Source: Chytridium lagenaria (Eukaryota; Chytridiomycota; Chytridiomycetes; Chytridiales; Chytridiaceae). Taken from it: 64,000 nucleotides of DNA. A model generated the notes under the pieces. The model did no database searches. It saw only the letters and a program-made list of their open reading frames with translations, and was not told where the DNA came from. The stretch's first letter is position 1. Each line of letters opens with the position of its first letter. Shown piece by piece: positions 1 to 64,000 of the stretch. A program made the translations under genes and the position numbers. Location of the stretch: positions 19,831-83,830 of the forward strand of contig JAHLKC010000160.1 in assembly GCA_025449115.1 (NCBI GenBank). The letters run 5' to 3'.

Positions 1-239
1 TAATGATGCCATTCTTTTCAGCCAGACGGTGGGAGTCCTTGTGATTATGTATTGAAATGAAAGGCGAACGTGGCGAGACAGACAGCTGGAACGATGGAGG
101 TAAATTGACTCGACTCGCATGGCGAGTTCGAGGATAGCAGTGAAGCGAAGGATGCGGCAATGGATCTCGAGAGGGAGCTGCGTGCGCTCTGATCATAGCG
201 ACTGGAAGGTGATGGACAGTTTGTTTGTGCATCATTGCA

Positions 240-320
240 GGGATAATTACTGGCTTGAAAACCCTGTACCACATCAACATTGATGTATGTTTGGCGTACG
301 TAACGTACGCCGTCGTACGA
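240..320 (+). repeat. left terminal inverted repeat
   Basis: Starts GGGATAATTAC and runs into CGTACG-rich sequence. It matches the right terminus in inverted orientation, most strongly over 264-303 (TCAACA, then ATGTATGTTTGGCGTACGTA). The outer 25 bases align with gaps. Confidence 0.72.
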
Positions 321-539
321 TAGCCTACGTTTTCCTACGCTAACACACATTTTAGATTCTAATAAAGTGTAAAAACGTCTACTACATGGTTAGTTGGATA
401 TGGCGATTAGCGTTCAAACAATGGTACAGCCAATCCTAAGTTTTCAAAGCCAACCCAGAAACAGAAAAGCGGTCAAAAAGCAATTTCAAAGCTTCTTTAC
501 CAGGCATGTTCTGAATCAAAGCGTCTTCCTTTAATGAAG

Positions 540-1460
540 GTAGTGAGTATAACGTACGCTAGCGTATCATGAATACGTTTGCGTAAGTCAAATGGGATTC
601 ACCATTTTAAAAAATTTTCGAGGGTTTTGAAAAAAGGTCGTTGGAAAAACGTACGCTAGCGTACCTTGAATGCGTTTGCGTACGTCAAATTGATTCACCA
701 TTTTTTAAAAATTTCGAGGCTTTTGAAAAAGGTAGTTAAAAAAAAACGTACGCTTTCGTATTCATTAATGCGTTTACGTACATCTTATGGATTCACCATT
801 TTTAGAAAATTTTTCGAATCTTTTGAAAAAGGCAGTTATAGCGTACGCTAGCGTATTATTAATGCGTCTGCGTACGTCTTATGGATTCAACCTTTTTTAG
901 AAAATTTTAGAGGCTTTTGAAAAGGGTCGTTAATATAACGTACGCTAGCGTATCATGAATGCGTTTGCGTAAGTCAAATGGATTCACCATTTAAAAAATA
1001 TTCGAGGCTTTTGAAAAATCTTATTAATATAACGTACGCAAGCGGACCACAAATGCGTTTGCGTTACGTGACATTGATTCACCATTTCTTTTAAATTTTC
1101 GAGGCTTTTGAAAAGGTAGTAATATAACGTACGCAAGCATATCATAAATGCGTTAGCGTACATTCACCATTTTTAAAAAATTTTCGAGGCTTTCAAAAAA
1201 GGTAGTTTTAAAAACGTACGCTAGCGTACTATGAATGCGTTTGCGTACGTCTTATGGATTAACCATTTTAAAAAAATTTCGAGGCTTTTGAAAAAGGTAG
1301 ATAAGACACGTACGCTATCGTATTATTAATGCGTTAGCGTACGTCAAACGGATTCACCATTTATAGAAAATTTTCAAACCTTTTGCAAAAGGTAGTTAAT
1401 ATAACGTACGGTAGCGTATCATAAATGCGTTTTTGTACGTTAATTGGAATCACCATTTCT
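540..1460. repeat. left subterminal array, about 95-base unit, about 10 copies
   Basis: Each unit has a CGTACGCTAGCGTA-like core, then ATGCGTTTGCGTACGTCA, GGATTCACCATTT, an A/T-rich stretch, TTTTCGAGGCTTTTGAAAA and GGTAGT. Cores fall near 553, 653, 750, 842, 940, 1032, 1127, 1216, 1309 and 1405, a spacing of 89-101 bases. The best cores contain the perfect palindrome GTACGCTAGCGTAC. Subterminal arrays of short motifs are known transposase-binding platforms in other large DNA transposons; that role here is inferred. Confidence 0.85.
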
Positions 1461-1797
1461 AGAAAGTTACCAACGGCTGAAAGCTGAACACCGTTGACGT
1501 AGAAGCAATACGTCCGCCTACGATCTACTCTATTCGGATGATATGAAAATATATATATATTTCGAGAAACACAGCCTGAGCTATCCTACGTTTTAAAATT
1601 ATTAGTACGTAAGAATACGTAGACGTATGATATCGTTTTGAAAAGGCCATGTGGTGGTCGCTACTGTACGTTGCAACAACTCCGCGTTTAAGGTCGTTTT
1701 CTTTATAATGAGATTTGGATTCAGCATATGACAATGTAAGGTGAGAGGAAATAAGTTCATAATGTCGTTAACACGGTCTTAGCACAGTATGTTGGAT
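1461..1797. other. spacer between left array and transposase stop
   Basis: A/T-rich sequence with scattered CGTA motifs (near 1500 and 1590-1630) and a short TA run at 1548-1560. It includes the 3' flank of the transposase gene. No coding sequence is supported. Confidence 0.5.
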
Positions 1798-4700
1798 TTA
1801 TTTTTTGGCTTTATACTTAGAAAGGAATTCTTCCTCGCCAAGCTTTTCCAGCAGTAGAAATTGTGATCGATTTGCCGCACACACGTATGTATGAATTGCC
1901 ATTATTGCGTGTGGCTCCGTCATGTATGATGTCGTTTTTCTCATCTTCTTCATTCCCTTATTTGCACTCTCTGTTTGACTCGTATTTACGTCTCCTACAG
2001 CAGGATCTCCCCGATAGTGTTTTGCGTGAGACGCTCTTGAGCAACCAGTGTGCGAATATGAGTGGGAAATCGTCTATAATAAATCGACAGTCTTTGAAAA
2101 AGTCGAATTCACGAAGGGTGCAATAATCAGCAGCATGGCAATTGTTGTCAGCGAGGCAATACTGAGGGCAGTCTTTAAATCTTGAAGTTGTCATTACGTC
2201 GGTTTACATCTTAATATACCTTGTAAATAGCGTTGAAAAGAGGTCATTTACGCTTTCAAATGACGGAAACATATGAAAACCTATGTAGAACTTATGCCTA
2301 CACAAGAAGACCATTGCACCTGCAGTCATGGTTTTGGTTATTTTCTGACGCTCATAATACTTTGCGCATCGAGCTCCATCAATCTCAGTTGCCGCAACCC
2401 GATCAGATCTCTCTTTAGTTCTTCCTTCCTTTAACTTTGTATAAATAGGACGCTCTCGAACTTGAGGTAGAAAGTAAAAGCATCCTGTCTGTATGGGGTA
2501 TTAGTTAATTAAATAAATAGGATTAGGGTTAAACTTTCCAAAAGATAATCGTTTTGGTTGCTAATTGGGAATTCTTTAGTTGGGGTGTTATAATGTTCGT
2601 GCCTTCTAGAAACATCATCAACGCGCCCAATAAGCCACCGAATAAATAGGGCAAATAGCGGCTCTATGCTGTTTCGTTTTGCAATAATCATTGTTGCCTT
2701 TAGAACTCCCCCAACAGAGGGAGCAAACTTTTCGAGATTACAGATCAAGTCTTTCTTGCTGGTGCTATCAAGATCGTTCCAAACTAATAACTGCTGGAGT
2801 AGCATTCTACCGCGAGGCAGGATAATAGTTACAACTGACTGCTCACATCCTACCTAGTAAAAAGTCAGCAAAGATTATATTTAATATACTAAGTAAACAT
2901 ACGCCACCATACGCCAGCCTACGCTAGCGTACACTGACCGTTACAATACGTCCGTATACGTACCCGTACGCAGACGTATGTATAACATTTCAGAGAATGT
3001 ACCTTGTACTACGCTAGCGTATGGTGACGTACGAAAACGTTTGAATATGACTTACAACTTCTAAGAGATGGCGGAAGGCAATATATTCGTGTTCTGTCCA
3101 ATTTGGAGAAGTTATCCATCTTAAAAATCCAGGCCATAAGTTCCAATGACATGCTAAAGCAACTCCCAATTCGTGGGCAGCGGTGTCAATCACATCTGAG
3201 ATACCCTTAGGGGCTTTCCTGTACTTCTCCGCGAAGTTTCTTAAAAGTTTCCGATGACTATAATTATTAATAAACTGATATGATTAGCACGTTTTAAGCA
3301 GTAAAATGATACCCATTTTTCCTTCAAATATTTAACAGTATCATTTCGCGGACTGTTTTCATAAGTGCGTGTAGGTGGAGCTAAATTTAAGGTCTGCCTA
3401 TCGATGCTATATCCTATACTTATACCGTCACAAGCAACAAGGTCGTATCCGTTGACAGAGCAGAACGGGCATTGGACATCCATGTTGATTGAACGGCGAG
3501 ATAAATCTTGAAGCTTTCGATATGCGAAATAAGCCTGCAGAAAATGTTTAGATAATAAGTACGTGCAATACATACAGCAGTAAAAACGCGGACACTTGGT
3601 GGTGCTGCATGTGGTTTCCCAAGTGCAAATTCGTAGTAACACGTTTTGCGAGTCGCAATAAAGACGGTAAACGAAAACTCTGTGCTGGTCATAAACTCCG
3701 TCATCATGTCCATCAGCCGGTGTGTGTAAAATGACACGTTATTTTTGTTGAATATGCCGTGAGAACCCATATCAGGACCAATAAATCTGCGATCTGTCCC
3801 AGGACAAACGGAACAACGAGCTGTCTCCACTGCAATAGGCCGAGCTGCTGTCTCCGTATAGAGGGTGCCTCTCATCCAGCACCTTTCTGACGTTGAATCC
3901 TCAATAGAAAAACCACATTGGCACCTTGAATCCTCTTCCAATCGGTAGACGTGAAATGGGTTAGTTGTGCTATTCTCTCCAGCTCTAAACGCTCTTGGAG
4001 GCCAGCGTTTACTCTCCTGGAAAAGCATGAGAGAAGCTGGTGGTGGTATTGGCTTGAAAGAGACAGATGTATCGGTAACTTCTTTTAGGACCCCAACACT
4101 CTGATCGTCAAACATAATAGCATCGGTATCATGCTTTCGGACAATTTCTAGATGATAGCAACTTGCACCCGCGTTGACCTTTCCTCCACGGCATTGCTGG
4201 CCTTGACAGGTGAAACTAACTTTATGCTTGTTGATAAATAGGCGAACAATTATCCACTGAGCTCCTGTGGAAATTCGGCGGTCGAAAACGGCGTATATCT
4301 TAAATTTTGGGCTTATGCACAGAGCGTGGTAAGGAAGATTGTCTAAGGTATTATTAGTTACAAATGTTTGTTTACATACTACCCATCGGTTGCCTGAGGT
4401 ATGTTTGAACTTGCGGTATGACATCTTTGTGAATACAGGGTTTTATGCCAGATGTACAGTTGCAATCTACTCTCTCTAACTCCTCTCCTGGGTTCCAGAT
4501 TTTCACCACATAGAACTTCGTAGTCTATGATAAGTAAGCTATAAAATAAAACATACTTTCAAAAGAACCTGTGTAATAACTGTGTTTTCACCTTTATATT
4601 CCTGCAGAATGTAAACATTTTCTGGTCGAGGCAAAGACACAATGTAATAATGGTAAAGTTGGTTGCTGTAATATAAAAGCTCGTTTGCACGATCTTCAGC

Positions 4701-5124
4701 CGATCTAAATAATGTTATTTGAAGGACAATGAACCAAACTTACGCGTGCAAGCTGTATCCCTGTCGGTACGATTCTCTTAAAGGCAAAAATACATCTGAC
4801 AGAGTACTGTCATCATTGTTTATTACCACCCCATCCACATCTTGGTCATCATCGTTAAGGTTTTGTGAAGCAGAATCCACCTCCTGTGCCTCTTTGTAAT
4901 TATCTAAGCGCGCACGTTTAGCCGCAGCATCTTCCTTAACCCATCGAGCTTCTTCTTCTAAGAACCGACCTTATTACATTTATAAATAGAAATTACTGTT
5001 AACTACTGTTACCTAAGGGACCGCGTTTGTAATTGATGCTGCTATCTGTTTGTTTTCTTTTGTGCTTTTTCTCTGCCCTTGTCAATCCAGACGCAGCAAA
5101 GTCTTCCAGTGTTAGCGAATCCAT
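1798..5124 (-). CDS. KDZ-associated (CxC5/CxC6 or HMG-type) DNA transposase, multi-exon, one frameshift
   Basis: Ten exons fit GT-AG rules: 5013-5124, 4744-4957, 4557-4704, 4383-4524, 3576-4342, 3313-3534, 3056-3274, 2535-2853, 2208-2484 and 1798-2180. They total 2803 bases; removing one extra base gives exactly 934 codons including stop. In order the protein shows an acidic/basic N-terminus, a SWIM-like cluster (VDCNCTSGIKPCIHK: CxC..CxH), a second cluster (TCQGQQC..CYH), RFIGPDMGSHGIFN, a CPFC motif before VACDG, GFHMFP, LADNNCHAADYC, then HSYSHTGCS and NTSQTESANKGM. The D of CDG, the D of ADNNC and the E of TES are candidate DDE residues (inference). The family match is from memory: cysteine-cluster proteins associated with KDZ transposases. 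A GGG at 2064-2066 has one base too many and shifts frame between RFIIDDF and HSYSHTG. The 27-base last intron is unusually short and the least certain junction. Confidence 0.78.
2854..3055 (-). other. 202-base transposase intron containing a CGTACG block
   Basis: Donor GTAAGT at 3055, acceptor CTAG at 2854, phase 0. All other introns in the gene are 27-55 bases. The extra length is filled by CGTA-rich sequence (about 2895-3040) of the same type as the subterminal arrays, so a motif block seems to have been placed or kept inside the intron. Confidence 0.65.
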
Positions 5125-5204
5125 AAGACGCTGATGCTTGATGTGTGATGTGTGATGTTACGCAACTTAACGTTCAAATTTTATGACTCCGTATCCCAGG
5201 TCAT

Positions 5205-5300
5205 GAAAAGCGCTTTCGTACGAAAACGTACGGTGTGCGTCGTCAGACCTATTTAGGACGTAACCGTACGCTGCCTTACGTCAGCGTACGTTTCATACTT
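5205..5300. promoter_or_regulatory. CGTACG block upstream of the transposase gene
   Basis: At least six CGTA/TACG motifs between 5216 and 5292, 90-170 bases before the transposase ATG at 5124. The position suggests a promoter-proximal binding site array. The role is inferred. Confidence 0.5.
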
Positions 5301-5483
5301 GAATAAATCATTTCCCTATTTTTGTTAACTAGACTCAAATACAGCCGTAGAAACCTGACTAAACTCTAAACTCGCCGACCCCAAACAGGCTCAAGGGAAA
5401 ATGTGACTTATAAACATGGAAAAGATATAATGAAAACCGTTCCGTCAGATTGAATTAATTGTGAGTGCCAAATATTTAGTATG
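5301..5483. other. spacer before the central tandem array
   Basis: A/T-rich, non-coding. No recognised signal apart from its end grading into the first, most divergent unit of the 333-base repeat. Confidence 0.4.
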
Positions 5484-6848
5484 CTGCTGCCACCTAAGAC
5501 TTGCCGACGCCTCCAACGCTTGTGTGATATATCATATGGAAGCCCTTACATTGCAGATGATATTTAAACTATTTTTTACTTCTTTACGCGGAGCCATGGG
5601 CGCGTCATCGCCCTTTCAGGTTGATTTTCCCTAATATGTTAGACCTTAAATACGTATAAATCAACATACAGACATGCCAACTGCATAAGACCATCACCAT
5701 TGTGTTCTCCTATGACGATTACCTCAGAATCATTTTACACAACGTTACGTTTCACTGGTCGTCAACGTCGCCTCTTGCGTTGCGGTAATTTAGGGTTCAA
5801 CACGTAAATTGCACTGTGCTGCTGCCACCAATGACTTGCCGACGCGTCCGACGCTTGTGTGATATATAATATGGAAGCCCTTACGTTGCAGATGATATTT
5901 AAAGTATTTTTTACTTCTTTACGCGGAGCCATGGGCGCGTCATCGCCCTTTCAGGTTGATTTTTTATAATGTTAGACCTTAATTACGTATAAATCAACGT
6001 ACAGACATGCCAGCTGCATGAGGCCATAACCATTGTGTTCTCCGATGAAGATTACCTTAGAATCACTTTACACCACGTTACATTTCACTGGTCGTCAACG
6101 TCGCCTCTTGCGTTGCGGTAATTTAGCGTTAAACACGTAAAATGCACTGTGCTGCTGCCACCAATGACTTGCCGACGCGTCCGACGCTTGTGTGATATAT
6201 CATATGGAAGCCCTTACGTTGCAGATGATATTTAAAGTATTTTTTACTTCTTTACGCGAAGCCATGGGCGCGTCATCGCCCTTTCAGGTTGATTTTTTAT
6301 AATGTTAGACCTTAATTACGTATAAATCAACGTACAGACATGCCAGCTGCATGAGGCCATAACCATTGTGTTCTCCGATGAAGATTACCTTAGAATCACT
6401 TTACACCACGTTACATTTCACTGGTCGTCAACGTCGCCTCTTGCGTTGCGGTAATTTAGCGTTAAACACGGAAAATGCACTGTGCTGCTGCCACCAATGA
6501 CTTGCCGACGCGTCCGACGCTTGTGTGATATATCATATGAAAGCCCTTACGTTGCAGATGATATTTAAACTATTTTTTACTTCTTTACGCGGAGCCATGG
6601 GCGCGTCATCGCCCTTTCAGGTTGATTTTCCCTAATATGTTAGACCTTAAATACGTATAAATCAACGTACAGACATGCCAGCTGCATGAGGCCATAACCA
6701 TTGTGTTCTCCAATGAAGATTACCTTAGAATCACTTTACACCACGTTACATTTCACTGGTCGTCAACGTCGCCTCTTGCGTTGCGGTAATTTAACGTTAA
6801 ACACGGAAATTGCACTGTGCTGCTGCCACCAATGACTTGCCGACGCGT
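5484..6848. repeat. 333-base tandem repeat, four units plus a partial fifth
   Basis: The phrase TGCTGCTGCCACC recurs near 5483, 5818, 6150, 6482 and 6818, followed each time by GACTTGCCGACGC. Each unit also holds GCCATGGGCGCGTCATCGCC, TACGTATAAATCAAC and CGTCAACGTCGCCTCTTGCG. Internal units are nearly identical; the first is the most diverged. No open frame spans it. It lies centrally in the transposon between the transposase and the second gene. Confidence 0.92.
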
Positions 6849-7145
6849 TTTTATTGAAGTAGATTAATTTTACACTGTACTTATTGGAGGAAAGATATAT
6901 ACAGAACAATGTGGGTTAGTAACATGATAACAGAACAACCGGAACAAAAGTAACAAAGAAAAAATATAAAACAATAAACATAAAGTTTAACTTATAATAT
7001 GTATAAAAAATTATGTAAAAATTCAAGGAAATAGATTAATAAATATTAAATATTATATTAGTATAGAAGTATAATAAACAATTATAGGTATAGTTATTAT
7101 AAAAGGAACAGATATTTAGTACCTTAAAATTTTCTTTCTGATACG
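6849..7145. other. A/T-rich spacer
   Basis: Very A/T-rich sequence between the tandem array and the 3' end of the second gene. No coding sequence or repeat recognised. Confidence 0.45.
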
Positions 7146-9176
7146 TTAAAGCATTTCCCTTTTTCGTGATACGCTGACGTACGTGGACGTACGCAGGTTT
7201 ACGGAAGTTGGTGTAACAGAAGCACCCAGCGCAGGATGACAATTGGCAGTTAATACTTGGCAAGAACAAAGCATTGCAAATATAACTAACGTTGATTTAT
7301 TTACAGAATTCGCAAAAATGGCAAATGCAATAAAAACAATACTCAAGTGATCAAGTTTTTCACAAAAATCTTCTTGGAGGATGCTTGACGAGAGCTTGAC
7401 GATGGCAAAAATGCTTTGCAAAGGGCCTTTTTTCATATTAATTATTCGCTACTACCATAAATATGTAACATACCCCCAAAGTTGCGGGCGAGATTGATCT
7501 TCAAATTTCTCAATACCTGCAATTCTCGCGTATTGACACAAGATATCCATGCTATCGTTCATGGTTATATATTCTCGGTGTTTGCTGCTTCCTGTTTTAA
7601 CAAAGGGTTTAATATGAATTTCGCAAAATTAGTCTTACCCTTTTGTCCTGCTTCACTATCATAATCGGCCTCTGTCTCTTCTACCTTTTTTCCTTTTGAT
7701 TTGGGGGAGACTATGTTGAATTATTTAAATTTGAAACCAAAAAAATCGTACCTTTGCTTTTCTTTGTCTTTGAGGTCAGCTTCTTCTTCCCCTTTGCCTT
7801 CTTTGACTGCTCGTCATCTCCAACGTTTTCCTCCGATGATTCGCGCGGGCTTCCATCAGTTTTCGCAGGAACCACTTTCTTGTTTGCCCCCTCTTTTTCT
7901 ATAACCAAATCAGAGTTGATAAAAAAATACGCCTAACCTTTTGAAGCTCCTGCTTTTACTTTCGAATCCGTTTCGCATTCAACTGCATGTTGTTTTAAAC
8001 CTTCAATAATATAAAAAGGGTTAGCGCCAAAATAAAATTAATATCCATACCCATGACTGTATTAACATTCTCTTCACTCATGGGGTCATAATCGTCATTG
8101 TCGTCGCTGTCGTCGCGCTTAGCTCTGCTTATAGCTCTGGATTTGGAGGTATCCTTAGGTTGGCCGACATCGCGAGCTGAAGTGGTGTTGAAGTCATCAG
8201 TATCGGGGTATTGGCAACGTCATGGTCGGAATCAGACTCCGGCAATCTCTTCCGCGGTATCAATTGAACTGGTCGAGCTTCCTCATCACGATTTTTCGAA
8301 GCAAATCCGACTTGCTTCACTTTCGTTGCAGTCGGTACCGCCGTGCTAATCTCACTAACATCTGAAGCTGATGTCAAAGTACCTTTGACGAAAATAAGTT
8401 AATAGTTATCTTTTCCAAAGCCTTACTTTTCAAATTACTTTTAGGATCAACTTCGGTCGTGTCAGACAACGTATCTCTGAATTCGTCTTTGACCTCAGCA
8501 TTGGCCTTGTTGTGAAGTATGGAAATCTTCCCCGTTTCACTAACCCTGACACCGTTAATTTGCGCTCGAGGTGGGGGAGGGTTTTGAGAAAAAGCCTCGA
8601 GATATTCTTTGTTTATCTTATATACGTCAGTTTAAAATCGCACCCATAAAATAATGACTTATACCTCTTCAAACTTATTGGTGAGTTGTGCCTTTTCTCT
8701 AAAATCGAGTTCGCGGTCTGCTTGAAGAGCTTCCATCATAGATGTGTAAGAGCCGTGAAAGTCCTTAATGCGGTGCAGAAATTCCGTCTCTTTGGAGGAG
8801 AGTTTCGTCTTGATGGCTAAAACCGTAACAATGCTAAACCGGGTTATGTGAATATATAGATTATTTACAAGGCTCAATAAAATATAATCATGTAGAAACT
8901 TACTTCTTACGATAAATGTCGGTTGGAGTATGGTACCTGCCCTCTTCTCTGCGTTTCTGTGTCTTGGTTGGTGGGGCTACTGTTGCAGCAGCAGGATGTC
9001 CAGATTTCCGAGACAGAATTGAGGCCGTTGCTTCAACAAGCATCTCTTTTGATTGGAATTGCGAAACAAACGTGAGAAACATGGGTCGAAGCTTGTGCGT
9101 TATCATGAGGTGGTCCTCAAGATCTCGAGACTGCTGAACCTCATGTAGCTCTTGGTCACAGCACGGACAGTACATG
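7146..9176 (-). CDS. transposon accessory protein B: C2H2-like zinc finger, acidic middle, Lys-rich tail
   Basis: Not a family I recognise. The first exon starts at ATG 9176 with MYCPCCDQELHEV and EDHLMITH, a C-x2-C...H-x4-H zinc-finger pattern. A donor near 8914 joins a helical exon (KLSSKETEFLHRIKDFHG, 8659-8830), then exons with YLEAFSQNPPPPRAQ (about 8475-8610), RKRLPESDSDHDVAN (about 8130-8377), DDSDDNDDYDPMSEEN, and KKAKGKKKLTSKTKKSKG (about 7752-7890). The last exons (about 7146-7600) include QYARIAGIEKFEDQSRPQLW and are the least certain. Introns are 40-60 bases. The gene is on the same strand as the transposase and inside the TIRs, so it is likely an accessory gene, possibly DNA-binding (inference). 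A CGTACG block lies 30-120 bases upstream. Confidence 0.5.
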
Positions 9177-9207
9177 GTCAAGAGAAAATGAGAAAGAAAT
9201 TGTCAAA

Positions 9208-9300
9208 GCGTACGTAACCGGATTCAATATATTTTAAAAATATATTGCAATTTTATAAGAAAGCTTGCACAAGAGCCTTTCGCCGTACGTAAACGCTTGT
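9208..9300. promoter_or_regulatory. CGTACG block upstream of accessory gene B
   Basis: CGTACGTAA at 9209 and CCGTACGTAAACG near 9283 lie 33-120 bases before ATG 9176. Same motif class as at the other two genes; regulatory role inferred. Confidence 0.42.
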
Positions 9301-9872
9301 ATTAATAAATGTCAATTTTACTAAATGCATAATAATGTTTGCTACTATAAAGATGCAGCAACAAACTATGAAAGATTTCAATTATAACCCCTCTTACTTT
9401 AAAGTAAGCTTGCTGGCTTCCTCGTTTATATTAGGCACTATTAGGTTTCGTCGTTTTATGGTGTTTTCTCTAAAAAAAACTTAAGCAATAATCAGAAATC
9501 CCAACAATTATGAAAATCAGAAATCCTAACAATAACTTATATTCATGAAAACGCCGGCGTATGCAGTAATACGCTGACGTACGTAAACGTATGCAAACGT
9601 TGAAATACGTAATCGTATGCAAACGTACGTGCGCAACACTTTGGTCAATTATAAGAAATACGGTAGCGTAGACATTCGTACGTTAACGTTTGTAATTACA
9701 GATACTTCATAATTGTATTTCAAAAACTAATGGGAAATGAGCGGAAAAAATGAACTTGAATTTATCTTTTAGTCGGAGAAAACGAGGGTGTTCTTGTTCG
9801 GGAGGACCATGAAGTTGAACGGTTTGATGCTAGGTAAGATTCACAGATTATAAAAAGAACTTAGTAAACATT
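9301..9872. other. spacer with a second CGTACG block (about 9545-9695)
   Basis: Non-coding sequence between genes C and B. It is A/T-rich to 9540, then a dense run of CGTACG, CGTATGCAAACG and related motifs to about 9695, followed by unassigned sequence that could hold a further 3' exon of gene C. Confidence 0.5.
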
Positions 9873-11299
9873 TTAGGAGAAGGCCATACATAAACGCGAG
9901 GAGCGACGCTTAGTTTGGCGTGGACTTGGCGTTGATTCCACTCCGGTACGGCCGCGTTTTCTGGTGCCCTGCTCATCATCGTCTAAATCGCGGTTCACCA
10001 TACCATTAATTCTGTCACCCATATGACTCAAGTTGTTTTCAAGAGAATCCGCCATAGATTGAATTTTTTGCCCGACAGGATCCAATCTGTTCAATGAAAA
10101 GTGAGTTATTCAAAAAAAAAAAAACACAAACCGCTCCTGTAATGCACTGTCAATCATGGGGGCCACTTTATCGAAATCAGACTTCAGTTCAGCAAGTGTT
10201 TTATGAAGGCCGGCAAAGTTAGCTCGCATTTCCCTCCTCATTGAGTTATTATCATGCAACAGAGAAAGGAACGTATCACGCAGCGCTATATCTCGTTGTA
10301 CCGTAGCATGTTGCTGTTTGATCAAGTATATGTCATTCAGGCGTTTAAGCTCATCCACATTAAAATCTGTCAAATCATTAGTTGCCAAAAGCCACCATAT
10401 ACTTTACCTGGAATATTTTGTGAGAATTGAGGAGAAATATATGCTCTCGCAGATCTTCCTTCCGGGTACGTCGCGTAAATTAATACAGCACCATCGATTT
10501 TGCGACTAAGATAATCTCCCTGAGTGGAAGAAATTATAGTAATAAGAAAAAATTACTTAACAAAACTGATCCTACAGATTTCATCATAGCATTAAAATGT
10601 CTTCGAAAAAACATGCTTTTAAGGTTTGCGTTTGGATTCTGCGAGTTGTACGGAAATGAGTTCTTTCGTTCATTCATTTGCTTTACGGATCCTACAAAAT
10701 TAGATATTTCTTCATGAATATAAAAAGTTAAACCATCAGGTACAAAGCTTCCACGATCTATAATGTAATGTCCGTTGATGGGAGCCGCTTGATTTATTTG
10801 TTGTTGCTGTCGGTATCGCTGTTGTTGAGCCCCTTTATTATGTACCATGTTTAACAAAGCCAAAAATCCTTTTACTCACCAGCTTCAGCTACCGTAAGTG
10901 ACTCTGTAATCCGAGCATCTTCTGCAAGCTCATCTTGCCTGGTAAGTTCAAGCAGAGTCTCCTCAGGCGGCTCTGCTTCGAGTACACTGTAAGTTAAAAA
11001 CCATCCCAACCAAATAACAGAATGTTAATAAAACCTGAAGGGTCATTATCTGAGCTTGATACTAGCATTGCGGCAGTGGGGTTGCTGTTGTCTCCATTAA
11101 AAGCTGCACGACGAAGTTCTTCCGCATCAGAGTCAGGTGCAAGCTCATAATCCAGCTCATCCTCGTCGCTTGCTACTTCATCATCTCTCTCAACGCGGTT
11201 GGGATCTTCGTCGCTCGCACTCATATCTTGATCTAATTCAAGATGGGTTGGAAGGCAGCGGATAACATTGTTTCGGCTGGAGCGACGAAGATGTGACAT
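9873..11299 (-). CDS. transposon accessory protein C: acidic N-terminus, Gln-rich stretch, coiled coil, basic tail
   Basis: No family recognised. It starts at ATG 11299 (MSHLRRSSRNNVIR). The first exon is strongly acidic (DEDPNRVERDDEVASDEDEL). Splicing near 11038 and 10974 joins EPPEETLLELTRQDELAED; the next junction joins QQQRYRQQQQINQAAP and then HYIIDRGSFVPDGLTFYIHE and FPYNSQNPNANLK. A further exon (about 10405-10515) reads SRKIDGAVLIYATYPEGRSA. A helical segment follows (10130-10373) with LNDIYLIKQQHATVQRD and LHKTLAELKSDFDKV, likely coiled coil. The last exon ends RKRGRTGVES and RQTKRRSSR, a nuclear-localisation-like tail. All joins keep frame. Inferred role: nuclear accessory factor of the transposon. 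The stop at 9873 could instead be bypassed by a donor just before it. Confidence 0.6.
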
Positions 11300-11404
11300 C
11301 CCCTTGTTGCTTGTCGCTTGTCAACAAAATTTCTTCACAGGTATCTCCCAAAATAACAAAAACATCTAAGAAAAACTGTTTTCCGATGCACACAGAAAAA
11401 TGCC

Positions 11405-11975
11405 GTATTAAAGCGTACGCAATCGTACGTGAACGTATGTTGACGCACAATGAAAATGCCGTATGGCAGCGTACGCTTTCCTACGTGTACGTATGTCGGC
11501 GCACAGTGAATTAAATTTTTCATAAAAATAAACGACTCAAAGCCAACACCACAATAAAACGTATAACAACATCATTATGAATAAGATCCGAGCACAATTC
11601 AGACAATTCTTAGGCATGCTAATCATTCAATGAAAAATGCTGTATTACAGCATACATTATCATACATGTACGTATGCCCGCGCACAATAAAAAATGCCGT
11701 ATTGCATCGTACGCTATCATACGTGTACGTATGCGGGCGCACAACGAATTTAATTTTTCATAAAACCTTCCCGATGCACTTCCCGTACGTTTTAAGATAC
11801 AACTATAAACAATAAACGACGCAAAAGCCAACACCACAATAACCTGTGTACCAACATCATCACAATAAGATCCACGCACAAGTAAGAATAATCACTAGCC
11901 ATGCTGATCATTCAATGAAAATGCCGTATTACGGCGTACGCGATCATACGTATACGTATGCCGGCGCACATCGAA
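11405..11975. repeat. right subterminal CGTACG array
   Basis: Five motif blocks (near 11412, 11468, 11650, 11706, 11934) share GCGTACGC, TACGTGTACGTATG and GGCGCAC with small changes. Paired blocks are separated by AATGAAAATGCCGTATT. The longer frame (paired blocks, TTTTTCATAAAA, then AAAGCCAACACCACAATAA) is repeated around 11400-11640 and 11640-11900, with a partial third copy. The block at 11412-11500 also lies 110-200 bases upstream of gene C. Confidence 0.8.
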
Positions 11976-12186
11976 TTTTATTATTCATAAGCATACCTCC
12001 AAGAAGCGTGCGTTCCCGATAGAACGTAGAGCGATGCTATGGATAAACCCGCAAAGTAACGGATGAAAAACGTTACCTAGCACCCGTACGATGCTGCAAA
12101 CATTCGCAGGAAGAGGTAAACATGTATTTAACAAGGACTAATCAAAAGGCGAACGTACGTTTGCGTACGTACAATGATGCGCGTAC

Positions 12187-12266
12187 GTCAACGTACGTGT
12201 ACGTACGCCAAACATACATTAGTGTTGATGTATGTGTAGGTTTCATACACAGTTACATAACCCGGG
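12187..12266 (-). repeat. right terminal inverted repeat
   Basis: Read on the minus strand it starts CCCGGGTTATGTAAC and continues through TCAACA and ATGTATGTTTGGCGTACGTA, mirroring the left end. It lies 36 bases before the ATG of the Bmt2-like gene. Confidence 0.72.
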
Positions 12267-12279
12267 ATTGCAACAAACA

Positions 12280-12300
12280 AAAAAAAAAAAAAAAAAAAAG
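12280..12300 (+). repeat. poly-A run next to the transposon insertion
   Basis: An A run of about 20 bases between the transposon end and the Bmt2-like ATG. It may belong to the host 5' flank; such runs are also prone to length error. Confidence 0.6.
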
Positions 12301-12301
12301 A

Positions 12302-13242
12302 ATGAAGAAACGACGGCCAAGGTCGCTCGTTGAGCCTACTCCTCGTTCCAAGCCATCCACCCACCGCACCATCCCCTCCCACCGCACCCAAAAGATCATC
12401 TCCACCTACCATGCTCTCAACAAACGTCTCTCACTCTGTCTCAAACAAAACGACGAAGCAGGTGCTACCCTCATCCACACCCAAATGGCCGCCATAGTGG
12501 TCTCGATGCCTACCAAAAAGCATCCCTCCGAGGTGGTGATGAACGAAAGGGAAAGGGAGCTTGTGGGAAATGGCTTGTACCGATATTGAAAAAGGAAGGA
12601 CTTGTGGATGGGGGTGAGAGGGTGAGGTTGTTGGATGTGGGGGCTGTGAATGGGGAGACTTATGCGAGGCAGAGAGGGTGGATGGAAGTTACGTCGATTG
12701 ATTTGAATCTCAACACCCAGGGATATTGAAGGAGGATTTTTTTGAAAGACCGATACCGACAGTGATGGAGAAAGGTTTCATGTTCTTTGTTTGTCGCTTG
12801 TTGTCAACTTTGTTGGAGAGCCGGAACGGAGAGGTGAGGATTCTTTCGGTATTCGCTTCTTTCGGTATTCGCTTCCGGTCTCAGTTTTTGCTTTTTTTCC
12901 TGTTGGTCGTGACGGAGGGAAAGCTACCACTACCCCATCACTGACGTCAAAGTCCCAGGTGAGATGCTCCGTCGTACCCACCAATTCCTCCTCCCAAACG
13001 GTCTTCTCTACCTCGTTCTCCCCCTCCCCTGCGTCACCAACTCTCGCTACCTTACCCACGACCGTCTTACAAAGATCATGACCTCCCTCCGTTTCCAAGA
13101 AACCCACCACCATTTTTCTACAAAGCTAGCGCATTTTATTTATCGGAGACGGGACAATGGGGAAGAGAGGGAGTGGAAGAAGGAGGAGGTGAATCCGGGA
13201 GCGGGAAGGAATAATTTTACGATTGTGGTGAAGAAGACGTGA
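12302..13242 (+). pseudogene. BMT2: 25S rRNA adenine-N1 methyltransferase Bmt2-like gene, frame-disrupted
   Basis: Bmt2 methylates adenine N1 in the large-subunit rRNA in the nucleolus using SAM. The conserved order is visible across frames: KIISTYHALNKRLSL near the N-terminus; SGLDAYQKASLRGGD and KWLVPILKKEGL; the SAM-binding core VRLLDVGAVNGETYAR with VTSIDLN as the acidic ligand strand; ILKEDFFERPIP; LSLVVNFVGEPERRGE; and LYLVLPLPCVTNSRYL. An intron from about 12835 (GTGAGG) to 12960 fits between RRGE and MLRRTHQF. At least three single-base shifts break the frame (about 12430-12490, about 12720, about 12780). With the transposon only 36 bases upstream, decay is plausible, but homopolymer errors elsewhere in the window make sequence error equally possible. 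Confidence 0.75.
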
Positions 13243-13438
13243 CGGGGTTTAGTTTGTATGAGTGAGTTAAAAAACGGAAAGGATGTACTCTGGCGAATTG
13301 CATATCTCTTTTATATAGTCCATGCCGTTTATCATAGCAATGAGTTTTCCCGCCTCTATCGCGTTGACTACAGATAGTCTATAACGAACTCGATTTATCA
13401 AAAAAAAAAAGACGGCCGCAGAAACGCAAAAAGGTCCA

Positions 13439-13478
13439 TAGTCGGGTTTGGATAAAAGTATTTATCCAAACCCGACTA
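13439..13478. repeat. perfect 18-base hairpin with 4-base loop
   Basis: Arms TAGTCGGGTTTGGATAAA and its exact complement are separated by AGTA. It sits about 200 bases after the Bmt2-like stop. Function unknown. Confidence 0.9.
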
Positions 13479-13604
13479 CCGATCATGATGTTGTAAATAG
13501 GCGTCATTGAGGATGATTGTAAAGCACATAGGTCGTCGCTCCAAAGAGCCGTATGCCGTCCCTGGAATATTTTTTCAATTTTTCGTCTTCCATTCCTCCA
13601 AACA

Positions 13605-14137
13605 TGGCATCCTTCTCCATCCCTTTCCACCTCACCCTCAACGCCATCCTCGGTCTCGGCATCCACAAACCCGCACACCCCACATCCACACTCACCTCCA
13701 TTCCCTTCCTCTCCTTCCCCTCTTTCAAAACATGGGTCTCCGCAGACATCACCAGCATCATCACAACCACCCTACCCCGCCTTGTCGTCGCCTGTGTCGG
13801 GGTCATGGTTACCGGATATCGACGATGGATGTGGGGAGTCGGAAGAAAACTCGGGAGATGGTTGATAGGCTCGAGACGTGGGATGACGTTGAGGAGGAAT
13901 GCGGTGAGAAGGGTGAGGAGACGTCGACAGGATATGAGGTTGAATCCATCTGTGGACTTGATTGATTTTGATGGTCCTGTGATGGTACCTCAACGGGGTC
14001 GATTTTCCCGGATCCCCACTAAAGACGTCAACAAGACACCGATTACAGGGTTGAAAGATTTGATTGCGAATTCCAAGACGGTGGCGTTTAAAAAACATGG
14101 TTCGACGGGGGTGTCTGATGGTCGAAGATGCGAACGA
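13605..14137 (+). CDS. hypothetical protein with possible membrane segment
   Basis: Not recognised. From ATG 13605 (MASFSIPFHLTLNAILGLG) the frame runs through a hydrophobic segment (TTTLPRLVVACVGVMVTGY) followed at once by a very basic stretch (RRGMTLRRNAVRRVRRRRQ), the layout of a single-pass membrane protein with a positive cytosolic side. It then reads DLIDFDGPVMVPQRG and TPITGLKDLIANSKTV and runs into the 14127-14640 minisatellite, where it stops after one partial unit. An upstream in-frame ATG at 13553 is possible. The true C-terminus may lie within the repeat in another frame. Confidence 0.4.
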
Positions 14138-14640
14138 TGACACGGAAACTGTCAAAAGAGGATATGGCCATGTTGTTGGATGAGACGGGTCCTAGTGTTT
14201 CGGATGGGTTGACGCCGTTGACGCCGTTGACGCCGCTACAACTTCTTGAGAGTATGGTGTCTCTGAAAGATTCGAACGACGACACGGAAACTGTCAAAAG
14301 AGGATATGGCCATGTTGTTGGATGAGACGGGTTCTAGTGTTTCGGATGGATTGACGCCGTTGACGCCGTGACGCCGTTACAACTTCTTGAGAGTATGGTG
14401 TCTCTGAGAGATTCGAACAATGACACGGAAACTGTCAAAAGAGGATATGGCCATGTTGTTGGATGAGACGGGTCCCAGTGTTTCGGATGGGTTGACGCCG
14501 TTACAACTTTTGAGAGTATGGTGTCTCTGAAAGATTCGAACAATGACACGGAAACTGTCAAAAGAGGATATGGCCATGTTGTTGGATGAGACGGGTTCTA
14601 GTGTTTCGGATGGGTTGACGCCGTACAACTTTTTGAATGT
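14127..14640 (+). repeat. minisatellite, about 123-144-base unit, four copies
   Basis: GA(C/A)(G/A)ATGACACGGAAACTGTC-type starts at 14127, 14271, 14411 and 14534 are followed by GAGGATATGGCCATGTTG, a variable number of TTGACGCCG triplet-pair repeats and GAGAGTATGGTGTCTCT. In one frame each unit reads KLSKEDMAMLLDETG and SVSDGLTPLTP, so it may be coding, but unit lengths do not keep one frame throughout. Confidence 0.85.
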
Positions 14641-15300
14641 ATGGTGTCTCCAGTGGAGAGGGATTGAATGCGGGAATTTTGTTGTTTTTACTTTTGGACT
14701 CTTGTTTTCTTTTTTTCTTGCATTTTCATGATATCCCCCACACACATACTGTATATCCCCCGCTTTATTTACTCGAATTCTAATGATTTGGCGTTGATAT
14801 TGACGGTCTTTTACTTACTTGATCTTTTTCTTCTGAATGGAGGATTTTTTGATGGCAATGCTTTCTTGTGGAATCACTCTTGTTTTTATTTACGGTCAAT
14901 CTTGGACCACTTTATTTTCTAGTTTAATGCAACCCTTGCACTTTCTTTTTTTTTTTCGGTCCACATAGACCCACTTTATCTTTATGCCTGAAACGAATAC
15001 ATCCAACATCATTCATCTTATCCTTTTCAAAGTTATCCTCCGCTGAAACACCAGCGACTCAAAGTTTCTAACACTCTCTTAAATTATCTTGCAGTATACA
15101 CCACTCCCCGCTCCTCCTGTTGGTTCCCTGCTTGCTGGATCGGACGAGACCACATTGAATGAGAACATGGAAATTGAAGGCGTTCCCGAAACTGAGTTTT
15201 CTTGAAACATCTAAAATGTTCTACTCGACTAGTCTTCTAATATTCTCGCGCCTACGCAGAGGTAAACCCACATTGTCGTGGACATTATTTAATCAGCCAG
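14641..15300. other. non-coding stretch
   Basis: T-rich then mixed sequence between the minisatellite and the 294-base direct repeat. No gene or signal recognised. Confidence 0.4.
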
Positions 15301-15891
15301 CGTTTAACGATAAAGGACGACTGTGACGGTTACTCCCATCGGTTCATTTAAAGAAGCGACAAGGATGTACCCTATCATCATACGAAAAACGAACCCAACG
15401 GTTCATCACCCCAACACCCGTTTCACCCACATTCATTAAATGGTACGAATAAAAAACTACCCACTTTATATTTATACCATAAAAAAAAAAAACTATACAA
15501 CTCAACAACCTCCCATTAAAAAAGGTGGATATATAAAAGACGAGTCAAACAAAGGGGGACGAGTACAATACGAAAACTTAACAAAAAAAGGCAACGTTTA
15601 ACGATAAAGGACGACGGTGACGGTTACTCCCATCGGTTCATTTAAAGAAGCGACAAGGATGTACCCTATCATCAAACGAAAAACGAACCCAACGGTTCAT
15701 CACCCCAACACCCGTTTCACCCACATTCATAAAACGGTACGAATAAAAAACTACCCACTTTATATTTATACCATAAAAAAAAAACAAACTATACAACCCA
15801 ACAACCTCCCATTAAAAAAGGTGGATATATAAAAGACGAGTAAAACAAAGGGGGACGAGTACAATACGAAAACGTAACAAAAAAAGGCAAC
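15301..15891 (+). repeat. 294-base direct tandem duplication
   Basis: Copy 1 (15301-15594) and copy 2 (15595-15891) both begin CGTTTAACGATAAAGGACGA and contain GGTTACTCCCATCGGTTCAT and GGTGGATATATAAAAGACGA. They differ at a few positions and in poly-A length. A TATATAAAA element sits in each copy. No coding sequence is supported. Confidence 0.93.
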
Positions 15892-16282
15892 CCTCGCTTT
15901 AACCCAAAAAGATAACGATCAATGTAAGCAAACAAAAATATAAAAAAGAAAGAAAAATGACAGGGCAAATAGACAGGGAAAGGGGTGTGTGAAATCGTTC
16001 CCCCATAAAAAACGAAAAAGCAAAAGTTATTACTATGTGGATAAAGGGGGGGATAAGGATAATATAAAATGATAATGATACTTGTAAACATCGACAAAAG
16101 AAAAAAGGTAAACCGCCAAAACCACTCCAATGCACCTTATAAAAGAAAGAGTCGAAAAAAAGGTTCAAATGAAAAAATAAAAACCAGGGTAAAAAAGAAC
16201 CGTTATATCGGTATACCGAAAAAAAATAAGTTACATAAAAAAAAGGTTTCAAAAAGAAAAAGCACATCACCATATCCAAAAA
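15892..16282. other. A-rich non-coding stretch, 3' flank of the SWIRM gene
   Basis: Poly-A-rich plus strand, that is T-rich downstream of the minus-strand SWIRM gene. No gene recognised. Confidence 0.4.
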
Positions 16283-17069
16283 TCAAAAAAAAAAACAAAC
16301 GTAAAAAGCAGACCACGCCTCCCACTCAAGAATCACTTCCCACCACCACCACATCCTTCTCCTCCCCTCCTTCATCCTCCCCTGCCTCTCCCTCAACCAC
16401 TCCCTCCGTCTCTCCCACTCCCCCTCCTCCCTCGGCACCCACCCCAACTCCAAAAACCAATCATAAAGTTTATTCACCTTATTCACATCAATCATAAACC
16501 ACCGTCTCACATCCTTCTTCTTAAACACCCCCCTCGTAAAAGTAGCTCCAAGCACCACCTCCTTAATCCTCAAATACATCTCAGGCAACAACCTCAACGT
16601 CTTACACAACAAAGTCTCCTCTCGTCAACAAATCGAGGGACGGCGTGTCATCAGAAAACGTCATGGGACCGCCTTTGGGCCAGGATACAATCGAGGCTTG
16701 GGATGTGTCGCTAAACCATTCGGTGAGGTTGACTTCGGGTGGGCAGATGGGGAGTTTGACGGCCGACGTTGGATCGCGAGCGCTGTGGTGGATTTGATGT
16801 GTGCCAGAGAGTGGTCGTCGTCGGTTTCGGCGTGAGGGGAGACGGGGCGGGTGGGTGGAGGGTTGGTGGTGAGGAGGGAGATGGTGGAATGACGGCGGGA
16901 GAGGGAGTTGGGGGGGGGTTGGAGGTAGAGGTCGAGGGAAGGGCGGCAATGGTGGAGTGACGACGAGAGAGGGAAGTAGGGGTGGTTTAATAGAATCCAT
17001 CTGAACGGGTGAAACGGGAAGCTTGACCTTATTCTTCTTCTTCTTCTTCTTGGGGATGTGCACCTCCAC
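16283..17069 (-). CDS. SWIRM-domain protein, fungal Fun19-like, one frameshift
   Basis: SWIRM domains are helical DNA/nucleosome-contacting modules of chromatin proteins. The N-terminal part (MEVHIPKKKKKKNK, a basic signal) leads into a Pro-rich linker and then KLPICPPEVNLTEWFSD, a block that precedes the domain in fungal proteins. The domain itself (16460-16612) reads LRLLPEMYLRIKEVV, RGVFKKKDVRRWFMIDVNKV and KLYDWFLELGWV. The two parts are in different frames: near 16613-16628 LLTRGD should continue as EETLLCKTLRL, so one small indel separates them. The Trp-rich tail after about 16460 may be 3' flank read through. Decay and sequence error are both possible. Confidence 0.68.
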
Positions 17070-17444
17070 ATCACTTTATCCTCCACCTCCTCCGACATTC
17101 CCATTTGAAAAGGAAAAGATCTCTCAACAACCCTCTCTGCCTATTCTCCACTCTCTCACTCTTTGAAACAGGAAACGGAATCTCAATATACCTCTCCCCC
17201 TCCTCCTCCTCCTCCTCCTCCACCGCAAAAAAACTCCATCCTCCTCCGTTTCCTCATCCCCTCATCCTCCTCCTCATCTCCTACACGCTTCTTGGAATCT
17301 TGTGCAGAGGAAAGGCATTGATCTGGGTGAGGGGTTGACGGGGTCGATGGGTGGGACTGCCGCTAGGTGTTTGGAGGGGAGTGAGGAGACCACCATGACC
17401 AATGAGGGATTGCTCCTCTTTGGTGATGATGGGTGGGAGGTCTG
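17070..17444. other. intergenic, simple CTC-rich repeats
   Basis: Contains a short (CTC)n-like tract near 17202-17222. No gene supported. Confidence 0.4.
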
Positions 17445-18841
17445 CTATGGATGCTGTCCTGGATCGCTTTGACCTTTTCTTTGTGATGCCTGTATGGATT
17501 CAAGGTTAATAGGTAGAAAGCGCATCATGACAATGGGTGGCTGAGGTTGAAAATAAAAATAAAATTGAATAATTAAAAAAGGCCTGGCCCGCAATAAGCC
17601 CAGGCCCGCAACGGAGCCAATCCCAAAAAAGGAAATCTGCGGTGCTTTGCTCATAAAAACTGTGGAGAGAGAGCGGAGAGCGAAAACAAAAGTAGAACAT
17701 AAAAAAGAAAACACAAAAGAATTTGGCTCACCTCCTGATGAGAGTGACATTGAGGACAATGCGTCACGGTGGGGCGACAAGGAGGCCGTCTTGCTCACTG
17801 CCACAAGAATCTTGGCCGCAACAAGAATATCATCATCGTCAACTCCAGCACGGGACGCAGCAAAGGCTGCAGCTTTCATTGGTGTGGTTGATGGGACGGT
17901 GGTGATGATGGGTGCCTTTGATGGGGAGGAAGGGGTAGGGTTTGAGGGGTGGAGTTGGGAGCTGTGCAGTGGGAAAGGTTGAGGAGCTGGTTTAGAGGAT
18001 GGGATGGTGGTGGTGGATTGAGGCATGGATGGACGGTGGGTCTGTTGCTGAGGGTAAAATTGTTGTGGCATGGACATGGGTGTTGATGCTGCGGCTGCTG
18101 CCTGACATACATCATCTGGCCAGTGTGAAGTGAGTCATCATCATTGGACGAAAGTGCTGCTGCTGGTGGTGTTGTTGAGAAGAGTACCAGTGAGCGGGTG
18201 GAGCCATCATGATGGGACCGGGGACGAGTGTTGGCGTGCTGCTGCATGTTGGAGGACGGAATGTCATCATGGGATGCTGTGCAAGGTAGAGTTTTGGGAA
18301 TGGGGGATGCAGAGGAAGAGGAGCGGGAAGAGGTGGCGGTGGTGGTGGTGCACTTATAGTCTGCTGCTGCTGCTTGAGACTGGTGATGGTAGAGATGCGG
18401 TTGGGAGAAGGGTGGCCGGCAAGAGGGAGAAAACGTTGAGCAAACTCGATAGAGTGTTGCTGCTGGTGTTGTTGTTGGGAAGGCATGATCATTTGAACGA
18501 GTTGAGGAGATGACGGTGAGGATCGAGGGTGATCGGCAGAGGGCGATAAGACAGAGGTGTATGGAAAGGAGAGCGAAGTGGAGCTTGGCATGGACATGAC
18601 CAATTGAGGAGGGGTGGGCCTCTGTTGTTGTTGCTGCTGTTGTTGCTGCTGCTGGGCATGCATTGACTGCAGCATGTGGGATGTAGGTTGACCGATCATG
18701 CATCTGCTGAGGCTGTGTTTTGGTGATCACGGTGGGATGCGGGGATGATGGCGTATGCAGGTGTTGGGGTTGAGTTTGGTTGGAGAGAGACGCGGATGGG
18801 GAGTGCTGAGCAAGCATTCTTGTGTTTGGAGTGATGATCAA
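17445..18841 (-). CDS. Gln/Pro/Ser-rich putative regulatory protein, exon structure uncertain
   Basis: Low-complexity protein with no recognised domain. Reading down the minus strand: MLAQHSPSASLSNQTQPQ (from about 18810); a Gln tract of about 11 after HMLQSMHA (CAG/CAA repeats, about 18625-18660); SIEFAQRFLPLAGHP; APPPPPPLPAPLP; then in another frame MPQQFYPQQQTHRPSMPQS; and finally the only complex segment, MKAAAFAASRAGVDDDDILV followed by AAKILVAVSKTASLSPHRD (about 17770-17880). The three parts are in different frames, joined either by introns near 18700 and 18090 or by indels. Gln-rich proteins of this look are often transcription regulators; that is a guess. A long T/AG-rich leader lies upstream (18850-19080). 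Confidence 0.4.
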
Positions 18842-20385
18842 GGTGTGATGATCACGTCTTAGGGTCTTGAGGTAGTAAAGTGGTGCAGCTTATAAACAAA
18901 GGTGATCAGTGGTTGTTAGAGAGAGAGAAAATAGAGTGGTTATAGAAGAAGGGGAGTGTAGCTGGTTGAGCAGAGTGTACTCGCAGGAGCTGAGCTGTTG
19001 AGAAAGAGTGAGTGAGTGAGAGAGAAGGAATCGTATTTAGGAAAAGCATGCATGCAGTATTTAATTATTAATGAGCACAGCAGCGGCGGATGAAAAATTA
19101 GATTCTTTCAAAGTGCTTGGCTGAGTCTTATTTATTAATATTTATTTATTTATTTATCACCTCCCCCACAAACAGATCACCTCGCACTGCACTCTCTCCC
19201 TCACCCACTCACCCACCCCATTGACATTGACTAATATAGGTAATGATGATCCCATCTCTTAAATAGCTCATACTGTCTGTGCATAACTGTATGTATATCA
19301 CTCTTCTTATTCATCATAGTGGTATCTCTCATAAATATATATATGGAGTACTTGATGGTTATAACATAAAAGTCTTTGGTCGCTGCGGGCATACACTCAC
19401 CTTGCTCACCCTCATCCTTACTACCACTCACCCCCACACACCACTGCACACACACTGCACACACACCACATTAAAAATGATGCTTTGACACGCCGTTCCT
19501 TGTTTTCCAAGCAGCAAGAGTGTTTGTTCTATTTCAGAGACAAGTGGGTCTGGAACAAATTGAATTGTTTATAAATATCGGGGATTGAATTTAATAAGGA
19601 TGTGTAACCAAGTAAATCATACTATTGGATCATCCAATAGAATCAGCTTGTTCTATTCACCATGAAAGTCAAAGTTTCCTTATTAGGAGCCCTCATCGAT
19701 TGGAGATCCATTCATCACATCATATTCATCTGTCATCATCATCAATTAATAAATAAAATATATTTGGTGGCAAAGTATATATTTCAAGTAAATGTGAAAG
19801 CGAAAAGCAAACAGATCACCATCAAATGTATGTAATAAATAATAAATATTATATTTTGTTTAAATACAGATTTATTATTAAATAAACATGGATAGGGACA
19901 TATCTATGATTTAATTAATTACCTTTGGAGCAGTATGTATGTAGGTATGTATGTAGCAGTGCATCTCATCAGTTGTTTGTGTATAAACACACTTGAGCAT
20001 CAACTATGATTACATATATTACAAAGAAAACACAACCATCAAAACATACATAGAGAAAGAGAAGAAGAATCAACTATATAATAATAATAAATAAAAGAAA
20101 TCTAAATAAATATATACTATGTATCATATTAGTATATATTTATGACGGGAACTAACTGCAGGGCTCACTATAAAAAAGTATAAGCAAAAGAAACAGAAAC
20201 AAACAACGTGATGACAAACAAGCCCTCAGACACGTTGGTGTTACAACCTGCCCCAATTAAGGAAATGTTGAAATAATACATTTTTCATCTCTTTCTTTAA
20301 TCTTTCCCCATCCATCCATCCATCCATCCATCTTACAAACCCCATCACATAGACGAACCTCATCTCGTGCACCCCACCATTCATC
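18842..20385. other. long A/T-rich intergenic region between divergent genes
   Basis: Holds GA-rich sequence (18905-19035), TTTATT repeats (19125-19160), an ATATAT tract near 19335, a TATGTATGTAGG microsatellite (about 19933-19955) and a (CCAT)n tract at 20309-20332. No gene recognised. It probably contains promoters for the flanking divergent genes. Confidence 0.5.
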
Positions 20386-22732
20386 ATGAACCTCATTCGC
20401 ATCGTTGCATCACTCTCTGTCCTGGCAGCATGCTTGTTGCAACGAGCTGTTGCCGTCGACACTGACATTACTGTGGGTTGGTACACTCTGGACCCAAACA
20501 CGAGTATCCTCCAAGGAGACCTTAATGTAACCACTCACTCACCACCCACTTTTTGACTTTATTGTTTATCTCACCTGCTCATCATGATAACGCCTTCTCA
20601 CCCATCCTCCCTGTCAATGCGTGTGTTTTAGGTCAAGAACCTTGCTTACCAAAAGGTAACCGTATAAAAGCCAATGTTTCAACGAGTTGCATCACATTAC
20701 ATATTTCATACTCCAACTTATTCAACCTTTTCTCAGTCCGTCACAGTCTACTACAAATCCATCACCACCGGCTGGTCCACCGCCAACAACGTCACCGCCT
20801 CCTATTCCAACGCAAGCCCCAACACTCCTACGAAATATGGACGTTTAAAGCCCCCATCCCAAGAGGTGCATCCGATGCTCTCGAATTCTACGTCAAAGGT
20901 GTCATTGGTGGAACCAACTACTATGGTATTTACAACCATCTCATGTCATCACCCCTCGACTAACTCACCATTCGGAACCCTTTCCTAAAGCTAATAACAA
21001 TAACGCCAATTTTCCTCTTCAACGTACCGCATCGACTCCTGCGGCTCCCGAGATTAAACCTGGAAAATACTTTGATCGAATCATGATTGTGTATTTGGAA
21101 ATACGAATTATGTGACCGCCATGGCGAACCCGTTTTTGGGGACGACCTTGGCGTCTCGGGGGATCATTACTGCGAATTATCATGGCTTGGCCCACCCTAG
21201 TCAGCCTAATTGTATGTTCATTACCTTTTTTTTTGATTTACTTTTTTCTCATTACTTTGTGTATTTCTTTTATATACTTTTTTATACTGTGATCTCATTC
21301 CTTTTGAATTTGATAGATATTGGCGCTATCGCGGGAGAGTTGTGCGGCGTCAACAGTAATGTCAACTATGAGCTTCCTCAATGGACTGTCGTTGACGCGT
21401 TCCGTGAAGCTGGTATTTCGTGGAAAGCTTACATGGAGGGAAACCCTTCCCCCTGCTTTACGGGGGTCAGTGATAGTCTTTAGTGAGTTTTTCTATTTTT
21501 TCTTTTTTAAAAAATGGGCTTGACCTTATCCCTTTTTTTTTTCTTCTTATTTACATTTTATTTTTTATTCCCTTTATTTATAAATTACCTTTTCTTTGAA
21601 GCTGGAGAAAACACAACCCATTCATCAGTTTCCCGTCCATCCGAGCCACATCATGCAACAACATTGTCTCCAGTCTCCAACTCTCCATCGACGAAGCCAC
21701 CGGAAACATCCCCTCCTTCATGTGGCTCACCCCCGACCAAAACAACGGTTCGTCCCCCCCACCTCCTCCTCCCACTAACCCCCCCCCACAGACGGCCACG
21801 ACACCGGCATCACCTACTCCTCCACCTACCTCTCCCGTTTCCTCCCCCCCGTCTCACCCATCCCATCCACAATCGCACCCTCTTCCTCATCACCTACGAT
21901 GAATCCGAAAACACCATTCAGGGAGCCGAGAATAACCTTGTTTATGGGTTTCTTACGGGACAGGGCGTCCCGACGTCTCAGTGGGGGACCAGGGATTTTA
22001 CGCGGTATTCGCATTACTCGATCTTGAAAACGGTGTTGGAGAATTGGGGGTTGGTGGGACCTGGGAAGGGGGAGGTGGGGGCGGCGGTGTTGCCGGTGCG
22101 ATTGAAAGATACGACAACCACCTCCTCCACTGCTGTCATCACCTCCTCCACCGCTGTCCTCACCTCCTCCACTGCTCTCATTACCTCCACTGCTGCCATC
22201 ACCACGACCGCCGTCGTCACCTCCACCACCACCACCGTACCACCCCCCCATCATAACCACCATCACCCCTCCCCCCTCCGGCATCGTCGGAGTCGTCTCC
22301 TACTCTTACTCTGGCACCTCCCTCACAGGCGTCATCCAGGTACATTCCTCCCCCCTCCTCTTCCCACACTAACCACCTCACCCACCCCCCCAAAACCAGC
22401 TTCAAAACCTCGCCTACGCCAAACTCGTCACGGTGTATTACCAAACGTTGGAAGGAACCTGGAACTCGGGGAACGCGATTCCGGCGACTTTTTCGGGGAA
22501 GGTGGTTGGGACGAGTTTTGAATTGTGGTGGGTGTCCATTCCCATCTACCTTTTTTTTTTTTGTTTTTTTAACGATTTTTTTGTGTTTTTTTTATGATGG
22601 TTTTTTGTTGATGTGTTTTTTTTTAGGGCTTTTTCGGGTGGTATTTTGAAATTGAGGGCGTTTTATGTCAAGTATACGGTGGGGGGACGGGATTATTATG
22701 ATAGTCGTGGGGGGGTGAATTATCTTATTTGA
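20386..22732 (+). CDS. secreted phosphoesterase (acid phosphatase type) with CBM21-like modules at both ends
   Basis: ATG 20386 opens a signal peptide (MNLIRIVASLSVLAACLLQR...VAVD). After short introns follows an N-terminal CBM21-like module: VKNLAYQK, SVTVYYKSITTGWST, YEIWTFKAP, FYVKGVIGGTNYY. The catalytic part resembles the phosphoesterase family PF04185: KYFDRIMIVYLE, ANPFLGTTLASRG, NYHGLAHPSQPN, GVNSNVNYELPQW, AGISWKAYMEGNPSPC, FITYDESENT-like LFLITYDESENT, and SILKTVLENWGL. A Ser/Thr linker (SSTAVITSSTAVLTSSTAL) leads to a second CBM21-like module: LQNLAYAKLVTVYYQTLEG, FELW, LRAFYVKYTVGGRDYYDS. CBM21 binds glycogen or starch. Single-base shifts occur at a CCCC (20817-20820), an A run (21099-21101) and a C7 run (22243-22249), suggesting sequence error. 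Family assignment is from motif memory. Confidence 0.7.
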
Positions 22733-23700
22733 TGTGTGTGTCATACCTTTTTTTTTTTGCGCCATTGTTTTTGAGTAAAAGGCGTTCTGGTTTGTGTGTA
22801 CAAGTTCTCTCTCCCTCTTTTTTTTGCGTGCTCTTTTGACGTGGTTTTGGGGTGTGTACAGGTTCTCCCTTTTTTTTTACTGGTTTTTTGTGTGTGTGTG
22901 TATATTTTGATTTTGGGTCTCCCGTTTTTTTTTTGGACGCCCTTTCGCCGTATATGTTTTGGTTATCTTTTTCTTGTATACCGGGTCTTGCGTGTTTTTG
23001 GATGTGGTTTTTTGACGGTTTTTTGGGTGTTTTTTTGTGTATGCCGGTTCGTTGTACTGGTTTGATGTCTGTTTTGGTGTTTTTTTCGTGTTTTTTTTGT
23101 GTGTAGGTCTTCCGGTTTATTTTGGGAAGCTCTTTTTGACGTGTATGTTTGGTTGTATCCACGGTTCACCCGTTTTTTTCTTTGGAATGTACTTTACACT
23201 ACTTTCGTGTACTGTTTTTTTCGTGTACACCAACTTCCCCCCTTTATTGAAAGCCTTTCGCCGTATATTTTTTGTGTGTACACCCATTCCCCCCTTTTTT
23301 TACACATTTAAGATACACAGGTACACCAGTTCACCCCTTTTGTTTTGTACGTCTACTTTCACCGCTTTTGCCCCGTAGATGTTTGGTTATTGGTTGCATG
23401 TACACCAGTTCTCCTGCTTTATACATGTTATCTTGTGTGTTCGTTGACACTGGGTCTCCCTGTGTTTTTTTTTTTGGAGAATATACTTTGCAAATGAGGT
23501 GTTTTTCTTTCGTGTATACCATTTCACCCCTTTTGTTGAACGTCTACTTCCTGGCTGGTTATTGTTTGCATGTACACGAGTTATACATGCTGTGTTTTTT
23601 CGTGTACACCCTGTTCTTATATCTATGTAAAGAATTTTCTTTTTTTTGCAAACGAGGTTTCATCGTGTGTGAGTGAGTTGGTTGGTGTATCATGCATGGT
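22733..23700. repeat. T-rich field of degenerate GTACACC-type repeats
   Basis: About a dozen variants of GTGTACACCAGTTC(A/T)CCCC followed by T runs recur at 45-110-base intervals (near 22796, 22854, 22977, 23040, 23224, 23277, 23320, 23400, 23512, 23570, 23600). Open frames through it are repeat artefacts. It lies directly downstream of the phosphoesterase gene. Confidence 0.65.
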
Positions 23701-23904
23701 TAGGAAAGAGGGTTTGTTTTTTAAAAAGTCGATTATGTGAGTGAATTCTATACGTACTATCTGGGGGTGATGATGAGGCAGAGCTGGGAGGATTGAATGT
23801 GAGGAAGAGAAAAGAAAAAAGGAAGACGGCCTAGGACGGAGTGAATCCAATACGTATTATCTGGCGGATAAAGAAAGAAACGGACTTGAAAGGAGGCAAA
23901 AAAC

Positions 23905-23914
23905 CCCAAAAAAA
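23905..23914 (-). terminator. RNA polymerase III terminator for the tRNA array
   Basis: On the minus strand a run of seven T directly follows the tRNA-Arg discriminator base. It is the only T run of useful length after any of the three tRNAs. Confidence 0.7.
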
Positions 23915-24015
23915 TACCCGAGTTGGGGATTGAACCCAAGACCTCTTCCTGAAACTACTGTATTCTAAAGAACGCAACGTAGGAGGGAAATATTCTGCCG
24001 CTGAACTACACGGGC
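23915..24015 (-). tRNA. tRNA-Arg (CCU) with a 29-base intron
   Basis: Acceptor GCCCGTG pairs with CTCGGGT (G-U at 1-72, T-T mismatch at 6-67). D stem GTTC/GAAT, anticodon stem TTTCC/GGAAG, loop CTCCTA...A with anticodon CCT, T arm TTGGG TTCAATC CCCAA, discriminator A. The intron lies after the base 3' of the anticodon, the usual eukaryotic place. It follows tRNA-Glu with a one-base gap. Confidence 0.82.
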
Positions 24016-24016
24016 T

Positions 24017-24088
24017 TTCCGAAACGGGGAATTGAACCCCGGCCACCGCTGTGAGAGAGCGGGATCATAACCACTAGACTATTTCGGA
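24017..24088 (-). tRNA. tRNA-Glu (CUC)
   Basis: Perfect acceptor TCCGAAA/TTTCGGA, anticodon stem CCGCT/AGCGG with loop CTCTCAC (anticodon CTC), T arm CGGGG TTCAATT CCCCG. The D arm TAGTCTAGTGGTTATGAT is typical of eukaryotic tRNA-Glu. Confidence 0.92.
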
Positions 24089-24094
24089 TAGAAA

Positions 24095-24166
24095 TGGAGA
24101 AAGCGGGGTTTGAACCCGCGGCCTTTCGTATGCAAAACGAATGTGATACCACTACACCATTTCCCC
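24095..24166 (-). tRNA. tRNA-Ala (UGC)
   Basis: Acceptor GGGGAAA/TTTCTCC, anticodon stem TTCGT/ACGAA with loop TTTGCAT (anticodon TGC), T arm GCGGG TTCAAAC CCCGC, discriminator A. It is the first of three tRNAs, six bases ahead of tRNA-Glu. Confidence 0.92.
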
Positions 24167-26180
24167 TTTTTTTTTTTTCGTCATGTTGCTGCTAGATATA
24201 CCAATAGATTTGAAAATTACTTTAAATTAGCGTTAGACCACGTAGCCTCCAACCTTTACCCTTTTCTCCTGGTTCTACTCCCTTCATTCTTTCTCTGTTG
24301 GTCTTTTTTGCCTGAGCTCTTAACGGGACACCGTCGTTCTGCTATTTGTTGGTTTTCTTCGTGCGGGAAGTCCTCTGGGAAATATTGTATTCCGAGTTTC
24401 TCCAATAATCGTCTATATACAAACAAAAACGAACACATTCCCCTTATCGGGTTGTATGTTTGCGACTTTCACGCGCTTAACATAGCTATTTATTGGGGGT
24501 TGATTGAAAGTTTTTATTATTAAGAAGGGGTTCCCTCATTCCTTTCTAACTCACGAGTGAAAATTATAAAAGCTAGATTCTTTCATTATCCTACTCCACG
24601 CTGCAAAAGGTATATAGTACCCTGCGTATACGACAAGCATGATAGAATTTGAAGGCAGAGCTTTGCAACGAAATCTTGGAAACATGATTCTTTCTTTTTT
24701 TTCAATGACGACGCGTTTATGTATAATGGGTGTTTAGAGGAATAATCATTAATGACACAAATTGAAATGATCGTATATAGCAAATTAAAACAAATATAGT
24801 ATCCTGCAAACGTATCGTATCTTTGCAATTGGTACATAAATAATATGCGGGTCAATGAAAAAAAAAGCTGTGAAAAATATGTGAGAACCTAATCTTTGTA
24901 TCCAGTGAAAACTGCGACGATGTTTTCTGATGATGCATACATGACGGATAGGAGCAATAGGTTGAGTACGCTCATATCGTTGAAAATATAGGGAATTACA
25001 CGTGCTTTTCGAATTAGCGTTTATTCCCCCATGCACCCTTTTCAGTTCGACCGTGATAGTTAAACCGTGCATCAATAAAGCTTGGAAAACAGAATGAAAG
25101 TTTATTTGTCGATTACGCGTTTTGCGTCTTGTATGTAGATATTTATTCAAAGAGTGTAGAGTGTACATTGAAGATGCCACGGAATAATGTGCAGATACGG
25201 CATCTACAACCACATCACACTAACGTTCTCAACCCTTAATTTATTGACGCATACTTGATGGAGGCCAAAAGCCTAAAGCTCTGATTAGTCTATAGATAAG
25301 GACATCATTTCGACATCTCTTCCCTGAGTATTAATACGCGACATGTAGTGCTTTTGATGTCACGACTACAACGTCGTATTGCTTAAAATGGTTAAAGAAA
25401 TGCAAATGTGAAGATCCAACAACAAGAATTACTTTACAGATATCGCGTAACATTAAATAGTATGAAACCCGCTTCTGTTCGGAGCGCGAACTATAACTAG
25501 CGCTTCAACGAAATCGTTAATGGAAGAACTTCCATTGTGAAAGCTACCTTTATATACTTAAACTTTGCCATCACGACATCACAAAAATTATAAATCAGGT
25601 CATCGCATTCGTGGCGGAACGATAGGCATTAATGCGATTATAGAGGAAATTGGATCTTCAGATTTTGGAGTGCCGAGTAATGAAAATATACTTTGAAAAC
25701 GCGTCCCAACCTCCACCACTACACTCTTTTTAAAAAATAAAATAAAAATAGACCACGTAACTGATGTCCCTCATAAAACTCAAACTGTTCAATATATATT
25801 TCCTTAGCGCACATCAGCAGCATACAAACAACCTTAAGTGAATCCTTTTCATTCGCATCCACTTAATAAAAGCATAGTACTATTATACTTTGAAATAGTC
25901 TTGAAATGACAAATTAAGTTAACTCGCCAAGGGCTCATGCTCTCCATCTTCGTGTGAGTTCCTGTATAGCGTAGAGGAACGAAGGTAGTTGACGTTCGTG
26001 GAGTTCTAAAGAATTTGAGTAAGGAGTTAGGATTTATGCGAATGTCGGAAAATGATAGAACAAAAGCAAACACCCCGAATGTAGGAGTAAGATAAGGAAA
26101 ACAGACATAGCATACGGGTAAAGGGTGCTCATAAAATCAAAAATGGTAAAAGAAAACATGAATTCGATTAATCAATAACA
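24167..26180. other. 2-kb stretch without a supported gene
   Basis: Mixed A/T-rich sequence. The longest open frame (24785-25213, minus, 142 codons) has no recognisable motif and no clear splice context, so it is not called. No repeats or RNA genes were recognised. Confidence 0.4.
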
Positions 26181-27146
26181 TCAAAGACTGACCCTATCAA
26201 TCCCTCGTAACCCCATAATCTCTTCACTCGAAATCGGCTTTACAGGTTCCCAAACTGTACTTGACCTATCCAGATCCCCATTCTGCCCACTCTGCCCATC
26301 CCTTCTAGGCATTGACGCAAACAAAACTCCACCATCATTTTGCTGCTGCTCTGCATCCCCACGATAGGTCATAGATCTCCCAACGGCATCCATCGGTGAT
26401 GCTGGTGTTGTGGTGGCAAGAAGAAAGGGTTCAGTGGCTATAGGCGCAAAGGATTCCAAGCGATTAGGGATGGATGGACGCGAAGACGGTTGCTGATCAG
26501 ATGGTGATGGTGGCTGTGGTAGTGGTGCGGCGGATGGAGGTGAGGAGGGCTTTTGGGAAGATTGTTTACGGTGCTTGAAAATGAAAAGACCGCCGATGAT
26601 TAGGAGAATGGCAGCAAAGCCGATGGAGGAGGCTATGATTGCAATGTTGGTTGTTGAAAGAAGAAGGCCTGAGGAGGGTGCGGTTGATGGGGAGGAGGTG
26701 GATGTTGGGGTTTGGGAAGCGGGTTCAGAGAGTGTAGGCGCTGGAATGGGCTGTTGAACGTCGGTGGATGGGCCGCCAAGGGTTGAGGGTCCTGGGATGG
26801 AAGGAGGTAGAGAAAGAGATGCAGGCTCTGCTTGCAGGGGCCGAATGTTGAAGGGCCCGTTAACACTAGGTTCACATGGAGGCGGCCCACTGCAAGTGCT
26901 TGAACAGAAGATATCCGAGGTCGGTGATGCGTTGAGAACCTCAATGTTGGTAAGGCAAGTACACTGTTGGGAAAGGAAAATGTAGTGGGTGAACTGGGCT
27001 ATCTGGATGCATTCTTGAGATAGACAGCGAGTACGGCAGGCAGGAGAGGATGTGATGGCGGGTTGCTGTCGACATAGGTCTGGCTGTGATGGGAGACGGA
27101 GGAGGTCGCGGGAGCGTGTGCAAATGTCAGAGATGGTTGTTGCCAT
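26181..27146 (-). CDS. single-pass membrane protein with Cys-rich N-terminal region
   Basis: 321 residues in one exon from ATG 27146. Residues 8-92 hold about twelve Cys (for example CRTRCLSQEC, QQCTC, CSSTCSGPPPC), likely a disulfide-bonded outer domain. A Pro/Ser/Thr-rich stalk (about 105-160) follows. Residues 167-190 (IAIIASSIGFAAILLIIGG...) form one membrane helix with a basic KHRK stop. The cytosolic tail is Pro/Ser-rich and ends SSEEIMGLRGIDRVSL. No signal peptide is visible at the chosen start, so a 5' exon may be missing. The layout recalls fungal cell-wall sensors, but no known domain can be named. Confidence 0.62.
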   Translation of the reverse strand: MATTISDICTRSRDLLRLPSQPDLCRQQPAITSSPACRTRCLSQECIQIAQFTHYIFLSQQCTCLTNIEVLNASPTSDIFCSSTCSGPPPCEPSVNGPFNIRPLQAEPASLSLPPSIPGPSTLGGPSTDVQQPIPAPTLSEPASQTPTSTSSPSTAPSSGLLLSTTNIAIIASSIGFAAILLIIGGLFIFKHRKQSSQKPSSPPSAAPLPQPPSPSDQQPSSRPSIPNRLESFAPIATEPFLLATTTPASPMDAVGRSMTYRGDAEQQQNDGGVLFASMPRRDGQSGQNGDLDRSSTVWEPVKPISSEEIMGLRGIDRVSL

Positions 27147-27700
27147 TTATCTTTTTTTTTTTTTGTTGTTTTTTTGATGTTTTTGAGATCCTTTCCCCCA
27201 CTCTACCTAGCTTCCAGGATAACTTTTCTTCAAAATCTTTGAAGTGGACACATAAGGCTGAATCTAGTTTGACACTCTATCAGCGTTCAGTAGAATGGTC
27301 AAGGGAGAACGCGCCGTAGAGAAACGAAAGATTCAGGTCAGATGGAGGTTTAACGATGGAATTGATGAGGTATATGGGAAATATATTGAATGAATAAAAC
27401 AATAATTTAAGAAAAGAGATTTCGAACAACCGCATGGCAGTCTTATAATATCCCATGATGATATTTATGAATACCCTACAGCCTGTCGTAGTACAGCTTC
27501 CAGCGTCGAATAAATAACTTGAAATCCTTTTCGCTCTCTTCCAGTAAAGAACTTGCGGAAAAAAAAACTTCGTAAAACGTTTTCATACTATTATTCGTCC
27601 GTCCTCTCGCAAACAGACCTCTCGCAAACAGAAGCACTTGAACATTCAACTCAAATGCTATACATCATCATTACAGGAGAACCAGTAAAAAACCTTACCA
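27147..27700. other. intergenic, no feature seen
   Basis: Lies between two minus-strand genes. It includes a T run (27150-27175) just upstream of the membrane-protein ATG. No gene recognised. Confidence 0.4.
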
Positions 27701-28624
27701 TCACTCAACAGGTTTGAAAAGTTGTCTCGGAAACCGTGAATCCTTGAATGTCGTAGCTTTCATCATCGACGGAACATCGGGAAATGGAAAAGCTACCGGT
27801 GGAATGCTATCGTTGAAGAAAAACTCTGTTCTCGGCCTCGACATTTCCGGTCCTGGCATGAGGACAAATCTTCGCTTCGCAATAGGTCTGTCCTTAGCAT
27901 CCATGTGAGTTTCGCCATCTTGCTCGGTCAAATCGTCACTCTTTCTTTTCAAACTCGTAACTTGATCAAGCCTCGGCGTGGAATTGTGCACATGAAGAAC
28001 GTAGATTTGCGGAGGCTCTTTAGGGTCACGGTAAACGGTATGAGGCATGCCCTCAAAAGATGTCTCTTGCGTAATGTGAGGCTCGTCTCTAATATAAGGA
28101 GCGGCGAAAACATGCTCGGATGATGGAGCCACAATTGGCATCAACCTTGGATCCAACGCCAAATTCGGGATTTGCTTCGAAATAGTCGCAGATTCCTTGG
28201 ACGATGTTTGCTTCAACCCTTCCCTAGACTTACGACTCTGACGTGATCGAGGCTTTCTGATAGTTTTCGGCTTAGGTTCTGGTTTCTTCACAGCATGGTT
28301 CGGAGGGGTACGGAGAGGTACTTCTTCAACGGTCGGAGTGGAAGGAGCCAGCCAGTTCAAATCGACTTCCCCCAAGAAACTTCGCGCCGCTTCCATCATT
28401 TCCGATCCCTTAATCTCAAATCCGCCCAACGTGAATCTCGGGTTCACGGTTTCCGCTGATTTGACCCGCGCGGTTTCAAGAGCAATCCATACAGAAACAA
28501 GCTTGGCGTCGGTTGGAATACGCATGTCATCGATCATCAAAGCTGGTGCTTGCCCATCCGAGGTTGGAAGGAGGCAGAGAAAGAGGTCTCGGTAGTTTAG
28601 AGGCTGCGACGTGGCAACAGACAT
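27701..28624 (-). CDS. hypothetical protein, 307 residues, basic central region
   Basis: Intact single exon from ATG 28624 (MSVATSQPLNYRDLFLCLLP). The N-terminal 90 residues look folded (TDAKLVSVWIALETARVKSA, FTLGGFEIKGSEMMEAARSF). A strongly basic stretch follows (KKPEPKPKTIRKPRSRQSRK) and another later (SLKRKSDDLTEQ, AKRRFVLMPG), both compatible with nuclear localisation. It ends FKDSRFPRQLFKPVE. No family recognised. Confidence 0.62.
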   Translation of the reverse strand: MSVATSQPLNYRDLFLCLLPTSDGQAPALMIDDMRIPTDAKLVSVWIALETARVKSAETVNPRFTLGGFEIKGSEMMEAARSFLGEVDLNWLAPSTPTVEEVPLRTPPNHAVKKPEPKPKTIRKPRSRQSRKSREGLKQTSSKESATISKQIPNLALDPRLMPIVAPSSEHVFAAPYIRDEPHITQETSFEGMPHTVYRDPKEPPQIYVLHVHNSTPRLDQVTSLKRKSDDLTEQDGETHMDAKDRPIAKRRFVLMPGPEMSRPRTEFFFNDSIPPVAFPFPDVPSMMKATTFKDSRFPRQLFKPVE

Positions 28625-29316
28625 GTCTTGAGATTGTCAGCTTGTTGGATGTACCGTTGATGTGGTAAAATGAACTTTAGTTGATGCAAACCTTTTTAGA
28701 TACGAATACGAGTTCGGCTATGGTTAGGTTGAAGGCAAAAGGCGTTCTCGTTCGGCTATCGCTAGTTTGACGGCGAAAGGAGTTATCGTTCTGAGAAGGC
28801 AGGGTGTCGACAGAGTTCTTGTGAAGATGAGGTCGATTCAAGAATTTATGTTAAAGATTGACACGCTACATTTTTTTGGGAGTTCATTGTGTGGATCATC
28901 CGTCGGACAGTGATGTCTTGAAATGTAGAAGTATTTTTTTTATTCAAAGAATTGCTTTGAAAACAATAAAAATACGACGAAAGCGGGTCCACCACGATAT
29001 TGCGACACATGGAAGGCCATCAATATTTTTAACACAAACAACAAATAAACTGTCACGTAAAAAGGCTACGAGACTTCTTATACTTTTTTCGTCAATTCAA
29101 TAGTGTGTGTCCTTCATTCATTCATTCATTCTCTCAACAAAAGGTGTATTCTCAAAATAACACCATCGATCACCTTAGACAACAGCAAAAAAAGAAAACC
29201 TTAATCGTGAAAACATTGAATATTCCATCAAATCAAATGGAAAAAAAGGAGGGACGTGCCAACTAAAAAAAAAAAAAAGACAACATATTTTTTAAACATA
29301 AAAAAACCAGACACAT
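28625..29316. other. intergenic, no feature seen
   Basis: Upstream of the hypothetical gene and downstream of calnexin. Contains CATT repeats (29114-29130) and A runs (29262-29278). No gene supported. Confidence 0.4.
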
Positions 29317-31782
29317 CTAATCATCCGCCTTCTTAGCCGCAGCCCTCTTCACAGCTCCCTTCTTCTCACTCTTCACTTCACTCTTCACCTCCTCCTTCTT
29401 CTCCTCCTTCTTCTCCTCCTTCTTCTTATCTCCCTTCTTCTCCTCAACAACCGCCTTCTTCTTGCCACCACCAACAAGCGCCCCCATCAAACTAGTCACA
29501 GAGTACAAGAACCACAACGTCACGGCCGCAAGTGTCCCTGCAGCATACGGGTCCTCCTTAACGGCCTCAACAGGGTCCTTTCTCGCAGCCTCTGCAAACA
29601 CAATCACGCGGTCACGGAGTTCATAGGCGAGCTTTTGGGCGCGTTCCAAAAAGGGTGCGTTGGCTGCTTCTTCTTTTGCCTATTAAAAAAGTGTATGAGT
29701 ACCAAATTACAAATTTACATCCAACATCAAAAAAAAATATAATCATCAAAAATAGTTTTAAATACCTTCTTTTCTTCCTCCTTCTTGGTCACAGACTCCT
29801 TCTCACTCTCAATTTTGAATTTGGGAGCCCAAGTCTCATCGCGGAACTTCTTGGCAGATGCCTCATCATGGCCAATGTAGATATTGTCAAAGAGAATCTT
29901 GTCCTGCATCGTCCAAATCTCAAATCCAAGGGCACCCTAATCATCAAATATGAATAATGTCATTTAGCAATTTCATACTTAGAGAAAAACTAATAAAAAC
30001 ATAATAAAAATATAAATAAATAACATACCATTGGCGAAAAGTTGGAAGGAGTCAAGTCCTCAAAGAAGGCAGGGTTGGCAATCTTCCTCGGCGCCCAAAC
30101 TCCCTTGTAAGCAGGGTTGTCAATCAACGGAGCCTTCCACTTGCCCTTGTAATCGGGGTTGGCCTTGACGGGTCTCTTCCAAACTCCACATCCAGAAGCC
30201 TCAGCGCACTTGGGGTTGTCGACAGTAGGCGCGACCCAGTCACCGTCCTCCTCATCGTCCCAGTCTTCGGGTTTCTTGGCCTCGGGGTCGGGGATGGTGG
30301 TGGGCTCATCCTCGAGCCAGTCGTCAGGTTTCTGAGGAGTCAAGTAAAAGTGTTTTAGGAAAGGGTGGTCCATTTCAATTCACCAAGCGGATGAAACTAA
30401 CCACTGCATCCATGTCCTCAATCTGAGCAGGAGCATCCTCGTCCCAGTCGGCAGGCTTAGAGGCCTCAGGATCGGGAATCCTATAATTTCACAAGAAAAG
30501 AACGAAAGATTGATAAGCTCACTGTACCAAACCGTAACACACATCAAGTCTACGTAGAACCATTAAACGGAAATCTCCACTTACTTGGCGATATCAACCC
30601 AGTCAGCAGGCTTAGAATCCTCAGGGTCGTCAATCTCTATCAGATTCAAAAAAAAACGAAATAAAAGCAAAAAAAGGGCATCAGCATCCTTCTCCTTTTA
30701 AAAATATAACGACTTCACCACCGAAAAAAAAAAACAGATATAACTTACCCTTCGGGGGGTTCACGGGCGGGGTGAAATCCTCCAAAAGCGATCCCTTCTT
30801 CACATTCTCTCCATTCACAAGAATCTCAAAGGAATTATCCGGTCGCACAATGAGGGTGTAAAGGGTCGAGGTCTTTTCAATCTTGGCTGCAGGCGGTGCG
30901 TTCAAATGCTTCTCCTCAATCTCTCCAGTAATGGGGTTGCGGTGCCTGAAAATAAAGTGGACCTTGTTGGTGCCGCCGCAACGGTCGGGACCAAACACTA
31001 AAATAAAGAGGAAGGGGGTTACTTGGATAAACAAGGAGAGAGCGTGGACAAATTTCATGGGACACTTACTGATGGTGTAAGGGGTCTTGTCGTCAAATTT
31101 ATCGGGAACAAAAGAGGCATCGTGGGTAAGGACCTTCATGTAAGCGCCACCGCACTCGAGGCCGTTTTGAAGCTTAACCTCGTATCTGTACAATTGTGTG
31201 AGATAACAATCAAAAACACCAAAAAAAACAAATTGTATATGCTTACGAGAGAATAAGCGGCTTTCCAGTGGGGTCGATAGGTTTAGGGAAGAGGGCAGAG
31301 ATGGCCTGAAAAGAACACAAGTTTAATATTTCACGCAAAAAAACGCTATTGAGAAATAGGTTAATTATACATACGTGGTGAGCAGCCGGAGTTTTGACAA
31401 CGAGACCCTTGTCGCCCGAGAATCCAGGTAAAACAGTAGGCTCCTCAATAGACCATTCACCCCTGTACCGAAGCAACTCATCATCCTCAACACCATCAAT
31501 AATCTTCTTGGTGTCAGAGCTGATCCAGCGCTTGCTAGCAGCACCAGTGAATTGCTCAAGGAAGGGGGCGGTGAGAGTGGTGGGCTAAAACAAAAAAAGA
31601 GTCAATGGACTTGCTAGCATTATGAAATGATAACTTACGGTGAATGGGACAGCAGGGTTCTCAACGGGTAATTCATCAGGAATGACATCATCGACATCAT
31701 CCGAGACGTCCTCTGAAGCATGTGCAAACCTCGAGCTGACGGTGAGAGCCCCCAAAAGGGCAAGGATCAAGTGAAACTTCAT
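29317..31782 (-). CDS. cnx1: calnexin, ER lectin chaperone
   Basis: Calnexin binds monoglucosylated N-glycans in the ER membrane. About nine exons, all in frame. The signal peptide [19 protein letters not shown] starts at 31782. The lectin domain includes [43 protein letters not shown] and [20 protein letters not shown]. The P-domain arm has [14 protein letters not shown] and [20 protein letters not shown] repeats, then [17 protein letters not shown] and [13 protein letters not shown]. Next come [19 protein letters not shown], a membrane helix (about [20 protein letters not shown]) and a Lys/Glu-rich cytosolic tail ending AKKADD. Introns of about 60-110 bases. Everything expected of a fungal calnexin is present. 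A divergent or unrelated 5' flank follows at 31790-32230. Confidence 0.95.
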
Positions 31783-32687
31783 TTGGTTCTATATAATGAA
31801 TGAAAGATGATGAGAGTTACAAACTAAAATTCGGTGGTGGTTGTGGGAAGAAGGGATGCGGCAAAAACGCAAAAGTGACGGAATCTCCGACTCTGTAAAT
31901 TCATGTGGTTTCGAGGACGAATGTTTGAGGTTCCTTGATGCCGGCGCCCCGTTTGCACGCGATGTCATCCTTTTCCAGAAGAAAGTAACAGTGATCTGAT
32001 TTGCTGCATGCACGGATACAAGACCAGCGTTGTGTATGTGAATAGGCGCCGATTCCCAAGACAACGCCTATCCCATACGAATGCTTCACCCATGCCGTCG
32101 CCATCACATTCTGCCATTATCAACCCATCAACCCATCCATCCGTCCATCCTATCCCTTCTCATCCTAATCTATCCGTTCAAGCATCCCTCGCTCGCTCCG
32201 TTCCTTCCCTTGCTCCTGCGGGTCAGTCCTAACTCCTCCCTCACCTGGTGGGATGCAGTGAATTTCTTCAGAAGAATCAATCTCTGACGAATTACTTCAA
32301 AAAATCCAGAAGCCGCTCAAATGAAAATCGGATTTTGGGGGTGGAATGCTCCCATTGGCTGAATGTTGAAAAATTTAGACTTTTTTGACGACACTATGTT
32401 CCGGCTACATGGATGACCTTTGCACAACGGTAAGTCTGTAACATCCAGTCTCTCACTTGATCCAGCAGCTCGGGTCACTGGAGTATGTATGTTGGTAGTC
32501 AATGGTGCCTCAGTCTATGATGCTCACGTCTATTCACAATTTCACGCTCTGTTCACGCCTTTGAAAAAAAAAAAAGATAATTGTGGAATATCCTTTTTTA
32601 TATTACAAAAAAATAAAGCATCGGTCAGTGTCAAGCACGATAAAAGGTCAAACGGATTTAAGGATGTGTATTGATACAAAGTAATGA
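31783..32687. other. intergenic, calnexin promoter side and amine oxidase 3' flank
   Basis: No gene supported. A (CCAT/CCAA)-type simple repeat lies near 32118-32150 and an A run at 32562-32575. Confidence 0.4.
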
Positions 32688-34716
32688 CTACGACTGAAGA
32701 CCAAAATCTCGTGCTGCTTTCACTGCAGTTGACCATCCACTCATAAGAGCACCATGAACGGTTCCAAAATGGTGTCTGGAACAGTGCTCTCCAGCAAAAT
32801 AAAGCGCCTTTTGAGGTGTCTCGGTTTTGGCAGATGGGAACGGGAGAGGAGTAGACAGATCCACAATGTCTGATGGTGTAGAAACACCTACAGGAATATA
32901 CTATCCATTGTATAATCAGCATCAATATAGAAAGAAAAAAAATAACAATAAAAAAGAAACAAAATAACCTACAGTGCAGGCACCGCGAGAAAAGGGATCA
33001 ATATCCCATCTAGTCACGCGTACAGACACCAGATCCGAAATTGCTCCAAAACACTTTCTCAAAATTTCGACGAATAAGTCTCCAACTTCCCCATCTTCCA
33101 TTTGCTCTATCCGAAGAGCAGATCGCTGCGAAACATAAGCAACCAATACAGGCGGCCCCGGTATTCTCGCCTCCATAGCATTGTCCCCAATTTCTTCAGC
33201 ATGCATCCTTTCCATATTAACAAACCCAACCAACGCTGGCGCATCTTCCCCTTCGTCAAAGTCCATGCCTCGTTTTAACGGGGGTAAAAAGGCCCAAAAC
33301 CCGTCCAACTGGTCAGGCCAGAACGGTGATGCGAACTCAAGAATAACTTTATCAATCAAGCCGAACCCAAGGCGTTCCACAGCAGATTTATGTTTAGGTG
33401 AAGTTATGGACAGAGGGGGTTGTAGTAATGTTGTGTGATGATGCTTGAGAACGCCAAGAGGGATGGTGACTATGGCTGACCGGCAGCGATAGAGACCACG
33501 GTTGGTATAAAGCTTTACGGGATACGGATCTGTTGAGGGATCTTCAAGATTGTTAGTGATAAGAATAACGTATATAATTTGTACCTGTTGAGTAATCAAT
33601 CTTGGACACGATATGGTTCACACGCAGAATATTTTTGCCTTCTCCAATGATACCAGAAGCCGTTGCTCCGACCAATTCGGCCATTCCATCTGCAACGTAA
33701 AGATGGGGTCCCGAAAACCCACGACGATCATAATGTAAGAGGCCAATTGAATCTAAGTCGACAGCCTCGAGATTCTTGATGAAAACAACGATTCAGATTT
33801 AACAAAGATAAAAGTAGGATACCTCAATAATGTTGATGAGATCAATTAATATTCGACGTGATGTGTCGGTTTTGTTCAAGTCTTCACAGAATTCCTCCTC
33901 ATCCATAATCCAGTCTCGCACTGATATGTCCTTTCCAACAAGACCTCCTAGCGGTGCTTTTGCAGAGGGATCTTCAGGTAAACTTTCAGGCTCTTGTGTA
34001 AGCGCCCCAAGAGAAACGGGATGTGTTAATTCTGCATCCATGAAGTCCTCGTCTGACTTGGCATGCCCTTGCTCCATATCATCATTTCCTGCTGGCGATA
34101 ATGCATCATCCAAGGCACCTAGTCTCCGTCTTTCCCACCATGACTGCCGTCTCCGAAGTTTCCGACGCTTTGCTTTTGCATCTCTTGATGTTGTTGGCGA
34201 CAGTAGGGAAGATGGAGGCATCATCGAACTATCTCCGACTGAATCCAATTCGTCCGATGAACTTGCAGCCGCAAATATTAAACGCTCTCTTGCCGACCAT
34301 ACACTATCAACGAGATTGCGTGATGTTTCCTCAGGTAAAGGTCGATTCTTCTGGTCAAATATCATGACGTTTGAAAGGCCCTCCAGTCTTATCGGTACAT
34401 CGGCAAGAGGGTTTCTGTCCACACCACGAATCCAGCTGTTGACTAATTAGTAACAATTATCTTTGCGGGGACATCCCCACCTAGCTCCAAGGTCGATTGG
34501 GAATCCAAGTAGGTCATCTGTGTAAATACGGCCTCCTATTCTTCCTCTTGCTTCCAGCACAATCATGGAATTGCATCCCGCTCGCCTCAATGACTCGGCA
34601 GCCGCAAGCCCTGCAATGCCCGCACCAACAATGATGAAGTCTGCACTTGTGGGGATCGGCGAGAGGCGCTCTGACCCACTCATGCGCCTGGGTGTTCCTC
34701 CAGCACTGGAGGTCAT
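32688..34716 (-). CDS. flavin-containing amine oxidase (polyamine oxidase / LSD1-like)
   Basis: FAD-dependent oxidation of a polyamine or a methyl-lysine; substrate not determinable here. The N-terminal dinucleotide fold is clear: DFIIVGAGIAGLAAAESL and IVLEARGRIGGRIYTDD. FPIDLGA splices to SWIRGVDRNPLADV. A charged insertion of roughly 110 residues follows (DAKAKRRKLRRRQSWWERRR and an acidic stretch), then VRDWIMDEEEF, DRRGFSGPHLYVADGMAELV, AIVTIPLGVLKH, GFGLIDKVILEFASPFWP with the conserved Lys, RWDIDPFSRGACTVG, YIPVGVS and the C-terminal FAD motif LYFAGEHCSRHHFGTVHGAL. Five exons, all in frame. There is no SWIRM domain, so it is not a full-length LSD1. It is divergent from cysteinyl-tRNA synthetase with a 294-base shared upstream region. 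Confidence 0.9.
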
Positions 34717-35010
34717 GATGCCGATGGAGCGGATGGAGTTCTTGGGCTACCCAGCTAGTTGGACTTGTTTTGACTTTGATAGTAGCACCAAGAGCCTTTC
34801 TGAATGATTCAGAACTTTTCACGACGAAACTTGTGCAGACCATTGAACTTGCAATCCTCTCCTTTCCGCCAGATATCAGCGGCCACATCTTCTCAAAAGC
34901 ACTCATCGAGGCATCACAGCACCTCGTCGACATTCTTGCCTCATAGTCTCAGCTCGGATCCTTGTACAAGAACAAGAATTGCATTTCAACGTCGTTCATC
35001 GGAAGCCAAC
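34717..35010. promoter_or_regulatory. shared upstream region of divergent amine oxidase and CysRS genes
   Basis: 294 bases between two opposed start codons (34716 minus, 35011 plus). No TATA box is obvious; it must hold both promoters unless 5' exons extend into it. Confidence 0.55.
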
Positions 35011-38000
35011 ATGTCCAGCAATCCAGTTGTAGCTCAACCGGAATGGCTCAAACCTGCATCCAACTCGGACCGTGTGGTTTTGAAAGTCAACAATTCCATG
35101 ACACATTCAAAGGTGATAAGAGCTTTGCGGATGATCATGGATTTCTTTTGCTGACGAAACTTTAGACTGAATTCATCCCTGCGAATGGGAAAAACGTTAA
35201 ATGGTACACTTGCGGACCGACGGTTTATGATGCGTCACATCTTGGGCATGCAAGGTAGTCTGTAAGCGAAGGATGCTCTTGCTGATTTCTTTTAGAACGT
35301 ACATTTCCTTTGACGTCATGCGAAGGATCATGGAGGACTATTTCAATTACGATATTCTCTATGTGATGAACATTACTGATGTTGACGATAAGGTAACAGG
35401 AAACGTTTGGTCTTTTCAAGCCTTCTGAGTAATATTCACGATCTGACGGTTTTTTTACTTTTCTCTCGCTCATGTCAGATTATCATCTCAGCGCGCCAAA
35501 AGTACCTTTTCAACAAAAAAAAGGCATCAGCTTCCAAGCTTACTTCTGAGATTATTGCTGAACTAGAAGAGGCATGGGCTGACTTTGTGGAGTCCAAGCT
35601 AGGCACTTGGCTCCCCAAGGACGACGCAAACACGTCGGAATTTGCTTCAGTCTCACTTCGATTTACCGGGCTTGAGTCAATCGTGCGTGACGGAGGCGCA
35701 CCATCCGCCGTCGATGTTCCCAAGTTTGATATGTGGTTGAAGGCAGCGGTAAGCATATGTCTTCCTTGTTTTTAGATTTTAATCTACCAATGTCCTTTGC
35801 TTTTTGAATGACTAGAAACGATCACTTACCGCTATTACGCAAGCGCGGTTGGACCTTGCTTCCGGAACAGTTTCCAAGGAAGCAGTTGATAAACTGTATG
35901 ACGAAAATGCAGACACGTTCTCGGCGTTCCTCGACAAAAAATTAAAAGAGACCGTGACCGACCCTGCGATATTTAGAGAGTATGCGGCGTACTGGGAGAA
36001 CGAGTATTTCAAGGATATGGATGCTTTGAATGTAAACTAAGTTAAAAAGGGTAGCCGTTCCTGATGTAAATTATAGATTCGTCGCCCTGACGTTCTTACC
36101 CGAGTGAGCGAATACATCCCCGAGATTGTTACATATGTGGAGCAGATTATTAAGAATGGATATGCGTATGTACCCTATTTCCATTTTACTACCTCTTGGG
36201 TTTCGGTTATTGATATTCTCTTATTAAATTTTTCCAATACAGCTACGCGGCTGATGGAGACGTCTACTTTGATACCTTTAAGTTCGACCGTGACCCTAAC
36301 CACAGCTACGCCAAGCTCGAGCCCTGGTCTGCCTCTAACTTGAAATTACTGCAAGAAGGAGAAGGAGACCTTGCCGCAGCTGGAGGAATCAAGAGGAACA
36401 AGGCCGATTTCGCTCTTTGGAAAGCGTCAAAACCTGGAGAGCCTGCCTGGGATTCGCCATGGGGACCTGGAAGGCCTGGATGGCATATCGAGTGCTCCGC
36501 TATGTGCGGTGATATTCTTGGTGATCAACTTGACGTCCATGCGGGTGGGATTGATCTTGCTTTCCCTCATCACGATAACGAAATTGCACAGTCTGAGGTA
36601 TGCTATACTCGATATTTTATATTTTCTTGTTTTCGAAGCAGGCAAAACATGAGGGATTTGGTCACTCATAGCAAACTCGTTATGTTAAAGATATATATCT
36701 GCCTGTGATATTGATGAGGATGTGTGGCTGTATGGGCTTGTGTCTATTGTTTGATGGATTATTTGAGGAAGATTTTAGCTTCTGTTGAGGTTAGCAATGA
36801 AGCTGGTCTGGCCCTCGATCGTTATCAATCTGTTCTGACTTTGATATTGTGACATCGCCGCAGCGTCAAGGCTTTAAGCTTCCAGAAGTGATGGTCTTCT
36901 AAAAGTTTTTCATCAGCTGGTGGATCCGTGCCTTACGTAAAGGTCACTTTCCGAATCACGTTTTCTCTGACGAAATATGTAGCATACCTGCGATGACCTT
37001 TTCGTTCGTAAAACACTGAACATTTTACCTTTTTTTTTTGGTTGATTTATAACTGTTATATGCTGACTTCCATTAATTGTTTTTTTTCCTTTTCTCTCGT
37101 AAAGGCGCATTATAACTGCAAACAATGGGTTAACTACTTTCTTCATACCGGTCATCTTCATATTGAAGGACAGAAAATGTCAAAGAGCTTGAAAAACTTT
37201 TTAACCATTAGGGTGAGTGGATCGTTCCTTTGCAGTTATATTTTTGTTCGTTTTTTGTTCGTTTTATTCTATTTTTTTTTATTCTATTTTTTTTTTGCCT
37301 GCAAGTCAATGTAACATATTGCATATCGTTTGCCAGGAAACCCTTGAGAAATACTCTGCGACACAGCTCAGGATAATGTTCCTTCTGCACTCCTGGGATT
37401 CCGTCCTTGACTTTAAGGAATCATCTCTTCAAGAAGTCAGAGTTTTTGAATCCGCCGTCAATGTAAGTTTTAGCGACTCAGTAATTTTTACTGTGCTTTT
37501 CTAAATGTGTAAATATTTGCAGAATTTCATGACGAACGTAAAAGCGGTTATCCAGGAAACAAGAGCACTTCCCCTGACGAACAACTCAGGTCACGCTGTC
37601 AACGAATCCGAGAAAGACCTTTTCAAAAGTCTCCAGACAGCTCAAACCCAAGTCCACGCCGCGCTCTGCGATAACTTTGATACCTCATCCGCCATGACTG
37701 CACTACGTGATTTGATTGCATCAACCAACACATACCTTCGCAAGACTGAAAAGGCGTCACCGGAGCCGCTTTCGAAGATTGCTGGGTACATTTCCAAGAT
37801 GCTTAGAATTTTTGGGGTGTATGGGGACGCGAACCCTGAGTTTGGGGATATTGCTGTTGGGAAAAGCTCAGCCGGCGGAAGCGTTGAAGAAGTGGCTGGA
37901 CCTTATGTGCGTTTGCTTGCCGCTTTTCGTGATAAGGTCAGAGAACTGGCTAGAAGTAAAGCAGGTAGGCTTATATATCTGTTTCGTTAGTTATAGCCAC

Positions 38001-38518
38001 ATGATGATTGACCCTTTCAATGTTTCCAGACCCCCTGGAATATCTCAAGATTACAGATCAACTTCGTGACGAAGGGCTAGTGGATTTGAACGTCGCGCTT
38101 GACGACCGTGATGATGGACGCGCTCTCGTTAAGTTTGTGGACCGTGAGGTTATTCTCAAGCAGAGACAGGAGAAAAAGGAAGCACTCTTGAAAGCCCAAG
38201 CTGAGAAAGAAGCCAAGCGAAAGATTGAGGCCGAGAAGGAGGCCGAAAAAACTAGCTAAAGGAGCAACCCCTCCCAATCTTCTCTTTAAGGAAGGCGAAT
38301 CTGCTGGACTCTATTCAAAGTGGGATGAAAAGGTGCATATCTTCTATTTTATTCTTTTACTATAGCACTCTAATGTAATGTTCGTTTATCAGGGTATCCC
38401 GACTCATAAAGCGGACGGCGAGGAGATCAGCCGTAGCGGCCTCAAAAAGATGCAAAAACAGTACGAGGCTCAAGAAAAACTTCATGAGAAGTACCTCGCT
38501 TGGAAGGCGAAGCAGTAG
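35011..38518 (+). CDS. cysteinyl-tRNA synthetase, one C-terminal frameshift
   Basis: Charges tRNA-Cys in the cytosol (class I). About twelve exons. Signature order: [19 protein letters not shown] (Zn Cys and HIGH motif HLGH), [71 protein letters not shown] (Zn ligands), [12 protein letters not shown] (KMSKS) and [11 protein letters not shown]. The basic C-terminal helix ([20 protein letters not shown]) reaches an A6 run at 38246-38251. With five A the frame would continue through [20 protein letters not shown], interrupted by a short intron near 38333-38392, to the stop at 38518; with six it stops at 38258. The conserved tail argues for a one-base excess. No signal for mitochondrial import is seen. 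Confidence 0.93.
36598..37104 (+). other. unusually long (507-base) intron in CysRS
   Basis: Donor GTATGC after NEIAQSE, acceptor TCGTAAAG before AHYNCKQW, phase 0. Other introns of the gene are roughly 50-120 bases. The content is A/T-rich with no recognised element. Confidence 0.8.
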
Positions 38519-39157
38519 TCAAACAATAAATAGCTTTTCTGATGAGGTACGAGGGTGATTCTCATTCATCTTTTTCCAGGAAGGCCTGCGAATGGGGCTT
38601 GTCGAGGGCTTAAGAGATTTGAGAGCTTTGACGGCCCCATGAAGTTGCAGTGAACGCGATGACACTCAAAAAGGACAGTAATTGAACAAGATACTTAATT
38701 TTACTTTGTTTTTATTTTATTGTAAAGAAAAAAAGTATTGTTTTCGACAGTTCTCTTTTTTTCTTTTCTTTTCTTTTTTTTTTTTTCAGTACGAAAAAGG
38801 GGTGGGCGCAAACAAAGGGCCCTCGCGTGCGGTTGAAGCACGGGTAAATAGTATATAAAGAAGATAAAGGGTGAAGGAATGGAGAGACTTCTTTTATAGG
38901 CAAAAGGCAATCAATGGGGATGGTGAGAGGTGAAATAGCAATCGGAAAAGAAAAGAATAAAAAAAACAAAGAAAACACATTCACTGTGTACAGATTATGC
39001 TTTTTCAAAAGTTAAGGATTCTGATGTTTTTTGTTTTTTTTTAACAAATTTAAAGGGATATGGACGTGTAAAGAAAGCAAAGGAAATATAAAAAAAATTA
39101 AAGCGAGAGATTGAAAGACGGGCGAGTGTGAGGCTTCAGGTATACGTGTCAAACTGG
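38519..39157. other. convergent intergenic region
   Basis: Lies between the 3' ends of CysRS (plus) and PRPP synthetase (minus). Has pyrimidine-rich tracts (38755-38785). No gene supported. Confidence 0.5.
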
Positions 39158-40576
39158 CTATTCAGGAGCACGCTCAAAGAGCCAGGACACAGACTCTCCA
39201 TTGTGGGTACGGCGAATGGCTTCGGCAAAGGTGGCGGAGACGTCAATGGTGTCAATTTTGGGGCATAAAATCTTTTTGTCTTCATGGGGAATGGTGTTGG
39301 TCTGTAACAAAAAAAGTTATGCGTGAAAAGGTATGAGTACAAAAACATATTTATGGTTTTTGAATATATGTAACAAAAAAAGGAAAGAGAGCGGCAATTT
39401 ACTCACAACAATGACTTTGGTAAGCTGGGAGTTGTTGATGACGCTAATGGCCTTGCCAGAGAGGACTAGAAAAAAAACCATAAAAAATAATTTAGGGATT
39501 TATCAAGACTAAAACCTAATCGCCCGTAATAGACTTTTTTTGGCAACAAACTTTAAAGTACTTACCTCCGTGGGTCACGATGGCGTAAACCTGAGTCGCT
39601 CCGTTGTCGATAAGAGTTTTGGCCGCGAGTCCCAAAGTACCGCAGGTGTCGGCCATGTCGTCAACAAGGACACAAGCCCTTCCCTTGACATCTCCAACAA
39701 GAACCATGCGCGATACCTCGTTGGCCTTCTTCCTCTCCTTGTGAATAAGAGCAAAATCCACGTCCAACTTATCCGCAATGGCAGTAGCCCTGTGGCATTA
39801 TTGGCAACGTTTAGTAATGGAATTCAAGTTATGATAAATAAATGTCAAACCAACCTCTTGGCGCCACCAGCGTCAGGAGAAACAATAATAATCTCCTTCC
39901 AGTTCTCAATCTCGTCCTTGATGTACTTGAGCGTGCTGGGCTCGGCGTAAAGGTTATCGACGGGAATGTTAAAGAAACCCTGAATTTGCGAAGCGTGGAG
40001 GTCCATAGTGATCACGTGGTTGGCACCAGCGACAGTGAGCATGTTGGCGACGAGCTTGGCAGTGATGGGAGCCCTAGACTTGTCCTTCTTGTCAGCCCTA
40101 GCGTATGGGAAGCAAGGAATGACAGCCGTGATACGCCTTGCTGAAGCAGTCTTGCAAGCATTGATCATGATAAGAAGCTCCATAAGGTGGTCGTTGATCT
40201 CGCCGCAGCCGGACTGGATGATGAAGACATCTTCGTCACGCACTGTAACAAGGATGCAACGTTCAGCATTCACGCAAAGTGGAAGGGAAAGAATAGTGGG
40301 GCAAATTAGAGGAAGAAGCCCCACCAGATTCTCCAATGGTGACAGAGGTCTCCTGGTTAGAGTACTTGAGTACACGCATTTTGCCAGGTCCAAACCAAGA
40401 CGGCTGTTTTCAAGAAACAAACAATGTTCAGCACATGCGGTCCAGATATAGAGGGTAACAGTGGTCAAGGCAAACAGCCTCAAGTGAGCCAGTAAACTCC
40501 TAGTTTACCTTGCAACCCTCTTTGCAAACTCAATGTGCGAATTGCCAGCAAAGATCTTGATGGAATTCGTTGCCAT
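39158..40576 (-). CDS. PRS: ribose-phosphate pyrophosphokinase (PRPP synthetase), class I
   Basis: Makes phosphoribosyl pyrophosphate from ribose 5-phosphate and ATP for nucleotide, His and Trp synthesis. Exon 1 ([23 protein letters not shown] 40576) splices to RLGLDLAK and [18 protein letters not shown], then [40 protein letters not shown] (ATP loop), [20 protein letters not shown] (catalytic His), [13 protein letters not shown], then [19 protein letters not shown] and the PRPP-binding loop [13 protein letters not shown]. The C-terminus runs [34 protein letters not shown] and SWLFERAPE. Six exons, all in frame. The DMADTCGT loop is the eukaryotic/class I form. Confidence 0.95.
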
Positions 40577-41430
40577 CTTTGACTCCATTCAGGTTGCTCC
40601 TTTCCAACTGGTGATGCGTGCGAGAAGAGAGGATGAAGGGAACTGGCTGCTGTTGTGTGGATGCGCCTGGAAGGATGATAAAAAAAAAAAGGTTGTGGCC
40701 TGCACGTCTCAAAAAAAGATGAACAACTTGTCAGCTTCCAACCCCAAAGAAACTCACCCCCCAAAACAAGCTTTAAATTCAACCGTCAAGGTGAATGATC
40801 TCGTCCGGTCACCGAACGCTGCAGAAAGTTCGCTATGGAGGAGGGTGCGTGAGGTATAAGGCAAACTTTCCTGGCGTGCACCCCTTTACACGCAATCACT
40901 TTGCGGTTTTGGTCGCTTCGAGATATCGTGTAGTCTAGAACACAAGACCCCATAAAGATATGTCAATAACAGGTTCCTCACACTGTAGCAATACTCGATA
41001 TTACTGAAAAAGTAGCAGCAATCGCGTGTATTAAAAAATAGGAAACAAGAAAGGAATATGTGCCCATACAGAAAAATAAACAAGAATAATAACCAACAGA
41101 AAAAAAAAAGGGATTCCACTAATCGCCTTCGTATACACAAGAATAGAATGAACAAAAGCTCCGGCATGAGGCCCTCAACCCGAAGAAGCAAACACGAACA
41201 AGAAAAAAAAACAGATGAAGCCAATATCCCTCCCTATCCCCAACAGTATCAGTCGGTATATTCAAAAAACAATATCTGAAAGACGTAACAACAGGTCCAA
41301 AATCGAATATTTAAGAGGGACGGCGGCAAACAAAGAGTTCCTTTCGCCGTTCGCAAGTTCATCTCATCCAAGGAGCGACGAGAACAATCAAAAAAGCTCC
41401 GCTCTACATCTTGCAAAACCTTTACCCGCC
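40577..41430. other. intergenic, PRPP synthetase upstream and Sec61 gamma 3' flank
   Basis: No gene supported. A runs at 40679-40690 and 41101-41111. Confidence 0.4.
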
Positions 41431-42016
41431 TTAAACGCCGCCGCTGTGTGTCAAGGAGATTAGAGATAGAGAATAGAATTGTGTGTATGAGTAACAAGTG
41501 TTGAAAGCCGTGGAAAGAAACGAGGCAGAGCAACAGTCATAAGCAGAATTGTAACTTACACAATGATGTTGTTGATGGGAATGTGAATGAGCTTGACAAT
41601 GAAACCGATGAAGCCCATGAGGAGGAATCCGATGCCGACGGCACGGGAAATTTGAAGGAATTCTGAAGGTGATCAAATGGCGTTAAAATGCAGGACGTGG
41701 ATCAAGTGGGGTGTGAGAATTGGTATTAGTTATGATCGCTGCAATTCTATCCAAGAACCATTCCAACGTTTGAAAGATCAGTGTCAGCACCAAGTATAAA
41801 TAACACCGGTAAATGAAGCCCGTCCATCCACCCATACATCCCCTACACCAAAGACACACACACTAGGCCCTGGATGGCCTTCACCAGTTTCGAAAGAATC
41901 TCCACACTCGAATGCTCACCCCTCTTGTCAGGCTTTGTGCATCTGTTGATGAGCTTGATGGAGTCCTTGGCAAACTGCTTGGGACCCTCGATCAGCTCGG
42001 TGAAGTTATCCGACAT
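41431..42016 (-). CDS. SSS1: protein transport protein Sec61 subunit gamma
   Basis: Small tail-anchored subunit of the ER translocon. Three exons: [20 protein letters not shown] and [12 protein letters not shown] from ATG 42016; then [20 protein letters not shown] and [14 protein letters not shown] (the single membrane helix); and a short last exon giving VGGV and stop at 41431, with donor GTAAGT after NNII. About 70 residues, the usual size. The middle and last junctions keep frame. A stop directly after NNIIV would apply if the last intron were retained. Confidence 0.95.
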
Positions 42017-42620
42017 GGTTGTTACGACGAAGGTGAAGACGGAATTTTTCCTTAATATGTGGGATGTATATTTATTTTTTCAACTTGAGTAACAAGTTGG
42101 TGTGGGACTGGTTAAACCCGCGTGAAAAGCCTAACCATCTTCCGAGCACCATGCCGTTATCTTCATCATCATCATTTTTATCACCTCATCATGTTCTCGA
42201 TCATCAACAAACGCGGCTCTTTTTGAATTAAAAGAAATATCAACTTCTGCGCATATTTGCTAATTGCTTTGAAGTATTTCATGACAGTGGGCAGCTTAAC
42301 GATCCCAACTCTTATTTCGTTTGCATCAGCATTACGACCACAGTCATACCATGCCATACCAATAATTGTCAAGTAAATATTCGACAAAGCTCGTTCATCC
42401 ACCCGCAAGTACTCGCCGCACTAGCTCAGCTGACGCATAAATATATTGAGAAACGGATACAGGCGAGGCGTCAAAACTTGATTTTCTTTCCGACTTCACA
42501 CGCTCTTCTTCTTACAATAATTTTTCTATTTATTCTTTATAAAAATGACTGGACTTCATGTTCCTGTGTGCCTTTTGACAGATATACACATATATAATAT
42601 TTTCTATCGTTTATATCTTT
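42017..42620. other. intergenic, no feature seen
   Basis: Contains the Sec61 gamma upstream region. Nothing recognisable beyond it up to the start of the copia-derived sequence. Confidence 0.4.
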
Positions 42621-44777
42621 CTACCTGTGTTTTTACTGCACACTTATTTAAAGAAGTCTCAGCCATTTTGGGTCTCACCACTCTCTGCAGGTTTCAATAC
42701 TGCTGAGCCGTTGCATTGGTCCATGCAGGCTCAGTTGATGTTGATTGCTTGTGGACTGCTAAATTTTCTTACCACCACTCCTGATGTCACCAAACCCGAC
42801 GAACAAATTTGGATGCTCAGGCTTGTCTTCAACTCACTACCCATCTTCACTCAGACTATGCTGTGAAGGTCCATGGTTGGGTTGGCACATCTTGGCCTGC
42901 CACAAACAAACTCTGGGATGCCCTCCGCCTGGACTGCACGTCAACCACACACTGGTGGCCATCATCTCTTTAGTTACCCAGTTTTTCACACTTTGGGTAA
43001 TCGTTGCCAACAACACACCATCGGGGAATTCGGGGCCTTCCACAGTAAATCTTGTAAACTCAGGACTAACACAAATGTAGCCATTGCGATGGATCTTTTT
43101 TCTTGTGAGATTATTGGATAACCTCACCGAGAGGCATGAATGCATTGCTTCCATAGACGTCGTGCTATTTTCCTTATTTCCTTGTTCCTGTTCCATTCTT
43201 TATTTCCCTCTCGGGGTTTTTCATAGTTTCTCCCCATAGATACAAGAGAGGTTTTTATAGAAGGAAGGGCGGTTGACGTGGTATGCCAACTTATGACATG
43301 CTACCACGTTGTGTTGTGTTATTTGAATCCCCTTTATGTATTGTTTTATTATTGATAGAAAGTTGAATAGATTTACGTACACCTCTATAGTCCTGGATTA
43401 AGCCCTCTACACATTCAGGCAGCCCCTGGTGGGCTGTGCTATCATCTTTTCCCATTTATCCACTATCATGTGTTGAGTTGTACTAGCGGGTGCTCTGGTT
43501 AGCACACCGCTGAGGGAGACTGCGATGCGATCCAAGACATTGTCTAAGAAGGTATGAGCCATTGGAATACGCCTCACGGGCATGATTCTTTGAAGGTTTT
43601 GTCAGTATTACTACCTCTGTTCTATTCTGGATGGCTATGACAGCCTATCTAGTTGCCTGTGAATGGGAAAGCGGCATGAGCAGGGCCCTAGCTAGATGTG
43701 ATTGAGATAGAACATGTTAAAACGGCTTATTGCGGCGAATATGAGGCCTGGTACACTCCTTGGAGCGGGATGGAATCCCTTCTTGTAGACCCTTTCCCCT
43801 AGTCACTTTAGATCTAGTCTCTAGGCATTTCCCTTCCTTTTCCCTTTATTATTAGCAATTAGAACAAAAACCACAGCAACTTAAATCCCCGCTGTCACTA
43901 AAGGCAGAATAGGGCTTGACTCTTGATCTAGGAGTACTTCCTAAACTCTAGTCTCATCACCTATTATGTGGTTTTCTACCTCTGTATGCCAGGGCTTAGC
44001 AGAGGGGCCATAGAGAGAACTTCACATTGTGGATTAGGGTTGACTGGTTCCCGCCTATGCCTAGACCATGGCCCACAGTATCGCTCATTGTAAAACAGTA
44101 GTGTAGAAACCTCCATCCAGAGCGGGTGAAAGAGGCTGAGGCGAAAGGTGGTTTCAGCAGATGCGTTTGTTGCCTCCTCATTGCGCCTTCTACCGATTTT
44201 GCTGCTGTAGGCATCTGTAATTCTTTTGTTTCCTCTGGAAATAACAGGAAGGGCAGGCACTCCGATACTTTTAGCAATACTGGGCATATTAGAGACAAAT
44301 GTTTTAAAACAACTCTATGCACCAAGTGTGTAACAGCTTTGTTACGCTTATGCTGCTTCATCTTCTGCCACTACACTCCTCTCTGCCACCACCATATCTG
44401 CTTTGGCTAATTTAGTGTTCAATAGAACATCACATGGACTCTATCCTGTACCTTTCCACCCCTGTCATCGCTCCTGGTCTCCGGATGCCTCCTACACGCT
44501 GCCATTGTAACTTTCTCCATCATCTATGGAAACTGCTCATACCTTACGATGAGCCCTAACCCTTGCTTTCCATTCTCCCCACCAATCCGCCAACTTCCTT
44601 TTAGCAAATTTTGTCTGGAGCAAATCTGCCTCCCATTGTCTTTGGCATACTCGCCTGGGCCATGCTGGGCTATCACGCTATTGTAGCCCATTCACAAAGT
44701 TCTCTCATTTCTGTCCCTTGTTGCTCAGTCCCACCTGATATTCGTGATGCAATGCCTGCGCACTGCTAATTCCACTA
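42621..44777 (+). mobile_element. degenerate Ty1/copia-derived sequence (gag and LTR-like pieces)
   Basis: Around 42660-42840 the plus strand reads AEPLHWSMQAQLMLIACGLL, a gag-like stretch. An LTR-like segment near 43200-43420 (GGGTTTTTCATAGTTTCTCC, then GAGGTTTTTATAG) resembles sequence at 47320-47370. A decayed CCHC knuckle (FSNTGHIRDKCFK) lies at about 44267-44310. Frames are broken throughout. Borders are not resolved. Confidence 0.5.
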
Positions 44778-46164
44778 CCGTCATTTTGTTTGCCAAAGCA
44801 CCTAGTTTAAGAACATATGTCGAAGCACAAGTCTATTTAATTAGCTGCAAAATCTAATTAATTAAACTAAAAAGTAGTGTTTTTTTTTTGATCCATGTAA
44901 TACCTAAAGTGACAAATTCTTGAGAAAACTGATGTTAGGGCCTATTCATCTGTCCTCAATGAACCGAGTCCATATGAAGGCCGAATCCTTATTGTTGGCC
45001 TTCACAAGCACACCGATGAATAATTGTGCCTCTAGCACGCCGACCCCAGGGACTCATGCGGCAAATATCTTAGGGTGGGGTGATCTGGTGCGCTTCAAGA
45101 TTGACTCCATTATGAACGAAGAAAGAAAAGAAGAAGAGCCGGTGAAATGGTTAAGGTGGAGGGGGAGTTCGAGGGTTGCATGGTTGGCTTTGTTCCCAGG
45201 GCCATGCTCATTACAAGAGAAGTTAACCCAGAAGACTGCGCAATGTGAGTAACACGTTGGTTTGCAGTAGTAATCATTGCTAAGGAGACAACTTCTCACC
45301 AAGTTTGCAGATCGCAAATGTTTTCAGAGCACTTCCCCCTGATATTTGTTACGGTCTGACCTCACCAACAGTACCAACGCTGCCACTGTATCACATTTGG
45401 AAAAGAGCTTTATTCCTCTAAAGGCATGTCGTCAGGTGTGACGTGATTGAGGTGAGACGGAAGAGGAATGTTTTCTGGATTGTGATTTGACGAATGGCTT
45501 TTCGTGTAGACGTGGCGAAGAAAGAGGGGTCCCGGTGGGCGAGTGCAAATGCAAGGTATGCCACACTGGAATTGCTCCTGCAGTTGAATCTTGTTTCAAC
45601 TTCATACCAATAAAATGATGTATACGCATCTTCTTTCTACATTATTTATTTAAAGCTACCTAAACTAAACTGACATGTCTTTGTTCACCACTGAAACACC
45701 GTCTACCCTTATGCAAAATTATGAGATTCCATTTTCTGTCTCTTATGGCATCCTCCTTCTTCTGCCACCGTATAAGGGAGGAATGGTGAGCATCATTTTC
45801 CCTTGCAAATTGCATGATGGACTGTCCCCCGAAAGCTTGCGCAGCAACTATCCTGTCCATATTAAGTGTTTTTTTCTTGTTGGATAATTGTTGTTGTGTC
45901 TTTCTGATGAATCCGTGAAGGGAAGCTTCATCATCACTGCTTATCATCATGCAGTTTCGGACAAAAAACTTCGACTTGAAAGTTCTCCACAACTGTTTAA
46001 CCCACAGCCAACATACTTTGAGAATGTGATTTTCTTCATGGATGACAGCTATTTCCCTTTTTTCCATGTTTATTTATTAATAATAAAAGACAAGTCTTGT
46101 ATGTTAAAGCACCAGTAGATTTAATTAGCTGCATGATTTGGTGCTTTGGCATACGAAATGACTG
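44778..46164 (-). mobile_element. pogo/Fot1-type remnant with TIRs and TA target duplication
   Basis: Ends CCGTCATTTTGTTTGCCAAA and, inverted, CAGTCATTTCGTATGCCAAA, both continuing GCACC, are inverted repeats of about 25 bases with three mismatches. TA flanks at 44776-44777 and 46165-46166. The 1387-base body keeps only an N-terminal transposase fragment (minus, about 45760-45930). It is probably non-autonomous after internal deletion. It sits inside copia-derived sequence. Confidence 0.75.
45660..46067 (-). pseudogene. N-terminal helix-turn-helix fragment of a pogo-like transposase
   Basis: Reads NMDRIVAAQAFGGQSIMQFA and HHSSLIRWQKKEDAIRDR, a helix-turn-helix of the kind that opens pogo/Tigger transposases. 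The frame then diverges and no DDE domain follows within the element. Confidence 0.5.
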
Positions 46165-47390
46165 TAAGACGTCACTCAGATAAACTCACACAAAGGAGTT
46201 ACGCAATATATGTTGACCTCTTCACGTATGTGGTTGAAACTTGATTATTACAACCGTATTGATATTTTTTCGGGTGAGGTCTCACTTTATACGGTGGACT
46301 CTCCGCAGCAGACTAAAACGGATGCTGAAATTTTGGTTTCATTCAAATTAAATTAAGCGCATTACAGTGCCACAAAGAAGATGACTTACTCTTGCACGGC
46401 AATGGAGAGGGTTTTTTACCGGTGGTGTGTTCCAACAAGTTTGATTTGATTCTGGCATACACCAAACAGTTTTGGCACCATGTACTGATGAGCATAATGG
46501 CATGGCGGAACAGAATAATCATACTGTTAACGGAATGCTGAAGGCTATGCTGCTCTTGGCCGTGGCTTCTGGTGATCTCTGTGGAGAAGTAGATTAGCTG
46601 CATTTAACTTCTCAACTGTTTTTCACAACGTTGACTGGGTCTGCGTTCCCTGTTTAAGGTCTGCCACTGCCAGCTATCTAGATTCTCTTGGCTTTGCACT
46701 TGCGGTTGTTGTGCAAACGTCTATGTTCCGGTCAAGATACAAGATAAGAGCGCTCCTCAATTCGCATTGGGTTGGTTTGTCAGTATTTATACGCTTGATT
46801 ATCATGTTCTTGTGGATCAACATGTTTTAGTTTCTCCTCATGTTCGTTTCTTTGAAACTGTTTTTGTTTAATCAATTACTCTTCTCCCTTCTTCCTCTAA
46901 CCCTCCTTCTCCTTCATTGTCACTGCCTCTGTTTTACAGCTTGATTCACTTGCTTCTGCATCAGATCTATTAAACCCTACTGTTTAACTGTCCTCTACAC
47001 GAACGAATTTTTCTTCATATTTGCCGATCCGTCCCCTCCTCCTTCTCCCACGTGCAACTCATAATCTTCTTCTTAACATTCCTCAAGTACCACGTGTTTC
47101 CTCCCCTCTGCCCTGAATTTGAGTTAGATCCCTCCGTTGACCATCACCTCCCTCCTCTGACTTTATTCTGAAAATGTTAACACTCGTGCTGCTGCAATGT
47201 GAAGAATTACATTATTCACATGGCCTATGGATCATAAGGACATTTTGTCTAAGTCCGTTGAGTTCCGTTATATCCTGCTCGACGCGTATATTTACGCAAT
47301 CCTCCTTCTTTCCCTTTGGGTTTTTATACATAGTTTTTCCCCACGTTCATAGGGTTTTTATTGAAGGAGGTGGCGCGCATATGTGCCGTT
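46165..47390 (+). mobile_element. degenerate copia integrase region and LTR-like end
   Basis: Near 46470-46560 the plus strand reads CTDEHNGMAEQNNHTVNGML, a copia integrase motif (HNGxAE) with the catalytic Glu kept. Upstream and downstream frames are broken. 47320-47390 resembles the LTR-like segment at 43200. It is interrupted at 47390 by the gypsy element. Confidence 0.6.
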
Positions 47391-47882
47391 GTAACAGATT
47401 TAGTCGGAAGTGAGGTTGTGACGGGAGAAGTTAAAAGAGTGACTGGAGATGGTTCTACAAGGAGTGACGGGAAGGAGTACGCGAATGTTTTACGCGTCTC
47501 CTCTCATTAGTTTACGCGTTATGATATTATTTCTGTTTATTTCCACTTGAGCTATATTGTTTGCGGGAGGGTTGGAATTCTTGGCGGTGACGCGTCACGC
47601 GTCACGCGTTAGGCGTGCGGGATTTGCAGGTGGGAGCTGGGATTCAAAGTCAGAATTTATGGGTGGGACAAACGGGCGGGGATTTTGTATTATTATTTTC
47701 TTTTGGTGTGTTTTGACGGAAGACTGAAGGGATCGAAGGAGACGACGGGTGGTTCGAGTTTTTCTTTTGCTTAATTAAAGAGGAAATAAAATTGTGAGAG
47801 GAAGTTTTAAAGGGCCATCCTGAAAGAGAAGAAGACGGCGGATTCAGACGTACAGCGATCAACGTCGAATTCACGCGTTATA
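47391..47882 (+). repeat. 5' LTR of gypsy element
   Basis: Begins (T)GTAACAGATTTAG and ends GCGTTATA, so the ends are TGTAAC...GTTATA, an imperfect inverted pair rather than TG...CA. Contains GGCGGTGACGCGTCACGCGT. Confidence 0.92.
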
Positions 47883-47884
47883 AC

Positions 47885-47901
47885 TGGTGGTTGCGTCCAG
47901 G
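47885..47901 (+). other. primer-binding site of gypsy element
   Basis: TGGTGGTTGCGTCCAGG starts two bases after the LTR. TGG pairs with a tRNA CCA end; the primer would have an acceptor strand CGCAACC and discriminator A. The tRNA is not in this window. Confidence 0.6.
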
Positions 47902-48008
47902 AAGAAAAGTGTTAGGCAAGTGATCTAGCCATTTTCCTTTATTAGACAGCGCTGCCCTGCAGCGTTTATTTGTTTTCCCTTATTGCATAGTACAAAGAGG
48001 TTACAGGA

Positions 48009-49480
48009 ATGAAGCCCTTTGATCTCAAGGACCCGGAGGGCCACTTGGAGCGGGTGGAGAAAACATGTCTGAAGAAGGGATTGAGGAAGGATGAGGAGAA
48101 GGCTCTGGAGTTAGTGACGACATTTACAAAAGGGGATGCAAAGACTCTCTACAGGAATTGGGTAGACGAGCAAGAGAAAACATCAGCTAGAGGGCCGGGT
48201 TTTCAAACCAACGTTCGATGAAATAGCGGATTGGCTGAAGGACACATATGGTGAGGGAAGGAAAACCATCGAGGATTTGAGGAGTATTGTCGACAGGAGC
48301 AAGGAGAAACGTTGGACTGCTGAAAGATTTAGGAACAAGTTCACCGAAGCCTACGAAAAACGAGAGCCTACCATCACTGACGCCGAGGGTGCCAGACTCT
48401 TCGTGAAAGGGTTGCCGACAAGGGTGCGAGAGGTCTTAGAGTCGAACAAAGATCTTTTTGACGACGAAACAGACCAGTACAAGGTTCCGCTGATGAAACT
48501 TGTGCACGCAACGAGAGGGAAGAAAGCGAAAAGAGTGGATAGGAAGGGCAAAGGAAAAGCTGAATCTGATGGGAGTGATGGGGATCGCAGTGAAGAGACC
48601 GCAGAAGACACCAGCGAATCGGACTTAACAGGAACCTCCTCAGAGGAATCTTCATCAGAAGAGGAAGGGAAGGGTACAGTAGAAAAAAGAGAGGGGAGAA
48701 GCAGTAGAGAGAAGCGGAGGAAACGAGGGAAACGGACAAAGTGGGGGAGAAAGAGCAAACATCGTACGTCGGTGAAGAAGGATGACGAAGTTACAAAGGG
48801 TCTGAGGAAAGAGATAGAGAGATTGAAGGAGGAGAGAACTAGGGAGGGAAGAAAAGTTAAGAGAGGAAAGACTAAGGGGGGAAAAGGGTGGAGTGAGCAG
48901 CGGAGGAGAGATCAGCGAATTGACGGCACAAATGAAGGCGCTGGCGCTGACAGTCAGCGAGCTCGCGAAGAGACCTTCAGTAGCATCAACAACGCCGACA
49001 CCACATTTGGTAGGAGGCCCTCCTTACAGCGGGAGTCGGCCTCCGAGACCGCCGCTTGATCCCGACCGCCCGAGGAACTGCTATGTTTGTGACTCCACGG
49101 AGCATCAAACAAGGTCTTGCCCTGTGTTCGACGAGCTGGTAAAGTTAGGGTGGCCTCTCAAGAAAGAGAACGGCTACGTGGTAGTACGCACGGAGGATGG
49201 CGTTTCCCAAGATGTCGGAGTTGGATACGGACGAGGGGGAATTGCTGGGGTTCTTGTCCAAAAGTTTCCTCATTTACAAGTCAAACCAGCTGTAGAGACA
49301 GGGAACGTACGAATGGCAGTTCTTGAGCTGAGGAAGGATGAAGAGATTAGGGACGGTGAGAGGAAAGAGTGGCTTGATTGGCAAAGGAGGTACGGGAGAG
49401 GGCACGGGGAGGGTGGCATCCCAACAGGGAAGGTGTATGCATCGAGGATAGTGGTGGACGCGGCGGGTGGGAGTCTCTAA
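48009..49480 (+). pseudogene. gag of gypsy element, frame-broken
   Basis: Starts MKPFDLKDPEGHLERVEKTC. The frame shifts near 48195-48205 to reach FDEIADWLKDTYGEGRKTIE and LFVKGLPTRVREVLESNKDL (capsid-like), then a Ser/Glu/Lys-rich linker (48520-48880), and shifts again near 48890 to the nucleocapsid knuckle CYVCDSTEHQTRSC (C-x2-C-x4-H-x4-C) at about 49081-49122. It ends VVDAAGGSL at 49480. Confidence 0.75.
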
Positions 49481-50526
49481 AGGAGAGGGTGGGAGCCGAT
49501 GGGAACATGCCGTTGAATACTTTCGTAGCCACAGAAGGAAGTAAGGAGGGGAATAACGGGAAAATTTCCATTGACGCAAGGGTCGGTGGGGCGGTGTCTT
49601 CCTTGGCAAGAACGATCTTACGAGCGAAGAAACGTCAGTCACGCTGATGTAGAGTTGGTAGAGCGCACCTGGAGCTGAAGACAGGTTACAAAGGGAAAGG
49701 TGTTATGCCACTTGAGGATTTCATCGGGGTCGTGGTGGATGACCGAGAGGCAGAAAGGGGTAGCGAGATTTACTTGGGGAAGAGAGAGAGAAGGCGAAGA
49801 TACGGATGAGAAACTAGGAAAAAGCAGGCGAGGGCTGGATTAGCGGGGGAGTCAGGGTCGTCCATGAGTCTTGACGAGGAAGATAGTAGGAGGGGGGCAG
49901 AGAAGGTCGGGTCATCCTTGCCGTCGGAGAGGAAGGGGGGCTGGTGAAGAAGCTCGAAAGGTATCTTGGGGCAAAAGAGAGACGGCAGGGGCTAAGAAAT
50001 CGGTGAAACCTACGGAGTCGGGGAGGTTCGAGGAGAGAAAACAGTTGGAGGATGTCATAAAGGGTTCAACGCCAACAGAGGAAAGGAAAAGGCCCAAGCT
50101 TTAAATACCTTTCTCAACTGCAAGAAGGATTCCAAACGCATCGAAAGACATAGCGGACGTGATACTCAAAACGCCGGTAACGGTGACGGCAGGTAGCTGA
50201 TGAGCCTATCTGGAATCCGCAGAGAGATGCAGAAGATCACAAACCTAAGGAAAGTATCTATTCCGCAAGCAAGCCTTGTGGGAGTTCAAGAGACAAGCAG
50301 TGATGAAGACGACGGCGATGACGAGATGGAATACCTAGAGAGGACGTTGTTTGAACCATAGGGGACTCGCGTTTCGTGGGGGTTGAATTCGGGACGTGTC
50401 ACTCAGCGAAGGGGGGGCGGGGATGGAAGATGAGGAAAAAGTCAGAGAAGAGATTTTTGCGCAAGTCGAAGAGGACGGGGGGGGGGAAGGAAGAATGATG
50501 CGAGAAAGTGGCCAAAGATTCGACCC

Positions 50527-50960
50527 TTGGTCACTCAATCCCCTCACCTGACGGAGGTGGAGGTGGTGTCGATGGAGGGAGGCCTTTATATTCCGAGAGT
50601 GCCAAATGACGATGGTTCGCAGATGAATCTAGTATCGAGGGGTTTGGCGGGTGAGATTGAGAAAAGAGGAGTGAAGATCCATTGGGATTTCACTTTCAAC
50701 ATGCGTTCGGCTAACGGAAGTATCGACAAACTTGAGGGAATGATCCCAATTTGCCAGTATTTGTGGGAGGTGTCAGATTTGAAATAGCGGCTCTGGTTGT
50801 AGGGGACAACGCGCCCTTTGCGCTACTTTGGGGTTCACCAGCGAATCAAGCAGCAGCAACGAGAACGGTTAGGGACCCTAAAACAAAGGAAATGACGGTC
50901 TGGATGCAGAACCAGAGGGATTCTCGGTGTTTTACACGCGCTACGAGGCTTTGATTCGCG
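50527..50960 (+). pseudogene. retropepsin-like protease of gypsy element, frame-broken
   Basis: The active-site region reads PRVPNDDGSQMNLVSRGL (D-D-G-S) near 50598-50650. The flap/C-terminal part ALVVGDNAPFALLWGSPA near 50790-50845 lies in another frame. Confidence 0.6.
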
Positions 50961-51979
50961 CGACGTGTTGGTTAACGACGAGGCAAAAACCTATAAGGGA
51001 GTCAGGAAGGCGGAAAGGGACCGAGAGCTAAGAGCTAAGATGGGGGAGGATTTTGGAGGGGCCTGGCCGTGGAGGGGGTTCGGGCCGAGATGTGTTGAAG
51101 GAAGGGTGTTAGAGGTTGGGGGGGGGGGCGACGAGGGAGAAATGTGTCAGGGAAATAGAGAAGAAAAGAAAAAGGGAACGGAGGATAGAAGGGAGTAGTA
51201 AGGGGGAAGGAAACAAAAAAATAACAAAGAAGGAAAATGGTCGCATGAAACGTCGGAGTTTGGTTTAGGAAAAGAAAGAAAGACGAGAGAATCGAGGCAG
51301 GAAGCGCAGAGAATGCTATAAAAGAAAAAGGAACAGCAGGAAGTCGGGATATAAGTGGTTCAGGAGACCATGAAGGGAGCCGGGAGGGAATAAGAGAAAA
51401 TAGTTATGGCGTTGGGAGGTGTTCGTATGTGGAGGGTTTAAAAAGGGAGGTGCTATGAAGGATGCGATGACAGGTAAAGGGAGGAGAAAACTAAAGAGAT
51501 TGGTTAGAGAAGCGGGTTTGAGGATTGAAGAAGGGGAAGAAGTGGTGGGATATATGAAGAGGGAGGAAGAATATAGGGTGGGGAAAAATCGCCGAGGCGT
51601 TAGGAAAATCGCTCAACAGTTCTGAAACCTTGTCAGAGGAGGAGGAGAGGAGGGTAACGTGGGCGACGATGGAATGGGGAGAGGCTTGGAAAGGGGACCG
51701 GGAGCGTCGGCTTAATGCTGAGAGCCGATTTCTGGAAGTAACGGGGGAGTTGATGGGGTTCAGCATGGGGGCAAAATACAAACCGGTCGCGAAGAAGAAG
51801 AGACCAGCTCAAGTATCGTTGGAGGGCGGTCACAAGCCAATGAATTGGACTGTGGTAGATATGAGCAAGAATGAAGGGGACGTGGATTCGTGCCGCCTTA
51901 ACGTAGAAAGGGTAGACGCCATGTTAGAGGTAATATCATGAACGAGGCAGAGCAGGAGCGATGAAGGAGGTACTTTACC

Positions 51980-54880
51980 GACGACACAAAGCGTTCTCGT
52001 TCACCTTAAGCCGAGAGGGGGAAAGTCAGACCAGAGGTATTTCCGCCGGGTGAAAAATACAAACGATACCACACAAGCCGTGGCGAATGAAGAGTTACCC
52101 GGTGCCCCAGGCGCTGATTGAGAAGTTTGGTAGGGTTATTGAGGGAGAAACTGGAAGCAGGGGTCGCAGAGGCCGTCATGCGGGGCGTATTCGTCAAGAT
52201 GGTTTGTGGTCCAGAAAAAGGACGGGAGCCTACGCTTCATATAAGACCTTCAGCCACTCAACGAGGTCACAGTTCAGTACTCTCTGCTCACGCCACACAT
52301 GGAGGACATAACGCAGCGCTTCGCCGCACGGGGCATTTACTCGACTTTCGACTGTCATAGCTACTTTGATCAGATACCGTTGGATGAGGAGAGCAGGGAC
52401 TGACAGCAGTTGGTACTCCGCTGGGTCTGCTGAGGATGACGGGGTTACCTCAGGGGTGGACGAACTCGCCAATGTATAGTCAACAACTGAGCCTTAAGGT
52501 TTTCCATCGATGGATACCGAAGAAAGGTTGGCCATTCATCGACGACATGCCGTTGAGGGGTAGATCAGTGGAGGAATGGACGAGACCTTGGACGAAAGAG
52601 GGGTGAGAGTGAGTGTGAGGGAGCATATAGAAGATGTCGATGGAGTTTTAGGGGATGCGGAGGAAGCAGGGATTACCTTCTCTGGGGCAAAAACACGGGT
52701 GGGAGTAGGACGGATTGAAGTTTTGGGGCATGACTGTGACGCAGATGGGCGGCATCCAAAGAAGAAGAAGAGAGACGCTATTCAGGACTGGCCTATGCCT
52801 ATGAGCGTTAGTCAAGTGCGGTCCTTTTTGGGGGCTGTCGGTACGTTCAGAATGTATGTGGACGGTTTTTCAGTCATTGCAGAGCCGCTCCACGCCCTGA
52901 CAAGGAAGGGAGCGGTTCTCGAATTTCCGTTTGAGGAGGGTAGTGATGAGATGGAAGCCTTTGAGGAGCTAAAGCGACGAATGAGGAGTCCACCGGCGTT
53001 GCGTCCACTTGTGTATGGAGATGAAACTCGGCCTCCTATGTTGACAGTGGATGCTGGACCGCTTGGGGAGGGAGGGATGATAACGCAGAGAGATAAGAAG
53101 GGCGGGGTGTACGCTGTGAGGTTTTATTCGGGACTCTTCAGGGAGTACGAACGGAACTACTCACAACACAAGAGAGAGATGTGTGGGTTGGTTCGAAACT
53201 TAAAGAGGGGGTTTCCTTATTTCTACGGGGTCAGATTCGAGGTTTACGTGGACGCTAGGAGCTTCATCGGGTCGTTGAACAACCCATTAATTCACGACCC
53301 GACGATCATGAGGTGGGCCGCTTACGTGCGTACTTTTGATGCTAAGATATACCACATCGCGGGCGTGAAGAATAAAATGTGCGACGCGTTGAGTAGGCAG
53401 TACGACAAACCGTGGAGAGATTCGGAGGTGGAGGATTCTGGGTTGGAGGAGCACATAGATGAGAGGCTGGACGCATTCATGGGGGTCGTGGGCATGATAG
53501 AGGGGGAAGGAAGGTTCCGTGACGAAGAGTATGAAGACGATCTATACCTGCTTTTGATAGGGAGTTACGTAAGTGGGCGATTGACGGAGAAGCCCCATGG
53601 GATAGAGAAGAAGGAGTGGAAGAAGATTCAAAAGGAAGCAGAGAGGTTTTATCTGAGAGAGGGGCTTCTATTTAGGAGAACAAAAGGGGGGAGGTCGTCG
53701 GTTAGGGTCGTGGGTCTTGAGAATGAGAGGAGGGAGATAGTTAGGAGCTTCCATGAGGATTTGAGAGAGGGTGGAGCGCATCGCGGGGAGCGGTCAACCT
53801 ACGTGAGGGTAGCGGAGAGGTATTGGTGGGGTAGAATGGGAGTAGAAGTTAGAGAGTACGTAAGGACATGCGAGAGGTGTCAGATGAACACCCGGCTACG
53901 TGTGTATGAAAGGAGCTTACCAACATTGTTGACTCCGGTGGCCTTCTTCCACTGGTACGTTGATTACGTAACCTTCGCCGAAGCTGGGGCGAAAAAGGGA
54001 GCGATAATATTCAGAGAGGCGTTGACAGGGTGGGTGGTGGGTCAGGCTATGGGGCCGAGCAACGCAAGAGTTGTGTTCGAAACATACCTGAACCAGATAC
54101 ACTACGTGTTTGGGCCAGCCTCAATTATAACAGTTGATGGAGGGGAACTGAAGAGGGATGAAATCATAGAGGAGGCAAAGAGGCGGGGTATTCGATTAGA
54201 AAGAGTTTTAAGGTATCATCCTCAGTCAAATGGGCCTGTCGAGCGAGGACATGGGCCGATCATTCAGGCTCTTCGACGCTTGACACCGAGGGACAAGAAA
54301 AACTGGCCTAGACATTTTCAGGCGGTATTATGGGCGGACAGGACGGCGGTGCGGGCAGATACGTATGGGATGAGCCCGTATGAAATGGTGTTTGGGCAGA
54401 GACCGGTGTTTCCTCTTGAACACATCGTAGAAAGTGAGACTGTGTTGAATTGGAGGCAGATGAGCAGGGAGGAAATGTTAGCGTGCAGAGGAAGATTGAT
54501 CTTGAGAAGAGCTGCAGATGTGAAGAAGGCGCACGAAGACATTACAGAAAGACGGCGAAAGAGGAGAGAATTTTGGGATAATCATCATCGTCTCCGCGAG
54601 ACACCGCTGCAAGTCGGAGAGCTCGTATTGTGGAGGGATTGCACCTTAGATGAGACATATGGCGCAAGCTGGACGACCGGTATTCGGGGCCTTACGTGGT
54701 CAGTGGGGGTCCCCATAAGAACGGGTATCGGTTAAGAGAACTAGACGGTACCAGAATGGAGAAACCGGTGGCAGGAGATCAGCTTATCTTGTTCCGTAGT
54801 AGGGAGGACATGAATGGGGATGAAGAGAGGCCAGTCTTTCGAGAGGAGCAGCAGGCTGAAGTTGCTGGGGGAGTCTGAGT
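51980..54880 (+). pseudogene. pol (reverse transcriptase, RNase H, integrase) of gypsy element, partly frame-broken
   Basis: Reverse transcriptase pieces lie in changing frames: FDCHSYFDQIPLDEESRD (about 52345), GLPQGWTNSPMYSQQ (about 52443) and the catalytic PFIDDM (about 52531). From 52576 one frame stays open to 54735: RIEVLGHDCDADGRHPKKKK, VRSFLGAVGTFRMYVDGFS, RNase H (LTVDAGPLGEGG, NYSQHKREMCGLV, YVDARSFIGSL), integrase zinc-binding part (HRGERSTY...CERCQM) and core (YVDYVTF, IITVDGG, PQSNGPVERGHG giving D, D, E). A shift near 54680 separates the GPYVVSGGPHKNGYRLRELD end (to about 54878). Confidence 0.85.
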
Positions 54881-55044
54881 CAGCTGAAAGCGAAGAAACA
54901 GAAAGAAGAGAGGATGGGGTGGAAGAGACGGACGGGGAGGAGGAAGAGGTTCCGCTGCGGCGCTTGCGGCGGGGCGCTCGCCTCGCTTAAGTTGGTAGTG
55001 GGTCGGGCGAGGGCGCCCGATGCCTTCGGCGAGGGTCGTGGGTT

Positions 55045-55538
55045 GTAACAGATTTAGTCGGAAGTGAGGTTGTGACGGGAGAAGTTAAAAGAGTGACTGG
55101 AGATGGTTCTACAAGGAGTGACGGGAAGGAGTACGCGAATGTTTTACGCGTCTCCTCTCATTAGTTTACGCGTTATGATATTTATTTCTGTTTATTTCCA
55201 CTTGAGCTATATTGTTTGCGGGAGGGGTTGGAATTCTTGGCGGTGACGCGTCACGCGTCACGCGTTAGGCGTGCGGGATTTGCAGGTGGGAGCTGGGATT
55301 CAAAGTCAGAATTTATGGGTGGGACAAACGGGCGGGGATTTTGTATTATTATTTTCTTTTGGTGTGTTTTGACGGAAGACTGAAGGGATCGAAGGAGACG
55401 ACGGGTGGTTCGAGTTTTTCTTTTGCTTAATTAAAGAGGAAATAAAATTGTGAGAGGAAGTTTTAAAGGGCCATCCTGAAAGAGAAGAAGACGGCGGATT
55501 CAGACGTACAGCGATCAACGTCGAATTCACGCGTTATA
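55045..55538 (+). repeat. 3' LTR of gypsy element
   Basis: Matches the 5' LTR except for one extra T (GATATTTATT) and one extra G (GGGAGGGGTTGG). Preceded by a purine-rich GAGGGTCGTGGGT tract. Confidence 0.93.
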
Positions 55539-56548
55539 CCGTTTATATGTGTGTGCATATGTTGTGCCAATTATTTATTTGTATTTTGTGTATTACTTTA
55601 ATATGAGAGATTTCTTGATTTAATTTGTACCTGTTGAATCCAGTAGTTGATATTGAGTTGATCCCCTATCCTCTATCACCATGCGCGTGGCCTTGTGGCG
55701 TGATCTCCTCTTCACTCTTAGTTGGATGACAGTCGACCCCTCTGCCCCCTTACCACCTGGTGAAGCTACAATCCGGCCGTTTGAGACGGAAGGCTGTGAT
55801 GGAATCCCTCCTCATTCACAGTGTCCTTTAGTCAAGGCTTGGTCAGCTACATTCCACCTCTGGTGCTCTCCAACCCGATGATCAGGTGCTAACGGCAGGC
55901 AATGAGTGAGCTTACCCTGTTCTAAGCTCTGAGAGGCAAACGAGAGCCCATGTTCCAAAAGGTGCCATAGTAGGGTGGCATGGAGACTTATAGCCATCCC
56001 CGCTTGCCAGGAGACAATCTGGTGCTGATGTTGGTTTAGAAGCAAGGTAAGTCGATAATGAAGGTACTAAACATGTTCCCTTCTCCCTTAAATAAGCAGA
56101 ATCTCGCGATCACTCACCCACACCATCGCCAAACAACATTAACATCACTTAGATTCAGGAGTACATCCTGTCCCTAGGTGCTCTGTGGACTTGCTCTGCT
56201 GGAGCAACTCCTTTACTCTTCTCCCTACCCCCTAGTCGAAGCTAGGTAGGGAGGGATGGGTCAAGAGAAGATCACAACAATTTTTCATTCTCCTGGCCCT
56301 GTTGAACGTCAAAGTTCTCAACTTGCTGGGCAATTTCTTGCGTGGTCAACCCGCCCTGGTGAAGTTCTTTCCCATTTTTCTCCTTTTAATCCATCATCTT
56401 TTCACACCATAAATCCCCATCTTACCCCTTCTTCTTCTGTCAATTCACAGGACATATATTCCTCAGTGAGACTAACTAACTCTCCGGCACCAGTCTTGCG
56501 GTACTTGACTTGTTGCTGTTCTCGCAATATCTCACCCACTTCAAGCTA
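55539..56548 (+). mobile_element. copia-derived remnant between two insertions
   Basis: Continues the copia sequence cut by the gypsy element. Broken frames read SPGPVERQSSQLAGQFLAW and SFHTINPHLTPSSSVNS, compatible with the low-complexity stretch between copia integrase and reverse transcriptase. Not certain. Confidence 0.4.
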
Positions 56549-56712
56549 CCGTAATTTGGTCGGTCCTGACCCCACTATTTTTTGTGTTGGCTGTGACCCC
56601 AACTCATTTACTTAGCAGCCAATGTTTACTAATTAAATCTGAATAATTTTTTTTTTGCTCTTTCGTAATACCATAGTCTGACAAACACAACCTTTACTGA
56701 AAACATTTTCTA

Positions 56713-57132
56713 TCATGCAAGGCCAACCAAGCGTCGACGACGGCACTGGAACTCGAGTCCTCATCTTCGGGCTCCTCAAAAGTACGAACGGAAGGTCCTG
56801 CATGGAACACAACGAATTGCGACTCTCCTTGTGGGAAGAATCTCGAGGCTAATGACCTCATCGCCTTCAGAGCCTGCATGGTGGAACGGGAAGATAATGG
56901 AAAGCACGAAATACACAATCAAGGTTGTCCGCATGCAGCACGGACAAGAGACATGCACAGTGGGATTTTTCCCAGAGCTTTTCTTCATCAAAAGGAAATG
57001 TATGTCAATAAGTTTGCGCAAGTTGTTGAACTCCTGCATGAATCCGACAACAAACAAGTCCGCCGTTACAGCCATCAAAACGGAGGAGTGGCAATCGGAC
57101 TTCTTCTAGACTCAATCCCCTTGTTTGAATAA
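56713..57132 (+). CDS. unexplained plus-strand open frame in the pogo element
   Basis: Open from a stop at 56698 to 57132 (first ATG 56878). Reads CGKNLEANDLIAFRACMVER, CPHAARTRDMHSGIFPRAFL, NKFAQVVELLHESDNKQVRR and YSHQNGGVAIGLLLDSIPLF. It has a regular Cys/His content and looks like real protein, opposite in strand to the transposase and beyond its stop. No start codon in the first half, so an upstream exon or decay is implied. It could be an accessory ORF or captured gene piece. Confidence 0.4.
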   Translation, partial: SCKANQASTTALELESSSSGSSKVRTEGPAWNTTNCDSPCGKNLEANDLIAFRACMVEREDNGKHEIHNQGCPHAARTRDMHSGIFPRAFLHQKEMYVNKFAQVVELLHESDNKQVRRYSHQNGGVAIGLLLDSIPLFE

Positions 57133-57225
57133 TGTGTTTCTAATGATTTTCTTAACAACAATATATAATCTTTAACTTATACGGATTTATTGTAATTTTA
57201 AAATCCTCAACGGATTACCCTCCCG

Positions 57226-58780
57226 TTAAAGCCTCCCGTTAAAATAAACACTATCATAAGTATTGATAATGCCTGCACTTGAAATGCTGCTCCAGGCTCG
57301 ATCAATGAGGTCGGAAATTTTAACGCGTCCAATCTTTCCGTCAACATTGTCCAGGTGCCATCCAAGAATCTCTGATCGTAAGTAATCTTTGAAAGGCTTA
57401 TTGACTCCAACGTCACAAATCTGTAGGCGCTGTAGATCCTGGGGAAGATGAATAACAAGGGTATTATGTTCAGAAATGCTTTGAACAACATCTGCCATCA
57501 TGTGAACTTTGAAAGCATCCAGCATCAAAATACACATTCCCTCTGCTCTTTTCGACAAGGCAAATGGCTTCCAGATTCTCTCGACCCAATCCATCATTCC
57601 AATTTTGTCAACCCAACCATTTTCCTGCACCTGCGTAAAAAGCCTTCCCTGATACGCATTATCCAGGGCCAAACATTCTGAAACAACTTTTAGTCCACGA
57701 TTTCGAGTCCCTGGCGCATTTCTTTTTCCGTGAAAAACTAACATTGGCGGCAGCTTTATCCCATTCCCCATAACGGTGAGGCTACAAGTGGCCCTTGCTC
57801 CTACTTTAAAACATCATTAGAATAGTTTTCGTGATCCAATACATACCCCCTTTTACTTTGTGCTTTGCCAATGAAACAGTTTTAGCCCCTCTTTTTGCAA
57901 CGGTTGTTTTATACGAAAGGTCAAACGGAACATTGGTTTGGTCCATATTTCCAATTCTGTCCCGTGATATATTCAAGGTGAGCATCATGTTAAAATGAGG
58001 CGCTTGTATTCTTCAACATCCTCCTCTGTCATTGAATCTTTTTGAGCCTCATGCGTCACTCGACGATTTGCTGCGTAGCCATTGGCCTCGAGACGTCTGC
58101 GGATCCATTCGCAAATTCGTGTACGGTGTCGCAAGATGTTCGCAGGTGAAGAGAAGTCGTTACAATAGGGAGGGGCTGCCGCATAATCACATCTTGCAGT
58201 GCTTCATCCAGATCATCATCCCCATCACTCAGAGTATCCAAAGAAGACTCGTCATCCAGAAGTTGGTTGTTAAGTTGAACTGTATGGGACTGAATGGTTG
58301 TTGGAATGCTGGATAGCTGGACGGGAGGAATGTTTTCCTTATCTGCTGCGCTTTTCTTTGGAATAACCTTGTGGGTTGGGGTGGACAGGAAGGTTGGATA
58401 TGCCCTATGAACGATTTCCTGCTTTAGCAACGGAACATTTCTCCATCATGTTGATGCGGGTGTTGACATAATCTAGGATTCAAGTTAGTTCAATAGATAA
58501 TTATGTGGTAACCTAGCATGAACTCTTCTATACCCTCATCTACTCCTAAAATGTCTGGACAGTGTGCATGGTTTTCTTGTTTTTATCTTTAACAGCTTCA
58601 AAGCTCTGTACTGCTTGATCCACTTGCTCAGGCCTTTATGGTCAACACCGTTCAATGCTGCGAACCGAGTCAAGGTGATACCCTGGATGCGGCTGCTGTA
58701 TGGTACTCTTGAACGAGTCTCATCTTTTGTTCAATAGAAAGCACGATCCGAGTCTTTTTGACATTGCTTGATGAAGCATA
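57226..58780 (-). pseudogene. pogo/Tigger-type DDE transposase, frame-broken
   Basis: N-terminus MYASSSNVKKTRIVLSIEQK, then after a shift the helix-turn-helix ITLTRFAALNGVDHKGLSKW (about 58620-58680). A second DNA-binding part reads RICEWIRRRLEANGYAANRR and VTHEAQ. The DDE_1 core starts IGNMDQTNVPFDL (first D), then KRGAKTVSLAKHKVKG, a 48-base intron (GTATGT...TAG, about 57800-57848), TVMGNGIKLPPMLVFHGKR, MCILMLDAFKVHMMA (second D), LQICDVGVNKPFKDYLRS (third D). Ends SVYFNGRL at 57226. Frame changes near 58000-58130 and 58640 make it probably inactive. Confidence 0.8.
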
Positions 58781-59006
58781 CATGTCTTTAGCTCAAGACG
58801 GCAAACTTTTTTCCCATCACGCAAATGCTCGCCCACCCGACAACCAATGGACCTCAGCTTCTGGAATTAAGCTTTTCGTGAGGAGAGGTTTTAGATGTAT
58901 TTTTTATTATTTTATTATATAAGAGAAAAAAACAAAGTTGGTTGGCTATGACCCCGATGCATTTAATTAGCAGCCAGACTTGGGGTCACAACCGACCAAA
59001 TTACGG

Positions 59007-59849
59007 TAACCAGGCCTTTCATCACATTTTTACTGCGGTTGTCTCATATGACAAACAAGTGTTTGATGAATGAACCATGGACTACTGCTGAAGCTCTCTT
59101 GACCACATGCACTGATACAATGGGGAGGCAGTGGAACGTTCTTCATCGGCGCAAACCCAAACTTTTAACCTTGTGTATCTCCCCACTGGTGCTCACGCTA
59201 CTACCTGAAAATAAGTTTTTACATTAAATACTTTAATGGCGTTATTACTCGTTTTAGATCTCTGCTTGTGGCCCCTGGCTCGTGGGTTTCCCAAATTTCC
59301 AGAAGGATTGCACTTACCGACACCTATGCACACGCCAAAGATGGCCTGCATTTGGATACTTCTCGCTGGTGCAAACCATTTGGCTGGTCTCTTTACCATG
59401 TGGATGTTACTACAGCTTTTCTCAACGCCCCTTTCGACAGCAATGCTCCAGTTTATGTGCATTCGCGCCGGGTTTCCTTTGGTATTCTGAGTTTCATTAA
59501 GTTCTCTGAAGCGCCGTAACTACCGTCTCTGCCAAAGCCCTCATTTATGGAACAAGACTTTGGATTCATTCCTTTACTGTCAAGGCTTGTTCCCAGTGCC
59601 GCTGATGCTTCTATTTACGTTCACTCCTCCTCACCTTCATTTCTCGTTGTTGTGGTGTATGCCGATGAGGTACCTAATCATTACTGGCTCTGACCTGGAT
59701 CGTATCACTAAACTCAAAGAAGGCACTCGAAACTATACGAAGGATCTCGGATTACCCACAACTTACTACCTTGGCATCACCGTTAAGCACAGTACTGAGA
59801 TTATTTTGCCAGGTCGTTGGTTAATATATGCTAATTTTTTCAAAAACCT
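59007..59849 (+). pseudogene. Ty1/copia reverse transcriptase remnant
   Basis: Reads in shifting frames TTFNLVYLPTG-like LVYLPTGAHA, LVAPGSWVSQISRRIALTDT, SLYHVDVTTAFLNAPFD (catalytic D block), PVYVHSR, VVVVYADEV (degenerate YxDD), YTKDLGLPTTYYLGITVKH and IYANFFKNL. The order is that of a copia reverse transcriptase. It is cut off at 59850 by the chromovirus LTR. Confidence 0.72.
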
Positions 59850-60395
59850 TGTGAGAGAATGAGCCTAGCGAGGGCGAGAAGACAAGAGAACTTTTGAGCG
59901 AAGGGAGTTTTTGTAAAGAAGTTGTATTCAAAAGTAAGATGTCGAAATTACATGAAATAAAGGTAGCCTTTTATAGGCGAGAGAATCGTAAAAGAAGGTT
60001 TCTAATCGGAGAATTTCATGGAAAAAGAAACATGATAAAAGGAAAGAAAAACAATAAAGTTCACGTAAAAGTCTTAAGGAAAGGAAGGAAAGTAGTCATG
60101 GAAAAGAAAGGAAAAGATAGGACGGACTATTCAGAAGACTGATAAAAGAGGTTTTAGAACCTTATATGCGTCTTTATCATAATAGCCAAAGTAAGAAAGA
60201 AGAAAGTAGACGTGAAATAGAGTTGTAAAAGGAAAGTAGGGAAAGATAAAGGATAGCCGAAAAAGGGAAATGTAAGGAAAAGTAAAGTAATACAGGGGTT
60301 CTAAAGGTCGGATTTTTGGAGAAATGTCGGTCGTACAAGAAGAGAAATGTCGGGTAATACAACGAATATCCCGAACGTACGGATTTTCCGTCACA
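59850..60395 (-). repeat. 3' LTR of a chromodomain Ty3/gypsy element
   Basis: On the minus strand it begins TGTGACGGAAAATCCG directly after a GCAGGGGGG polypurine tract and ends CTCTCACA, giving a proper TG...CA pair. The other LTR lies beyond the window. Confidence 0.78.
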
Positions 60396-60442
60396 CCCCC
60401 CTGCAAGAACCTGACGTAAGGGAAGGTGATGATCTTGTCGAT

Positions 60443-63400
60443 TTAAGCTTCGAAATTTGCAGGTATGACGATATCGTGTTCCAAGAATTCTTTGTCGATC
60501 TTAATGCGTTGTCGTAATTCGTCATCGAAAGGTAGCCACGTGTTGTAGATTGGTGAGTGGTTAAGCCATTTAATTAGTGCTTGTCGTTGATTCTTTCCAC
60601 GGGGTCCTTTCAGTGTGCGCAAGGCGAGGAGTTTTTCAACACGGCGTTCTGATTGAGGTAAGGAGGATAGAGGATGTGGTCCATCGAAATCCCAGTAGTA
60701 TGGCCCAAGCTTTTCAGGGTGGAATACTGGATGAACGTTCCAAGAGTCTGGGATAGCGAGTCGGTAAGAAGTGCCGAGCTTTTCTTCGATGGTGTAGGGT
60801 CCAGTGTAGATGGGACCGAGTTTTGCGGAAGGTCGTCCTTGAGCGTTGGGAGGTAAGACATCCTTTGTGTGAAGGAGTACTAGGTCGCCGACTTTGAAGG
60901 GATCTTCTAATCGTTTTCTGTTGGCGGTTTCGGCTTGTCGGTCTTGAGCTTGTTGGATGGCGAGTTTGGCGGTGTTGTAGAGGGCCTTTAAGTCGCGGAT
61001 GTTGAGGTTGTCGTTAACAGTGAGTGAGAGATCTAGGAGGGATCGAGGGTTGCGTCCAGTGTCGAGCATGAAGGGAGTATATCCAGTGGAGGAGTTGACC
61101 GTGTCGTTTATGGCGTGCTCGACTATATGAAGGTATTTATCCCAATCGTTCTGGTAGAAGTGTACGTATTCTCTGAGAGCTTGAATGACCCATTGGTTTT
61201 TGTTCTCGGTTTGGCCGTCGGTTTGAGGGTGGTAAGAAGATGATATGATTTGCTTGACTCTGAGGGACTTCATTAGGGCTTTCCAGAAGGCGCTGATGAA
61301 CTTGGAGTCGCGATCACTAATGATGGTCTTAGGTAAGCCGTGGTATCGCCAGATGACTCGTTCAAAGATGGTGGAGATATCACCAGCGGTTGCGGTGTGA
61401 AAGGTGGGTTGGATGTGGACTTTCTTACTTGCGGAGTCGACGATAACCATGATGACGTCGAATCCAGTGTCGAGAGTGGTCGGTAGGGGACCCATGAAGT
61501 CCATGGATATCGTTTCCCATCGATTTTCGGGGACTTCGTGAGGTTCGAGGAGACCATAAGGTAGGCGTCGGGCGATCTTGTTCCGCTGGCAGGAGTCGCA
61601 GAGGCGAACATATTTGGCCACGTCCTTGTGTATGTTGGGCCAATGGTAATTGCGAGTGATCTTCTCCGCGGTGCGTTCCCAGTTCCCGTGTATGTTTGGA
61701 CCGTCGTCGTGAGCAAGTTGGATGAGTCGTTGTCTTATGGCGGTAGGGACGTACAGGCGGTATTGGTTTGAAGCTTTGTAGTAGAGGAGACCCTTGCTGA
61801 GGACGTAGCGTTGAACCAGAGTGCGAAGATTCTTGGGAACAGGCTGAGGTTGGAAGTCATCTTTTGGCGTGATGGTGTCCTGAAGGTAGGGGTCGATGTC
61901 CTTGAAGAAGTCGTCGTTTGGCAGGGCTTCCTTGATGGCATCCAAAACGTCGTTGGTGATGGTGGTGATGGCGTTGAGGGCGACGTGGGGGTCGGTGCGG
62001 CGTCTTTGGCGTGTGGTCGTCTTGAGAGGGCGTCAGCTATCGTGTTCCAGTTTCCAGGGTCCATTCGATGACAAAGTCTTGAGCGAGGAGGTCTGCTAAC
62101 CATCGGTGATGAACAGGACGGAGCTTGGGTTGATCAAGGATGTACTGGAGAGAGCGATGGTCGGTGAAGACTTTTACTTGTCGTCCAATGATGTAATGCC
62201 TATGAGTCCTGAAAGCTTCCACGAGGGCGAGGATTTCACCGAGGTAAGGATGGTATTTTCGTTCACTGCTGTTGCATTTCTTGAAGCGTAGGCGATGGGA
62301 ACTTCATGACCGTCGATCCCTGGTTGGGCCACGTAACTTCCCACAGCAGATTCCGACCAGTCGGTGTAGAGATGAACAGGCCTGGTGGGGTCGAAGAGGC
62401 TGAGGACTTGAGGAGACACGAGTGCTTTCTTCACGTTTTCGAACACAGCTTGATCTTGTGGGGTCCACTTGAAAGGTGAGGGTTGTTTCTTGTTTCCTGC
62501 TCCTCTGAGTAGCTCGGTAAGTGGTGCCAGAAGACTTGCATGGTGAGATATGAACCGATGGATGGTGTTAGCAAGGCCAATGAAGGATCGAAGCTGGGTC
62601 CAAGAGGTTGGTGTTTCGAAGTCTTGGATGGCCTGAATTCGTGAAGGAAGGACCTCGAGTTGACCGTTTGCGACGTGATAACCGAGGTATTCTACTTGGG
62701 TGGCAAGGAAGGAGCATTTGTGAAGCCGGCAGTGGAGTTGATGCTGTTGGAGTCTTGAGAGGACCTTTCGTAAGTGAATTTCGTGTTCTTCAGCCGTCTC
62801 TGAGAATACTAAGATGTCGTCCATGTAGGCGATGAGAAAATCATCAACGTAGTCTTGAAAGATGGAGTTCACCATTGACTGGAAGGTGGCGGGAGCGTTG
62901 GCGAGTCCAAAAGGCATTACGACCCATTCGTAGTGGCCGTATTTCGTTCTGAAGGCGGTTTTATCGGTGTCCTCAGGCTTGATTCGAATTTGGTGGTAAC
63001 CGGAGGCGAGATCGAGCTTGGAGAAATACTTTGCCTTGCGGGTCAAGTATCTCGGTAATTCGGTAGAGCGGTCCGGTTCTTGACAGTGTTCTTGTTTAGG
63101 GCTCGGTAATCGATTACCAGTCGGAGTTTTCCTGCTTGTGCGATGTAAAAGATTGGGGCACCGTAGGCGGAGACCGAGGGTTTGATGCGTCCGTTCTCAA
63201 TGAGGAACTCCAGTTCCTTCTTGAGGGTGCTGAGTTCTTCTTCGGAAAGTGGGTAGATTGGTCGGTGAGGTGGTTTGACGAGGGATCTTCTAGGTCGATT
63301 TGATGATCGTAGGGTCTTGACGGAGGTATGCCTTTGTACTCGGAAAACACTGTCGGAAACTCCTTGACCATGGCCTTGATATTTTCCGGGAGTGAGGCGA

Positions 63401-64000
63401 GCACTTGAGCGTCTTTTTCGTTGGCGTCGGCTGTCGTCTTGAGGATAGGTGGGGCTCCAGCGGTTGTTGAGTTGAGTGAAGCTGGGAAATTGCCGATGAT
63501 GTCCTTGACGTTGATGACTCCCAATCTGACGTTGGGAAGTCTTGCGAGGCGGTTGAAGGTTTTGCCGAGATGTGTTCAATCGAGATGGGAGCGTTTTCCT
63601 TGCAGATCCATCGGTGGCTTGAGAAGGAGAGCGTGTTGGTGGTCCAATCAATGCGTGGGTTGACGCGAGAGAGCCAGTCTTTTCCGAGGATGACGTCGTA
63701 TGCGATTGGAGCGGAGACGAAGTCTTGTTTGGTGGAGTAGAAGTCGATGGAGAGCTCGAGGTTCTTGAAGAGTCGTCCTCTGACTGCTGTAGAGGTAGTT
63801 GCTGCTAGTTTGATGTCGAACTTGTCCTCAGAGGTAGGTGTTGATACCGAGAAGGCGAGGGATTCCTTGACGAAGGAGTGAGTTGCTCCTCCATCAATGA
63901 GAATCTTGGCTTGGCGATTGTTGAGGTACCTTGAATAACGAGAAGGTTTTCGCTTGAGTCTTGCCTGCGAACATGATGGCTGGCAAGGTAGGTTTCTTGA
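60443..64000 (-). pseudogene. chromovirus pol (protease, RT, RNase H, integrase, chromodomain), truncated by window end, frame-broken
   Basis: From the window end inward: protease motif ILIDGGATHSFV (about 63890-63915), DVILGKDWLSR; reverse transcriptase FSKLDLASGYHQIRI, VVMPFGLANAPATFQSMV and the catalytic IAYMDDILVF (about 62820); thumb LGYHVANGQLEVLPSRIQAI; RNase H LYTDWSESAVGSYVAQPG, LVEAFRTHRHYIIGRQVKVF, DHRSLQYIL; integrase zinc part (HGNWERTAEKITRNYHW, LCDSCQRNKIA) and core (ISMDFMGPLPT, IISDRDSKFIS, HPQTDGQTENKNQW giving D, D, E); GPYTIEEKLGTSYRL; then a chromodomain (RVEKLLALRTLKGPR, ALIKWLNHSPIYNTWLPFDD). Single-base shifts near 62270, 62040 and 61960 separate the blocks; reverse transcriptase and integrase are each intact internally. 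The chromodomain suggests heterochromatin-directed insertion. Confidence 0.92.

Follow-up and report, generated by a model that had tools for sequence, protein, structure and literature searches.

The window, a stretch of 64,000 nucleotides of Chytridium lagenaria DNA on the contig C160, contains an element of about 12 kb that occupies exactly positions 240-12266. Its three genes lie on one strand, as a sequence-only reading had proposed, here the minus strand: gene 1 (1798-5124), a candidate transposase with a CxC4 match, gene 2 (7452-9175) and gene 3 (9873-11299). The reading frames of all three are conserved in comparison with C13, a diverged copy of 10.8 kb whose three genes match these in order and orientation, and that of gene 1 is also conserved in C122, whose contig ends there.

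The element is bounded by terminal inverted repeats (TIRs), with GGGATAAT/GGGTTATG as its termini. The left TIR (240-302, plus strand) begins with GGGATAATTACTGGCTTGAAAACC, and the TIR alignment and other copies agree on this border, as all of the nine further left ends matched in the genome begin at the base equivalent to 240. The right TIR (12200-12263, minus strand), ending in ...TACATAACCC, is placed by the complementarity of the inner arms (94% between 271-302 and 12200-12231), by the TIR alignment and by the right ends of other copies. In particular, the alignment yields 63 matches in 84 columns when taken from 240 and inward from 12263, as compared with 60 in 87 when taken from 12266, and the right termini of C13, C43 and C181 (GGGTTATATA...) finish in ...CCC, at the equivalent of 12263. 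The right border first proposed, 12266, is the end of the inserted element according to the empty site, but the three bases GGG at 12264-12266, between the right TIR and the flanking repeat and absent from the empty site, are extra with respect to the ends of those copies.

The same flanks are found joined elsewhere in the genome. Indeed, window 91-239 combined with 12273-12421 matches C281:767-1070 along the whole query (1-297/297) at 97% identity, and this empty allele, L074, reads ...TGCATC-ATTGCA-ACAAAC..., with ATTGCA present once. The ATTGCA repeat noticed on either side of the element (234-239 and 12267-12272) is thus a target-site duplication (TSD), exactly 6 bp long in this one insertion, and the insertion is heterozygous. 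With TIRs, TSD and empty site all present, the element is a cut-and-paste DNA transposon. A TSD was also looked for around C13, with no clear one found, and neither a left end nor a TSD was found for C131, a fragment comprising a right end. C314 and C148, considered as short two-ended elements, were rejected because their flanks are shared and inverted, which indicates a rearranged duplication.

The CGTACG arrays described at both ends stand out clearly from the composition of the element. CGTACG occurs 42 times within it and 3 times in 12400-64000; dinucleotide-shuffled versions of the element (n=300) contained 2.4 on average and 7 at most. Neighbouring words mostly stand 10 bp apart, roughly one helical turn of DNA, and they form clusters near either end of the element, on the 5' side of every gene and within one gene-1 intron. 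Merged words are separated by exactly 10 bp in 30 pairs of the window element and in 23 pairs of C13, against jitter means of 6.9 and 5.3 and jitter maxima of 16 (n=2000) and 15, respectively; in the window, second neighbours lie around 18 bp and third neighbours around 28-29 bp rather than precisely at 20 and 30, and some families show the 10-bp identity weakly (z of 1.0 in C77 and 1.2 in C221). The element has 17 phased word clusters, C13 has 16, and 12400-64000 has none. At the left end, the subterminal array of CGTACG, CGTA and TACG words (295-1627) contains a tandem array at 537-1465 with a period of about 94 bp and 9.8 copies. At the right end, phased-word arrays extend over 11404-12207, including 12182, 12192 and 12202, with arrays at 11397-11510 and 11628-11744, and their first clusters also lie 5' of gene 3. 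These two subterminal regions hold 8 of the 17 window clusters; in C13 the subterminal share is 11 of 16 (1067-2132 or 11676-11737). The word-cluster scan also located clusters 5' of gene 1 (5217-5290) and 3' of gene 2 (7170-7203), and others lie 5' of gene 2 (9558-9682, plus lone CGTACG words at 9209 and 9284) and in the gene-1 intron (2900-3033), with clusters also between the corresponding exons of C13. Different families carry different words, namely CGTACG, CGGCCG/GTATAC and CGGCCG/ACCGGT. A central tandem array with a 333-bp unit had been counted as part of the same 12-kb element. The array is real (5482-6848; 4.1 copies, 95% matches), but it is private to the window copy and not an element-wide part: the unit has 5 matches in the genome, all on C160, and no such array appears in the repeat finder listing for the C13 loci.

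Gene 1 is modelled on the minus strand with exons 5124-5013, 4957-4744, 4704-4557, 4515-4380, 4342-3576, 3534-3313, 3274-3056, 2853-2535, 2484-2220 and 2180-1798. Its product matches PF18717 CxC4 (E 6e-23 for the window ORF, 4.1e-24 for the C343 homolog), for which the Pfam description goes no further than a cysteine cluster linked to KDZ transposases, and it carries a SWIM-like motif N-terminal to CxC4. Three acidic motifs are conserved, CDGI (in 13/13 distinct D1-region translations returned by tblastn), DNNC/DDFH and NTSxTE, and the catalytic residues, which KDZ elements have in D-D-E order within an RNase H fold, would, judging from sequence, be chosen among them. The frame is broken in the last exon of the window gene, where C13 and C343 are open, and C13 has a frame change inside the CxC4 exon; a fully open gene 1 is thus present in neither of the two complete copies.

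The KDZ-associated cysteine cluster had been recognized correctly, but the KDZ catalytic domain was not detected alongside it. Indeed, PF18758 gave no match at E<=10 in the spliced gene-1 homologs of C343 and C229, with filters that drop most matches above about 0.1, and none at E<=1 in the separate gene-1 ORFs of the window, while the same genome contains 17 KDZ matches elsewhere. Comparison of profiles, with shallow alignments and five KDZ sequences from the same genome, remained at shuffle level (48 of 150 shuffles reached the score), and hhalign on shallow alignments gave a probability of 0.3%. A KDZ homology based on motif spacing, attractive by eye, failed a shuffle test. As gene 1 has no detectable KDZ domain, any superfamily placement is tentative. 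Of the other domains suggested for a profile check, SWIM is represented by the SWIM-like motif, but CxC5 and CxC6 are absent from the Pfam scans; a CxC5 search of the genome returned 0 matches with its controls silent too. No MULE domain was found in the Pfam scan of two gene-1 homologs. A structure model of P0001, a gene-1 homolog (mean pLDDT 30), was useless, and a sequence search against solved structures gave chance-level matches only (best E 0.17). With the spliced gene 1 of the window, truncated ahead of its break, the search gave 0 matches at E<=0.001 among 3886 candidates, and an alignment of gene 1 from four families had 3 matches at E<=0.01, all from Chytridium lagenaria, among the 8000 candidates sharing most words. 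Relatives were absent from viral contigs, in a search that may leave out records near the window's own genome.

Gene 2 encodes a protein with a C2H2-like finger (MYCPCC..LEDHL..H, named by eye) at the N-terminus and a charged tail. Its model is uncertain over the 3' half and at the end (about 7450, read by eye). Gene 3 encodes an acidic N-terminus, a conserved GDYLSRKIDGAVLIYATYPEGRSARAYISP block, a long helix predicted in the homolog P0004 (98 residues, the only part that the model gave) and a basic tail; its protein search returned 2 matches at E<=0.01 among 5159 candidates, both from the same species. The three genes are linked across the genome: gene 2 lies within 9 kb of gene 3 at 18 of the 24 loci found (0.64 expected) and near gene 1 at 10 of 24 (0.71 expected), and gene 3 lies near gene 1 at 17 of 55 (1.60 expected), counts that none of 2000 random placements reached. 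Among 95 gene clusters, 37 have gene 1 without its partners and 25 have gene 3 alone, for which contigs that stop within an element and diverged copies missed by the queries may account. Together with the empty site and the shared left border, this linkage bears out the view of the locus as one coherent transposon with three genes and subterminal arrays.

The best reading, to which we assign a probability of about 0.6, is that of a cut-and-paste transposon of CxC4 type whose accessory system resembles TNPA, belonging to a three-gene kind widespread in the Chytridium lagenaria genome. The product of gene 1 would be a D-D-E recombinase whose cuts fall at the GGG... termini. At least one of the two partner proteins (that of gene 2 through its C2H2-like finger, that of gene 3 through its long helix) may attach to the phased words, along a single face of the DNA, at each end of the element and bring the ends together in a synaptic complex. 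By acting on these words where they lie 5' of the genes and within the intron of gene 1, it may also control expression of the element, in the manner of TNPA in maize En/Spm. A distinct word, paired with a binding protein to match, would characterise each family. An ordinary KDZ-superfamily element, with genes 2 and 3 as passengers and with arrays to which the transposase would itself bind by way of SWIM or CxC4, is a doubtful alternative: it draws on the association of CxC4 with KDZ transposases and on the known fungal KDZ elements of 9-11 kb with CxC1 (PMC12810828, in the sections available), but the Pfam, profile and hhalign results speak against it, and the fact that genes 2 and 3 stay linked in diverged families points to a function.

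A role of the phased words in expressing the genes, positioning chromatin or silencing the element, instead of in transposition, would fit the clusters 5' of all three genes and in the intron, yet it is unlikely in view of the subterminal clusters at both ends of the window element and of C13. A domesticated or dead remnant is very improbable: gene 1 is broken in the window, but C343 and C13 are open in that exon, the left end of C64 is 99.1% identical over 1307 bp, and the heterozygous insertion has a perfect 6-bp duplication, its empty allele contradicting this explanation for past mobility. Beyond the CxC4-type transposon with accessory proteins, a broader and speculative proposal is a new eukaryotic superfamily of DNA transposons. 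It would be defined by a recombinase of the CxC4/SWIM type, by two partner genes dedicated to it and by word arrays in phase with the helix, on which a protein encoded by the element assembles; words and binding proteins would have diversified together into orthogonal systems in one genome.

A CxC4 element is now available with exact ends, TSD and empty site, and two uncharacterised genes are shown to travel with it. The co-evolution of transposon binding sites with their proteins has been raised as a question for CACTA (PMC2613891, in the part available). As one genome offers a natural series of word-versus-protein pairs, such co-evolution becomes directly testable. Our literature search returned no paper on chytrid KDZ transposons, Chytridium lagenaria transposable elements or 10-bp helical-turn subterminal transposase sites.

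The element shares features with several known systems. It resembles Mutator-like elements in its SWIM-type zinc motif, a feature of MULE transposases, whose TSD is 9 bp; here the SWIM-like motif is N-terminal to CxC4, the TSD is 6 bp and the Pfam scan of two homologs showed no MULE domain. Its likeness to KDZ elements (Kyakuja-Dileera-Zisupton; KDZ1-KDZ3 of Cryptococcus), as far as the available sections of PMC12810828 describe them, lies in the large size of these fungal elements and in a cysteine-cluster (CxC) transposase, but the window element lacks a detectable KDZ domain and has CxC4, not CxC1. According to the same sections and those of a second paper, KDZ TIRs measure 139-241 bp and Kyakuja has none, in contrast to about 65 bp here, and TSDs are of 8 bp in Zisupton, Dileera and KDZ1, 7 bp in Kyakuja and 4-8 bp in KDZ2/3, in contrast to 6 bp. 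The window element also adds two linked genes and phased arrays, and the available sections of the KDZ sources do not mention phased arrays. In CACTA elements (En/Spm, Tam1, Tgmt*), the accessible part of PMC2613891 describes subterminal repeats, a separate DNA-binding TNPA needed with the transposase TNPD, autoregulation, and repeats and binding proteins that diverge between families. The window element would work in a similar way, with subterminal repeat arrays and a putative separate binding protein, but it differs in having GGG instead of CACTA termini, a TSD of 6 instead of 3 bp, other protein domains and a 10-bp spacing of 4-6-bp words. The 10-bp distance between words, the fact that internal sites occupy regulatory positions and the use of other words by other families are new here, and short words about one helix turn apart, at both ends and near the genes, suggest a mode of transposon marking and regulation of which little is known.

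The element at 240-12266 is an insertion flanked by a 6-bp target-site duplication, as proven by an empty counterpart in the same assembly. A query fusing the left flank (ending at 239) with the right flank (beginning at 12273), one A short in a poly-A run, was compared with the genome (41.9 Mb in 356 contigs), and the empty site that the sequence-only reading had called for was found on another contig, C281:767-1070, which matches query positions 1-297 of 297 at 97%. The empty version (stretch L074, C281:850-1000) reads GTTTGTGCATC-ATTGCA-ACAAAC, with a single ATTGCA, and the window carries one ATTGCA at 234-239, the element, and a second ATTGCA at 12267-12272. Both the occupied and the empty versions of the locus are thus present in the assembly, so that copy counts may include allelic pairs. 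Since both versions of this locus were assembled, other empty/occupied allele pairs should also be findable. About 35 bases beyond the insertion lies an ATG at 12302 (located by eye), the start of a Bmt2-like gene with a Bmt2 Pfam match of 1.7e-11 in 12334-12729. Elsewhere in the window, there are two retrotransposon-like regions, at 48166-54735 on the plus strand (ORF 52564-54735) and at 60443-63804 on the minus strand (ORF 60443-62032), both ORFs with RNase H and/or integrase domains, and overlapping tandem arrays at 14125-14650 with units of 141 and 123 bases.

The termini are shared with other copies in the genome. A search with 240-420 returned 12 matches, namely the two ends of the element itself, one inner-arm match (C131), and nine left ends, one each on C64, C343, C122, C13 and C195 and two each on C314 and C148. 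Each of these left ends begins at the base equivalent to 240, in agreement with the single coherent unit proposed from the sequence; one base differs in the left terminus of C13, a diverged 10.8-kb copy with all three genes. In a looser blastn search, the alignment runs outward for 6 more bases in the C314 and C148 ends and for 1 more in C195, which chance likeness would explain, as the printed flanks read ATTTCC versus ATTGCA. C314 and C148 have one common flank, part of an inverted duplication, and therefore six independent flanks are available besides that of the window. The inverted duplication in C148 (stretch L017) comprises about 2 kb of element end and flank at 98%, and a shorter, related one is found in C314 (L015). 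The C64 copy is 99.1% identical to the window element over 1307 bases. On the other side, the right terminal inverted repeat (TIR) of the window begins GGGTTATG at 12263, like the right ends of C13, C43 and C181, which read GGGTTATATAACC or nearly so within unlike flanks, while the right end of C131 is AGGTTATG. Between this TIR and the duplication stands a GGG (12264-12266), absent from the empty site and from C13, C43 and C181, that may represent nucleotides added at insertion or a variant terminus. The same GGG mirrors the terminal CCC, resembling palindromic added nucleotides. Many copies are found close to contig ends, at distances of up to about 8 kb (C31, C36, C50, C64, C77, C87, C98, C122, C156 and C181), reflecting either assembly breaks in them or a subtelomeric location.

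The conserved frames of the three genes were read from tblastx comparisons of the window with C13 and C122. Gene 1, the transposase candidate (5124-1798, minus strand), was modelled with ten exons, eight of the nine introns measuring 37-55 bases and one 202. Its motifs follow the order SWIM-like CNCTSGIKPCIH, CxC4 (PF18717, 6e-23), and then QCPFC..VACDGISIGY, CRHKFYIGF, DNNC, FIIDDF, H..GCS and NTSxTE. CDGI was present in 13 of 13 distinct translations of the surrounding D1 region among the loci examined by tblastn, with a query that itself contained CDGI. The splicing is supported by the depositor's model of a homolog, P0001, in which the SWIM-like motif and CxC4 share one frame. In the window copy the frame of the last exon (1798-2180) is broken; C13 and C343 are open there, and C122 has its own break nearby in that exon. 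As C13 in turn changes frame within the CxC4 exon, gene 1 is fully open in neither complete copy, window or C13. Gene 2 (7452-9175, minus strand) starts with MYCPCC in 11 of 12 loci inspected, the start not being seen in the matching frame of the twelfth (C43), and continues with L-E/K-D/N-H, down to 27% identity between families; by eye, this pattern suggests a C2H2-like finger. Gene 3 (9873-11299, minus strand) has a conserved central block, and its homolog P0004 has a predicted helix of 98 residues, with pLDDT block means of 67-86 over 201-290 in a model built from two sequences (overall mean pLDDT 49.8). Neither gene 2 nor gene 3 had a Pfam match above cut-off. Protein-database relatives of genes 1 and 3 came only from Chytridium lagenaria: none from elsewhere was seen in word-limited protein searches for either gene, or in one viral scan for gene 1. 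The searches for gene 2 covered its own genome and Pfam.

Elements of this type are common in the genome: the CxC4 profile gave 51 matches, each above the curated cut-off, and exon searches gave 94 for the gene-1 C-terminal piece, 29 for gene 2 and 100 for gene 3. Merging gave 59, 24 and 55 loci for genes 1, 2 and 3. Clustering used 196 match rows, with further exons of already listed loci left out, and gave 95 clusters: seven with all three genes, 12 with genes 2 and 3, nine with 1 and 3, three with 1 and 2, and 37, 25 and two with only gene 1, 3 or 2, respectively. Gene 2 lies near gene 3 at 18 of 24 loci (random placement expected 0.64, maximum 4) and near gene 1 at 10 of 24 (0.71, maximum 5), and gene 3 lies near gene 1 at 17 of 55 (1.60, maximum 7). 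The linkage is thus far above random placement, in a control that treated the genome as one string and took no account of allelic pairs and segmental copies. Six of the seven three-gene clusters keep the order 3-2-1, up to reversal, the seventh (C114) reading 3-1-2, its gene 2 lying nearly 9 kb away. In the window and C13, all three genes share one orientation; gene 3 is turned in C229 and C349, and genes 3 and 2 in C95 and C221.

The element is also marked by short phased words. It contains 42 copies of CGTACG, versus 3 in 12400-64000, and its CGTA/TACG starts pair 49 times at 10 bases, with 2 pairs at 9 and 3 at 11; the corresponding counts are 37, 4 and 1 in C13, 36, 1 and 1 in the C122 piece, and 1, 2 and 3 in 12400-64000. 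Lags of 8 and 12 bases are elevated too in the window (35 and 30) because CGTA and TACG lie 2 apart inside CGTACG. With overlapping words merged, exactly-10 pairs number 30 in the window element and 23 in C13, versus maxima of 16 and 15 when words were jittered by up to 4 bases in 2000 trials. The next merged peaks in the window are at 18 (17 pairs, versus 5 at 20) and 28-29, and among the C13 pairs separated by 6-45 bases, 55 sit at multiples of 10, the next remainder having 20; neighbours are thus one helical turn apart, with drift over longer distances. The window element contains 17 clusters of at least four words and C13 contains 16, with 0 in 12400-64000. In the window element they occupy both ends, the 5' sides of genes 1, 2 and 3, the 3' side of gene 2 and the gene-1 intron 3055-2854, and C13 likewise has them between the corresponding exons. 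Different words are abundant at loci of other families: CGGCCG and GTATAC at C39 and C229, CGGCCG and ACCGGT at C77, and GTATAC and TACGTA, plus six CGTACG, at C100. At C77, a dense GC-rich CGGCCG and ACCGGT array adjoins the gene-1 copy (L037, 2700-3342). In stretches picked because they bear words, the 10-bp period by base identity reached z of 3.3 in C100, 2.7 in C39, 1.8 at the right end of C13, 1.2 in C221 and 1.0 in C77, with -1.3 and -0.4 in two control stretches. The proteins and the words may co-evolve.

As to placement, CxC4 in gene 1 points to the KDZ group. A KDZ domain was not detected in gene 1 at E<=10 in a Pfam scan in which filtering removes most matches above roughly 0.1. In shallow alignments (5 KDZ versus 7 and 2 gene-1 sequences), hhalign gave a probability of 0.3% and profile comparison stayed at shuffle level (48/150), and at this depth a distant kinship is possible. 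In addition, TIR and duplication lengths are unlike those of the KDZ elements in PMC12810828 and PMC12730594. Because CxC4 is present, the KDZ domain is not detected and these lengths differ, we describe the element as a KDZ-like CxC4 transposon, a newly described variant whose KDZ membership is not proven. Ordinary KDZ transposons are probably also present in this genome, since its 17 KDZ-domain (PF18758) matches lie mostly on contigs other than those with CxC4 elements.

In the resulting model, the insertion, duplication, termini, linkage and spacing are established, and the mechanism is patterned by analogy on En/Spm. The gene 1 product would cut and join, while the partner proteins would bind words on one helix face, bring the ends together, and work at the promoters of the element itself. 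In En/Spm, according to PMC2613891, TNPA binds subterminal repeats, is required together with TNPD, and is self-regulating.
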